NCBI RefSeq assembly: GCF_041260155.1
Contig: NW_027248395.1
Coordinates: 525,953 to 589,952, forward strand
Source of the DNA: Ptychodera flava
Lineage: Eukaryota; Hemichordata; Enteropneusta; Ptychoderidae
Reading direction: 5' to 3'
DNA: 64,000 bases
The translations under genes were made by a program, and so were the position numbers. Below are positions 1 to 64,000 of this stretch, in pieces. The notes under the pieces were generated by a model that was given only the letters and a program-made list of their open reading frames with translations, did not search any database and was not told where the DNA came from. Each line of letters begins with the position of its first letter. Within the stretch, counting starts at the first letter, position 1.

Positions 1-846
1 ATTTATGCAAAGAAATAATTAGGAAATGAGACAAGTGTAGTTAGTATGGATATACGGGTATGTGTGTAAGACATGCCAGGTGTTATGGGTGCACACTCTT
101 TCTTTCATTCAAACAGACACTATATTCTGCTGTATGGCCGTAGGTTAGCATTATATGTTAATTGAAATGAAGATAATTTATGCAAAGAAATGAATTAAGA
201 AATAAGGACAGGTGTAGTTTGTTAGTATTGATGTATATGTGTAAGACATGCTAGGTGAAATGGATGCACACTCTTTCATTCCAACAATCACTATTTTGCT
301 GTGTTGCCATAGGCTAGCATAGTAGGTGATAATAAAAAACAGAGATAATTTATGCAAAGAAATTAATTAGAAATGAGACGAGTGAAGTTTGTTAGTATGG
401 ATGTTTTTGTGTAGACATGCTAGGTGTAATGGGTGCACACTCTTTCTTTCATTCAAACAGACACTATATTCTGCTGTATGGCCATAGGTTAGCATTATAT
501 GTTAATTGAAATGAAGATAATTTATGCAAAGAAATGAATTAGAAAATAAGACAAGTGCAGTTTGTTAGAATGGTGTATATGTGTAAGACATGCTAGATGT
601 AATGGTTGCACACTCTTTCTTTCATTCCAGCAGACAATGTGTTGTGCTGTATAGCCATAGGCTAGCATATAGGAGTCTAATAGAATGGAGATAATTTATG
701 CAAAGAAATTAATTAAGAAATGAGACAAGTGTGGTTTGTAAGTATGGATGTATATGTGTAAGACATGCTAGGTGAAATGGATGGCCATAGGTTAGCATAT
801 TATATATGTTAATTAAAATGAAGATAATATGGATGTATATGTGGAA
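1..846. repeat. Satellite array, about 172 bp monomer, left part
   Basis: About five head-to-tail copies. The landmark ATTTATGCAAAGAAAT recurs near 1, 177, 348, 518 and 692, and each unit also holds a GACATGCTAGGTG block and a CACTCTTTC block in the same order. The last unit is shortened. The same monomer continues at 25259 beyond Polinton A, so the array was the insertion target. No coding potential is seen. Confidence 0.93.
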
Positions 847-882
847 AGTAGTAATGGCTGTGGTATAGTCCACACATCTCGC
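847..882 (+). repeat. Polinton A left terminal inverted repeat
   Basis: The 36 bases match the reverse complement of 25223-25258 exactly as read. The terminus starts AGTAGTAA, as does Polinton B. The palindrome TCTCGCGAGA overlaps its inner edge at 877-886. Confidence 0.95.
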
Positions 883-931
883 GAGATTTGTGTCCTCTTT
901 TGAAGCGCGGGAGTTGAGAACTGTCATGCTT

Positions 932-976
932 CTAGGGGGTTATATGGAGGTCATGACCTTAGAAAAGACCCCCTAG
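932..976. other. Hairpin in left end of Polinton A
   Basis: CTAGGGGGT at 932 pairs with ACCCCCTAG at 968-976, and the centre contains the perfect palindrome GGTCATGACC (949-958). It lies between the terminal repeat and the left promoter. The role is unknown; it could be a regulator-binding or end-processing site. Confidence 0.6.
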
Positions 977-1006
977 TATGCAAAATGAAATTAGCGAGTC
1001 CCTCTC

Positions 1007-1102
1007 ATTGGTCCGTTTAAATACCGCAAAGGATATTGGGATGGCCATACCCTTTTCCTGATAGGTTAACTGGTTAATATATGCAAAACAAGAGTATATA
1101 AG
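1007..1102 (+). promoter_or_regulatory. Left inward promoter of Polinton A
   Basis: An inverted CCAAT box (ATTGG, 1007-1011), an octamer-like ATGCAAAA (1081-1088) and a TATA box TATATAAG (1095-1102) lie in order, about 78 bases before the ATG of the WW-PC4 gene. The sequence after TATA (AAGTAGCAAG) matches that at the right-end promoter, so the two ends share a promoter design. Confidence 0.65.
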
Positions 1103-1179
1103 TAGCAAGAGGGCCAGCTGAGGGCCAATTCAGCTCAGGCGTTCATCCAAACAACAACAACAGCTCAACTATTCAAGCT

Positions 1180-1707
1180 ATGGCTACTCCTATACTATCA
1201 CCAAGACTACTGGAAGAGGGATGGCGCAAGTGTTATTCAGTGAAGGCTGAACGTCCGTATTACTTTAATGTAAAGACCAACACCAGCGTCTGGACAATGC
1301 CAACAGTCTCTGACCAAGATGAGAGGTTTGCTGATGTTCCTGGAAGGAAGAGCCCCGACTTGCCAGAGCCTACTCAGGAAGTGCCCATGCCTGATCAGAC
1401 TCAGTCCAGTCAGTCATCAGTTGCTGCTTTGGTCCCTCAACCTTCCAAGCCTGGCACAACTAGTCAAGCAGGTGAGAGACAATTCAGATTTCTTCTGCGT
1501 GACACAGAGACGTCAGCTCGGATTGTGAGTGTGCAGATGTACAAGGGAAATGTGTACGTTGGAATACGTGAATTCTTCAAGAAACCCGACACTGGAGAAC
1601 TGATACCAACAAAGAAGGGAATCAATTTGAATTTGGATCAGTGGAATCGGCTGAAATGTATCATGCAGAGTATTGATGATGCTGCCAAGACACTGACATG
1701 CAATTGA
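1180..1707 (+). CDS. WW-PC4 fusion protein (transcription coactivator-like)
   Basis: Uninterrupted 175-residue frame. Residues about 9-42 form a WW domain (W15, the YYF aromatic patch at 27-29, W38, P41). It resembles the WW domain of PCIF1, which binds the phosphorylated RNA polymerase II tail. Residues 43-100 are a Pro/Ser/Gln-rich linker. Residues about 118-172 match the PC4/SUB1 coactivator fold (the GNVYVGIREF strand, KKGINL, then the LDQWNRL helix), which binds single-stranded and promoter DNA. The inferred role is a nuclear factor that brings host polymerase II to the element. It sits directly behind the left TATA promoter, and its stop overlaps the next frame by 10 bases. The start is the first ATG after the TATA box. 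Domain calls are by eye. Confidence 0.82.
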   Translation: MATPILSPRLLEEGWRKCYSVKAERPYYFNVKTNTSVWTMPTVSDQDERFADVPGRKSPDLPEPTQEVPMPDQTQSSQSSVAALVPQPSKPGTTSQAGERQFRFLLRDTETSARIVSVQMYKGNVYVGIREFFKKPDTGELIPTKKGINLNLDQWNRLKCIMQSIDDAAKTLTCN

Positions 1708-2228
1708 CTTGGAACTCACAGACCCGTCTTTCGTCCTTTTTTCAGAGCCTTCCTTCAGCGATATGCCAAAGACTTGGACAGGCAAGTGGCAAGGAGAGTG
1801 GCCAATATGTCTACGCCAAGCTCATTCTGGACGAAGTCAATGCCATCATCAATCAAAACTGTGAGGGATGCAAGGAAGATTACCCATCTCAGAGAGACCA
1901 TGAGTGCCTGTACTATGGCAATGCCCCTGCAGGTCAATGGGAAGCGATCATCAAATACTTTACTGATGCTGCCAAACGAGTCAACATGCTGGCTGTGCAG
2001 AAGTCTGTTCTCGCCATGGCTGAACTGTGTTACATCACCCTGGATCATAATGTTCCACTCGGATTACTCGATCTTGATGATCTCTTGGAGTTACTGTACT
2101 ATCGCTGGAGTGAAGACCCTGAAGGATGTTATGAAGCTTTATCGGACAGTCTGTCTGTTTACGGAATGGTTTTGTGCAATGACATGATTACCGCAGTTTG
2201 TTCAAAATTTGGTTCTGCAAGCAATTAA
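1698..2228 (+). CDS. Polinton small CxxC...PSQxxHxC protein
   Basis: 176-residue frame overlapping the end of the WW-PC4 gene by 10 bases. The conserved-looking core has C55, C58, H68 and C70 in the pattern C-x2-C-x9-H-x-C around a PSQ triplet, which suggests a zinc-binding knuckle. The remainder is helical and acidic with several Leu-rich runs. Similar small proteins with this Cys/His-PSQ signature accompany Polintons of other animals, but I know no established function. It may start further in, because the first 30 residues look unlike the rest. Poly(A) signals AATAAA follow at 2308 and 2376. Confidence 0.55.
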   Translation: MQLTWNSQTRLSSFFQSLPSAICQRLGQASGKESGQYVYAKLILDEVNAIINQNCEGCKEDYPSQRDHECLYYGNAPAGQWEAIIKYFTDAAKRVNMLAVQKSVLAMAELCYITLDHNVPLGLLDLDDLLELLYYRWSEDPEGCYEALSDSLSVYGMVLCNDMITAVCSKFGSASN

Positions 2229-2628
2229 TCACTTCGATTTCCTTCACTTTCTAAATGATTTTTTTTCGGACATTTCAAGTTTGCCTAGGACACTGAGAAA
2301 CACTTGCAATAAAAAAAAGGTGTTGTGTTTCATGTTTATTTTTTTTGCCTTGTTAAATTTTGTTAACTTTGAGAAAATAAAATTTACTGTTATTGTTTAA
2401 AATGAAAATCAATAACTTGTCCGTCTATACTCTTTGTATGATTGTTTTGATGAATGAGTATGTTTAATTGCTCCCCCCTCCCCCTTCCCCCTTTATGGCC
2501 CCTCATCTCTGAGAAAAAAAAATCAGACGCAGATGCTTGGTATTTTCAATTGAACAAGTTTGAAAATTTATTGAACACCAACAGGAAAGCCAACACAAGA
2601 ACTAGTAACAATGTAATGAATATGACTT
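2229..2628. other. Convergent 3' intergenic region
   Basis: AT-rich spacer between the plus-strand genes and the minus-strand structural block. It holds two AATAAA signals for the plus strand (2308-2313 and 2376-2381) and a pyrimidine run near 2470. No gene is seen. Confidence 0.6.
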
Positions 2629-3130
2629 CTAAGTCAAACGAGTCTGTAAAAAGTTAACATCATAAATGTCAAAATCAACACCAGTCAATTTTTCAATGAA
2701 ATCATTCACAAGAAAGTCATTAAAAGTCAAGTCCTCAGTAAACTGCTTCACAATGTTCGACATGGACCATCCCCGGCAACGATGTAGCAGATAGTAAAGG
2801 ACGTATTGTCCACACACTGAAGAAAGAGGTCCTGGAGCCTTTTCTGTTATAGATCCAGTCGAGAGAGTTCCTGTTCAGGAATGCCTTGAAAGGTGTCCTG
2901 TTAGGTGGACGTCCGTACGAATCGAAATATTCCCCATGGTCGCTATCGGCAAAGTAGAAAGCCACCCAGTGTTTCCCTGGTTGAGTACTTGGGTCCACAT
3001 TGGCCACAAAGGCAGCAGGATAGGACTTTAGTCTGGTCTTAGGCAGTCGGTCTGATGGTTTCACCCCGCCAAAAGATGATGCAGTGTATCGGTCTGTACT
3101 CAAGATCTCTTTCAACTTTAACGTGTCCAT
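2629..3130 (-). pseudogene. Adenain-like cysteine protease (PRO)
   Basis: The family cleaves capsid precursors during virion maturation. The sequence shows the typical core with GKHWVAFYF (containing the catalytic His), a GEYFDSYG segment with the acidic residue, and further on a Cys-Gly-Gln segment followed by YLLHRCRGWS-like text. Polinton proteases of this kind are near 150-200 residues, which fits the span. It is the last gene of a minus-strand block that begins with penton, pX-like protein and capsid. It is broken, with about one break. Confidence 0.82.
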
Positions 3131-3156
3131 CGTTCACTGGAGTCAAGGAATGAACT

Positions 3157-4638
3157 TCAGTAATCAAAGAGGACATTGCGGTCTCTGTCGATTTCAATGA
3201 TGTTATCCAGTTCGCCATACACGAGTAAATTCACTGTATTTGGCAGGGCTTGTCTGAACTGCAGTTCGATGCCCAGGTTGCCTTCTTTGACTAGGTTCAA
3301 ATGTCCTCCGTCGGCAGACAAGTCCGGTGTGAGATCAAATGCAAACAGTGTGTACCCATTGTCGTATTCATAGCGTTTGATGTTGATTCCTTCATCCCTG
3401 CCTATTTTATTCGTTCCTGTAAACAGGGAATAGTAGGCCATGATGAATGATTGACCACCAGCTTTGGTGAAGTCCAGTTTCAGGGGTTTGCTCGGAACTT
3501 GTTTTCCACCCACATTAAGGACCAGTGACGTCATGCCGTAATGTTTGAAGTTGAAAGGATTTTTCTTGTATGAACCGTTGAAGGCATCGTTGTCCACCAG
3601 ACCCAAGACCACACGTTTAGGTAGCTGTCCCAGAAAGATGTGGTCTTTGTTGAAGGACATGGTGCCTCCAGGAATAGACAGAACCTTCATCACACAACGA
3701 TGTATGGGATACTTGGACGGTCCCTGCTTTAAAGCTTCTGCATGGCCCAGCTGTACCAATGGACTGAGTTTTATTTTCTTGACCAGTAGTGTGGCTTCGG
3801 TGACTACAGCTTTGAAGCCTGGATTTTCTACAGAACTCACTAGGGAGAAGGCATTCTTGCTTCTATTGAGTTTGAGACGTAATTCGACACCATTCATTAG
3901 ATACTTGGGCTGAAAGAAGAGATCCAAATGGATGGGTCCTACCATATCGACAACTTGACTGCCAGACGTGAAGGCATATCGGTTTTTCAGTCCCTTGTTC
4001 ACTTCTCCACCTTCTTTAGTGGGGTTCACTTCATCCATTTTCAAGTGATAGTCCTTGAAGAATAGGGCTGAAGCAATATGGGTGTCTTTGGCCTCCTCAC
4101 CATAATTCAACAAGGTCTCCAACATCGCTCGGTAGGGGTAAGTAGGGGAAGGGTTGGATATCATTTTGCCATTGAGGTGTACATCCACCTGGCTGAACAG
4201 TGAATGGAGCCACAAGTTGACGGGACCCACTGCTGCATCTTCACCGAGGTTAGTACCATCAACTTTTGTAATCTTGGCCTTGATCAGAAGGAGTGTTGAG
4301 GACAGATCGATGTAGTCTTCCCCTGAACCCGAAATCACAAATTCGATGGGTCCCGATTCCACAATGTGGGTCAGGGGATGCACTTCTTCCCATTGCCCCT
4401 CTTCCACACTGGTCTGCATTGGAGGAACTGTGAACAAGTCAAGTTCACTCTTGGTACACTCGCAGGAGTGTTCGTGAAGAAATGCCATGTTAGTAAAAAA
4501 AATGTCAGGAGACCTTCTCTTTCGCTTGGCTTTGGAGGAAATGACTCTTCGTTTCGGAGTTTTACGTTTTATACTGCTGCCAGGGGGAACTGAATATCTG
4601 GAACCCCTGCCTGTCATCAACTGTTTCCCGGCTTCCAC
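3157..4638 (-). CDS. Polinton major capsid protein (double jelly roll)
   Basis: Uninterrupted 493-residue frame, which looks whole. The N-terminus is very basic (KRKTPKRR, KAKRKRRSP). It is followed by the family's typical NMAFLHEHSCECTKSELDLF stretch, and then a long beta-rich body with a typical SLFSQVDVHLNG segment and a TYPYRAMLETLLNYG segment. The family forms hexon-like trimers that make the icosahedral shell of Polinton and adintovirus particles. Length fits the family, usually about 450-650. It lies 26 bases upstream of the protease in the same direction, so the two were probably expressed together. Confidence 0.88.
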   Translation of the reverse strand: MEAGKQLMTGRGSRYSVPPGSSIKRKTPKRRVISSKAKRKRRSPDIFFTNMAFLHEHSCECTKSELDLFTVPPMQTSVEEGQWEEVHPLTHIVESGPIEFVISGSGEDYIDLSSTLLLIKAKITKVDGTNLGEDAAVGPVNLWLHSLFSQVDVHLNGKMISNPSPTYPYRAMLETLLNYGEEAKDTHIASALFFKDYHLKMDEVNPTKEGGEVNKGLKNRYAFTSGSQVVDMVGPIHLDLFFQPKYLMNGVELRLKLNRSKNAFSLVSSVENPGFKAVVTEATLLVKKIKLSPLVQLGHAEALKQGPSKYPIHRCVMKVLSIPGGTMSFNKDHIFLGQLPKRVVLGLVDNDAFNGSYKKNPFNFKHYGMTSLVLNVGGKQVPSKPLKLDFTKAGGQSFIMAYYSLFTGTNKIGRDEGINIKRYEYDNGYTLFAFDLTPDLSADGGHLNLVKEGNLGIELQFRQALPNTVNLLVYGELDNIIEIDRDRNVLFDY

Positions 4639-4887
4639 CAGTGTTCCCTCTGAGGTTTCAAGAGGGTGCGCAACTTGAGATCACGGTCCCTCCGGGACTG
4701 TGTGAGATACGTCGGATATTGTCTCACAGCGGGTCCGTTCATTGTATATGCTAATTTACTGAGGTACGTCACAAGTACAATGAACGTTGGTGGCAACTGC
4801 GCCACCAACGGGCGCCTCAAACCCGAAACGCAGAAGTAAAATCTACGCCGAGATCGCACATTTCACCCCGAGTTATCGTTTCCAAAA
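4617..4887. other. Spacer with small palindromes
   Basis: Spacer between the capsid and pX-like genes. It contains an imperfect member of the CACGGTCCCTCC palindrome family (4682-4702) and a GTTGGTGGC...GCCACCAAC hairpin near 4789-4810. An 80-residue minus-strand frame crosses it but has no recognisable similarity. Confidence 0.4.
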
Positions 4888-5277
4888 CTACCGATCAAAA
4901 TGACTGAGACTAAAGTTGCGCAAAACATGAAATTTCACTGCGAGAGCAGTCGGAGACACTGCGCAATTGGCGCGCAAATAAGCCTTAGCGGGAACACTGG
5001 CTTCCACCAACCGTCGTTTTGCCGAGTGCTTGATGTTACGTCCACTGAGTGCATCACCTGCAATGTTGAGCCCCGTTTTCAACATCTGTCTCCTAAGACT
5101 TTGGCACCTTGTTTGAGCAGTGATGTGGCTGCACAGAAGAGGCCTCCCAATACCGCCCAAGCCGTATCCTCTCTGCACAGCTGCCCCCCTGGAACGATGC
5201 TCCATTTCCACCTGATCCAAATAAAACTTCTTGTATGTGGCCGGATTGCTTTCATAGATTTTACGTCTATACGGCAT
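4888..5277 (-). CDS. Adenovirus pX-like/core minor virion protein
   Basis: Frame of 129 residues. The N-terminus MPYRRKIYESNP is followed by GYGLGGIGRPLL and a LKTGLNIAGDALSG helix, a layout typical of the small basic virion proteins that sit beside penton and capsid genes in Polintons and adintoviruses. In adenovirus the comparable protein condenses DNA or links core to shell. The C-terminal 40 residues look less typical, so it may not be entirely intact. It is 8 bases from the penton gene on the same strand. Confidence 0.6.
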   Translation of the reverse strand: MPYRRKIYESNPATYKKFYLDQVEMEHRSRGAAVQRGYGLGGIGRPLLCSHITAQTRCQSLRRQMLKTGLNIAGDALSGRNIKHSAKRRLVEASVPAKAYLRANCAVSPTALAVKFHVLRNFSLSHFDR

Positions 5278-5285
5278 GGTTCAGG

Positions 5286-6022
5286 CTACAATAGTGTAGG
5301 GCGTCGTTTTCTGAAGGCTAGTGTCACGATCACTTTCCCACCTTGAAATGGCACTTTCTGACCCATGTCGTCTCTTATGTAGACTTCTACCGTATCAAAT
5401 TCGCAGTCTCTCAGGGAAGAAAGTATGGCGTGTGGAAGGTGCGGTTGATCATCTGTCCATGGATCCCTTCCACATTTTCTATTCTCAACAGGGGTGCAAA
5501 GGTATCTCCCACCAATTGGTCGTCCACTAGGTCGCAATACACATACAGAGAAGAGAGGTTTCGAACACTGAACATGAAAGGTGCATCGTTCTTCTGCCTC
5601 AACATGGTATTGGGATAAAATCCCATGATTTCAGCCAGACCTGGTAGAAAGTAGAGGCTGGTACCGTCACTCACATCAGCGGTTACTTTCCTAGACACCG
5701 AGTCGAAAGTCAACTGGACGTTGTCGGGTAAACCTTGCTCTCTCAGAGTGGTCAGTATACTTCCAAAATCATCGTAGTAACCTGCAGGTATTTTGACAAG
5801 TATTTTTCTATGATCCTGATTTTCATATGCCATCAAGTTTCTGCCCTCGACCACATTGTACCAAGAGAAAGGGTAGTGTATGTCCATCAAGGCCACTTCC
5901 CAGTTGCCCCGCAGAGAAATGTGTTTGGGTAATTTCACAGTGTAGCCTGTCACTGCATTGTCTGGGAAAACGTCCATGGATGCATTGCTCGGTAGCGTCA
6001 TGAAAAATGGATGTTCAGCCAT
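5286..6022 (-). pseudogene. Polinton penton (minor capsid) protein
   Basis: The N-terminal half begins with the family hallmark: a FFMTLPSNASMDVFPDN stretch, then TGYTVKLPKHISL and WEVALMDIHYP. The single jelly-roll penton seals the five-fold vertices of the particle. The C-terminal part keeps the typical RDDMGQKVPFQGGKVIVTL segment. The gene lies first in the structural block penton, pX-like, capsid, protease. It is broken, with about one break. Confidence 0.83.
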
Positions 6023-6070
6023 GATGAAAGTGGGGGTCAGACTGTGACTGTCCGGACAGAGTCATCCCTC

Positions 6071-6355
6071 TTATAGTTTTGCCAGATCCCTGACCCAACT
6101 ATTGAATTTGGATGGCCAACCATACCACTTGACGAGATATTCAGTCTTGCCCTTTCTCTTTCTTGTTTTGAGTATTTTTTCCACTCTGAAGACATCGTCC
6201 ATTTTCTTGACGACTTTTTGTAGCTCTTGTTCATAGAAAGTACCTTCTAATTCCTCCTCATCAAAATCTTTCAGCTTGTAAAGAGGTGGTCGACTGGAGA
6301 TCCTTTTCGACACAGTGAAGATTTCTTCTGCAGTGTTTGATCTAGAGTGCGCCAT
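6071..6355 (-). pseudogene. Integrase C-terminal chromodomain piece, Polinton A
   Basis: Contains a PPLYKLKDF linker, a GTFYEQELQKV segment and then a chromodomain: VFRVEKILKTRKRKGKTEYL followed by VKWYGWP and FNSW. In Polinton integrases this domain follows the catalytic core and probably guides insertion through chromatin marks. The catalytic core of what is probably the same integrase lies at 8505-9491 in the same direction, separated by about 2 kb of unrelated DNA. It is part of a broken gene. Confidence 0.82.
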
Positions 6356-8504
6356 TGCGCATTTTGCGCAAAAAAATCAGCTATGGCGCTATTTTCACAG
6401 GCCATGGCGCCATTTCGGGCGCAATATTCAAGACCGGCGCCTAGTAGTTTGTTTCTGCCAGGCCACAATGTTTTACGCCCATGCTCCGTACGACAACACG
6501 AGGATTTACCGTAACGTGGTATATATTCAATCACGACATTTTGCGACAATGACGTAAGTTGGATGACGTCTTTGACGGGACGTGTGCAGAAGGCCATGCG
6601 TAGCTATGCCAGCTGTACGATGCCAGCGGTAGGATAGGTTACTCTGCCGCAAAGGTTATCGTAACGTTGTTTGGATAGTCGTTCGAGGCGGGCGGCCGCA
6701 GGTCGCCGTTTACTTGGCCAAGTAAACCGCGACCTGCGGCCGCCCGCCTCGAACGACTATCCAAACAACGTTACGATAACCTGTGATCTGCCGTGGCTAT
6801 ATCTGTAAAGCCGTCGGGTTGTCTCCTCACCCACGCCAGACGATGGAGGTACAACGATGGAAGTGTCAGAAACTGACACGCAGACCGATGTTGCCGGTTC
6901 GCAACACAACCGGACCCCGCAGGTGAATACGATTTTGGGAATTTTACCATTAACTTCGATATGTAAGGCTACCATATGTAAGCTTAGACTGTAGTACGTT
7001 ATGATCAAATAGCAAGCAATGCTTATACGGTATAACTGGAGTGGCCGGGACTGGTATTGAGTGCATGGTGTCGTGGACGCTAATTTCTGACATTTCTTGG
7101 GGTGATCAAAATATCCGAGTGGTAGGGAATGGTTATGTTTGTAAACTGGCTGCGAGTTTCCGAGGACAAGTCACTTGTTTATTTATTCGTGTGGCAGTGA
7201 TTCGCATACCAGCGTGGTAGCCACGCGGGGTTTCCAGTCGTACAAAAACGGTTTAGATATTTCATATTTCTGTCATCAAACAAATTGAGAAGAGAGTGAA
7301 TGTTTTTGTCTCAGTTTAATTTTTCTCTAGTATACGTAAATCTAGTATTTTACAGGTTTGATGATTCACTTACGTGAACTTATTTACGTGAACCCCCAAA
7401 TTTTATTTTAGTCCTTTACTCTAAACTTGAAATTTTGAAGAAATATAAGATAAAGGACACACTCTCAAATCTAAGTTTATTATTTCTCTGGATACCAAAA
7501 TCTAGTATTTAACATTTTTAATAGTTTATTTTTTTAATTTATTTACCCCCTCTTTTTATTTTTTTCCTTTACTCTTTACTTAAAATTGATTCAGAAATGG
7601 TACATGTTAGGGTGAAATTTTTATTAAAATCAGATTTGGCATTTCAGTGTTTACAGCTCAATAAAAAATCATATTTTCTTCTCTCAGGTGAAGTGGCTGT
7701 CACAATGGCACTGGCTGTACTATGGACATGATGAATGGTAGCTGATGGTACATGTCTGCAATAAAACATATGCATAATCATCAGTATTGAGTTGAGAAAA
7801 TGGTCAAAATTTGAAAAAAAACAAATAAAAGTGTGTTATTAAATGTTGACTCACCTGTACGTCTGTCTTTTTGAAGAGATCCTTCTTGCGGGTGAACTGC
7901 CAGTCTCTGCAGTAACTTCATATTATTTGATTAAAGGGACAGTAGCTGTCACTTTTTATAGGTTGCTTTCAGTGTTTTTATTCTGAGTATCAAAATGGTT
8001 TTTGTAATTCTTAAAAAATCAAGTTTGTCAACAAAGTCTGTATATCCACTCTATTTCTAGCAGTGGTATTGCTGACAATTGAATCTGAATTAAGTTGTGA
8101 ACAATAAGGGTTTACTATACAACTAAAACATGAATAACTAAAGCGTAGTTGACAAACTGAATGCTAGTGAAATAACTTCAAGCTCAATAGAAAACTGCCG
8201 TTGTTGGATGACACACAGAAAGAAAAATATCAACAGTTACAGCTACTGCACCTTTTTTGTCAATTCCTTTAGCACAGTGGAATCTGTCTTTGCAAATGTT
8301 GCCTGGCAACCCAGTCTGTCCATTATAAGCCTTTTAAAAACAATTAATTGCAATTTTAATTTGATTAATAATTCTGGGGGACCACTTTTTATCCGCTAGT
8401 TGGGATCAACAAGGGCCCTCTTTAAAAATTGCAAGGGGCCCAGCATGGCCCCCTTTTTTTGCCAATGGCCCCTTTTTTTCAAGGGAGTGGGCCCACGATG
8501 GCCC
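6356..8504. other. Unassigned 2.1-kb stretch between integrase pieces
   Basis: This stretch holds a GC-rich 128-bp palindrome (6654-6781), then AT-rich DNA with two loosely similar blocks around AAATCTAGTATTT (near 7340 and 7500), and ends with a low-complexity GGCCCC/T-run segment (8430-8510). No domain is recognised in any frame. Its position between two halves of one integrase suggests inserted DNA, but I found no clear terminal repeats or target duplication. Confidence 0.45.
6654..6781. repeat. Near-perfect 128-bp palindrome
   Basis: Arms of 64 bases begin GGTTATCGTAACGTTG and end with its reverse complement. The centre is TACTTGGCCAAGTA, and I see one mismatch pair near the centre. The arms contain the NotI-like GCGGCCGC core. 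There is essentially no loop, so the whole block could extrude as a cruciform. Confidence 0.93.
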
Positions 8505-9491
8505 CTATTTTTGAAGTCCTAGATCAAACACTGCTTCTGTCCAATTCGGCAGATAACCTTTCTTGAACATACGTTTAGTTTTGCTGATTCTCACTTGTTC
8601 TCCCACACTGAATTTGAATTTCACCGTTTTCTGTTCATAGTCACTGTACAGAGTATCCCACACCTCTTTTTCATTGGTCTTGTTGACAGACGCTGGTTTT
8701 CTTTTAATGCTGCGATGCCAAGTGTTGTTGTAAGATTGCATTAGCTGAGGAAGCACCGATAGGTAGCTGAGGGTGTTGTTTCTGGTAAAGTACTTCCACA
8801 TTTTAGTTTTCAGCGTACGATTGAAACGTTCAACCACAGAAGCTTTTGTTCTCGTTTCCGGTGGTGAAAAATGAATGTCTTCACTCTTCAGAAATTTCTG
8901 AAATAGGTGGTTCACGAATTCTTTGCCTTGATCCGTTTGTAGTTTTTTGTTTTCGTCCAGTCTTCAAAATCTGTTCAAACGCTGCCACCAAAGTGACCCC
9001 TCGTTGTCTTTCAAGGGAATGGCCCAGGCATACTTGGATAAAATGTCAATGCAGGTGAGGATATATCGGAACCCTGCATTGTATTTTGCTAGTGAACTGA
9101 CGTCTGCAAGATCAGCTTGCCACTGTTGATCCATTCCACCAACAATTACTCTAGCCCTTGGAAACTTCCACCTCACTGGTTTGTGTAATGTGTAAGTGTC
9201 CTGATGTTGCATCCATTCTCTCACTTTCTGACGGTTGGTCTTTATTCCTTCTCTTTTGCAGCACGGTAAACAGCATCGATTCCTCCAAAACTTGCGGAAT
9301 GACTTGGATCGTAATACACCTTGCTTAGGTGCTGATCTAAGTCCGTCAATTTGGTCACAGGTTTCATGTTTGATGACTATGGATCCAGAACAGCAAGCAC
9401 AGAGGCACCTCACCCGTTTGAGGACATCGCCAAGGGATAGAGAAGGTGGACAACACTCCATGACAGAGGTCTCCTTTGGAATGACTATCAT
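8505..9491 (-). pseudogene. Integrase zinc finger and catalytic core, Polinton A
   Basis: A retroviral-type (DDE) integrase of the Polinton kind. The core shows MDQQWQADLADVSS with the first Asp, then YILTCIDILSKYAWAIPLK, and later KASVVERFNRTLK with the catalytic Glu and MWKYFT. A conserved VRISKTKRMFKKGYLPNWTE segment ends the core. The enzyme inserts the excised element DNA into the genome and creates 6-bp target duplications. The region is broken, with about two breaks, and its chromodomain lies separately at 6071-6355. Confidence 0.83.
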
Positions 9492-10345
9492 GAAATTGTC
9501 GAGTGATGTTTTAAAAGTTGAGCCAATTCCCTGTCATCGATGATCGATGTCGTGGTCTTGCAGTGGTTGAAATGACCGGACGTATCTCCCTCCTTACTTT
9601 TTCTTTTTGGCGGATGATTGTCCAGCAAACACTCCATGTTCACCTTCTCATCATCACTCTTGGCTGAAACAATCCTTTTGATTTTCGCTGAGACTGAATC
9701 CAGTTCCATCTTTCCTTGTTGCCAATCAGATCTTGTGGTACATTCATGTCAGACATCTTTGGCAAATTTTTGCCACCCTCTAGGAGTGAAAGTTTTCCTC
9801 CGACGTAAGGTGTCGTTGATGAGGTCTACCATATGAGTTCCAGGTAAGGGATTACCATCGTACGTTAATTCCCCTTTCTCATTCCAATCCACGGAGTCAT
9901 GCTGTTTCACTTTCTGAAGGAGTAAGTGTGCTTTTCGTCGGAGGGATTTTGGCACACTTTCCATCACATCCTGCTCCACACTATCCAAGGGCTTTGGCTT
10001 GTCTATGCCTTCCTTTTCTGTGCTCTTATCTAATGGAGACCCTGAAGAAGACACAGCGGTAGTGGTACCCGTTGAAGTTTCAGAGGGGAGGATGCTGATT
10101 TGAACAGGTTCCTTCCTTTTATCAATGTAAGCCCTGTACTGCTGAAGAGTCTGTTGTTACAGTTTTGACTTTTCATCATTGCTGATGTCTGTTCTTTCCA
10201 AGATTTGTTGCATCTCCCATTTCAGAGAGGACAGAAGCTTAGTCACTGGGTTTGTTGATTCTGCTGTAGTTATATTGTACCCAGTAATTCCTGTGGCACA
10301 AGTGCCATCTTCTTGGCATTTTCCATTGTCATGGTAACAATTCAT
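9488..10345 (-). pseudogene. Conserved Polinton protein upstream of integrase
   Basis: Pieces in this region carry the typical SVPKSLRRKAHLLLQKVKQH segment, then WNEKGELTYDG, MVDLINDTLRRRKTF and PRGWQKFAKDV. I recognise this as a widespread but functionally uncharacterised protein of animal Polintons, usually found next to the integrase as here. An N-terminal acidic/Gln-rich helical part (SLKWEMQQILERTDISNDEK) is upstream. It is broken, with about two breaks. No enzymatic motif is visible. Confidence 0.6.
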
Positions 10346-10360
10346 TTAAAAAGGAGACTT

Positions 10361-10686
10361 TCAAACATATACAGCACAGGCCCTATGATGGCTGAGAGAA
10401 ATATACCCTTTGTACAAGTGTCTTCTTCTTCTTTGATGTTGAAGCCTTTTATTTGACAGTGTGCGAAGATGATGTTTGTATTTGCTCAATTTCTTCTTTT
10501 GAGCAGATGACAATGGAACACTCCCCCAAGAATGTTCAAACAACATTCACAGAGGCAATGGATTAAGTCGTTACTGGCTCCCTCGATGATCCCCCTCTGT
10601 TGCTTTGGATTGCCCTTGGCTAACACAGAGAGAAAATGAGCATGTTTTCTCATTCGCTGAGACATGATGAAATGATTGAATTTCAT
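10361..10686 (-). pseudogene. Small conserved basic Polinton protein
   Basis: Begins MSQRMRKHAHFLSVLAKGNP and holds a LIHCLCECCLNIL cysteine-rich helix and a VPLSSAQKKKLSKYKHHLR basic segment. The combination is typical of a small protein near the ATPase gene in many Polintons. Its function is not established; a minor virion or DNA-binding role is possible. It is broken, with about one break. It lies between the ATPase and the conserved protein upstream of integrase, all on the minus strand. Confidence 0.55.
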
Positions 10687-10701
10687 CTCATCATGTCTAT
10701 T

Positions 10702-11401
10702 TTATGTTTTCCTGACGTACACAAAGGCAGTCTCTCCTGGAAAGATGTTCGTGCGTAGGCGAAGGACTTCCGGTGTGTTGGGTTTCAGGTCAATGAGGAG
10801 ATAACCATAGGGTTCACGGGAGGCATTGGTAAAAGCTTCTTGGATGAAACGGGTGTGTCCTGGGTACATCTGTTTGGCTAAGTGAGTGATCTGTGATCCG
10901 TCTCTTGGATTTTTGAACAAGACCAGATAATGTGAATTCAGACTTATGGTTCGCATCTCTCTGCCTTGATGAAACAGATTTTGTAAGATAAGCATGACAG
11001 GGAGATTACGATGATGAGAACCTTTGGTGAACAGATTGGTAATTCTCATGTCATTTCCAGTTTCTGACATCAGATCATCAATAATCAATAAGTTGAATTG
11101 GTGAGGGGAAAACGTCAAGAAAATGAATGCTAGGGATAAGGGCAGCCAGTTCCGTATAGGCAGGTTGGTATTCTCCATAGCACCAGACAATACGCTCAGG
11201 AGATGGAAAAATCATAGTTTCCCGTTCCTTCAGCAGTCGTTTGACGAATTCGGTTTTGCCAGACTGTGTGGGTCCACATATGAGAGCAGTGAATGGATGT
11301 TGTAGTCTTGCATCCATGAATGACTTGGAAATCAAGTAACCCCATGTGTGCAGTTTGAAATATGCATGACCCCCACCTGCAATTCCAAATTTGAGGTGCA
11401 C
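10702..11401 (-). pseudogene. FtsK/HerA-type DNA-packaging ATPase, Polinton A
   Basis: Shows Walker A GPTQSGKT directly after TALIC, a Walker B LLIIDDLMSE, a sensor-like VMLILQNLFHQGREMRT segment and a C-terminal FPGETAFVYV end. These are the hallmarks of the A32-like packaging ATPases of Polintons, which pump genome DNA into the preformed capsid. The start is probably the ATG of MDARLQHPF near 11317, about 20 codons before Walker A. It is broken, with about one break. Confidence 0.85.
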
Positions 11402-11973
11402 CCCCCCCCCTCCTCACCATTATAACTGAGCACTCCCTAACTAGGGACAAGAAACCTAGCAACCAATAAAGGTTCACCATTATATTGACACGAGGCAACT
11501 GTTTTTGAAAATGTGTACAAAATTATAAAATAGGAGGTTGAACAAGTGTGCAAATTTTGCCACAATTTGTACTTATCTGTCTTGGGTAACCCCCTAGGAA
11601 CCTAGACATCTTGTCTCAAGGTATTAGTTCATTCACACTGTCAGAAACATTCCATGTCCACATTGTACATGTACTTCACTTGTGATCTGTAATTGATTAC
11701 GATATAAACAAAAATTTATTTACATATCTACAATATCACAACCTCTCTGTGAATTACACATTACGGAAAACATACAATTCCTTTCAAAACCTGACAAGCG
11801 TTTTCCAACTGTAATATCATGAAACAATCATCTTGGGGAACTGCACTACTGTCAATAGATACAGTTCTCATTGACATAAATATTGCATATTTTGTGGTTA
11901 CATCATAGCTAAAACAGTATGTGTATTTATTCAAATTTTTTCAAATGTTTAGAAATCCATTTGCGCACTTTTA
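11402..11973. other. Spacer between ATPase and DUF6589 gene
   Basis: Starts with a run of Cs, then AT-rich DNA including the palindrome TCCCTAACTAGGGA near 11435. The left edge of the DNA that brought the DUF6589 gene should be here, but I see no terminal repeat. No gene is seen. Confidence 0.4.
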
Positions 11974-14900
11974 TTACACACTGTCCACTGAATGGATTCC
12001 TTTCAAAGTGGGAAATGCACTATGCGAACGACCAGGTTTGAACTTGAATACTTCACCACTATTATGTAGATGCTCTACAATCACATTAAGGTCTCTCTCT
12101 GAAGATGCTACAGTGTGTTTCCCACCTGGCCTTCTCACCTCTGTTTGCATGTCAAAATTCTTAAGAATCTTCTCTGTTGACTGAACAGCTCTACTTGCCC
12201 TGTTTACGGCACGCTCAGAAAGTTTCCCACCGAAACTTTTAACTTCTTCCTTGAAATATTTATTCTGGTGTTCCAGATGTAAATCTAGTGAGATGTTATT
12301 ACCTCTACCCCCTTTAACATTGACAAACCTCTCCCATTTCAGAAGGTGGGCCTCTCTTGCTGGTAAAAGCGATGCTATCTGAACAAGGAGGTGAAGTGAC
12401 TCTAGAGCATATTTATGTCTACCATCTGCCTTATAATGAAGCATTAGAAATTTGTACAACCTGACTACTCTGCCTCCATCACCTTCTTTCACAGCATCTT
12501 GGAAATTGCGTGCCAGCAATCCCAAGCTTAGGCTTGTACATGCATAATTAAAAATGTAATCCTGACTATCACTACTGGCAGAGGCCTCAGCTGGCTGACT
12601 TTCTACAACATGGCCATGTTTTTCCTTCTCGTGTTTTGCCAGATATGCTGCTCTTTTGTACACCTTACCACAGTATTGACAGCATAACGTTGTTTCTGTA
12701 TTTTCACTTTCTCCACTAGATTCTACGGTGACCTGATCCATGATGTACCTGTCTACAAACTTGCTTAATGCATCATACAAGTATTTTGACTTATCAGTGG
12801 CAAGCGCCAATTCATCAAGGTTTACATTTGTATTTGGCTTACAATTAACTGAATCAATGTCCAGAAAATGCATTAAAGCACTGATGATGTGTGCTTCTGT
12901 ATATACATCAAGGTAATCTTTCGTGGCATTCACATTGTCGCTAGGATCTTGTGTAATGTTTCTCCGGTTGATGGCATTTCTGATTTGGTGCATTGATCCA
13001 GTATCCTTTGCTGAGTTTGTTGAGTAAAGCTTGTGCCAGATGACCCAAATGTTGAAAACACACAAAAAATTTAATTGTAATAATACAATATATCCGCAAG
13101 CTGCCAAAGTTGAACATAATATGAGCATGGAAAAGTGGAAATACATCACTGTTTATTCAGTGTTATAGCTTTGCAATGATTGCCTTCTCGGTACAATAAC
13201 AACTAAAGCCTAATGTGACAATCAGGTACTCATGCACCAAGTATTTCACAAATTTAAACTGTCAATTATGGAAACTCTGTCTACATTTTTAAATTTAAAA
13301 TACAAGGGTAAAATAACTAAGTTTCTTAACTCATTACATTAGCACCACTGTCATAACAGGATAGTGATTCACACAAAATTATGATTCTCAAGATGTACAT
13401 ACATAATAGGTAAGGACAGATGAACAATTCAAGCCACCATGAGTGTATTAGAATTTTACAAATAGTGTGACAAAAATAAAACCAACCTGATAGAATGCAA
13501 CAAGAGCATGCCAGTCAGCTAATTTGGGGTACAGCCCTTCAAGACGCTGTGATGCAGTTCTCCCATCACATACTGATTCCAGTGCTTCACGCAATCTCTC
13601 TGTTGTGAGTTGGTCACCAGTGAATGGAACTTTACATAAAGGGTCTTGGTCTTTCACTAAAATTGAAAGAAAATGAAGTTAAAACATAAAATATTTTGAC
13701 AAGAACGGTAGTGTTTTGTAACAGTGTGCCATGGTCTGAAAATGATGATAACTGAGTTCAGAGTTGAACCGATAAAATGAGACAATATTCCATTCAATTC
13801 AATTAAACTTTATTCATCCCTTGAAGGGACAAAGTCACTCATTTTGGACACTATTTCAATTATTCTAGTCCCCCTTGAAACATTGTTTGTAATGTTCTGC
13901 TCACTGAAATTAATTCAATCATCAGTTGTCACTAGTCAAGTCAAACCCAGGATATGGCGCTAACTCTGGAATTCTACTATTATATAATTTTGGTACGCAT
14001 CAAAAATTAAATTATAGAAGTAATCATACACTACATCAGCATATCATCATTATCACCATCTCCATTGGACATCGAAGGCCCTGAGGTAAAATAATAAAAT
14101 ACTACTTTGCAGCATGCAAATAATCTGTGAACAAAAAGTTACAATAGTTTAAATGGAATTCTGTGTTTAAAACTCATAACGCTTTTGATAAACAACTTGT
14201 AAAACAGACATAAAATGACAGAGAATCATCTTACTCGTGTGTATCATGTCATAGCATGGGGAGAAACCAGCAGACTTACCTGGAACAATTTGATTTGCGT
14301 ACTTAGCTATCTGTATCATTTCCTCTGTGTACTGTTCATTGTTCTGTAGAACGCCCAACATTACCTGTAGAGTTAACAAACCAATGTATCATTAATTACC
14401 TGGTAGTGTATGAATAGTAATTCCTTGCAAGCCTGACAGTTACAGTGTCAACATTAAATGCAATCCTAACATAAAATACATGAAGACGATCACATTTAAA
14501 ACTGTACAACTTTCTTGTATGCTGTACAGTAGTTGTTTACTGTTGGATAAACAGTACAGTGGACAATCAATAACATATGAACACAAACTGTGGACCGCAA
14601 TGACTGAGATTGCATCACTTGTGATAACTTCAAGTTCAGTTTTAAATTGGAAAATAAAACGCTTTCTTTTTCATATACATCACGGGGACCATTTTTGTGC
14701 AAATGTAAAATTTTCATTTGTTTTCAACTCAAAATAGCTTATTTACTTCTTGTTACTTACAAACTGTGATGGCTTCTTGGCTTCATCCTCATATTGATGG
14801 GGAATATGTTCTGGAAAAACATCAGCCATTTCTATAAAGGCACTGAACCTCTGTGTCAGTACTCTGCCAACCAAGATGATGAATTCATCTCTTAGTGCCA

Positions 14901-17097
14901 AATTGTCTTGGACTGTTGGCAGAATGTCTGTTATTGGGGTCTGTGAGGGTGAACAGCGTTGCATCTGATCTAAATGTACATCTGGTGTTATCTTGTTCTT
15001 GACCGCCATCAACTGGAACATGTGATAGTCACGGTTCTGGTTATCAACAGTCATGTGTCGAACATTTTCCCGGATGTCAACATTGTCACCTACTATTTGA
15101 AATCCAGCTGCTTGTGTGTTGATGACGTTCTTCAACTTTTGAATAGAGGCTTCCTTCTGATCTCTCAAGTGTTGTTCTGGGCTTGGCGAATCACTGGAAA
15201 GAGTAATCTCGATGGCTTCTTTAGGTTTGGTAGACATTGGTAATTTACTACGGCCTTCTTGTGAGGCGTCTTTTGCATTACCGGTAAGTTTCCTTTTTAA
15301 TGCAAGCAGGGTACTGGCACTTGCTGGCAGATTAGTTGTTGGCTGATGTAATACAACATCATCAAGGACAGCATTATCAGTGTGTGTGGTTTCAGCTATG
15401 ACTTGCATGCTGTTTGTTGTTTGAAGAGGTGGACTAGTGTCTTTTATCGCAACTGCTGGTTTATTTCTGTCTGAGGACAGTATATCATCAAGGGACTCGA
15501 TTTCTCTTTCAAGCTTCTTTTTCTCTACCTCTTCGCATTCTATGTTTCTTTCCAGGAAATCACATCCTGATCAAAGAAGGCACCAAGCTCTTCCTGCTTA
15601 TGAAGGATGGATTTATCAGCAACACACAGGTGTAGTTTATTTAGTCTTCTAAATGCCTGCAGGAGACAGAAAATAAAATAAAATGAGATATTACATGACA
15701 TGTATATCAACTCTTTTGAGGGCAGGAAATGAACATACCAATGGTTTGATAGTAAGTTAGAAGGAAAAAAGTTATAGGCAAATAGTACCAATATTAACTA
15801 ACAATTAAGGTTACAACCAATATTGTACAACTTTATAAAAGGAAAATAATTCTGATACTTTACCATTCTTCCTGCATGAGCACGTCTGAGTATGCCACCG
15901 ACGATTGTCTGGATAGCTACCATGTGTTTATTTCTGCCATTCAGAAGTACTGAAGCTGCAGTGCAAATGATGGATCCATTTTCTCCAATTTTTTGAGCTG
16001 GCATTGTTGCTTTGAGGAATTCAGTCAATGTTGGTGCTCTCACATTAAGCTCAGCATATGCCCTCTTGAAAGAGAAGTTCTCTAGGTCTTCTTTCCCATT
16101 CTTTCTGAACACGGACTTGTGTGATGTTTCGCACAAACTGGCACATTCTTCGTTGATTTTTTTCACAAGCCGCCTCTTGATATTGCTGAATAGTTGACTG
16201 CAATCTAGCACTGCATCAGCCAAACTCTTCACCGATGGCTTTGTTTTCCCTAGGACAGCTTTCAACTTGTCCACTTCACGATCACAAAGAAACTCGCCAT
16301 CTTCATTCAACTGTGTAACATCAAACAAGACATCACATGAATCAAACGAACAGGCTAATTACACATTTGGGTACAGTTGAACCGCGTATATACCCGAAGT
16401 GTCACCTGATACATTATCAGTCACTGCCAATGGAATGGCGCAAGGGTCATTAAGGGTCACGTTCAGTTTTTATCGGTAAAATACTCTGAAACCAGCCTCG
16501 CTTATATTTTTGCCGTTTTATTTTTATCGGCAGTGTTTTATTGAAGTAAAATTAAACACGTACTTTCTATCACGAAAGATTCGCATACTAATATATGCAA
16601 TACAAATTGACGCCAGTGGCAACAATACATTTCGAGTTTGCAACATGTGTGCGGCACTTCCTGTTATCGTCCTATTGTGCGATGTTTATCTGTGAGGCAA
16701 TGGTGTGAAAAATACATAAGACGGACACAACACAATTCTTTACCCACAAAGAGACATGACAGAGAAAAGGCACCGTGTAGTTCCAGCAAGATTATCATGC
16801 ATAATGCACGGGAAAGAAATGCTTGTGCTAAAACAAATCTGGATGAAGAAGAAATCATCGGGTCAAAAACAAAACAGAAAAAATACTCACCGCATTCCCA
16901 ACCTCAGAAGCTTCTTTGAATATGCAAGTGGATGCACCACAGTCACTTCTCACACAATCGTGATTCGCTACGTATGCTAAACGTTTTGGCCCTCTGAAAC
17001 TATTTTGTTCGCGAAGTGGAGATTTATGCCACGCTTCACATGCTCTCCGTATGTTTTCACGGGAGTTTTCAGCATGGTCAATGTCTACTGAGTACAT
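11974..17097 (-). pseudogene. Spliced DUF6589-type gene with C2H2 finger, decayed
   Basis: Six predicted exons on the minus strand: 16891-17097, 15864-16310, 14761-15656, 14280-14364, 13487-13656 and 11974-13044. Most borders are GT/AG. The text matches the DUF6589 family that is multicopy in many invertebrates. Exon 2 has a RRLVKKINEECASLC segment, exon 3 NVRHMTVDNQNRDYHMF, exon 5 FTGDQLTTERLREAL and DWHALVAFYQ, and exon 6 VIWHKLYST, a C2H2 finger (CQYCGKVYKRAAYLAKHEKE) and LHLLVQIASLLPAREAHLLK. Function is unknown; a transposon-related or nuclease role has no support here. It looks decayed: the frame changes near 15,550 in exon 3, and the last intron ends GG instead of AG before 13044. It sits inside Polinton A, between ATPase and polymerase, as cargo or a later insertion. 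Confidence 0.72.
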
Positions 17098-17250
17098 GAA
17101 TACAGAGTACGGTGGTGATTATCGCATATTAAAAACACATGCATTTGTCTTGGTTTTCGGAATGAATATTCAAGTAGGTCATGGGTCATATTTAAATTTG
17201 GTGCTCCGCCTGTCCTGATGCGTCATCACAGTGGAATGCAGTGGTAGTCA

Positions 17251-17351
17251 CCAGACCCTCGTCGCTTCGCGACTCGACGCTCGTCGCTCCGCGACTCGCC
17301 ATGTCCTACCGCCAGCGGCGCACTTTGCACTAGCGAAGCGACGAGGTCTGG
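17251..17351. mobile_element. Small hairpin (MITE-like) element
   Basis: Ends CCAGACCCTCGTCGCTTCGC and its near-complement GCGAAGCGACGAGGTCTGG. The inside has further CGTCGCTTCGCGACTCG-type repeats. About 101 bp with no coding capacity. It resembles the short CG-rich MITEs scattered in invertebrate genomes. Target duplication is not clear. Confidence 0.6.
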
Positions 17352-18153
17352 AAGCGAGACTAGCCAAATGAGTGTTAGGCTGAAATAGTACAAACTTATA
17401 CAGGAAAGCTTAAGGATGTTCTCATTTCTTGACAGAGGGAGGGCAAAAAAAGGCCCGAGGGGCAAGAGGGCCTCAAAGTGTTTGTAGGGGGTGTTATACC
17501 CAAACGAAGTGTGATGTAACTCATTGACCAAGAGCAATCTTCTTCGGTGGCCCTCGGGGCAGTCGGGCCCACTTTTTGGCCTTTGGGTGAAGTCTTGTGA
17601 AGAGACGACACACACACATACAAACATACATACATGTTTACACATTCAGCTAATGTTATACACAAACATCAACAAATGAATTCAAACCAGCCTCTGAATT
17701 TTTTTAAATTAACAAAGTTGATTTGCGTTTATTACATTCCTTGACAAAAAAAAGGTTAACCATAATCGTTTTGATTTTGTTTGTTGACATACAACAAACA
17801 AAAAGACCTTCGAATGATGAAAGTTGAAATCTACAGATAATTCTGTTGAAAGAAAAAAATTGAACAAACTGTTGGTCTGTCGTCTTCAATATTTAAAATT
17901 TAAAGGGGGAGAAAATGTACCTTCTTGTCTCTTTTCTTGCACTTACAAAGTCTCCAAATATCAAATACATACATTCCAAGACTTTGAAAGTGAATGAATT
18001 ATACAATGCTAACAAATAGAATGATCAGAATACCATTGCCACAAAACTGATCAGGAAGATTTCAAATTGTTTTTGCAATTTATCCAATTAATTGTGAAAA
18101 CAGCTTCACCAAAATTATTTACATACAACTTGATAACTTGAATTTAATTTTAG
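17352..18153. other. Unassigned stretch with a CA/CATA microsatellite
   Basis: No gene recognised. A CACACACACATACAAACATA microsatellite lies near 17608-17640. The flanking GGCCCGAGGGGC...GGCCCTCGGGGC text (17450-17580) may be an old repeat. The rest is AT-rich. Confidence 0.4.
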
Positions 18154-18580
18154 TGTGGAATATGACCAGGTCTGAGTAAGCAGTCGGGAGACGAAGTTGT
18201 CTAATACTATAAACGACTACTTTATTCTATACTAATATAATAGACAGTGGCTAATACAGTGAAGCATAACACTTGGGTGAGAGACCGTACATAAGAGTTC
18301 AGTGACGTGAAGTGTCTCTGTTGATGGTGGAAAAGTCTCTCATCAGGGAAGGCGAGGTTCCTGTAGATAAAGCACTTTGGCGGGGAAAGTGTCTATGAGT
18401 CACGAGAAAGGCACATGATGGACTAGGCATATTGTCTTAGCAGATGGAATCTCTGGTTGGTAAAATAAACAGTGGTAGGAAGCGGTGCCTCAAAGCTTAG
18501 TCTTAGAAGGAATGCTATCAGAGTATCTATAGTAAGACACTGTACTAATATGACGCAATGCAAGAATGTATTTCCTAACA
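18154..18580 (-). repeat. BEL/Pao LTR
   Basis: Read on the minus strand it starts TGTTAGGAAATACATTC and ends ATATTCCACA, so it has TG...CA termini. It is about 427 bp and is preceded by a polypurine tract, as expected for the 3' LTR. Confidence 0.8.
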
Positions 18581-18795
18581 TTCTCCCCGGCGGGAAAGTT
18601 TGGCAGTGTACCGAATAATTGTAAAATCTCAATGAAGCGTAAAATACTAAGTACAAATTTGGTAGTGAAACGTGCAATAAATGAAAAAGAATTTCTATTC
18701 TATGGGATAATATTGAGTAAATAAGTCCAATATATAAGAGTATATAGTTCGATATATATGAGTTCAGCAACAAGATTTCACACATCGTTTAAATC

Positions 18796-19944
18796 TTAAA
18801 TTCTGCTACAGGCGATGGTGGCTGTAGTCCTAGTTGGTGGCCTCTCGCTGCTGATTGCCTGGTTACCTGTTGTGTTTTCATGATCGTCGTTCTCTGTAGA
18901 TTGTTGTGTTGTGTTGGCGTTGATTTCCAGTGGGTAAAGCTTGATGATGGGATGATTTGTATATCCATAAGCAGTTCTGATTCCTGCAGAACAAATGATG
19001 CCGTCGTTTTTGTAGTTTAACTTTTCTACAATGGCTAATTCCCTGTTGATTCAGCGTGAGGTGTTGCTGTGTACAAGCACATCATCACCAATTTGAATGT
19101 CATTGCCTGTTTTAACGTGGATCTTGTGATGTTCACGTAAGGCAGTCAAGTATTCCGTTGTCCATCTGCGCCAGAAATGTTCCTGTAGTTGAGTAATGCG
19201 CAGATAGCATTTTCTCAAGTCATCTTCATTTCCGAATGACGGGTCCGAAATTTCAGTGTCATCAACAAGTGGGCGTGGCACGTTTGTGAGGACGCGACCA
19301 TGAAGCATATGCAAAGGGGTGAGCGATATTGCGTCATCCGAATTCGAAGACAGATAGGTGATAGGGCGGTCGTTCAGCGTAGTTTCTATCTCTGTGATTA
19401 TAGTGTTCATTTCATCGAAGGTTATGAATGCACGACCTAATACTTTCTTGATAATATTCTTTGTCAGTCCGATCATGCGTTCCCAAAATCCACCAAACCA
19501 TGGAGCGCGTTTGGGAATAAAGGACCATTCTACGCGTTTGTTAGCCATGTATTGTTGTACGTAGGATGAGTCGAAGAGTTCGCGAAGTTCTTTAGCCGCA
19601 GAGAGATACGTAGTAGCGTTGTCGGAGATCATCTTCGAAGGGAGCGAGCGTCGAGCAGCGAAACGGCGGAAGGCACGTAAGAATGAAGCAGTTGATAAGT
19701 CCGATACAAGTTCGAGGTGAATTGCTCGCGTTACAGCACAAGTGAAAAGACAAATATAAGCCTTTGTTTCCTTACCGTTATGAGGCGATTTGACGTAGAG
19801 CGTGCCAGTAAAGTCCACACCGGTAATGGTGAACGGCGGAGCTTCGTTCACGCGGTATTTCTGAAGAGGGGCTTGCACTGGATGCTGATACGGTTTACCA
19901 GTAACTTTCAAACACTTTACATGGACTCCACCATCTTGGTACAT
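18796..19944 (-). pseudogene. BEL/Pao integrase C-terminal part with DUF5641
   Basis: Shows TITGVDFTGTLYVK with the first catalytic Asp, then MISDNATTYLSAAKEL with the second, WSFIPKRAPWFGGFWERMI with the Glu, ETTLNDRPITYLS, and LTPLHMLHGR. The DUF5641 hallmark (EHFWRRWTTEYLTALREHH, then GDDVLVH) follows, with a TNHPIIKLYPLEI end near 18900. The combination is diagnostic of BEL/Pao pol. Reverse transcriptase, RNase H and gag are not in the window. It is a partial fossil. Confidence 0.9.
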
Positions 19945-19945
19945 T

Positions 19946-21298
19946 CAAAGTCGAAGAATAATACTTCTTTCTTCTTCACTATCTTCTTCATCATCTTCTT
20001 GGACTTCAAAGTCGAACACGTCACCCTGATCATCACTGTTATCTACTGTGTCGGCCCTCTTCTTCTTTTTCTTGCCAATAGGCTGGATAAAACACAAGTG
20101 GTCACTGTCTTGTATTGTTTGCAGACTCTGCAGTATTTCTCACCACAACGATGTTTCTTCTTTTTACTTCTCTTTTCCCAATTGATGGTTACACCACACA
20201 ACTTGCAACACGGATGACCTTACATACAGTGTTTACAGCATGACCACTTGTTGCATTGTGATTGTTGAAACACTGTTGACCAAGAAAGTAACGATGACAG
20301 TCTTTACAGTAGATTTTATCATCAGTGGGCGGACAGATGGAGGGAGTATGGCAATATTGCAGAAAACTTCACAAACATGTTCATGCTTGTGTTCGTATGC
20401 AGTGTTGCAGTTGTGACAATAGTAGGCTTTCTTCAAAAATGCAGGCATCGACGTCACCACATCATAGTGGTTGTCATGATGTTACAAGTATATGTTGTGT
20501 TCTGCAGTGTCACGTCCCTGATAATAAGTGTACCAGATTTCTCACAGAAATGACATGGATCCTGTATAATGGTACTGCAGCTTGCAACTTGTCGAGTTCT
20601 TCATTTCCACATGGCGTGGGTGGAATACCTGCCTGAGTGATGAGTTCAGCTGCACGTCTTGTCTGTTCCTGCCGTCCCCTTCGTACTGAGTCCCATTCAG
20701 GATCACTGTTGCGATTGATGTGAGCAATTGCCGTCACTATTGCCCTTGCACAGCACAGTTCATCGTGTTAGCGATGCGGATGACACTCCTCATCAATCGG
20801 AGTCGACGGGCAATGTTGACAGGTCTCCTCTCCAATCCTTTCCTGCCCCTTGAGGCATATGTACATGAATGAAGTTGATGTAGATGTTTTCATCAAAAGT
20901 GAACTCTTCGTATGATTGCAGCACCCGTTCAATTTCACCCAATACCCTGTCGACTGTAAGCCAGTCAGCCTGTTGAGGATGCTTCGAAATACGTCTTGTA
21001 GTACTGACATGACTTGTATGAAACCACGAACTGGTTTAATATCATTGAATTTGATTTCATAATCATGCGCTAAAGCATTGAATTTTTGTACTTGACGTTC
21101 TCGGACGCGTGTGATTTGATAGTACTCAGCCCCGACGTCTTCATCTGCTGGCGAGTCATCTGGTGGCATGTCATCTGTTGACCCCTGACCAATTTGACTT
21201 ATTGGATGTGATGGAGATGATGATGATGATAGTGGTGGTGGAACTTTGTGAGGAAGGAGGGCAACGGCTATTTGCAATAAGAATCTGCCATTTTGCAT
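19946..21298 (-). pseudogene. Protein-primed DNA polymerase B, N-terminal region (Polinton A)
   Basis: Pieces keep the order typical of Polinton polymerase B N-terminal regions: RERQVQKFNALAHDYEIKF with FIQVMSVLQDVF, then WDSVRRGRQEQTRRAAELIT with a GIPPTPCGNEEL segment, then Cys/His ribbons (AYYCHNCNTAYEHKHEHVC and later CGEKYC-type text). An acidic tail ends at the BEL/Pao junction. The enzyme replicates the element from a terminal protein. I do not recognise the catalytic palm in Polinton A. It is broken, with several breaks. Confidence 0.75.
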
Positions 21299-21456
21299 TG
21301 AATTCTTGGGTATTCATGGGGGTGGGAGAATCCTTTGAATTTTCACTATCATCAGTATTTAAGGGGGAATGGGGAGTATATTGATTGATTAGAGTTTGTA
21401 ATTTGTCATTGAAACTTTGAGTGCCTAAATAATTACTGTCATCACTACTACAACTA

Positions 21457-21512
21457 CTACTTACTACTATCGAGTGAAGAATCTGAGTTCAAATTGCTGC
21501 CACTGTTTTCTT

Positions 21513-21584
<72 letters not shown>

Positions 21585-21678
21585 CGCGTGACGGATCTGA
21601 GTTCACATTGCTGCAGCTGTTTTCTTCACTATCACCAATTTCTTCACCCCAAGGAAAATCCCATGTAATCTTCACCAT
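21457..21678 (-). pseudogene. Ser/acid-rich segment upstream of polymerase B
   Basis: Minus-strand frame that starts with WDFPWGEEIGDSEEN and contains a serine run encoded by a TAC/ACT microsatellite (21513-21584), flanked by two copies of an S-E-E-N-S-(C/G)-S-N motif. It probably belongs to the N-terminal extension of the polymerase gene and links the spliced 5' exons (24.9-22.0 kb) to the main polymerase text. The region is broken. The homopolymer length is likely unstable. Confidence 0.5.
21513..21584. repeat. (ACT)n microsatellite
   Basis: About 24 uninterrupted ACT triplets, coding a serine run on the minus strand. Confidence 0.95.
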
Positions 21679-22082
21679 CAGTTACATTTTTTCTCAGCAT
21701 GATATATTGCTTCTTTGGTTGCTGTGCTCTTTGCCTGAAATAAAGGGACAAAAAAATTGCTTCATTTACTCCCACAGACATACCATAATTAAAAAAATAA
21801 TAATAATAAACTATAAAAAAATAAACCTCATCATGACAAATCGAAATATATGTGTGCTTGCTTTTTTTTCAAAGACAAAATAATATATGTTGACCTCTTA
21901 TCATATATGAAGAAGTTAATTTATATATGCTATGTATTATCTAAAAAAAATTGTGAAAATATTTTACACTTACATAATTAATTTATTAAGATGTTCTCTG
22001 TCCCTTCCTTCATCATCATCATCATCACTCTCAGAGGCAGTGTTGTCCTGATAAGAATAAAATCAACAAATAAATATTTAAA

Positions 22083-22500
22083 CAGTAAAACAACCCATAT
22101 TCTTATTATTTTAACACAGAGAAAAGTTTGATAAAATAATAAAAAAAAATATAAAAAAAATATACATATTCCATTCAAAGGGGAGGGGTGGGTTGTGTTT
22201 CATAAAACATAAAATATACTAGCTGAATTTAACACAAAATACTGGCCAGAACAGTTTGCACTCATGTACCGGTATACTGTGCACTGCCTATAACAAACCC
22301 ATACTAAAACAACCCATATTCTTGTTTTTTAATACAGAGAAAGTTTGAGAAAATTAAAAAAATATTCCATTCAAAGGGCGGGAGGGGGTTGTGTTGTGTT
22401 TCATAAAACACTAAATATACAAGCTGAGTTCAACACAAAATACTAGCCAGAACTGTTGGCACTATATACTCATGTATACTGTGCACTGCCTATATAAATC
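22083..22500. repeat. Tandem duplication, about 210 bp units
   Basis: Two copies starting AAAACAACCCATATTCTT (22087 and 22308) and ending in TGTGCACTGCCTATA. They lie in an intron-like AT-rich stretch of the polymerase 5' region. Copies differ by small indels. Confidence 0.85.
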
Positions 22501-23110
22501 TTTATACCTTCATATTCAGCACAGTAACTCACAGATTGAAGAATTTGTAAATTTGTGTTTGTCAATTTTGCAAAGTCCTGCATCGATGCATCATTTACTT
22601 TACTGATTCAGAAGTGAATGCAAATTCATTAAATTTTTATAGCGGTAGAGGCTATACTTTGATTGCACAGATCAACAACAACAACAAAAAAAATAATGTC
22701 ACAAAGCTATAAACGTCCTCAGTACAATATGACCGGATATCACAGTTGCATTTACATGACCCCTTCCAATGCACAAAATAAATCGCCAAATAATACACAC
22801 TGGGTTTTTTTTCTCTTTAAAATGCATTCAGTTTGTCGATTAAACCCCCTTTCTCCACAACGCAAAAAAGCAATCATTTTCCCCTTCCGTAAATTGCTGG
22901 TTTATATCTCACGCCGATATTTTCATTTAGTTTGATTGTTTGTTTACATGCGAGGGGGTTCCCCTAGATTTGTCAGCTCTCAGTCAGACTCAAGCCGACG
23001 AACCAGCAGACAGCTTGCTACAATGTTCCTATACCTTTTGATCACGGGTGCACGACTGAAGAACATGACCTAATTACTGCAAAAGGTTGTGACGAGTAGA
23101 AAGGAAAGAT

Positions 23111-24840
23111 CGTTGACCTTATTCAGTCGACTGCATTGATCACGCACACACGGCCAGAAAGTGCATGCACCTTGCAAGTTATCTATTGTTTACATGTTCT
23201 GAGCAAGGCAATGACTATAAATGCTATCCTACTTTATGGCCTCAGCGATTTTTAAATTTCATTCTTTGTCTCTTTAGTGAACAACTTTTTTTTTTTGAAC
23301 GGGGGAAATCTCAGCCAAATAGTACATCATAAATCTCATGACAAATAGTACATCATAAATATTACTCACATCACAGTTCCCGTACGGCCGATGAGACATG
23401 GGTTGCTGATTTTGAGTTGCTCTGTGGAGCTGTGAAGTCAGCCCATCCTGCAGAGAAAAGAACACAAAAAAATATGTAAAACACACTTATCCGCGGGGGG
23501 GGGGGGGGGAGTGATCATTGATTTAGGTCATGTTTTCAATTACAGGTTTCAAAGTTCACTTTGACCTTTTTATCATTTATTTGTTTACATCCGTTTTTTT
23601 TCCTTTGCTGCTCGGCTGGGGTGGCGGAGCTGAGAGCAGTTAGCAGACTATACAACAAAGGGCGCGCAGACATTTTCACCCAGTACAAGCTGTCAATCAA
23701 AAAAATTGGTACATTGTTTCTACATCTTTCGATCAGGATCTTAGCCGTCGATTGCACTGATCACGCACCAAGCTAATGACACAAACTAGCACCGGCAGCG
23801 CAGAGAGTGCATGCACCTTGCATGTCACGTATTGTTTACATGTTTCGAAATTAGTTACTGAGGAGAAATTCCAACATCAGTAATGTTGACTTTGATTCCT
23901 GTTTTCCCTCTCCAATGAACAATATAATTTTTTTTTCAAGTGGAAGAAAATATCACAGAGCCAATGACAAATATTAAATCATAACTTATTACTTACAGGA
24001 TCAGGATCACAATTTCGAGGGGACCCCGGTACCGGTTGTGTCTGTTCGCATTGAACGGGAGTTGTTTCTCGGGGGAGCTGCAAAGTCGACTCATTCTGCA
24101 GAGAAAGGGAAATAAAAAAACACATAAAGACATACATTCCCCGAGAAGTGATGATTTTATTTTTACAACTGCCTACGGCTTTCAAACTCACTTTGAGGTT
24201 TTTTTATATTTTTTGCATACATTCTACTGCCCTGCGGCCGGGTCGCCATTTGACTCACAAAGCAACCTGAGACTGTCAATAAAAAAAAAATTGCTACACT
24301 GTTTCAACATCTTTTGATCACGACCCAAGTACATGACCTAATTACTCCAATAGGTCAGACCTGCCTGACACTAAGCATAGGAAATCTTTGACTGTTGTGA
24401 TCACGGACCAAGTAACACAAACAGGCCATCTGCGGGATGCGACAAAATGAGGCACAGTCAGAGAGTGCATGCACCAGACATGTCATGAGCTGTGTACGTG
24501 CTCCGACTTTGCTATCCAACCTCAGCAACTGAGAATGTCATTTTTTCCCCTCTCAGGTGAACATAGCTAACTTGTTTGTTTTGAAACGGATGGGGTAGGG
24601 GGACTAGAGCACGTACTTGCTTCAAATCAATATGTAAAGGTACTCACATCAAGATCGTCATTCTGTGGAGCATACAGGGGTTGACCATTGGCTGTACCAT
24701 AGCATGGCTGCAAAGTCGACGCATTCTGTACAGGTAAAAAACATTCAGAAACGATATGAGATATACATACATATGATGGACTGTAAGAAAATTTAGAAAA
24801 AAAATTTAAAAAAAAATTAAAAAAAAATGTATCACTTACG
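23111..24840. repeat. Three tandem exon-bearing units, about 640 bp
   Basis: Each unit contains an AGTGCATGCACC landmark (near 23160, 23810 and 24470), a TGATCAC(GG/GC)AC block before it, and one short candidate exon on the minus strand with AG acceptor and GT donor: 24648-24725, 23997-24095 and 23370-23447. All three exons are a multiple of three long (78, 99, 78). Two begin AATG(C/A)GTCGACTTTGCAG and the third is more diverged (GATGGGCTGACTTCACAG). Confidence 0.82.
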
Positions 24841-24929
24841 GTATAATCAAAGTACTGGTCAGCCCACCCAAACACCTCATCCAACTCAGAATTGGTTAAA
24901 CACAAATCGTCCCACTCCTTATCATCCAT
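24840..24929 (-). CDS. First exon of right-end spliced gene (polymerase 5' region)
   Basis: 30-codon exon MDDKEWDDLCLTNSELDEVF... starting with the first ATG about 110 bases after the right-end TATA box. It ends at a GTAAGT donor in phase 0. The peptide is acidic with alternating Trp/Leu/Phe, like an activation-domain peptide. Downstream on the minus strand lie three repeated exons, a further exon candidate at 21974-22047 and then the Ser-rich and polymerase text, so this is probably the 5' end of the polymerase gene. An independent small spliced gene is possible. Confidence 0.6.
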
Positions 24930-25040
24930 GGTAAGGTTGACGGAGGAGCTACACCAACGGAGAATGGATCCAACAGTAGTCAGTGCGACGTCGCCGAGAT
25001 TGACACACAGAAATGCGACAGTGGCCCTGGCATTGCCCTG

Positions 25041-25075
25041 CTACTTATAGTCTTGCCTCATTTGCATAAACCAAT
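25041..25075 (-). promoter_or_regulatory. Right inward promoter of Polinton A
   Basis: Read on the minus strand: CCAAT-type ATTGG (25071-25075), octamer ATGCAAAT (25060-25067) and TATA-like CTATAAGTAG (25041-25050). Order, spacing and the TATAAGTAGCA text mirror the left promoter. The first exon begins at 24929. Confidence 0.62.
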
Positions 25076-25180
25076 CAGAGTGGGGTGCGTTGACGTTGTA
25101 TATTCTCACTGAGCCAGGGGGTCCTTGGGGTTCAGGGGGTTCCTCGGGGGCCCAGCTATGCATGGACCAACTCCCAAATT

Positions 25181-25241
25181 TATAGTCCACAAGTCTCGCG
25201 AGACTTTGAACTCTCGCATTTTGCGAGATGTGTGGACTATA
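25181..25241. other. Nested hairpin at right end of Polinton A
   Basis: TATAGTCCACA (25181) pairs with TGTGGACTATA (25231-25241). The loop contains TCTCGCGAGA (25194-25203) and CTCGCATTTTGCGAG. Part of the right terminal repeat is therefore duplicated in inverted form just inside the end. Confidence 0.8.
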
Positions 25242-25258
25242 CCACAGCCATTACTACT
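25223..25258 (-). repeat. Polinton A right terminal inverted repeat
   Basis: Reverse complement of 847-882, ending ...CCATTACTACT. The flank ATGTAA resumes the satellite. Confidence 0.95.
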
Positions 25259-25410
25259 ATGTAAGACATGCTAGGTGTAATGGGTGCACACTCTTTCTTT
25301 CATTCCAGCAGTCAATGCATTGTGTTTTATAGCCGTAGGCTAGCTAGGATACCAGGTGCTAATTAGAATGGAGATAATTTATGCAAAGAAATTAATTAGT
25401 AAATGATGTG
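25259..25410. repeat. Satellite array, right part
   Basis: Same monomer as 1-846 (GTAAGACATGCTAGGTG..., then ATTTATGCAAAGAAATTAATTAG). It is the continuation of the interrupted array and ends here. Confidence 0.92.
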
Positions 25411-25429
25411 TTTGTGTTGATACATGTAC

Positions 25430-25690
25430 AAAGAACGTTGCGGTAACTGTGCGGTAGCATTGTTTCTCTCCCGCAAGGTCTGCGGTATCTATTGTTTCAT
25501 GCCCACTTCCCATTGTTTTATTGCCGCAAACACTGCGGCAACGCGTTTGCGGGAACTCACTGATGCCTCAAAACATGCGGAACAGCAGTGCGGCAACACA
25601 CTGACAACTCAAATGCTGCGGTAACACCTCAATGCGATCGCATTCTATTGTTCTAAATGTTGAAACTTGTGCGGCAACTGAATGATTGAC
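25430..25690. repeat. Cluster of TGCGGYAAC-like short motifs
   Basis: About ten close variants of TGCGG(T/C)AAC, some inverted, occur in 260 bp at irregular spacing. No reading frame of interest. Confidence 0.6.
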
Positions 25691-28503
25691 AGCTTCAAAA
25701 CCACAGCTGAAGAAATTGCGACTCTGTAGGCCTACTACAAACCAAATATAAATGCAAATTTGAACTTCACGGAGTGGTCAACTGTAGGCCTACACAGCAA
25801 GACAGGAAAGGTGATTGGGAGTCAACTTAGCATGCTATTCACAGTAATTGAGCACCAAATCGCCAAAATTGTAAAGGGAAATATAAATCATGTCTTTCTG
25901 TTTGGTATACAATACAATGAATAGCCTATCACTGTAAAATATTGCTCTGGCTGGGTGGGCCGGGTGCGGTATGTTGTGAGTTTGAATCCGATCGATAATT
26001 TAATAAATTTCTTAAATAAAGATGACATCACTGATCTGAGAGAGACGTGATGTTGAAGAGAAATTTATTCGATGATTGTGACCATCAGGTAAGTCACGGT
26101 CCGGTGGTAAGTTGATGCCACAACACATCGCAGAAGACATGTTTTCTATTTTTCAATGCAAGAAGTGAATGCCGGTGAACTCGGAACTGATCACTGATCT
26201 GTACCAGTCATTTCAACTTTAGTGGTTGGTATATGCTCAAATACAGTTTTAAATTTCCACAAGTACGATCCACGACTAAAAATGCAGAATTTTTGTTGAA
26301 ATAAAGCTTTCCTCGTTTTCACTCATAAATTATCGTCTACCGATCATGACACCCGTTCCATAGCTTCATGTTTGTATCATGCGAGGAGGTGAAAAATGAC
26401 CATGTACTCCCTTGTGACCGCGTCAAAGTGTGTGGAGATAATCTAGGATTAGTGGTGTAAAATCTTCAATGACAGTAAATTGCGAACAATAATTCTACAG
26501 ACGCATTTATTTCTCTTCGGACGGGTGAAACCTCAGGCACCCATGCGCTGCGTAATCTGCTTGATCGATCGTGAAACTAACAGGGAGTCTGTAAAAACAA
26601 CTGGTCATCAGTGTAGTGCACATGACTTTCCTATTTTACATCGTTTGTCCTAACTTTTGTCACTGTCATTCAACAATCTGTGGAGAGACTGTGCTCTAAT
26701 ACTATAGAAATATACCGCCATGGTAATATTTAGAACTGTCGTATCTCCTTATGTTTCCCGGTCGGACAAAGACGCCTCTATGACAGTACGGTCAGATAAG
26801 TCCCCGCAACCTAGTATAGAAAGAATTGTAGTCTATACACAACGACGTGCGCTGTGGCATAGGCAGTTACCCATGTTTGCGATTTGAAATGCCCGATCGG
26901 AGAGGTTTCGCAGTTTACGGTATCGAGACCATCTTTGTTACTATTGGAAATAGATATTTTGGCAATTTTACTCTAGAAATTTAATGTGAATAAGTAGCGA
27001 CTTTTACCTGTATGCAATAGACCTTGGTGTTCCGTTAACGGCAATCGAGAGCTGGGTACACACTGAGCCAAAAAAAGCAAAGTCTTGGATTTTAAAAAAA
27101 CGCTTTTGTTTCGCACAACGAGCCTTCAAAGCGTCAACTTGACGAGTTTTGCATAAATTATCAGCCCTTGTTCACGCTTGTCAAGCTGCAAGCTGTATCT
27201 TCACTTCCAGGCTTTTTACCGGAAGTTAAACTGGCTCCCAGTCGCCTGGCTTTTCTCGGAAGCTAAGTTCCAAAAAGTCATGGTAACTGCATAGCTGGCC
27301 AAGCCAGGCGATCATCCCGCGATCAATCCCAACAGCCCTACAACTCAGCGCGACGGTTAATCCTTCAATTTACTATATGTTTTGATATGCCCACAGACTT
27401 GGAGCCGGTCTGACTGGAAGTTTGAGAAACGGTCTTTCAGACTAAATATATTCATTACAGGTGAAAAATCTGGCGCCAGAATTGAAAAAGTTAGTGTTAC
27501 TTTCGCCGAATAACAGTGTACACGACCCATATCTCCTTGTAATAACCCCACATCAGTTGAAATTTTTGGATAGTTTGTCTTTTTTCGAGATTAAATTCAA
27601 ACTGTAATTTCTTAGAACTACGTTTTCTTCACCCCAGAATTGCATACGTTCTTTGAATTCGGGCTTGTAAACCCTGAAGATCTCTGTGTCGAATATTTAA
27701 GCTAATGCTAAGCAGACTTAGAAAAAATAGTTAAATGTACGCTTCTTTACAACGATTATCGTGAACTCTTACCAAATATTGCAAAGTCAGCCGTGATTCC
27801 AGTGTCATCTGTCCCGTGTGAAGGGGGGTTCAGTACCCAAAACACGATTAAAAACATCGAAACGTAATTCTCTGAGCGAAGATGCCGTAAATGATCTGAT
27901 AGTTAAAACCATGAAAGGCCCAAAACTTTACGCATTTGACTTCAGAGCAGCGACGATAGAGTTCAGGCAGCAAAGAGATCGTCGGAAGTTGTAATCTAGG
28001 CCAGAGAAGAAAAAAAATCTTGTTCATCGGATTTTTTGGACCAAGTCCCAGGAGCGGCGAGCGAAATTTTTTTTTTTATTTTTTTTTAGGCCGAAGGTAA
28101 ACGCGGTTCTCTGGCATTTTTGCACAGATGCAGACAAGGCAAGATAATTGTTTCCCTTTTTACCAGAAATATCTCAGACAAGAAACACTGATACTGGTAA
28201 CTGAATTCAATACTATATTTCCCAACAATAACATAGGCCATTACATTCACAGTTAGTGTTTGCACAACATATTGTGAGCATTTCAAAATTCTCTCAGAAT
28301 AAAACTGAAATGTACAGCAATCACTGAAATTCAACAATTCAGTATTGTCCTTTAATATTGTCCTGGTGGGACCTAGCATCTGAGTTTTTTCATTTTACTT
28401 TGGCCCCATGTTTTGGCTCTTTACCACTGTCTATACTCATATACACATTTTACACAATGGTCTAACAACACTGTACTGTGATCGGAGTGAAGTTATATAG
28501 TCA
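25691..28503. other. Host non-coding DNA
   Basis: No gene recognised. Contains one arm of a diverged inverted duplication (about 26640-26960) and a weak tRNA-like Pol III box pair (25949-25990). Poly(T/A) runs lie near 28060. Confidence 0.5.
26640..26960. repeat. Diverged inverted duplication, left arm
   Basis: The reverse complement of about 36390-36740 aligns in the same order. Shared blocks: CTGTCGTATCTC, CCCGGTCGGA, CATGTTTGC, AAATGCCCGATC and GTGGAGAGAC/ATGGAGAGAC. Estimated identity is modest. Arms lie on either side of the minisatellite. Confidence 0.68.
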
Positions 28504-28875
28504 TCATTCAGATCGTACTTTAACATCGACGCAACCATGTGTTTTGTTATTGCCGTAAATTTTTATACTCTCGATGCAATTTTCATTCAATCGGATGCAC
28601 CGTCCATCTATATCTGCTGCTGTCACGATCTTGTTGAACAAATCGCCGAACGTAATATCAGGACAAACACTGAATAGCGTCTCTGGAACTAACTGTTGGC
28701 CATCATGTCGAATGTTGGCGATCAAATTAATACTCATGATGTGACATGTACTAACCTTTACAAAACGAGCAAATTTCTGGCCAAATCGACCCACTTTGCG
28801 TCGTGATTCGCCAAATTCAGACGTCACAACAACGTGTTGGCGGTCAACTAAGTCCGAACACGCATGAAGTCTCAT
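28504..28875 (-). CDS. Hypothetical 123-residue frame, possible host exon
   Basis: Uninterrupted minus-strand frame with a balanced composition (CPDITFGDLFNKIVTAADID near residues 70-90). I recognise no family. A plus-strand frame at 34912-35124 ends in a similar QLTFTDLLQNIR stretch and lies at roughly the mirrored position of the inverted duplication, so the two may be diverged copies of one exon. A GTTAGT donor-like site occurs inside the frame. It could equally be chance. Confidence 0.3.
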   Translation of the reverse strand: MRLHACSDLVDRQHVVVTSEFGESRRKVGRFGQKFARFVKVSTCHIMSINLIANIRHDGQQLVPETLFSVCPDITFGDLFNKIVTAADIDGRCIRLNENCIESIKIYGNNKTHGCVDVKVRSE

Positions 28876-29575
28876 TCAAAATCCCGTGCCCGCGAAAACC
28901 CGACACAGTGTAGGGCGCCACCAGCGGCAGTACTAAAAATATTTGTAATGCGGAAGTAAGAATTTGCCAGGATCAAAAAAAAAAAAATTTCCAAATATGC
29001 CAAAGTAGAAGCGGCGATTCCGATGAACAATTTATTTTTTCTTCCTGGCCTTAAATGTAATAGTCAGAAACGAATACCGTCGCCAGAGAATAGAACAGAA
29101 GAGTATTAAAGATTGTAAAACTCGTCCAAAAAAAAAATTGTCACTGCTGATGTTTATTGAACACTTTATTCATTGACTTTTGAACTAGTTTTCGATATGG
29201 CGTATACAGCTGTTTTATAAGTGCTTACATGTAGTTGTACGCATTGTCCCGACATCATCAAAAGTTCACCCCTAAGCTGTTCAATGCTGTATATCACTAG
29301 TAAAATACTCAAACAAGTCGGACTTTACTCATGTGAAAATCCCTGTCAAAAGTGGCCGGAAAGCGATAAGTGACATGTCCACATCGCGACCAGCCGCTCG
29401 GTAAAACGCGCCTGGGAAGTTGACTTGCATGTTTCCTAAAAAGTAGTATTTACAATTTCTTTGCACACATAGGGAACCGGCTGGGGATATTCATCGTCGT
29501 AATAAATGTGCCTCTTTACGGCAGTAGCTAAGCGCTACCCGTTTTGGCGTAGGTCAGCGGAGCAGAAATTAGGCA
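28876..29575. other. Host non-coding DNA before the minisatellite
   Basis: No gene, RNA gene or clear repeat seen. Confidence 0.4.
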
Positions 29576-29765
29576 GACAGTCCATGTAGCCGACAATGAG
29601 ATGCTAATGATATGCAGAATGTACAAGTTTCAGGTTTCGTCGACCAACTTCCCCCTCTTGGGTACAACTTCAAACTCAGAAATACCAAGTCGGTGGCTAT
29701 TGCCTGTTACATAATTAAATAGCAAACTTGTGGAAGTTGACAAGTTCGTGGGACCCTCTGCCAAC
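29576..29765. repeat. Minisatellite leader, copy 1
   Basis: About 190 bp of unique sequence (CAGACAGTC...AATGTACAAGTTTCAGG...) directly before the array. It is repeated at 30639-30830 with roughly a dozen differences. Confidence 0.92.
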
Positions 29766-32700
29766 TTGCCAACTTACTTCCCAACTTTCAATGGGGAAGT
29801 TGGCGGGGGCCTCTGCCAACTTGCCAACTTACTTACTTGCCAACTTTCATTGGTGGAAGTTGGCGGGGGCCTCTGCCAACTTGCCAACTTACTTGACAAC
29901 TTTCATGGGTGGAAGTTGGCAGGGGCCTCTGCCAACTTGCCAACTTACTTACTTGCCAACTTTCATTGGTGGAAGTTGGCGGGGGCCTCTGCCAACTTGC
30001 CAACTTACTTGCCAACTTTCAATGGGGAAGTTGGCGGAGGCCTCTGCCAACTTCCACCAATTAAAGTTGGCAAGTAAGTAAGTTGGCAAGTTGGCACAGG
30101 CTTCTCCGCCAACTTCCACCCATTAAAGTTGGCAAGTAAGTTGGCAAGCTGGCACAGACCTCCACCAACTTCCACCCATGAAAGTTGGCAAGAAAGTAAG
30201 TTGGCAAGTTGGCAGAGGCCCCCGCCAACTTCCACCCATGAAAGTTGTCAAGTAAGTTGGCAAGTTGGCAGAGGCCCCCGCCAACTTCCACCCATGAAAG
30301 TTGGCAAGTAAGTAAGTTGGCAAGTTGGCAGAGGCCCCCGCCAACTTCCCGGTATGAAAGTCGGCAAGTAAGTTGGCAAGTTGGCAGAGGCCTCCTCCAA
30401 CTTCCACCCATGAAAGTTGGAAAGTAAGTAAGTTGGCAAGTTGGCAGAGTCCCCCGCCAACTTCCACCCATAAAAGTTGGCAAGTAAGTAAGTTGGCAAG
30501 TTGGCACAGGCCCCGCCAACTTCCACCCATGAAAGTTGGCAAGTAAGTTGGCAAGTTGGCAGAGGCCCCCGCCAACTTCAACCCATGAAAGTTGGCAAGT
30601 AAGTTGGCAAGTTGGCACAGGCCCCCGCCAACTTCCAGCAGACAGTCAATGTAGCCGACAATAAGATGCTAATGATATGCAGAATGTACAAGTTTCAGGT
30701 TTCGTCGACCAACTTCCCCCTCATGGGTACAACTTCAAACTCTGAAATATCAAGTCGGTGACTATCGTCTGTTACATAATTCAATAGCAAACTTGCGGAA
30801 GTTGACAAGTTCGTGGGACCCTCTGCCAACTTGCCAACTTACTTGCCAACTTTCAATGGGGAAGTTGGCGGGGGGGCCTCTGCCAACTTGCCAACTTACT
30901 TACTTGCCAACTTTCATGCGTGGAAGTTGGTGGCGCCCTTTGCCAAGTTGTGGAAGTTGGCAAGTTTGTGGGACCCTCTGCCAACTTGCCAACTTACTTG
31001 CCAACTTTCAATGGGGAAGTTGGCGGGGGCCTCTGCCAACTTGCCAACTTACTTACTTGCCAACTTTCATGCAGGTGGCAAGTTGGCAGAGGCCCCCGCC
31101 AACTTCCACCCATGAAAGTTGGCAAGTAAGTAAGTTGGCAAGTTGGCAGAGGCCCCCGCCAACTTCCATCCATTTAAGTTGGCAAGTAAGTAAGTTGGCA
31201 AGTTGGCAGACGCCCCCGCCAACTTCCCAGTATGGAAGTTGGCAAGTAAGTTGGCAAGTTGGCACAGGCCTCTGCCAACTTCCACCCATGAAAGTTGGCA
31301 AGTAAGTAAGTTGGCAAGTTGGCAGAGGCCCCCGCCAACTTCCATCCATTTAAGTTGGCAAGTAAGTAAGTTGGCAAGTTGGCAGAGGCCCCCGCCAACT
31401 TCCCTGTATGAAAGTTGGCAAGTAAGTTGGCAAGTTGGCAGAGGCCTCCGCCAACTTCCACCCATGAAAGTTGTCAAGTAAGTTGGCAAGTTGGCAGAGG
31501 CCCCCGCCAACTTCCGAGTATGAAAGTTGGCAAGTAAGTTGGCAAGTTGGCAGAGGCCCCCGCCAACTTCCACCCAGGAAGTTAGCAAGTAAGTTGGCAA
31601 GTTGGCAGAGGCCTCCTCCAACTTCCACCCATGAAAGTTGGAAAGTAAGTAAGTTGGCAAGTTGGCAGAGGCCCCCGCCAACTTCCACCCATGAAAGTTG
31701 GCAAGTAAGTAAGTGGCAAGTTGGCAGACGCCCCCGCCAACTTCCATCCATTTAAGTTGGCAAGTAAGTAAGTTGGCAAGTTGGCAGACGCCCCCCGCCA
31801 ACTTCAGGGTATGGAAGTTGGCAAGTAAGTTGGCAAGTTGGCACAGGTCTCTGCCAACTTCCACCCATGAAAGTTGGCAAGTAAGTAAGTTGGCAAGTTG
31901 GCAGAGGCCCCCGCCAACTTCCACCCATGAAAGTTGGCAAGTAAGTAAGTTGGCAAGTTGGCAGAGGCCCCCGCCAACTTCCGAGTATGAAAGTTGGCAA
32001 GTAAGTTGGCAAGTTGGCACAGGCCTCTGCCAACTTCCACCCATGAAAGTTGGCAAGTAAGTAAGTTGGCAAGTTGGCAGAGGCCCCCGCCAACTTCCAT
32101 CCATGAAAGTTGGCAAGTAAGTAAGTTGGCAAGTTGGCAGAGGCCCCCGCCAACTTCCGAGTATGAAAGTTGGCAAGTAAGTTGGCAAGTTGGCACAGGC
32201 CTCCGCCAACTTCCACCCATGAAAGTTGGCAAGTAAGTAAGTTGGCAAGTTGGCAGACACCCCCGCCAACTTCCCGGTATGAAAGTTGGCAAGTAAGTTG
32301 GCAAGTTGGCACAGGCCTCTGCCAACTTCCACCCTTTAAAGTTGGCAAGTAAGTAAGTTGGCAAGTTGGCAGAGGCCCCCGCCAACTTCCCTGTATGAAA
32401 GTTGGCAAGTAAGTTGGCAAGTTGGCAGAGGCCTCCGCCAACTTCCACCCATGAAAGTTGGCAAGTAAGTAAGTTGGCAAGTTGGCGCAGGCCCCTGCCA
32501 ACTTCCACCCATGAAAGTTGGCAAGTAAGTTAGCAAGTTGGCAGATGCCCCTGCCAACTTCCACCCATGAAAGTTGGCAAGTAAGTAAGTTGGCAAGTTG
32601 GCAGAGGCCCCCGCCAACTTCCCAGTATGAAAGTTGGCAAGTAAGTTGGCAAGTTGGCACAGGCCTCCGCCAACTTCCACCCATGAAAGTTCGCAAGAAA

Positions 32701-34740
32701 GTAAGTTGGCAAGTTGGCAGAGGCCCCCGCCAACTTCCACCCATGAAAGTTGTCAAGTAAGTTGGCAAGTTGGCAGAGGCCCCCACCAACTTCCACCCAG
32801 GAAAGTTGGCAAGAAAGTAAGTTGGCAAGTTGGCAGAGGCCCCCGCCAACTTCCACCCATGAAAGTTGGCAAGTAAGTAAGTTGGCAAGTTGGCAGAGGC
32901 CCCCGCCAACTTCCATCCATTTAAGTTGGCAAGTAAGTAAGTTGGCAAGTTGGCAGAGGCCCCCGCCAACTTCCCTGTATGAAAGTTGGCAAGTAAGTTG
33001 GCAAGTTGGCAGAGGCCTCCGCCAACTTCCACCCATGAAAGTTGGCAAGTAAGTAAGTTGGCAAGTTGGCAGAGGCCCCCGCCAACTTCCACCCATGAAA
33101 GTTGTCAAGTAAGTTGGCAAGTTGGCAGAGGCCCCGCCAACTTCCACCCAGGAAAGTTGGCAAGAAAGTAAGTTGGCAAGTTGGCAGAGGCCCCCGCCAA
33201 CTTCCACCCATGAAAGTTGTCAAAGTTGGCAAGTTGGCAGAGGCCCCCGCCAACTTCCACCCATGAAAGTTAGCAAGTAAGTAAGTTGGCAAGTTGGCAG
33301 AGGCCCCCGCCAACTTCCGAGTATGAAAGTTGGCAAGTAAGTTGGCAAGTTGGCACAGGCCTCCGCCAACTTCCACCCATGCAAGTTGGCAAGTAAGTTG
33401 GCAAGTTGGCAGAGGCCCCCGCCAACTTCCACCCATGAAAGTTGGCAAGTAAGTAAGTTGGCAAGTTGGCACAGGCCCCCGCCAACTTCCACCCATTAAA
33501 GTTGGCAAGTAAGTTAGCAAGTTGGGAGAGGCCCCCGCCAACTTCCACCCATGGAAGTTGGCAAGTAAGTAAGTTGGCAAGTTGGCAGAGGCCCCCGCCA
33601 ACTTCCCTGTATGAAAGTTGGCAAGTAAGTTGGCAAGTTGGCACAGGCCCCCGCCAACTTCCACCCATGAAAGTTGGCAAGTAAGTAAGTTGGCAAGTTG
33701 GCAGAGGCCCCCGCCAACTTCCACCCATGAAAGTTGTCAAATAAGTTGGCAAGTTGGCAGAGGCCCCCGCCAACTTCCACCCATGAAAGTTGGCAAGTAA
33801 GTAAGTTGGCAAGTTGGCACAGGCCCCCGCCAACTTCCACCCATGAAAGTTGGCAATTAAGTAAGTTGGCAAGTTGGCAGAGGCCCCCGCCAACTTCCAT
33901 CCATTTAAGTTGGCAAGTAAGTAAGTTGGCAAGTTGGCAGAGGCCCCCGCCAACTTCCCTGTATGAAAGTTGGCAAGTAAGTTGGCAAGTTGGCAGAGGC
34001 CTCCGCCAACTTCCACCCATGAAAGTTGGCAAGTAAGTAAGTTGGCAAGTTGGCAGAGGCCCCCGCCAACTTCCACCCATGAAAGTTGTCAAGTAAGTTG
34101 GCAAGTTGGCAGAGGCCCCCGCCAACTTCCACCCAGGAAAGTTGGCAAGAAAGTAAGTTGGCAAGTTGGCAGAGGCCCCCGCCAACTTCCACCCATGAAA
34201 GTTGTCAAGTAAGTTGGCAAGTTGGCAGAGGCCCCCGCCAACTTCCACCCATGAAAGTTGGCAAGTAAGTAAGTTGGCAAGTTGGCAGAGGCACCCGCCA
34301 ACTTCCGAGTATGAAAGTTGGCAAGTAAGTTGGCAAGTTGGCACAGGCCTCCGCCAACTTCCACCCATGCAAGTTGGCAAGTAAGTTGGCAAGTTGGCAG
34401 AGGCCCCCGCCAACTTCCACCCATGAAAGTTGGCAAGTAAGTAAGTTGGCAAGTTGGCACAGGCCCCCGCCAACTTCCACCCATAAAGTTGGCAAGTAAG
34501 TTAGCAAGTTGGCAGAGGCCCCCGCCAACTTCCACCCATGAAAGTTGGCAAGTAAGTAAGTTGGCAAGTTGGCAGAGGCCCCCGCCAACTTCCCTGTATG
34601 AAAGTTGGCAAGTAAGTTGGCAAGTTGGCACAGGCCCCCGCCAACTTCCACCATGAAAGTTGGCAAGTAAGTAAGTTGGCAAGTTGGCAGAGGTCCCCGC
34701 AACTTTCCAGTTGTCAAGTAAGTTGCCAAGAGGGCAGAGG
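29730..34740. repeat. 56/60-bp minisatellite with orientation switches
   Basis: Eighty-odd copies of a unit containing AAGTTGGCAAGTAAG and the hairpin GTTGGCAGAGGCCCCCGCC. Two unit lengths alternate: 60 bp (AAGTAAGTAAG) and 56 bp (one AGTA fewer). Units read in one direction at about 29740-30055, flip to about 30638, read in the first direction again at about 30797-31075, and flip to the end at about 34740. Linker variants such as CATCCATTTAAG, CCTGTATGAAAG and CCGAGTATGAAAG define an order that repeats every about 985 bp between 32.9-33.5 and 33.9-34.5 kb. Confidence 0.95.
30639..30830. repeat. Minisatellite leader, copy 2
   Basis: Second copy of the unique leader at 29576-29765, inside the array. 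It shows that leader plus proximal units were duplicated as a block. Confidence 0.92.
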
Positions 34741-37104
34741 CCAGTGTCATCTATTATTGTCTTCACATTTACATATTTTTCGTGTAACCCCATGTTCGTG
34801 TCGGCTACATAGACTATCTGCCAGAAATTATGCTGTGGCTCGCGAAGATGGGGATATGGCGATTTGACGAAGTAGCTACAGGCCAGTCCGGCATGTTTAT
34901 GGAAGCATCGTGTGGGCATGGCACTTAGAAATCTACGTGGGACATTCATGTTCCCTAATGCCACGCTGCTTATTACAGTGAACAAGGAAAGACAAGATTT
35001 TACAGTCATGGTCTTTTCGACATCGTTTCAGAGCGGTCGGGTCGCCGATTACACATCGCTATGTACATGTTACATAAGTGAACAACTCACGTTCACAGAC
35101 TTGTTGCAAAACATCCGGCCTTGACTATCTTTCAGGAGGGGACGTTCACTTTATCTCATAATAATAATTAAAGAATGAAAAAATATGGACAAGGTCTGGT
35201 CTTTCATCCCAAGTTTTAGTTTAGAACTGATCAAAATCCTATGAATTGCATTTTCACTGCGATTTGCGGTTGAATTTCTTTGTGACTTGGCAACGACATT
35301 TTTGCATACTCCTGCTTTTTACCACTTCGTGAAAATGGTATCACCCATCCAACGCTATATGTACGTGTATCGATCATTATACAAAGAGAACGCATAAAAA
35401 AAAAAACGACGCTCGCGGTCATGGGTTCAAGGACATTCACAAGGAGACATCCTCTTCGAGTCTGTCACGGATATTTTACTAGTTTTGAAAACTTACAAAA
35501 GCCAGTGTTCGAAATTCGTGGGCATTGTAACCACCCACCAGGGCAGGTAACTTGAAAAAGTTGTCTTCCCGGGTGAAACTAACCCGTTCGGAGATGATTA
35601 TACCTCGCAGATCAAATGTAGTAAAATTTAAAAAACAAAACAAATAAAACTACCAGCAACAGACACTGTGCTCTCCATTGGTTTTATGTTCTGTTAGAAA
35701 AATTACGAATTTGGGTAAAAAAATAAACAGTGAGCACCAAATAAATCCAAGAGAATGTTGCCCCGTCAATTTATTACATTTTAAACCACGTGTCCTTTCT
35801 ACTCAGGTCTTGAACGGGAGCGCTAGCGACAAGGAAATGAGAATCAACTTACATCTCAATAAAATTTGTTTGAAAACCTAGAACTTGCATTTTGTCCTTT
35901 ACTTTTTTCACGTACGACTTTGCTCCTATGTCAACGTGATGGTACGCTAGTTTATATCTTATATCACGGGTGGAGGGACTGTGGTTATATGAGTCCGTAC
36001 CAGCTAAGTCAACGGTAATAATGTTGTAGAAAATGCAAGTGATTTCATCGGCGAACTGATTTTGCTTATAATTCCGTTTTATTTGTCAGTGAAAAGATCT
36101 GACTTGATGTTTCCGAGGTAGCCGAATTGGCGCACTATCTTACCGAGGCGCGAAGGCCAAGCTTGTCTGTCCAGTGTCCGTTTTCAAAATTATCTGAGCG
36201 CTCACCATGCACTGTGTTCAGAGAAGTATTACACAGTGGGACTAAACTGGTCACTAAAACGCTGGAAATTCATTCTCTGTGTGGAACAAAAAACTAAATA
36301 ATTAAATTAAACAAAAAACTAAATAATAAAATTTAACAACTGACATGCATTATGTTGAAAAATCCAGTTCTAAAAAATGAGCAATATCGCGGAAGTATTG
36401 ATACCGGTCATCAACTGCGCAACCTGTCAGATCGGGCATTTATAGAAGCAAACATGGCTACCACGCTCAGAAGTAAGCTTATAGCTTGTGACTACCGGTA
36501 TTTCGTTGCCGCTACGCAAGACGCCGCAGTGTAAAATACAATTCTGGGCTTCGGCAAAATGAGGCAGGTGTATGATCGTGCTGCCGTAAGGTGACTTATC
36601 CGACCGGGGAAAGATGACGAGATACGACAGAAGTTTTAATATTACAATCGAGGTACACCTCTATTGTATTACGAAGCACCGTTGCGTCTCTCCATGAGTT
36701 CGTGAGGGGACGGGTTGTCAATGTTAGTTCAAAGTAAAGAAATTCTGGTGTGAGAAAGTCATGTCGATGCGATGTGCAGTGATGTTTTTAAAGACCTATA
36801 CTGAGCAAGCTCCAGAAATAAATCTAAGATTAATTGCGCCCCTGAAGTATGTACGATTGCGTCGTTGTGTGCATTGTTACGTTGTACATGATTTTTGTGT
36901 ATTCGTTTCGGGAATTATCAAAGTCGGGAATGGAATATGCATGGTCATAAATGTCCGAGGCAGCTCATGAATGTGCACTTATAAAAGTACATGAACATTT
37001 GTTCTCCCAATCACATGAAGGCGCGACTTTGCACAAGTTTTAAATATCGGATATTTGCAATCTAGTATCAAAGTTTGACATATCGACGTTTTCGGGACTG
37101 CGGT
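34741..37104. other. Host non-coding DNA after the minisatellite
   Basis: No gene recognised. A 70-residue plus frame at 34912-35124 may be a diverged partner of 28504-28875. The region includes the right inverted-duplication arm (36390-36740). Confidence 0.4.
36390..36740. repeat. Diverged inverted duplication, right arm
   Basis: Partner of 26640-26960 in inverted orientation (see there). Confidence 0.68.
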
Positions 37105-37305
37105 GAGATTTCACCACCTCACAGTTCTGGCCAAACCCGACTTCCAAGGACTGACTCTAGTTTCGATATTAGACGATACTAGATTCTGTCAAATCACAAG
37201 TAAATATCCGGTATATATATGAGATTTCACCACCTCACAGTTCTGACCAAACCCGACTTCAAAAGACTGACTAGTTTCGATATTAGACGATACTAGATTC
37301 AGTCA
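37105..37305. repeat. Tandem duplication, 116-bp period
   Basis: GAGATTTCACCACCTCACAG occurs at 37105 and 37221, each followed by a TAGACGATACTAGATTC block. Confidence 0.93.
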
Positions 37306-37772
37306 CACATTACACATTACCAGTAGAATTACGACATTGTCTTCGCTGTACTGTAACGTTTGCCGACAGTGACAAGGATACGTTATCACCGTCCGAGTGT
37401 AAGAGCACTATGTCATTGTCACGTACTGTAAAGTGACAATGACATGATACATGTCAAGCAACTGACAAGGCAACCTTTTCAGAATACATTCTTCTACAAA
37501 ATTCAGAGTATGTTGCGTCACCACTGAAAGCGTTGTTGACAGCCAACACCGAGACGAAATTGCTTTGGTTAAAATCGAACAGCAAAGTGGCGTAAAGCCT
37601 GCCTATGGTTCATTCCGCCAAAGGTAAATTTCACATTCAGTGAAATGCTTCTGTCATGATCTCAAACAAGAGAAAAGGAAGAAGATTTAAACCTCTTTTG
37701 GTGAGTCATTTTTAGCGGATTCATTTTAGAAGAAATATTTATCACTGCAGTTATTTTCGAAATTACTTTAAT

Positions 37773-37814
37773 CACGGTCCCTCCACAATTTGTAGGATTT
37801 GTGGAGGGACCGTG
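37773..37814. repeat. CACGGTCCCTCCAC palindrome (member 1)
   Basis: CACGGTCCCTCCACAA and its exact inverse TTGTGGAGGGACCGTG around a 10-base loop. Other members: 37980-38007, 39527-39551 and, imperfect, 4682-4702. Confidence 0.9.
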
Positions 37815-37979
37815 CTTTAATCGACAATATTGCCACTTATATGACAACGTTATGTGATCAAGGTCATGCAGAGTCCAAAGGTCATGGCGGCCATGCTTTT
37901 GCAATGACGATGCGATCTACACTTTCTCGATAATTTCGCGGGTTATTTATCTTACTTTTCGCCAATGTTTTCGACCTAA

Positions 37980-38007
37980 CACGGTCCCTCCACGTGGAGG
38001 GACCGTG
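37980..38007. repeat. CACGGTCCCTCCAC palindrome (member 2)
   Basis: Perfect loopless 28-bp palindrome with the same arm as 37773. Confidence 0.92.
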
Positions 38008-38704
38008 GACCTAACCATATGACATGCATTGCATTTACAACTGTCGCGTTATTTTACTCGAATGAGAATGAAATCGTTGGGTTTTTAACAATACCGTAGC
38101 CGCTACGTGCTACCTCTCTCCATATGGTGCGGAATAAATGTGACTGTGAGACCGTATTTAGTATCGATTCGGCCCCTTGACAATCATCTGCTCGACAATT
38201 ATGCCACGAACGAGTAACAACTTACAACTGCGTAGACATGGGTTTTTTTCTCATCAACTAATCACTCTGTTTTATTGTGTCGCGTTTATCTAACGCATAA
38301 CGCAACTTCGGAATGATTATAAAGAAAGGAAAGACGAAAAATACAAGATCTGGGTTTTCGTAATTAATTTTATTCCCATGATAGCTGTCATTTCTTGGTC
38401 TTTTCATTCGATGCCTGTGTAAAAAGGACGAAAGTGGTTAAGACAATAATACAGTGATCGAATAATAATGTGTTTAATAAAAGTTTGTTGTCAGACTTCG
38501 AACTCGCATTTGCGACTTCATTCAGAATTAACAACGCAACTCTGAAATTGCCGAGCCATTCCCTCATTAGAAGTTCCTTTTTTAAAACTTTAAATGTTTA
38601 TTTAGTATTCTGTATTTTCGATGGTCTTCATTTCGTTGGTATTGCAATCAATGATAAAGAAGACGTAAAATGTCGTTTGCGGACATGACATGCTCATTGA
38701 AATT

Positions 38705-38843
38705 GCAGGAAAGCTGGGTAAAGCCTGCCTATGGTTGATTTCCGCCAGAGCAGAGGTAAATTTCGATTGGATTCAAACATGAATTCCATTTACAACTGTC
38801 GGGTTATTGTACTCAAATGGGAATTAAATCGTTACGTTTTTAA
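38705..38843 (+). repeat. Host tandem duplication, copy 2, left part
   Basis: Continues at 45010 beyond the Kolobok element. The last bases TTAA (38840-38843) are the transposon's target duplication. Confidence 0.85.
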
Positions 38844-39063
38844 AGGGAAACCTACGTCCAGCGCATGTCACCCTTCATCCCTTCCAAAATCACCCCTGAA
38901 TAAAATGCAGCCGGAATTTTCAACGTGCTCGCACGCGCAAACGACTACGGCGAGACGAAAAGAGAATTTGAAGTAGACGACATTTATGAAAATGAGCTCC
39001 GAATCCCATGGGCGCGAAAGGGCTCATGGGAGAAGCGGGCGTGACGTCATCGGCGATACACAG
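38844..39063 (+). repeat. Kolobok left TIR
   Basis: Matches the reverse complement of 44791-45009 with a few substitutions. It contains a CpG-rich GACGTCATCGGCGATACACAG inner edge with a CRE-like TGACGTCA, just upstream of the transposase start. Confidence 0.93.
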
Positions 39064-39154
39064 CGTTGGAGTCTATGACTATAGTAGTGCAGTTTTATAA
39101 GTTTTGATCTCTGCGCGTTACAGCTTTTTTATTGATTGCTCAGTAGCATGCAAA

Positions 39155-42100
39155 ATGGTTTACTGTTGTGCAGTTGGGTGAAAAAATGACTCAAGGAAGA
39201 ACAAAAACGGTGTCAGTTTTTACCGATTCCCCACAAGTCAGCTTTTCCGGAGACAGTGGCTCAAGAAAGTCGGGCGAGGTGATAACTTGTTAAAAACTGT
39301 AAAAGACGCAAAGTTATGTTCTGCACATTTCAAGGATAATTGTTTTATAAGGGATTTGAAGGTAAGTTTTCAATCATTTTTGATCCCCTTGCGAATATAT
39401 TAGAGAAATATAAAAAATACTGGTCGCGGTTAATTGCTGAGACCATGGGGGTAGCAGAGACTGCTACCTCCATGCTGAGACATTACGACTCATCTGGAAT
39501 TAACGGTACTTTGTTATGGATACAGACACGGTCCCTCCATAAAGGATCGTGATACAGATGAGAGTAGCTTGAAATCGCGATCAGAAATTTTGCAGAAATG
39601 TGGATTTTTTTCGTGATGGGATGTTTCAGCAGCTTCAGTACGTGTATTTCATGTCCTGCGGCAGGTGATTTGGACAAAAAAAAAACATAGTAGGAGGATG
39701 TCAGTCTGCGGGTGATTAGGCTTGTCGAACGAGGCGTCAAAGTGTGGCTTGTTTCCGCACAGATAGTTTAACTTCCGTACATGGTATACAATGCGAAGTG
39801 TTAATTATTGGATACACAGAAAAAACGCCTGTTTAGTAAATTGAGCACGAAAACCAAAATAAAGTACGTGTAAAATTCCTTTGAAAACATGTTTATTTCA
39901 CTACACGGCAACTGTGATGTATTAGTGGAATACTGATTCATTCGTCGCAAATTGAAAGTCACTGCTAGCCTTTTGGCAAATCACGGTTACTCTTGGCATG
40001 GTGCTCCTGTTTTAGCTCCATGCTCTGAGGCAAATTTACATTCATGAGTTCGAATATGTCGACAAATTCACAGACAAAACAAATCCAGCGAATCTCTTTG
40101 TGTTGTAAAACTATACCTTGTCTTATACACGCATGTCCAGTCAGATCGGGCAGCAGGTAATTATAAATGTTTTTATTCACCACGAAATGACTGACTGGTG
40201 TGTTTATAATTGCTTTGGTGTTTGCAAACTTTTCCTGTCGTCAATCGAATTTATCTCACACGGCAACGTGTTTCCTCATATAAATCAAGTGATATTGGAT
40301 CTGAAAGCAAGAACGATTACAGAAATTACTTTGTCGATACTTCCATCGAAACCATGTTGTAACCAATTTGTAATATTATTTCTGAATGTCTTTTTCAGCA
40401 TGAAATGCTCGGTACTAAGCTACGTCGACAGTTGAAAGACGATGCTGTTCCTACGATTTTCAAACACTTGTCATCCCCCAAGAAGAGGATTTTCAGTGCA
40501 AAGAGAGAGTCGCGAAAACAGACGAGTCAGGTAAAGTTAATCGATTTTGAACGTCGAACTTGGTCGTCGTACTCTTGTTTTCGAAACTTAAGGTTTAATA
40601 CTTTTGAAAATTTTAAAGACACAATTTTAAAGTACAAAATTATGTTTACGTACGGTTTTTCCCCTACAGATTGTCAATAGCCTGACTACAGAAAGTCCCC
40701 AATTACCCGTCACGTGCGAGATGTACGCCAATGATGATACTACAATTGAAGCCAACAGCTGCGATGCTTCAACTCAGGTGAGAATTAACCATAAGAAAAA
40801 TCCTTTTCAATAACAACGTAGCCGGTTTTGACAAAAACAACAAAAATACAACAATAATATGATAATAGTAATAATAATAATTATAATTCCATTTTTATAG
40901 GCCTACACGTCATCGATAAACGTTGGCACGCAAACTGAGACAGTGTGTTCATGTAGCTGTTACAACATCGAGAATCCCCACTGTATGTCTGTAAAGTTGG
41001 ACCATCCATACTCTAGCGACACGTTTTCATCAACGAAGAGGCGGAATAACGCAGGAAATTCCCCGATATTTGTACCGACGCCATTACAATGTACAAATGA
41101 CACTGATATAGAAATAGATCCACTGGTACAAGACCTGTCTTTTATGGTTGACGGTGAAGAATTTCCTACGCACACAAACGCAGTTTGTGAGATCACTGCC
41201 AGGTTACACAACGCCATAGAGGATGTAGGGTGTGAGAACAGTCCTCACGTGCACTATGGACAGATTTGACAAAGGTGATTTCGATCCTACCGGGGCACCA
41301 AGAATTGTCGAAGACCTTGAAAATAAATGTTCTCTCTTAAATGTATCGATGTCAAGTATTGTAGATACAGATGATACATTCACTGCTGAAAGCGATAGTG
41401 ACGAAAGCGAAAGTGGGAAGACAATTGACGACTCCGAAGGAGAACACGAGAAAGACTTTCTTGGTGACAGGAAATTCATCGTGTTTGAAAGCTGCCTAGA
41501 TATACTATTCAAGAGGTGTTCGGAATGCGGAGAAATTGTAACAGAAGTCTCAAGAAGTACAAACGGATCAATGTTGACAGTAAAGATGACATGCATACGT
41601 TCACATAACGTTATCTGGCGCTCACAGCCAATTATAAACCGAATGTCTGTCGGCAATTTACTTACGGCTGCCGCAATACTTTTCAGTGGGAACACGTTCA
41701 ATCGTATAGCACAGTGCTTCTCATTTCTCAATCTCACGTTCTTTAGCGAGGTTACCTATTTGTCAACACAAAATAGGTATCTGTTTCCCGTCATTAACAC
41801 TGCATGGGAAAGAGAATCAACGCAAGTTAAAGCCGACCTGCGAAATATGGAGACAGTGAAGCTATCCGGCGATGGACGCTGCGACTCTCCTGGATACAGT
41901 GCAAAATACGGACTGTACTCGTTTATCGAACAGAGCAGCGAGAAAGTGGTCGATTTTACAGTTACCCAAGTGTCGCAGGTTGCAAACTCTAACGCGATGG
42001 AAAAGGCAGGCTTTAAGAAAACCCTCGATCGAATTCTAACCGACGAAGTCAAAGTGTCAACAGTAGCAACTGACAGGCATCTACAAATCGCCAACACCAT

Positions 42101-43080
42101 GAAGAAAGATTACCCTGAAATTTCCCATCAGTTTGATGTCTGGCACGTCGCGAAGTCTATAACCAAACGGCTAACCGAGTACACCAAGAGGAAGAAATAC
42201 AAAGATTTGAAGCCATGGGTTCAGTCCGTCTCAAACCATCTGTGGTGGAGCGCCGCAACGTGTGATGGAAATCCAGATATCCTTCGGGAAAAATGGCTGT
42301 CCATCGTTCATCATACTGCCAATGTCCACGATTGGGATGGATGTACACACTTCCATGACTGTGCCCACCCACCGCTTGAGAGAGACGACGAGAAAGCCAT
42401 CAAGTGGTTGAAAATAGGAGAACCAAGCCATGACGTACTGAAAGAGGTGGTCTTTGATAAAAAGATCCAGGCAGCTGCTGAGAAGCTTTCAGAATTCTGC
42501 CATACTGGTAGTTTGGAGTCATTTCATGCTTTGCTTACCAAGTACTGTCCAAAGCGACAACATTTCTCATATAAAGGTAAAATTAATCTTACAAATAATC
42601 TTACCTTATTGCAGTGTCATTATCATACAGTACGTCAAAAATATTGTTTCTCACATCTCGCGTTGCACTGTTAATTTCATGGTTAAGAACGTGTTTTTAT
42701 GTGTACCTTTGAATATTGACTATAAAAAAATACTATTTACAATTTAATATTTTTGATATCTTACAGGTATGGTAGCGAGAGCACAACTTGCTGCATTAGA
42801 CCATAATGCAAACTCCGGCAGAAACCACGCATCGATTACGAATGGTGACAGACAAGGGGAACATAGGTACAGGACTGTGTTCCCAAAGAACAGGAAGGCA
42901 TGGGTGGCTAAACCAATTAAGGAGAAGAAATCCTACTGTCATGTCAGTGAAATGATGTGTGATGTCATCGGAAGAAGAAGGAGTGGCCGTGAGATGGAAA
43001 CATCAACGTTCCAGACTTACCTGCCAATATCGCACCAACTCCAAGACCCCCTGTTGAAGATGTTGTTACCGCACACCTGA
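39155..43080 (+). pseudogene. THAP-domain Kolobok transposase, spliced, inactivated
   Basis: Predicted exons: 39155-39361 (THAP), 40399-40530, 40670-40777, 40901-42576 and 42767-43080, all with GT/AG borders. Exon 1 encodes a THAP zinc-finger (MVYCCAVG, then GVSFYRFP, LFRRQWLKKV and KLCSAHFKDNCF), which binds the transposon ends. The long exon encodes a DDE nuclease: the 480-residue frame from 41232 has SGDGRCDSPG (D214), TDRH (D281) and SLESFHALL (E429), with DVWHVAK and ISNHLWW-type motifs between. The last exon gives MVARAQLAALDHNANSG. Two lesions: a TGA at 39179-39181 where the second THAP Cys ligand is expected, and a frame change between 41232 and 41269. It is therefore not autonomous as it stands. 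Confidence 0.85.
39527..39551. repeat. CACGGTCCCTCC palindrome (member 3), inside Kolobok
   Basis: CACGGTCCCTCCAT...GGATCGTG, an imperfect copy in the first intron of the transposase gene. Confidence 0.6.
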
Positions 43081-43443
43081 CTAGATTCCGCCAGTAACTC
43101 TTAATTCGATAATATTGTCAATAATGCCGAATCAGCATGGCGTACCTTGCCTTACGGATATAGAGTTTCTGAACTTCGATGAATATGCACAATAGAGTTT
43201 CGATGGGTTGCAAGGGGGTTGTGTTTAAATACATCGATTTTTAAATGTGACCTTCAGAAAACGGTAGGTTTCAGAAAATGAACGCATAACGTTTTTAAAA
43301 TGTAAAATATAGGGCAGAAGAACCGATCAGAAAACCGGAAAATGGGGCTTATCAAAAATATCACACATTCACCCGACGCTAACAGAGATTATTTCTTGAT
43401 ATTTTATTTACACCATTCCTCTATCAGTCTTAGTATACACACA
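43081..43443. other. Convergent 3' spacer in Kolobok
   Basis: AT-rich spacer between the transposase stop (43078-43080) and the stop of the minus-strand gene. No gene is seen. Confidence 0.5.
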
Positions 43444-44729
43444 TTAAAATGGAAGGTGACAATCTTTAAAGCCAACGAATCTCCGGACTCTTCTGGATAC
43501 ACTTTCTAATGGCCAATACAACACAGGCGGGAATAACTCTCCTTCTTCTCGCCGTCCAAGCCTTCCGTAGATCCAATAAGTGAACTGTGTATATGCTGCC
43601 CAGCGATACGTACTACAGATAAACGACACAGAAAACTTTTTTGAGTAAGGTTTGGCAGTCATGACGTTGCATCGATATATTAGTCTTTTATAGTCTTTCA
43701 TTCTTATGCAAACTCAAATGTACATGTGTGAAACGCTTACGAGAAAGTGAATCTCTCCATGCACAGAAGTAGCTGATTCAGGAATAGCAATTCTCTTACA
43801 TGAAACTAAACGTGATTTTTCTAAATAACTAAGAGCTAGAAAATATCAATCTACAGATCGATCAAACTCAGGTATCCATCTTAAACTTTCAGTGTACGTC
43901 ATCTTTCATGCATTCATGTATTATGTAAATGTACCAAGACCGATGTTCTCTATGGGTGTGAATTGACACTTGGAAGTTCCTGTAAACAACACAAAATTTG
44001 AATAAAGCTAGTCGTAGAGCTGAAAAAAAAGCTACGAACTATCAGCTAAGGAAATAAAAATTCATTGAGAAATTGAGAACTTACCGATTTTCGACTGGAT
44101 TGGTAATTTTATCGCAACGCAGGTCTTGCAACCTCAATAGTGCAGTTTCCAGAACAGCTTGGTTTAGGCAAACAGATTGAAAAGTTGTGCCGCTTGTGAT
44201 ACATGTCTCACCTATGTAGAAAATAAAATAAAGTTTGAGTTACAGTAAGTAGCATTGAGTATAAAAGCTGGCTCGACGGTTCGTCGTTCAATTACCAGTA
44301 GGAAAACGTAACACTCGACGATTTTCCATAGCGTAGACGGATGATAGACGCGATGAGCTTCTTGAAAGTCAGTTACAAAAATATATCAAGTTTCGTTTTC
44401 TGAACCTTACGGTGAAGTCAGTTGACAGAACATGCAAACTTAGTACTTACCTTCTAACTTCTGTTCGATGGCATCATTCTCAAGGCAGCAAACACACTCT
44501 GACAGTAATGGCATCGCTATACAATTTTCACAGTGACACCAGTCACTGTTAGTCTGCCGACTTGAATCTTCAGTACTGTCAGAGCCAACACTGTCATCAC
44601 TCTCATCCTGATCGTCACTGCTGTCTGAAACTTCGCCTTCGGTGTATCTTGGCTCAAATTGGTATGGTTTGATTTCAGTCGGGAAAAGAAACACTCTGTG
44701 TCAGAAATATCGCTGTCCGAACTCTCCAT
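43444..44729 (-). pseudogene. P2X7 ballast-domain-like gene carried by Kolobok
   Basis: Three predicted exons with GT/AG borders: 44461-44729, 44085-44211 and 43444-43612. Exon 1 is acidic and Ser-rich, then SDWCHCENCIAMPLLSECVC, a CxC-x2-C plus CVCC pattern. Exon 2 gives TCITSGTTFQSVCLNQAVLE. Exon 3 gives YTQFTYWIYGRLGRR. These match, in order, the cysteine-rich cytoplasmic ballast of the P2X7 receptor (zinc and guanine nucleotide binding there), which also occurs alone in many invertebrate proteins. No channel part is present. The frame changes near 44,680 and twice within exon 3, so it looks inactive. It is convergent with the transposase gene and ends inside the right TIR side. Its role in the transposon is unknown. 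Confidence 0.72.
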
Positions 44730-44790
44730 AGTCAGTCTTGCGAACGCGCTAAGACTGTTCACGCAGATTGTCAGTGGGCTACACAATCGT

Positions 44791-45009
44791 CTGTGTATCG
44801 CCGATGACGTCACGCCCGTTCCTCCCATGAGCCCTTTCGCGCCCATGGGATTCGGAGCTCATTTTCATAAATGTCGTCTACTTCAAATTCTCTTTTCGTC
44901 GCGCCGTAGTCGTTTGCGCGTGCGAGCACGTTGAAAATTCCGGCTACATTTTATTCAGGGGTGATTTTGGAAGGGATAAAGGTGACATGCGCTGGACTTA
45001 GGTTTCCCT
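44791..45009 (-). repeat. Kolobok right TIR
   Basis: Inverse of 38844-39063, ending GGTTTCCCT before TTAA. Confidence 0.93.
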
Positions 45010-45480
45010 TTAACAATAGCTGATACATGTAACCTCTCCGAACGGTGCGGGGTAAATGTGAGACCGTATTTAGTATCGATTCGGCCCCTTTACCATCATC
45101 TGCTTGACATCTATGCCACGAACGAGAAACAACTTACAACTGCGTAGACATGAGTTTTTCGTAACAACGTACTCATCAACTAATCACTCTGTTTTATTGT
45201 GTAGCGTTCATCTAACGCATGACGCAACCTCAGAACATCATGAAAAAAGGAAAAGACGAAAAATGCAAGATCTGGGTTTTCGTAATAAATTTTATTTCCT
45301 ATGCGAGCTGTCGTTTCTTGGTGTTTTTTAATCCTATGCCTATGTAAAAAGGACGCAAGGGTTAAACAGTAATACAGTAATCGGGCAATAATATATATGC
45401 ATACAGTGTAATAAAACAGATTGTTGCCAAACTGAAAGCTCGCAGACACATGAATGAACAGTGTTTCTGTTCATTTTGTC
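45010..45480 (+). repeat. Host tandem duplication, copy 2, right part
   Basis: Aligns with 38074-38520 of copy 1 (TTAACAATA..., AGACCGTATTTAGTATCGAT, CAACTTACAACTGCGTAGAC, AAGATCTGGGTTTTCGTAAT). Confidence 0.88.
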
Positions 45481-46079
45481 AACAATACCACAACTGTACA
45501 TGCTACTTCCGGTATTAGCAATTACTTGGTGGCATCGGGCCAGACCATTCGATAATGATTTTCTCATGGACATGCACAGTGAACAACGCATGGTCAACTC
45601 GATATCGATAATGCAATGAGTTTAGCTGGGCAGTTTTGGAGCAACAACATATAATCAATCGCTCTTTTCTCCAAATGTTTGCACTATAAAACATTGACTG
45701 GGCAAAAAGTTGCTACATTTTATGATAGTAGACGAAAGGAATTGGAGCGTCAAGAACGTGACAAAAACGCGAGGTAATAGGAGTATTGTATGTACATTAC
45801 GAAGGGCATTTTTGACATTCTTTCCATTGTGAGATGAGCTGCAAGGGTCGTGTTTTCGACGCGACTTGGACGCGTCTCGGATGCGTCTTGAACGCGTCTA
45901 AATGCCATCAAAAACCAGCCGAGTCTGAATGCAAGTTTTGCTGTATACTGTACATTTCCGTACACTTACAAACAGTACAAAGGAAAACATAGGGCCCGGG
46001 GGCACCGACGTCCTTTGTATCTCCTTGCTGTTTATTATTTGCCATAAATGTGAAATTTGGCAAAAAGTCAAATTGTTTG
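45481..46079. other. Host non-coding DNA between Kolobok and Polinton B
   Basis: No gene. Four near-copies of GACGCGTCT lie around 45855-45900. Confidence 0.4.
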
Positions 46080-46085
46080 GACATA

Positions 46086-46704
46086 AGTAGTAAGGAATAT
46101 TTCCTTTCCATGATAAATAGAATTTTACACCCATTTTATTCATTTATCTAAATGGGCGAAAGGAAAATTTAACCATCCATGTAACTAAAGTGCGACCCTG
46201 ACCTATATACGAACTCACTCACGCGCAGCAGCTTGCGCAGCAGTTCATTGTCCTGTACTCAGCAGGGAAATTCCCTGCTGAGTCATTCACATTCCAAATG
46301 GAACTTGCGCAATACAGTAGCTATGACTCACCCCACTGAGCAAAACAGAACGACATTCTATTCTCTCTCTCATTTGCTTAGATAGATTCTGACTGAGCCG
46401 TACAGGAGCTCTTACAAAGGCAACCCGTATCAGAACAGTTTCGAAGGTGCGGGTCTCGTTTCTGGATGTGAACTTTATCTGCTGACTGGTCCCTTTTCAC
46501 TATGTTTGGAGTCGTCGGAACACTGTTGCGCAATACCCCTATATCGGTACGTTTTCAGGCAGGAACTTTCCAGCAGGGAATTTCGCAATACCCCTACGGA
46601 ACGTTTCGCAATACCGACTTCAGTTGCTTAGTAACTTGTGATGTCATGTTCAATGTCTGTTATTCTACAGTTTTCAGAAAATTTTCTGTGGAATTTTTTC
46701 TGAA
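46086..46704 (+). repeat. Polinton B left TIR
   Basis: Matches the reverse complement of 62675-63290. It contains a perfect CTCAGCAGGGAAATTCCCTG-type palindrome near 46258-46283 and repeated GCAATACCCC blocks. Confidence 0.97.
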
Positions 46705-46734
46705 TCTAACTTTCATATCCATTCAATCCATAAT

Positions 46735-47143
46735 ATCGTAGATATCGCTCCAGCGGCGGACTAAATCCTTCTTGTTTTGTATTTCTAGCGCCTGATGAAA
46801 ATATCCTGAATAAGTTCTGACCCGTTTTCTGTTGTACCTTTTCTTGTATTTGTGTAAGCAGCTGTTTATATTGAACGTAATAATGCTTATATTTCTCTCG
46901 CTTTTTGATACTCCAGTTTTCCTTGTATTACATCAATAACAACACCAGGTATAGGAGTTAAGGCTAAAGAACTGGTACTGTAGGAATGGCTGCTATTACA
47001 GCAGAGCTTACAAGAATTCCTTTAGTAATATTAAGAGCCATATCAATTCGTCCCATCAATTTGTAACTTCGCCGATATGCGGCACTAGTTCTTTCGATAT
47101 AGTCAGCCAATTGTTCAACGCTTTCAACAACTGAGATGTGCAT
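46735..47143 (-). pseudogene. Small hydrophobic protein, Polinton B left end
   Basis: Begins MHISVVESVEQLADYIERTS and has a hydrophobic stretch ILVSSAVIAAIP, which suggests one membrane segment. The following coding-like text is basic and helical. No family function is known to me. It is divergent from the plus-strand gene at 47165, with 21 bases between start codons, so a shared bidirectional promoter is likely. It is broken. Confidence 0.45.
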
Positions 47144-47164
47144 TTTTTACTGTATATGTAAGGG

Positions 47165-48469
47165 ATGATAAAAAATAATTGTAGTAATATAGAAAGACAA
47201 ATGGCAGAAGGAGGAGAAGATATACCACTGCTGGATTTCGATGATGCTCATTTAAATGATGACGATGTTACTGCTGAAACATCTTTTACCGATGATACTT
47301 TTACAAACCCCGATCCTTCAATGGATAGTCCACAGGTGGATATTTTAATTAAACAGAGAAGAGAACTTACAAAATATAAGGCTGAAGAACTCTTAGACAA
47401 ATATAGGATTACTAATCCGGATGCACGAACCGAATTGATTTTAAATGCTGAGATTATAATGGTGACTGTATTATAAAGAAATCAGAGTTACAACAGATAA
47501 AGGAAGTAGATTTTTAGAGAGATCCACATTAAAAAAGAGGAAAGGAGGATATGAATTTGTAAATAAAGTATACAGTTTGAGTGGAGTCGAATATCACTCT
47601 AGCGCAGAGCCCGAATTTGTTAGTTCAACATTGTATTCTGAAGATGTGAAAAACGATAAAATACCAGCTGAGAAGATGACACCAGAAGACATGGGCATAT
47701 ACAAAGATGAACTGACATTCTTACGGCAAGATGCTTCTGGTAATGCAGACAAAATACAAGCTTTTGAAAATAAAATCGAACAATGGAACAATCTAAACCC
47801 CGAATATAGAGCTTTTGTTGATGAATTAAAGATGGCAAATATGCGTCTTGATGAGCTTTACAGTGAAAGAGATAAAATAAGGCTAGAGAAAAGAGAAGTT
47901 GAAAAACAGTTAAAGGAAATTCCTGAAGATCACACCCAAGGAAAAGAAAAAGCCAAGAAACTATTAGCTGAACTCATAACAAGAGAAGCTAAAATTAAAG
48001 ATCGAATTGAAGTACAACATGATATGATCAGTGGGACACGTGAAAGACTGGCGTCGACTAGGTCTCTTCGTGATGTAATTTCTGATCCAGAATTATCACT
48101 GAACTGAAGCTGACAGAATTATTTAAACGAAATGGTATTACAATCGCTGCAATACTGACTGCCATTGGAATGGCAATATCAACAATTGCCCTGGCTGTGA
48201 CTAAAGGAGGGGGAGCAGGAACTGGAGCAAACACAGGGGGTTCAGGCCCGCCCAAAGTATATACAAAAGCGAAAGAAATTGTAAAGCAATTTGGCGAATG
48301 GTTAAAAACCTTGGCCGCAAAAAGTGCTGCTGCAATACCAGGTTTAATCGGCTCCCTTGTCAGTTTTCTATTAAAAACAGCAGGATCGGTGGTCGGATTT
48401 GTTGGAGAACAGCTATGGATATTTTTAACTGGTTTAACATTAGTCATTATAAATAAAATTATGTATTAA
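47165..48469 (+). pseudogene. Acidic/coiled-coil/membrane protein of cnidarian-type Polintons
   Basis: The first part is acidic (MAEGGEDIPLLDFDDAHL). The middle (47577-48107) is a long charged coiled coil with LEKREVEKQLKEIPEDHTQG. The end has ITIAAILTAIGMAISTIALA, a Gly/Thr linker and a second hydrophobic pair (KSAAAIPGLIGSLVSFLLK, then LWIFLTGLTLVI). I recognise this layout from Polinton-like clusters of corals and Hydra, where it is an uncharacterised, probably virion-associated membrane protein. It is broken, with about two breaks. Confidence 0.6.
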
Positions 48470-48492
48470 TATATGGCCCCTACGGAATCGGC

Positions 48493-48837
48493 ATGTTTGG
48501 TGAAAAGAATATTGCAAAGTTTCTTTCTAAAAATAAAGACCTGTTTGGTTTCTCTGTCGAATTGGAATGGTGCAAACTTCGGCGGGTAAATCGACATATC
48601 CTTCGAGCAAATCCAGGTGTCCGACTCAAGGATGATAATCTATATCATAACATATTAGCTTTCGTGAAGGAATGTCAAAAGACTAACTTCTTTAAGCGAC
48701 TAGAATTCATAAACGTCTTTCAGGAGATTGACAATGATGAAATGGAAGTCCAACATCTCCAAGAATATTGGGTCCTTCGATTGATTCGCGACACAGGCAT
48801 CGATTTATCTTTCAGGCAGACGGAAATATTTACGTAA
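48493..48837 (+). CDS. Hypothetical 114-residue protein
   Basis: Uninterrupted frame MFGEKNIAKFLSKNKDLFGF..., helical and charged, with no motif I recognise. It follows the membrane protein and precedes the capsid gene on the same strand, so it may be a small virion or scaffold protein. The first ATG follows a CCCTACGGAA motif copy (48478-48487). Confidence 0.5.
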   Translation: MFGEKNIAKFLSKNKDLFGFSVELEWCKLRRVNRHILRANPGVRLKDDNLYHNILAFVKECQKTNFFKRLEFINVFQEIDNDEMEVQHLQEYWVLRLIRDTGIDLSFRQTEIFT

Positions 48838-48886
48838 AGATGTGATTTATTTTCTTTTTTCTTCTACTATATACATTACACGAAAA

Positions 48887-50158
48887 ATGGGGTACGATAG
48901 AACATTATTACCGACTTTCAGCAACCGAATACCGAAGGGAACGAAGTCAGAAAGAACTCATCATGTGATTGCTCATAATCCAAGTGAGGCAGATCCAGGC
49001 CAGACACTTATCATACGATGTCCAAAGTTAGAAAGCGGAGTAGTACTAGTTCCAGATACTTTCGACCTGGTTTTTGATCTCGAAGTAATGGGACATGAAG
49101 ATAACCGAGTAGTACAAAATGTTGCAAAAAATTTGGTGGAGCGTATGGTTCTAAAATTCGAGGGGCAGGAACTTCTCAATTTGAATAAATATAACCTTAT
49201 TGAATGTTATCGTGATCTCTTCAAACATAAAAAGGAGAGAACGAACATGACACTGTACGGAATTCAGAACGAAAATCTAAGAAAATTAAGAAGCGGCGCG
49301 GCCGATGCAAATGCCGACAGGCTTTCAAAATGGGACGATATTTTACTTTTCGACACATATAAAACAAAATATGCTATTCGTCTCACTCACCCCCTCATAA
49401 CAGGTCATGGAGTTGCATATCCAAAAGCGTTAGGGAGTCATATCGAATGGGAAATTACGCTTGCACCCGCCTCCCAATTACTTGTCAGTAATCAGGTTGT
49501 TACAGCCAATTATAAATTAAAAAACATTCAAATGGAATACGAAACAATTTCTGATTCCGTACTCGCGAGAGATACTGCTGGTTATTACATCAATGGGAAA
49601 GTTTTTCTCTACGAGCATATACATTATTCTAGAACAATACCATTCAAAGAATCGGACACGGTTATCAATGAAATGTGAATGTACCACGACGTAGCATTAG
49701 AGGTATCTATTACTCTTCACTAAAAATCAGAATCAGACAGAACTGAACAGTGAACTTTTCTTTAACCCCTCCATTGAATCTGTGTCTGTAATGATTGAAG
49801 GCATTGCAAATAAAGTGTACGCTCAGAAGATGATACCAAGACAATTTTGGCGAGAGGTGCGACGGTATTTTGCTGAAGATAAAGATTGGTGTGAAATTGA
49901 TATAGATGAAGTTGATTATTTGAAGAATAAATTCTGTCTGTTTATCGATCTGCGTAGTTTTAAAGATATTGAGTTTCATGGAAATGGTTTAAAAGTAATG
50001 AACACAAAGGACGGAATTCAACTTGAAATTCTGAAGAAAGACACCTCAGTTAAGGGTGCCGACGACGCTCGCGATGACAATATATTTGCCCACGTTTATG
50101 TTATTAGCGATGCCCAGGTCACTGTTGAAAATAGTAGATTAAAGTCTTTACAATTTTA
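48887..50158 (+). pseudogene. Major capsid protein, Polinton B
   Basis: The N-terminal part has PDTFDLVFDLEVMGHEDN, MVLKFEGQELLNLNKYNLIE and CYRDLFKHKKER, typical of the first jelly roll of capsids in this lineage. Then come TYKTKYAIRLTHPL and GSHIEWEITLAPAS. The C-terminal part keeps ENKFCLFIDLRSF-like text, FHGNGLKVMN and HVYVISDAQV of the second jelly roll. Length is near 420 residues. It is convergent with the polymerase gene. It is broken, with about one or two breaks. Confidence 0.72.
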
Positions 50159-53100
50159 AACCCGTCCGTCCTATCGGCCATGTTTCTGCCAACCATTCGC
50201 CCGTGTCTGGATTGTATAACTGCACACGTTTGATATCATTTGGCGCCATCATAATTTTACTACGCTTTTCACTATGGATTTCTCCAGCCTTTTTCCGTAC
50301 AAACTGTACAAACTGTGCCGGCTCGGGCTCCTTCCCAGTTTCAAACAGATCTTTATAATCTTCAAAGTTCAAATGTTTTCTAACACAAACATCTTTCACC
50401 CCTTTATTTTTTTTCGTCTCCGAAGTTGGAGTTCGAAAAGCATACACTTTCGAGCGTATGCCGACAAAATCAAGAATAGGTTCACCATTCAACTCATCTT
50501 TAAATTTACCTATCACTTTTTTATTAATCTTCGGAAAGTTGGGGGCTATGCGGAGCTCATCCCACTAGTATCATATATAGACTTCTCACCATTCTTTTCA
50601 ACATCTTCTCGGACTATATCATTGAAAGTTACGTCCGGGTCCGGGATCGGTACACTGTAAACAAAACTGTCAGTATCCATGTAGGCTAATCGTATTCCAG
50701 GGAACGTGTCCAGAAAGTAATTGTAATGCGTCTCATACATAAGCAGCTTAGAAAGTTCAAGCACCGCCGCACCAATGAAAACTGGTTTTACATATCTATG
50801 CTCATCCGTTTTCAGTTCCAGTAGGGCACTGTCGCAGGAATCACCATCCTCTTCGGAAGTTATGAAAGTTATATGTTTCATCTTTGGATTATACTTCTGA
50901 ATCTTTTTACGTCCACTATCCGTGCCCCTATCGGAACGGTTCAGTCCGAAACAAATTTAAAGTCTCTGTACTTTCGAACATCTTCTATTGTCTTACCGAA
51001 CATTGCATTATTCATCAGCTTATAGAAATTCTTTTCGAAATCTGTCCTCCCCTTTGTCCTCATTTTAGTGTTAAAGTCAATATATTTCGCGAGACATGGA
51101 GCTTCATCGAAAGCAAGCACCCGATAAATCTTTTTCAATCTCATTCCCATCCGAAGATAGAATTCCAGCAACTTGTAGTGTAAGACATAGGACTCTCTAT
51201 CCATCACACTTGTAATCAGTCGACCGCCCTGCCTCGGAAATTCATAGTGATGCGGCGCTAATGGTAAATCCGAATGTTCTTTATGTAATTCGGCCGGATA
51301 TTCTAGATCTACTTCTAGAAAACTTGGCGGAAAGGTGGCGCCAGGTCCCCAATCAAATCCTGCTCCGTCATTCTGAGCAGACCATTCTAACAATTCTTCC
51401 ATCGTCATCCAATGAAGTCCGCCCGTAGGCATTGCCTGACTCATTGCCCAGCCGTAGAGATTGTTTGCATCGAGATATTTTATTTCGGTCACTGGTTTCT
51501 CAGGGTCATAACTGGCGCCGGCGTCAGCGATGGCCGGATGATTGTCTTTAAGTAATGAATATTACACTGGCTGATACCACCTCGTATTCCCCTCTGAACG
51601 AATTTCATCTGCTCAGCATCTTGAATGAGCCCAATTTATTACCTGTGTAAAGTAACATAGCATCCCATGTCAAGCCAGGTGCCGACATATAGTGGGCTGG
51701 ATCTAACTTGTATGCCTTAAACATGTGTCGCGGAAATTTTCGAATATATTTGCAAGAAGGAGAACGTCGGTCTCACAATAGAATTCCATATAATCTTTAA
51801 TCGTCTTACATCCCACTTTATCCCACACCTTCAATGCATGCTCATAATCAGACTCTGAAATCCCCTCTTCCGTCAATTCGCTATAAAATTCCCCCCTCTC
51901 CGGGAGCTCACCCTCTTCTAATCGCTCGAGGGAAGTCTAAATATTCGTAGGGGAAAAACCTTTCGCCCTTTGAATGTCCGGGTACAAAAGTGGTACTGCC
52001 GTCCACCCATCCTCCGGCACAGTCGTTGCCAACTTCGCTAGCGACCCCATCATCAACTGAGCACTATCCATAAACTTTATAGAAAAGAAACGTTTCTTTA
52101 TCTCCCTCCCCCCTCCAGCGACAACAATTGAGGCGTGAAAATAAATGTTTTCGAGAGACCCATAATTCCACCATTGCTCGTCTTAGCTATTAAATTTGGC
52201 TCTTGTCCGGGACCATCATCTATTTCATGTAACTTCTTTCAAAATAAAAGAACCATCGTATCCCTTGAGGTTGTGAAAGTAGATAGGAATGGTTCTCGAC
52301 GGTCGACATCCCTCGCAATAAAAAGTCGTTCCGTCCCTCGCTACTCGGTATCCGGCGGGCTCTCCACATGCAATACAGTCTGGATCACATCCGTCACGCT
52401 GGTAATTAGAAGGATCTTTCATAGCCACAATTTTCCAATAATACGATTTCGAATAATACTCGGCCCTTTTCTTCATATCTTTTAGAAATTCTGTAACACA
52501 GGAGAGCCCGTGAATGTTCTTTTACCATAAACAGTGGGCCGGCCCGTTCCGAAGGCGCCCCACCCCCGTTCCACCATAACATACGAAAGACAAATTGGAA
52601 TGTGCCGGCCAGTGCCCCGCTCAATAATTGCTTCAGTATCTGCATAGATAACGTAGGGACAGGGCACCTTCTTCTTATGCCCTCGAATTGACATACTTCC
52701 TTAGGAAAAACTGGCTGGGCGTCGTCTGTTCCACAGTACACCTGATGTATTTTCTAATTCTTCTGTTGACTTAAAACCTCTTTTACAAACCGGGCAAATA
52801 CACTTACTTCTGTGCTTATTCTTACGATTAGTATTAGAATTAATAAGGCGATTTAACGCAAGTAATTGGAACGAAGTGGCCGCCGCCGTCTTCGTCAACT
52901 ATCAGTAAGATATTTGCTACTTGATCCGTTCCGACAGGGGCTACACCACTATATAACTGTATTATACAGATGGATCGGGATCATTTTCGTAGATCTGAAA
53001 TACTTGAAGTTTGACCCCTGGATTTTGCTGCTCGAAGCGCTTGAATATAGTCTTATCAGCGGGCGTGGGAAATGGTATTCCACCCCAACAGTAGTCGGCC

Positions 53101-53651
53101 ATAAATTTGTCGTACGTCTTCCAGTTTTTCTAGTCTGACCACATTTCTTTTCACGAAACGCGGGATCAGTTAACTTTAGACTTGCTACGACGGCGTACTG
53201 GAAGCAGTTCTCGCTACCGAAAGGAAGAATAAGATCACTCACACAATGCTTATTTTTTAACCATTCAGGTAGTTGAATCGAGCCAGCCCCGAGTAAAACT
53301 TCTACTAGAATTACTTCGAAATTAAGTATCTCCTCGAGAACGAGACCAGAACCCTCAACATTTTCAATTGTTTCAAGCATATGGTCGTAGCGATCTATTA
53401 ATTGTTGTTTCACATCCGATCCTCTTGTGTATGTATCTTTTAATTTAACAGGCAATGTACGATTTTGTGTATTACCAGTTTTCGGATCCGATAATTTGAC
53501 TTCCATTTCAGTATAAACAGAGTACATCTTTCGGCCCCTTTGACCATACCTTCATATCCACCAGCTCCCTGATATCCTTGACTCGCTTGACTTCAGGAAA
53601 TTCTTTTAGTAAAACTGCTCCCTTGAATGCTGCACGTAATCGACGGGCCAT
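50148..53651 (-). pseudogene. Protein-primed DNA polymerase B, Polinton B
   Basis: Pieces in family order on the minus strand: an N-terminal domain (VEGSGLVLEEILNFEV, LPEWLKNKHC), a CPVCKRGF zinc knuckle, exonuclease text with YVIYADTEAI (Exo I, DTE) and IYFHNLKGYDGSFIL (Exo II), motif A IKYLDANNLYGWAM, a FYKLMNNAMFGKTIEDVRK segment (motif B), and motif C LAYMDTDSF. These define a protein-primed family B polymerase that copies the linear element from its ends. The normal size is about 1,000-1,200 residues, which fits the span. It is broken, with about six breaks. Confidence 0.85.
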
Positions 53652-53702
53652 AATAATCTTTATGATATATACTATGATAAAAATTTTCTTAAAAGAAAAT
53701 AT

Positions 53703-54432
53703 TTATTCTAATTCATCAAAATCCACTATAATATTTTTGGCAGCATTTATTTGTTTATATATCTCACCTAATCTTTCTAAGTCGACTAGTTCTTCCGCAT
53801 CTTGAATTTCTGGTTTATTAGGCGCAGCACAAAATAACCTCTCAACAGTGAAAGAAAGAGCACGCTTACTTAAGCGCGGTTTAAATGCTAAGAATTCTAT
53901 CTTACTACCTTTCCTGATATTACGAGGTACAATAGCAGGATTTTCTCGGACTGGCAATGGGCTCACTGTTTTAAAAGCACAGTCAATTTCTTTAACCATA
54001 TCAATACATGTAGCGAAATCAGAAGCCCCTCTTTTAAACTGAAATTAAAATACGCAACTGGCTGCGCCCCGCGCTTCTGATACACTTTAGATGGATTGTA
54101 AAATCCAGTCTTGGAGTGAGCGGTCAGGCTTGCAGCATAACTTTTAGCAGTAGATGCATCGAAACTTTCACCTAGGGTACGGAATATTATTAAATCGGTA
54201 AACTTTTGAAGACTCGGTTGCCAACGGACACACACCCCATCGCATGTAGCAGGATCTCTAGAACCGTACTTAGGTCCGATGGATGGGGAAAACCACTTCT
54301 AGCTCACTGTCTACGTATATGAAAGGATCTACCAATGATTCACCAAATATGAGTTTCCTCGTCACTGATTTGAATATTCTCTTCTCCGGTTTCAAGTATT
54401 TTTATTGCAGTTGAAATAGAAAGGATTGTCAT
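53703..54432 (-). pseudogene. Conserved hypothetical protein upstream of polymerase
   Basis: Contains FRTLGESFDASTAKSYAASL, HSKTGFYNPSKVYQ, AYFNFSLKEG and, at the C-terminus, acidic/helical text ending IIVDFDELE. It probably starts at MTILSISTAI (54432). I know of no function. The position next to polymerase on the same strand suggests a replication or terminal role, which is inference. It is broken, with about three breaks. Confidence 0.45.
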
Positions 54433-54499
54433 TGTCTTATCGTATATATCTTAATAAAAAAAAATCTTTTTTAAAAATTTCTATGATATAGTACCCAAA

Positions 54500-55667
54500 A
54501 TGTCATACATATTCATAAATGGACCAACTGGAAGTGGTAAGAGCTACGATGCAGTAAATTTGGCTGCGACTCACGTACCAGAATTTGACACTAGTTTTTC
54601 TAGCAACATTGCTGACTTTTATAATGGGCGCTCCACGTTTCGATTGCCGATTTTCAGAACCAGTTTATAGAACATACTCTTAGTTTACAATGTCAGGCTG
54701 GGCTCCCTTCGGAACGCTACATTATTTGTGACTCTTCCATAATTCAACATCTAACTTTTTCTCGAATCCGAGGCGTTTCCACGGAGTGGGAAGAAAAAAG
54801 ATTGTTTCTAGAGCATTTGACCATTTACATAGTTTCATTATCATATTCAAAGATATGCCTTGGGATTATTGCAGGCGGAATGTGTTGACTCGAGCCAGGT
54901 CGTACGAAATAGCCGCCTTAAAAGAATTAGAAGAGATTCACAACAAGTTCAAACAGACTTTCTTAGAAATTTGTAACGACTACAGACTTCCATGTTTGGT
55001 AATTCGGAACGCTCTTACGCCCCTCGTTCTCAAGAATATACTTAATCCAACGATTGATACAGAGACAGTCGGGCCAGTAGATTTTCCACAAGCTTTTGAC
55101 TTTGGAATTGCATGGAGCGGCGGCAGCCAAGGATTTTTAATAGACGGTTTCAAGGAGGAGGAACTTGAAAAAGCGTACTTCCCACCTGGTCAAGAACAAC
55201 TAGAACAACCTCGAGTCTCACTCAAGAACCTACACAAACTTCTTAACGCTTGTGAATCTGTGTGTGCTTATAATGCTCCGTTTGACTTACGGGCACTTGA
55301 TATGATGAAAAGGGTGGACTTTGGAGTTACTTGTCTATGGTTCATGTCAGTTGTGTACATTATACTTCAGCCAGAACTTATCGATAAAGCTGAAAAAGGG
55401 GCGCTCGAAAGAACGGACCGTGGCAACATGAGAAGTCGCTTTGAAGATCTTGCAAACTTAATATGTTCAGGAACTGAGATACCACCTCATCCACATACTG
55501 CCGAAAAAGATGCAGTAAGTAAACATTACATTACGACAGTACATGCATACGTAAATACTTGGCCAGGTGGTTGGAAGCGGGGTGGTAAACTGACACTTTC
55601 GGCTTTCAAGAAATTAAGACTTTTTCCATGGTACTTACTGAATAACTTTCGTAAATACTTACGTTAG
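54500..55667 (+). pseudogene. P-loop kinase-like domain joined to a DEDDh exonuclease
   Basis: Starts MSYIFINGPTGSGKSYDA with a Walker A loop, followed by text with RYIICDSSIIQHL reminiscent of viral deoxynucleoside kinases (weak). The 294-residue frame from 54786 holds a DnaQ-type exonuclease: IDTETV (D91, E93), AYNAPFDLRALD (D167) and HTAEKDA (H237, D242), the complete DEDDh set. Such an enzyme would trim 3' ends or proofread. The nucleotide-metabolism part would feed replication. The kinase-like part is broken (about two breaks); the exonuclease part looks whole. Confidence 0.65.
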
Positions 55668-55740
55668 TACTTGCGTAGTACTTGACAAGTACCAGCACAG
55701 GAACTTACGAAGTACTTACGTAGTACTAATAACATTTTCC
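55668..55740. repeat. TACTTACGTAGTACT microrepeat
   Basis: About six variants of (G/A)TACTTACG(T)AGTACT in the convergent spacer between the exonuclease and integrase genes. Many are self-complementary. It could act in transcript ending; no AATAAA is seen here. Confidence 0.6.
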
Positions 55741-56811
55741 TCCGGCTCCCAACTATTGAAACTTTCTGGATAACCGCGCCATTTTATCAGATAATATTTC
55801 TTTCCTCTAATTTTTTTCGTCTTCAAAATTCGTTCTACTCTGTACACTCGTCGGCACCTTCCGAAGGGCGCTCTGAAGTTCATCAGAATAGAAAGTGCCG
55901 AGTATTTCCTCTCCATTCAGATCTTTTATCTTATAAACTGGTGGCGTTCCCAAGCCAGCTGCGTACACAACTTTTGAAACCACGAAAATCTCCTCTGTCC
56001 AATTTGGTAAATATCCTTTCTTAAAAGTGGTCTTGTATTTTGTAATTCGAACCCGTTCTCCCGGCTTGAATTCAGGGTTAACTCCCCCGGCTGCCAACTC
56101 AGGACCGAATAGTGTATAAAATGCCTGCCAATCGTTGTCCTCCGTTACATCGACTGGTTTCATTTTGATACTTCCATGAACGGTGTTGTTGTAATTCTCG
56201 AGAAGTTCTGGTAGAATAGAAAGCCATTCTCGTGTCTGTTTATATGTAAAGTATTTCCACATCATCGTCTTGAGAGTCCGATTAAAACGTTCAACAACGC
56301 TAGCTTTTTTGTCACTGTAGGTGTGAAACCAGTGAATGGAAGACTCCTCCAACCATTTCTGCATTTTCTGATTAGTAAATTCCCGTCCCTCATCTGTCTG
56401 AAGTTTGTCAGGTTTCCTCCCGGATTTCTTAATTATGTCTTGTAGCGCCTTCAGAGTGTCATCGGCCGTTTTTGACTGTATTGGCCTAGCCCAGGCATAT
56501 TTACTGAGTACATCGATTACTGTTAGCATGTATCGAATGTTACGGTTCTCTTTTAGGAATGCTGCAGGGAATTCCACGAGATCCGCTTGCCACTGTGAGT
56601 CTATCGATGATACGAAAACGCGCCTCCCACCACGAGTACGAGGTACCGATTTATGTAGATTATAAGTTAGCTGAGTTTTTAACCAGTCCTGTACCTCTTT
56701 CTTAGTAATTTTTAACCCGCTGGCCCGTGCTGCGTCATACAATTTTTGTACACCTCCAAAACCAGTTTTCGGGTTGTAATATAATTCTCTAAGAGTGCCT
56801 TCAGCTTCCAT
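55716..56811 (-). pseudogene. Polinton B integrase with chromodomain
   Basis: N-terminal helical region (YYNPKTGFGGVQKLYDAA), then a DDE core: QADLVEF (D77), LQTDEGREF (D140) and KASVVERFN (E174), with 33 residues between the second Asp and Glu. VRITKYKTTFKKGYLPNWTE follows, a PPVYKIKDLNGEEILGTFY linker, and then a chromodomain (VYRVERILKTKKIRGKKYYL, IKWRGYP, FNSWEPEENV). It inserts the element and explains the 6-bp duplication. The gene is nearly whole, with about one break. It lies 10 bases downstream of the ATPase gene on the same strand. Confidence 0.92.
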
Positions 56812-56821
56812 AATTGCTATA

Positions 56822-57427
56822 TTATACGAAAAATTTTATGTCGTACGGATGCTGAAAATTAAATACTAGTTTACTGAATTTTATCCTTTTCAATTGCTTG
56901 ATTAGGCCCACGGCTTCCCGTTCTGTCATCTCCATTCCATGTTCTTTTATAATAGTTTTGTTGTCTTCCTTGTTCGGTGCGTAAATTAGTACTAACATCT
57001 TTATGTTTTCCCTGAATGGTTTACTAATACTAGTATATTGCTGAGTCAGAACCCAGACAGATAGTCCGTAGTGTCTTGCGCTGAAACCAAGTTGGACTAA
57101 AATGTCACTGCGCTTCTTCATATCTTTGGACGAGGCGCAGTCGTCGAGTACTATTAAAGTGTTCGTGCCGGCCCATTCGTCCCTTACGTAGGTTAATGTA
57201 ATATCCACTGCATCGAGTCCGACTGGAAACACAAACACATTATCATCTTCGAAAATGAATCTTCTATTATACGTTTTATTAATCATGAATGTTGGGCAAA
57301 TGAAAACTATATATTCGAATTTCCTTAAGTACGGACCGGTGAGGAGGTCCAACATAAATTCTGTTTTGCCAGAATCTGTCGGTCCATTTATAATCATGTT
57401 GAATGGCGGGGTATCGTATATTGACAT
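56822..57427 (-). CDS. FtsK/HerA-type packaging ATPase, Polinton B
   Basis: 201-residue frame, looks whole. Walker A GPTDSGKT at residues 15-22 follows FNMIIN. Walker B LIVLDD is at 91-96, with CASSKDMKKR after it. A VWVLTQQYTSI sensor region and a C-terminal FNFQHPYDIKFFV end are present. It is a short A32-like motor that packages the element DNA. It lies between the integrase and the large structural gene on the minus strand. Confidence 0.9.
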   Translation of the reverse strand: MSIYDTPPFNMIINGPTDSGKTEFMLDLLTGPYLRKFEYIVFICPTFMINKTYNRRFIFEDDNVFVFPVGLDAVDITLTYVRDEWAGTNTLIVLDDCASSKDMKKRSDILVQLGFSARHYGLSVWVLTQQYTSISKPFRENIKMLVLIYAPNKEDNKTIIKEHGMEMTEREAVGLIKQLKRIKFSKLVFNFQHPYDIKFFV

Positions 57428-57469
57428 TTCCTCTGGATCTATATATTGTAAATAAATGTAATGATATTG

Positions 57470-58817
57470 CTAAAGATAACAAACCAATTTTTCCGAATTC
57501 GTGAATAGGGTCTGCAGATGCTGCCCGTTCCCGTTCCGAAGGCGGGGAGGGGAGGCCCCCCGAGTCGTGTCATTGTGAGGTGACTCTCCGGGCTCGTCTT
57601 GCCACTTCACAAGATCCTCCCCTCCTTCCATCTCATGTACAGCACTTTCTCGAACTTCCGTGTTTATATCACCGTTCACCCCGAAGACCATAGATTCAGT
57701 TGCATATTGCAATTCATTATTATAACCTGAGATTGCCGGGCCCGAAAGAATGACCATCTCAGACGGTAAGAGAAGTAAATTGGGCGAAACTGCCATATCA
57801 AGTTTGACACCAGTATTCATTATTGTGTCTTGATATCGCCTATAACTGATTACTTTGTCGGTATTACGAATTTCATCTTCGAGGAGAACGCCGAATTCTT
57901 TTCTTACTTGCACTGCACTGCCAGTATCACCTACTATGGTACTACGAATATTAGCTTGTGCACCGAGTATGCAATATACGTAGGCTTCAAGGCTTTCATT
58001 GAGGCGGGCTAGGCCAGCCTTTGTTAGTCCCAAGTCTCCCGTCAGAGGAATGAAACTATTATATTGCCCCTCCGATCCATCATTTCTGAAGAAATAATAG
58101 TGTGGTCGGTCTTTGGTCGGGCAGTACATGTTTTTTCTTTCCAAAAATGGTATGTGTATAGAAAACGCCTCCATCGGCGGAGAGGAAAAAGTCGTGACCA
58201 TTGTATATTGCTTTTGGCTGTCGAACGGGCCCACGATTAGTGTAATATTCATAACCATAACCAAGACCTGAGTTTTGACCTTTTCGATATCGAAAGTCGG
58301 ACTTCGTGGGACTTATATTTCCAAATTCTGTACATAGAAGTTCATATTGGACGAGATTGTATGGATTGTCGCCGGCTTTGAAGGTGGGGGTATCGTCTGG
58401 AAGTGCAACGCCCATTTCATGAAGAATACGACGTATTGTAAAGTATACATGGAAACGGCAGAATGATCGTATTTGCGGAGGAAATTTCCCTTCGGAACCA
58501 AAGAGATGGGCGAATGATATACCGCAACCAGTAGTGCTGCACCATACGGCGAAATTTAATTGCTGGTCCCAGTATTTCATGTTTGGTCCGCCCAGCCAGA
58601 CATTACTTTCTTTAGCTGATCGATGAGTGATTACGTTATCTTTAAATATATCCCGTGGATGAAAAGTAAATTTTTCTGTCGGCGTTACATATATTTCTAA
58701 GTCCATGAGAATAGGTTTTATTCCTCCATTCGGTTTGGAAGGAATATCAGCATGCTGTACTGTCGGTACGCTCGTCTTATTCAATTGAAAAGCAACTGGG
58801 AATGCGTCTGTACTCAT
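57470..58817 (-). pseudogene. Large conserved structural-type protein of Polinton B lineage
   Basis: Starts MSTDAFPVAFQLNKTSVP and has NVWLGGPNMKYWDQQLNFAV, WCSTTGCGISFAHL, RFHVYFTIRRILHEMGVALP and later ARLNESLEAYVYCILGAQAN and SGYNNELQYATESMV. I recognise it as a conserved protein of cnidarian-type Polinton clusters without a known function. Its size (about 450 residues), beta/helix mix and abundance suggest a virion component. The C-terminus is acidic and Pro/Gly-rich. It is broken, with about one break. Confidence 0.55.
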
Positions 58818-58848
58818 TATTCGTGTTTCTATATAAAGATAGATTTAA

Positions 58849-59844
58849 ATGGAGGAGAATTTTCCCGGAATCCCTGTCGGAATCGTACTAACATTCCAGA
58901 CCATGTTAATATTATATTTCGGATTCAGGTTTAAACGAATTTTTTATTTTTTACTAAGAATAGATAACATACTGCAAACAATGGAGAATTTAATAAAGTC
59001 ATCGGCAGCGCAAATACGCGTTCCGAAGGGCTTCGGTGGCTTCGACGCTCGATCCATAATAGAAACAAAACGTGAAAAAATACTCTGGGCCATCGCAAGT
59101 GGTCAAAGTAAGTTATTTTTGGTAAGGAGATTTCAATTGCTGACGTAGAAAAATGGGAAGATGAAACGGTGAATAAAGCATTTAAAGTCTATGAAGCGAA
59201 ATACAGTTCTCTTATAAGTGATACCATCACTCAAAGTTTCATAGATCTAGGAGCCCGTGCAATAAGTCAGGTAGTTCCAATCGATGATCGAGATAACTAT
59301 GCCACTGATCTTAAAAAGGATTTTATTCTAAACAGTGAAATAAAACGATTATCAGGACGGATAGCCTACACATGGGGACCCATACTTGCTCTAGTTTCCA
59401 CCGGTTTAATTACGGGTAAACATTTAAATTTTAAAAAAATCGGGTTTAATATAGTACCTGAAATAAATGGATTCAACTTCGCCGACTCAGCAAACGCTTC
59501 CGCCAGGGACTCCGTCAGAAGCCCCGCCGACGGGGCCCGGACCAGAAACGACTCCGTCATGGACGACCTTACCTACGCCACAGCGCAACATAGAGAAAGC
59601 GACGTTACCGCCGAAGCATCCAGGGAGAGTTGCTGCAGGGAAGCGACTAGCGGAATGGAACAGGTGGAAGAAACGTCAAGCAATGAAGGGGGAGGAGGGG
59701 AGTGATGCGGTAGCGAGTCCCCTCTCTCTGGACCCCTCTCAGAACGGTTCCGACAGGGTTCCGGGGGAGAGGTACCACAACAGTGTGATAGCTCACGCGA
59801 TAGCTCACGCGATAGCTGGTATAATAAATGTTATCTTGTTTTAG
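58849..59844 (+). pseudogene. Membrane/basic-tail virion-type protein
   Basis: The first text has a hydrophobic helix (VGIVLTFQTMLILYFGF) and then MENLIKSSAAQIRVPKGFGG. The middle part shows VPIDDRDNYATDLKKDFILN and AYTWGPILALVSTGLITG. An overlapping frame carries LPPKHPGRVAAGKRLAEWNR, a basic GKRLAEWN motif I know from minor proteins of this Polinton lineage. The function is unknown; DNA or capsid-interior binding is plausible. It starts 31 bases from the divergent gene at 58817. It is broken, with about two breaks. Confidence 0.45.
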
Positions 59845-59849
59845 GAATT

Positions 59850-60044
59850 GTGGGAGTTTCATTGACTGCATTAGGGCTATATTGGGGGCGTGCTCGTCAT
59901 ATTTGTCCAGATCGGAAAGATGAACCAAATCAGAAAGCGAAAAAAACAGAGCACGTAGCAGCTCCATCCGGAACAGTTCCGACAGGGGTTCCGAGGGGAG
60001 GGGAGGGGGGACCCAGCTCCTCTACATTGTATGAGATGGATTAA
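59850..60044 (+). CDS. Small single-span membrane protein
   Basis: 64 residues: one hydrophobic helix (MGVSLTALGLYWG) and a charged Lys/Glu tail, ending Pro/Gly/Ser-rich. It may be the C-terminal part of the preceding gene rather than a separate protein. The last third is created by GC-rich motif copies (59967-59998). Confidence 0.3.
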   Translation: MGVSLTALGLYWGRARHICPDRKDEPNQKAKKTEHVAAPSGTVPTGVPRGGEGGPSSSTLYEMD

Positions 60045-60096
60045 CTCCCCCATATTTTTTATTTTTATTTTTTATTTTATATACTAGTCAGCAATC

Positions 60097-60375
60097 ATGG
60101 ATACTAAAACAGTTGTAAACACAATGTACGATGGTATTGTAATCGCAGGACTTGCGATGGGATATCTTATGATCTCCAGCAAATTTCTGAAAATAGAGGT
60201 TGGCGATCCAAGTCGACCAAATTTGACTCGATTGGCAAAATTAGGCGGTGCGACTGCTGCCGCGGTTGCAACAAAGATCTACTTGAACAGAAAAATATTA
60301 TTCCTGCAGAACCTTATACTTTGTAATAATAATAATATTCATCGAACACTTATACTTAGTAATATATACATATAA
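60097..60375 (+). CDS. Small membrane protein of Polinton B lineage
   Basis: MDTKTVVNTMYDGIVIAGLA opens a transmembrane helix (IVIAGLAMGYLMI), then KIEVGDPSRPNLTRLAKLGG and a second weak helix. The first 70 residues look like a family I associate with this lineage; the last 20 (NNNNIHRT) look non-native. Function unknown. Confidence 0.45.
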   Translation: MDTKTVVNTMYDGIVIAGLAMGYLMISSKFLKIEVGDPSRPNLTRLAKLGGATAAAVATKIYLNRKILFLQNLILCNNNNIHRTLILSNIYI

Positions 60376-60383
60376 CGTACAAC

Positions 60384-61103
60384 GATGATCATTTGGATTG
60401 AAAGCGAAACAGGCAAACCGTTACTATGTATTTAACCCTTGCATTGACATATCAAAGTTTACGAAGATAAGACTGCTCGAGTGTTCACTCTTTAACTCAT
60501 GGTATAACATAACGAGGACGAATAGTATATTAAAATATCAAGAAGGTGGACAACCGAAGAAGTCTATAACAATACGTCCAGGTAACTACAATATCAATAC
60601 ACTCAACAAAGCCATCGGGTTGAAGCAAAAAATTAATTTTGAAGAACATATGCCGACAAACCGCGTTCTTCTAACTTTGGCTAAAGATGTTAGAGTATTT
60701 TTTAATGCCACAGGTAACTTCGCTAACCTCGTCGGCTTTTCAGAAAAAATGAGGACAACCCCGTGTAAAAAAGTACTATAAGTCCAGGTCAAGCAGATTT
60801 CTTAACAGTCACTAAATACATAGTTCATTCAGATGTTGTTGATATTACTGGAAGTTATGTTTCATTTGGTCTGGCGAATACATACAGGGGAAAGTATCGG
60901 ACCGTTTACAAATACTTCCCATTCGGGAAACAAAACGAATAAGTGAAAAGGTCACTTATGATTTTAAAAACGGCTCAATTTCCGTGCCACTGAGAAAGGG
61001 GGGAGGCTTGATGGATTCAATGCGTATTTGGATAACAGATCAGGATGGGAAGATGATCGATTTCAATAACTGGCCAGTCACCTTTTGTATTGAATTATTT
61101 TAG
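60384..61103 (+). pseudogene. Penton/minor capsid-like protein, Polinton B
   Basis: Contains YVFNPCIDISKFTKIRLLEC, SLFNSWYNITRTNSILKY and a SITIRPGNYNINTLNKAI segment, the pattern of single jelly-roll minor capsid proteins in this lineage (a FNPxIDLSK strand, then SWYN). The downstream part has KGGGLMDSMRIWITDQDGK and NNWPVTFCIEL. It would cap capsid vertices. It is broken, with about two breaks. Confidence 0.62.
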
Positions 61104-61185
61104 CCGGCGAAGCCTGTCGGAACGGTTCCGAAGGGGGCCTACCAGAAGATAAACCATCCCACGACCAATCCTCCAGCAATATAGA

Positions 61186-61551
61186 TCATCTCATATTTCT
61201 TTTGCTCAGACTGGGTTGATAATAATCTGAGAATTGAACTGGCCTTGACGTAGAGTTGCTTTGCACCGCTTCTGCTTCTTCCAGGATTTCTGCATCTGTA
61301 TCTCTTAATTCTGCCGCAGCATGCGCGTCCTTTGCCTGATTTTCTCTTTCCCAGTCAGCCTGGAGTAATCTTTTTTCTGACCAGACGTTGCGATCATGTT
61401 CAAATTTTTCTAATGCTTTATCATGTCGGACCTTTTCTTCAATAAGAGCGTCACCATTCCCAGAAAGCTTTTGTCCGATAATATTTCCTCCTGTGAATGC
61501 CGTTGCATTTAATACAGCACCGAGAACTGTCATTCCTATAGCTGAAGCCAT
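61186..61551 (-). pseudogene. Lineage-specific helical protein (FTGGN family)
   Basis: MASAIGMTVLGAVLNATAFT followed by GGNIIGQKL, then a charged helical coiled part (KALEKFEHDRNVWSEKRL) and PVQFSDYYQPS. I recognise the GxALxxxxFTGGN start and the SDxYxPS end from a protein common in cnidarian-type Polintons. It probably has a hydrophobic N-terminus and a coiled stalk. It appears truncated relative to the family. Function unknown. Confidence 0.5.
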
Positions 61552-61605
61552 GATTGTGTATATTACAAGGTATTATTTTAATTTTCACTGTATATAGGTC
61601 CCGTA

Positions 61606-62440
61606 TGTCTGGTCCAGGTCTAGGTACAATTCGTATGCAAAATCTTGAGCTTGAAGATCTGAGTGATGTTAAAGTTAACAATAATACTAAGATGGCTGCT
61701 AATCATAATAAGGATTACGTCCTTCGTTACAAGGACCGCGAAAAATATTTCGTTTTAGCCAATGCCGCGGCGCCACCCCACGAGCATGCTGTGAATTTTC
61801 CGAACTTACAGACATTGATGAAACCGTAATTGACGCCACAAAGGCTTCGAATGATCCTACTCCTTTTGCACTGACATGGAATTCGGCTAGTCAGAAATTC
61901 ATGCCTTATAATGTACCGCGTAACATCTTAGATATATTGGATAGTGAAATTAGTGGTGGAGTTACTGAACTGCCAGGAACTCCAAATGTTATTTATTTCG
62001 ATAGCAATGTTAACAAGTACAAGTTGTTAGATTTTCGTAGTTGGCTTACTCCTAAGAATCCATACATTGCACTTCTTGGTATACCGATTCACCTTAAAAT
62101 TAGTCCTCTTAATACAATAATGAAGGCAGATAATACACTAAGAAGGTGGATAAACGAGGGGGAGAATTATTGCTCGTATACAGCTAGCGGAGTTCCAGTT
62201 AGATTATTTTGGGACACAACTTTAAAGAAACTGGGTCTGAAAAGTGTGGGGGAGGAGGTGGCTGAATTAAATTTACAGACTGTAAATCAACAGATGACTG
62301 ATAATATGAAAATAATTGAGCATGGTACAGTTGTTATCAAATGTATAAAATTAGGTACAGGAGATGAGTTTGATGATTTAGTTGGAAATATTGCTTTAAA
62401 AACAGACTCAAGAACACCTTGCACTATTTCATAACTATTG
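61606..62440 (+). pseudogene. Uncharacterised beta-rich protein, right end of Polinton B
   Basis: Starts MSGPGLGTIRMQNLELEDLS. The second part (61901-62434) has YNVPRNILDILDSEISGG, KYKLLDFRSWLTPKNPYIAL and GVPVRLFWDTTLKKLGL. No family known to me; fibre- or receptor-type virion protein is a guess from its terminal position and beta-rich look. It is divergent from the gene at 61551. It is broken, with about one break. Confidence 0.4.
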
Positions 62441-62674
62441 ATAAAGATAAAAAAGATTTAGATATTTTACTCGTACTCCGGAAGAAAGTAGTTCCGGCAA
62501 CATTTCATTTGTTAAAAAAGATACAACTACTTACACTTTAGATATCAGTACCATTTATCTAAAACGTCTCATATTGTTTGAAGTAATGGTCTTCAGACAT
62601 ATTTAAGTTCGGAGGAAAATTCTAAAATTTTATCTATCGGGTGAACAAGTTCGTACCGATAGGAACTAGAGTCG

Positions 62675-63290
62675 TTCAGAAAAAATTCCACAGAAAATTT
62701 TCTGAAACTGTAGAATAACAGACATTGAACATGACATCACAAGTTACTAAGCAACTGAAGTCCGGTATTGCGAAACGTCTGTAGGGGTATTGCGAAATTC
62801 CCTGCTGGAAAGTTCCTGCCTGAAAACGTACCGATATAGGGGTATTGCGCAACAGTGTTCCGACGACTCCAAACATAGTGAAAAGGGAACAGTCAGCAGA
62901 TAAAGTTCACATCCAGAAACGAGACCCGCACCTTCGAAACTGTTCGATACGGGTTGCCTTTGTAAGAGCTCCTGTACGGCTCAGTCAGAATCTATCTAGC
63001 AAATGAGAGAGAGAATAGAATGTCGTTCTGTTTTGCTCAGTGAGGGTGAGTCATAGCTACTGTATTGCGCAAGTTCCATTTGGAATGTGAATGACTCAGC
63101 AGGGAATTTCCCTGCTGAGTACAGGACAATGACTGCTGCGCAAGCTGCTGCGCGTGAGTGAGTTCGTATATAGGTCAGGGTCGCACTTTAGTTACATGGA
63201 TGGTTAAATTTTCCTTTCGCCCATTTAGATAAATGAATAAAATGGGTGTAAAATTCTATTTATCATGGAAAGGAAATATTCCTTACTACT
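62675..63290 (-). repeat. Polinton B right TIR
   Basis: Inverse of 46086-46704 with about ten differences. It ends CCTTACTACT before GACATA. Confidence 0.97.
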
Positions 63291-63296
63291 GACATA

Positions 63297-63691
63297 AATG
63301 AAAGTTATTTGAACTGGTTGGTTACTGCTCCAGCATAAGTTCAAGTGTGGATTCTAAGTATCAACAACCCTGATATGAAAGTGAATTAAGAATTAGAGAT
63401 GGGACTCAATAGGATCAACAATATCTAAAACAGGAAACGGTGAACTTATATAATACAGAAGAGGAGAAAATTTAGCCAATGGCTAATCTAAACCAAATTA
63501 CTTAAACTGGACTGTTGGCATTGATTACACATGTATTTATTGTCAATCATATAGAAAATAAATTTGGGCCATTGACTAAAAAACATTTGCTTGTTACACT
63601 CACCACACTTGTTCTTAGTATTTGGAGTGTACACCTATCTACAATACAATGATAAAAGTTTGGACTCTGTAGGTCAACAGTGCATCTTTAA
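63297..63691. other. Host non-coding DNA
   Basis: AT-rich. No gene or repeat recognised. Confidence 0.4.
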
Positions 63692-63965
63692 TGTGTGAGA
63701 CTAAACAAGCTTACCCCTCAAGTATATATAGGCAAAGACAATATTTAATTTTGAATTATGTAGTGCAGGGAAGGACATACAATATGGTGAAAAGCAAATT
63801 AAATATAAAAACGGAATATACAATTATATGTGTGAGACTAAATAAGCTTACCCTCAAGTATGGATAGGCCAAAGACAATATTTAATTTTGAATTATGTAG
63901 TGCAGGGAAGGACATACAATATGGTGAAAAGCAAATTAAATATAAAAACTGAATATACAAATATA
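63692..63965. repeat. Tandem duplication, 137-bp period
   Basis: TGTGTGAGACTAAA occurs at 63692 and 63829. The copies (ending ...TATACAA(T/A)TATATG) differ at only a few positions. Confidence 0.95.
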
Positions 63966-64000
63966 TGGAAATGTTGTTTTACAGTCATGAGTATCTGGTG

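Follow-up and report, generated by a model that had tools for sequence, protein, structure and literature searches.

We analysed a window of 64,000 nt from contig NW_027248395.1 of the hemichordate Ptychodera flava, in which positions 46086–63290 are occupied by a mobile element that we designate Polinton B (B in what follows). It is bounded by terminal inverted repeats with arms of 619 and 616 nt (98.551 % identity over 621 columns) and flanked on both sides by the hexanucleotide GACATA (46080–46085 and 63291–63296), a 6-bp target duplication, both as found in Polinton/Maverick elements. Its genes specify an integrase core (PF00665, 5.6e-15), followed just behind and in another frame by a chromodomain (2e-14), an A32-type ATPase (PF04665, 3.3e-14) and a viral/organellar-type PolB (PF03175, 9.1e-10); the presence of integrase core, A32-type ATPase and viral/organellar PolB in one element identifies B as a Polinton. 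The same window contains a second element, Polinton A, whose integrase pieces match those of B at 43–64 % identity. Rfam and tRNA searches gave no match. The setting had been described as AT-rich in the first-pass annotation, and the GC content of B is indeed lower than that of the remaining window, although only mildly so (40.3 % vs 42.0 %). The reading frames of B are broken in many places. The left and right terminal repeats differ at nine positions, seven of which are single-base indels, and the frame breakage may therefore be due in part to assembly error; either this or decay is possible.

A GC-rich motif recurs within B, with a common unit of ca. 13–18 nt that appears as half-sites on either strand and as two-arm palindromes. 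The element and the individual copies are as follows, those in terminal repeats being given with their counterparts.

46086–63290, no strand: Polinton B, whole element, with its terminal repeats, ends and target duplication
46426–46449, plus strand: degenerate two-arm copy in the left terminal repeat, two mismatches per arm
62929–62952, minus strand: degenerate two-arm copy in the right terminal repeat, counterpart of 46426–46449 with one base different
46591–46602, minus strand: half-site with one mismatch in the left terminal repeat, broken at the corresponding place of the right repeat
50925–50943, minus strand: exact half-site whose second arm is imperfect, sense in PolB; the PolB interval exceeds that of contig L013 by 47 nt (see below)
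52546–52557, plus strand: one-mismatch half-site in PolB, antisense
52928–52940, plus strand: exact half-site in PolB, antisense
54704–54715, minus strand: one-mismatch half-site, apparently intergenic
55858–55869, plus strand: half-site with two mismatches, antisense in the integrase gene, within the linker that precedes the chromodomain
57533–57552, plus strand: copy with one mismatch, in a GC-rich island close to where open frame 57470–58312 ends
58487–58498, minus strand: one-mismatch half-site within open frame 58080–58844, sense
58864–58889, minus strand: two-mismatch copy just upstream of open frame 58080–58844
59020–59031, plus strand: one-mismatch half-site within plus-strand open frame 58849–59148
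59718–59776, plus strand: longest form, a long imperfect hairpin built on a two-arm palindrome
59961–60003, plus strand: two-arm copy, imperfect, with a second TTCCGAGGGG after it; it shares 29 identities with 59742–59772
61109–61139, no strand: two-arm palindrome in an intergenic space of 35 nt between convergent stop codons

With at most one mismatch, GTTCCGA(N)AGGGG (GTTCCGAAGGGG or GTTCCGANAGGGG) has 12 matches in B, of which 11 are interior and lie at 10 places (59745 on the minus and 59747 on the plus strand are the two arms of one site), whereas there is none in bases 1–46085, the adjacent 46 kb in which Polinton A lies. Simulated B interiors (order-3 Markov, 300 runs) held a mean of 0.14 close matches and a maximum of two, and the best interior decamer of B scored 25.4 against 18.6 for the best among 200 simulated interiors. 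Two decamers had been reported in five copies each, and these counts were reproduced: TTCCGAAGGG (54705, 55859, 58488, 59021 and 61126) and TTCCGACAGG (52929, 58873, 59748, 59977 and 61113) both occur five times in the window, always within B, with a mean of 0.07 in 100 shuffles for either one (maximum one and two, respectively). When TTCCGANAGGGG was sought at up to two mismatches, the whole window yielded 17 matches against 10.6 expected, a number reached by 2 of 100 shuffles; the excess thus fades at two mismatches, and the strength of the signal resides in the close copies. These results confirm that the excess of the motif in B, and its confinement to B within the window, are real, as the first-pass annotation had proposed from its recurrence in B and its absence from Polinton A. 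Most of the 15 positions listed in that annotation stand, with the exception of 48932, which is not within two mismatches of the motif, while 48478, 55859 and 58872 are weak and need two. The close copies face both ways (seven plus, five minus), which led us to reject a translocase-guiding motif with strand polarity.

The excess could in principle have arisen without any function, if a few GC-rich words had been multiplied by local duplication or conversion within B, with some further copies due to chance. The pair at 59742 and 59971 does resemble a local duplication, and conservation is shown by no relative, none close to B having been found. However, removal of the cluster at 59.7–60.0 kb still leaves eight dispersed close places, to be compared with the simulated mean given above, and we consider this origin fairly unlikely.

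Alignment of 16 rows on GTTCCGA gave GTTCCGA, an optional base and AGGG(G), the extra base being present in seven of the rows and missing from the other nine, and GAAC, the beginning of a second arm, often lies immediately upstream of the GTTCCGA core. Conserved positions comprise the core and the first part of the second arm, a pattern that is partly built in, as the rows were picked by the core. In agreement with the earlier description, 61113 has the exact two-arm form, and 59742 and 50925 have less perfect versions of it; so does 59967, and a weaker version is present in both terminal repeats. Centres of the GAACNGTT type number six in B (two of them the terminal-repeat pair) versus one in the remaining window. 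NF-kappaB-like sites were discarded as a candidate, because GGGRNWYYCC occurs in B only at the terminal-repeat palindromes and four times in the remaining window, without enrichment.

Reading of the frames placed the copies at 50925, 52545, 52926, 55859, 57533, 58488, 59020, 59742 and 59967 within open coding sequence, in differing frames and in either the sense or the antisense orientation, and those at 54705, 58872 and 61113 at or between gene ends, confirming that the motif occurs both between genes and within coding text. Since the coding copies differ in frame and strand, a conserved peptide is not their cause. Copies are also present in both terminal repeats, and three of the nine positions at which the repeats differ are located inside them, which argues against strong constraint there. 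Programmed frameshifting was entertained for the frame breaks near 50925 and 55859 and rejected, because PolB is also broken at many other places and the single-base indels that prevail between the terminal repeats (seven of nine) point to decay or assembly error.

The palindrome at 61113 nearly fills the 35 nt (61104–61138) between two convergent stop codons, 61101–61103 and 61139–61141, the latter, on the minus strand, being read in a frame-broken gene. This position would suit hairpins acting at the level of the transcript, such as 3′-end signals of the genes of B, and the copy at 59750 folds well (−27.2 kcal/mol, z −3.66 vs mononucleotide shuffles). Nevertheless, when 15 sites were folded on both strands, no more than 5 of the 30 structures attained z ≤ −2, and the majority of copies either have no second arm or are situated within genes; a role as transcript hairpins thus appears improbable.

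Beyond the core, the flanks of the motif are in sum not homologous, 27 % of 300 shuffles reaching the observed similarity sum for the right flanks and 18 % for the left ones, while some pairs of copies are alike over a longer stretch. Apart from 59742–59772 and 59971–60003, these are 58864–58889 and 59741–59765 (23 of 26 nt alike) and the region of 52928–52940 and 50924–50943 (18 of 20 nt); additionally, the right flanks of 57533 and 59976 are more alike than chance (0.007), and the flanks as a group are GC-rich (0.50 vs 0.41, 0.0018 of draws). The main rival to the interpretation that we prefer is that the copies are short mobile GC-rich palindromes that insert where the element tolerates them (in linkers, at gene ends or between genes) and decay afterwards. 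The GC-rich flanks and the resemblances at 59742/59971, 58864/59741 and 57533/59976 are consistent with such units, whereas the unlikeness of the flanks as a whole is not, and neither a target duplication nor an empty site was established for the copies.

Insertion was also assessed by length comparison with distant relatives. A small contig, L013, carries a PolB relative matched by two pieces of the PolB of B, with 45 % and 39 % identity. Between 23 anchors hand-picked after the alignment had been seen, which delimit 22 intervals, the three motif-bearing intervals differed in B by +27, +8 and +47 nt and the 19 motif-free ones by −78 to +26 nt; with these hand-picked anchors, the summed excess of the three was matched in 7 of 1540 permutations (0.0045), favouring insertion. 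However, hand reading situates the +27 near 52926 away from the motif, the interval of 52545 is only 8 nt longer, and the integrase linker with a copy measures 25 nt in B versus 24 nt in Polinton A and 21 nt in L002, an A-like Polinton from a Bathymodiolus (mussel) symbiont MAG (+1 to +4 in B). A BLAST search with the PolB piece near 52926 alone, against which the placement of the +27 might have been checked, found no significant match. By hand reading, clear extra length at the motif itself is seen, among the four comparable coding copies, only at 50925. Because the anchors were chosen by eye after the alignment had been seen and the relative is distant, the PolB length test is weak in both directions. 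The proposal of palindromic elements that invade genes thus has mixed evidence, with the longer PolB intervals and the copies that are alike beyond the core in favour, and the flanks in sum and the integrase linker against.

Comparable palindromes are known from other genomes. The Rickettsia palindromic elements are, like the copies in B, palindromic repeats within coding sequence, but they are longer, in-frame inserts of bacterial genes, whereas the copies in B are short, lie in several frames and mostly show no insertion. The GC clusters of yeast mitochondria, such as the 42-nt GC42, are short GC-rich palindromes in AT-richer DNA (PMC4478555), and the scattered motif of B shares this description with them. 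GC42 copies have an AG target, a presence that varies between strains and a common full-length unit (PMC4478555), where most copies in B have only the 13–18 nt core in common; moreover, GC42 belongs to mitochondrial DNA and B is a nuclear-type mobile element. On balance, we regard mobile palindromes as a doubtful explanation.

Close relatives that might carry or lack the motif were sought among viral contigs and genome sets, and none of B was found there. At up to one mismatch the motif has no copy in L002 (two copies at two mismatches), nor in L013 and L014; as L002 resembles Polinton A more closely than B, it shows only that an A-like element lacks the motif. Protein searches of the viral contigs with the integrase, an integrase alignment, open frame 58080–58844, the PolB piece and the ATPase confirmed no relative of B, and DNA-pattern searches of these contigs returned only L001, at about the chance expectation and without a convincing protein match to B. 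In the family to which the L002 genome belongs, 11 of 83 genomes contained matches to the integrase of B, most of them weak and transposase-like, and the PolB piece of B was matched in 0 of 83, 1 of 369 and 0 of 398 genomes in the three sets examined; the L002 genome itself had no match to the ATPase of B or to the motif.

Our preferred reading, which we hold tentatively and with less than even confidence, is that the copies are dispersed, cis-acting putative sites for a dimeric, sequence-specific DNA-binding protein, which by analogy would work like the palindromes of baculovirus homologous regions (hrs). Such a protein, encoded by the element or by the host and probably dimeric, would recognise the dispersed copies, each arm GTTCCGA(N)AGGGG acting as a half-site and two arms around GAACNGTTC as a full palindrome. 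Sites across the element and in its terminal repeats might then bring the protein to many points, irrespective of the gene in which they lie, with a role akin to that of an enhancer or of a replication or packaging aid. We infer protein binding, the dimer state and the purpose from the features described: the close copies in B against none in 46 kb, the top decamer above all 200 simulations, the short core, the GAACNGTT-type centres and two-arm forms, the flanks that are unlike in sum, the occurrence in several frames, on both strands and in both terminal repeats, and the palindrome in the 35-nt convergent space. On the opposite side are the optional extra base in the half-site, unusual for a strict site, the terminal-repeat differences within copies, the GC-rich flanks with one right-flank pair closer than chance, the longer motif-bearing PolB intervals and the presence of a copy at only one of the three inspected junctions where genes converge or nearly converge. 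The binding or packaging signal suggested by the first pass thus agrees with the short core, the half and full palindromes, the distribution over strands, frames and terminal repeats and the lack of close copies in Polinton A, the binding itself being putative.

The hrs, interspersed in the genome of a DNA virus, comprise 28–30-bp imperfect palindromes to which IE1 binds, and a half palindrome can serve as its target too; hrs function in either orientation and contain replication origins (PMC2834656). B likewise has interspersed imperfect palindromes of similar length at several places, together with further half-sites. Unlike hr3, with its three palindromes clustered in 651 bp (PMC2834656), B has single copies, many of them inside genes, and binding and enhancer action of these copies are putative. 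Among the papers listed on Polintons/Mavericks and on their palindromes, promoters or conserved motifs, no title or abstract opening describes such a motif in Polintons.

To our knowledge, little is known of the activation, replication and packaging of Polintons. It is possible, though on present evidence we consider it unlikely, that this Polinton lineage has an hr-like cis system of its own, made of putative palindromic sites that are dispersed within and between genes and in the terminal repeats and that a dimeric regulator, or a protein of replication or packaging, would recognise. If the copies were instead mobile, they would represent, in a nuclear element of virus-like character, a counterpart of the mitochondrial GC clusters. 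A lineage-specific palindromic site present in the ends and the interior of the element could serve as a DNA bait for its reader protein and as a marker to follow this Polinton lineage across genomes.

The terminal inverted repeats of Polinton B (46086–46704 and 62675–63290) differ at nine positions, seven of which are single-base indels. This pattern hints at either assembly error or indel-rich decay of the element, which may also be the source of many of the breaks in the reading frames of Polinton B. Each terminal repeat carries one copy of a 27-nt palindrome, ACTCAGCAGGGAAATTCCCTGCTGAGT (46257–46283 and 63094–63120), in which two 13-nt arms flank a single central base and which contains a kappaB-like match (GGGRNWYYCC); a half-copy of this palindrome, CAGCAGGGAATTTC, is situated at 46571–46584. 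Shortly beyond the right end of Polinton B there is a tandem duplication with a 137-nt step (63688–63967; 94 % alike over 145 columns).

Exact inverted ends of 36 nt, at 847–882 and 25223–25258, delimit a region spanning 847–25258, and the DNA beyond both of them consists of similar tandem repeats (1–780 and 25260–25406). Judging from this arrangement, the inverted ends are possible borders of Polinton A, which would then lie within a satellite array. A long tandem-repeat array, partly inverted, occupies 29573–34742, and the GC content across 30–35 kb (ca. 0.50–0.53) is above that of the surrounding DNA.

Genes similar to those of Polinton A, including two integrase-like copies, occur on contig L002 (JACCHT010000004.1, 4419–25266), recorded as part of the MAG of a bacterium living in symbiosis with a Bathymodiolus mussel; this contig is probably host DNA within a bacterial record. 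Likewise, a 3.9-kb contig, L013 (G135:C174), from a genome that belongs to the class of the Bathymodiolus symbiont, contains an open frame of 1138 aa resembling Polinton PolB and, like L002, is probably eukaryotic DNA.
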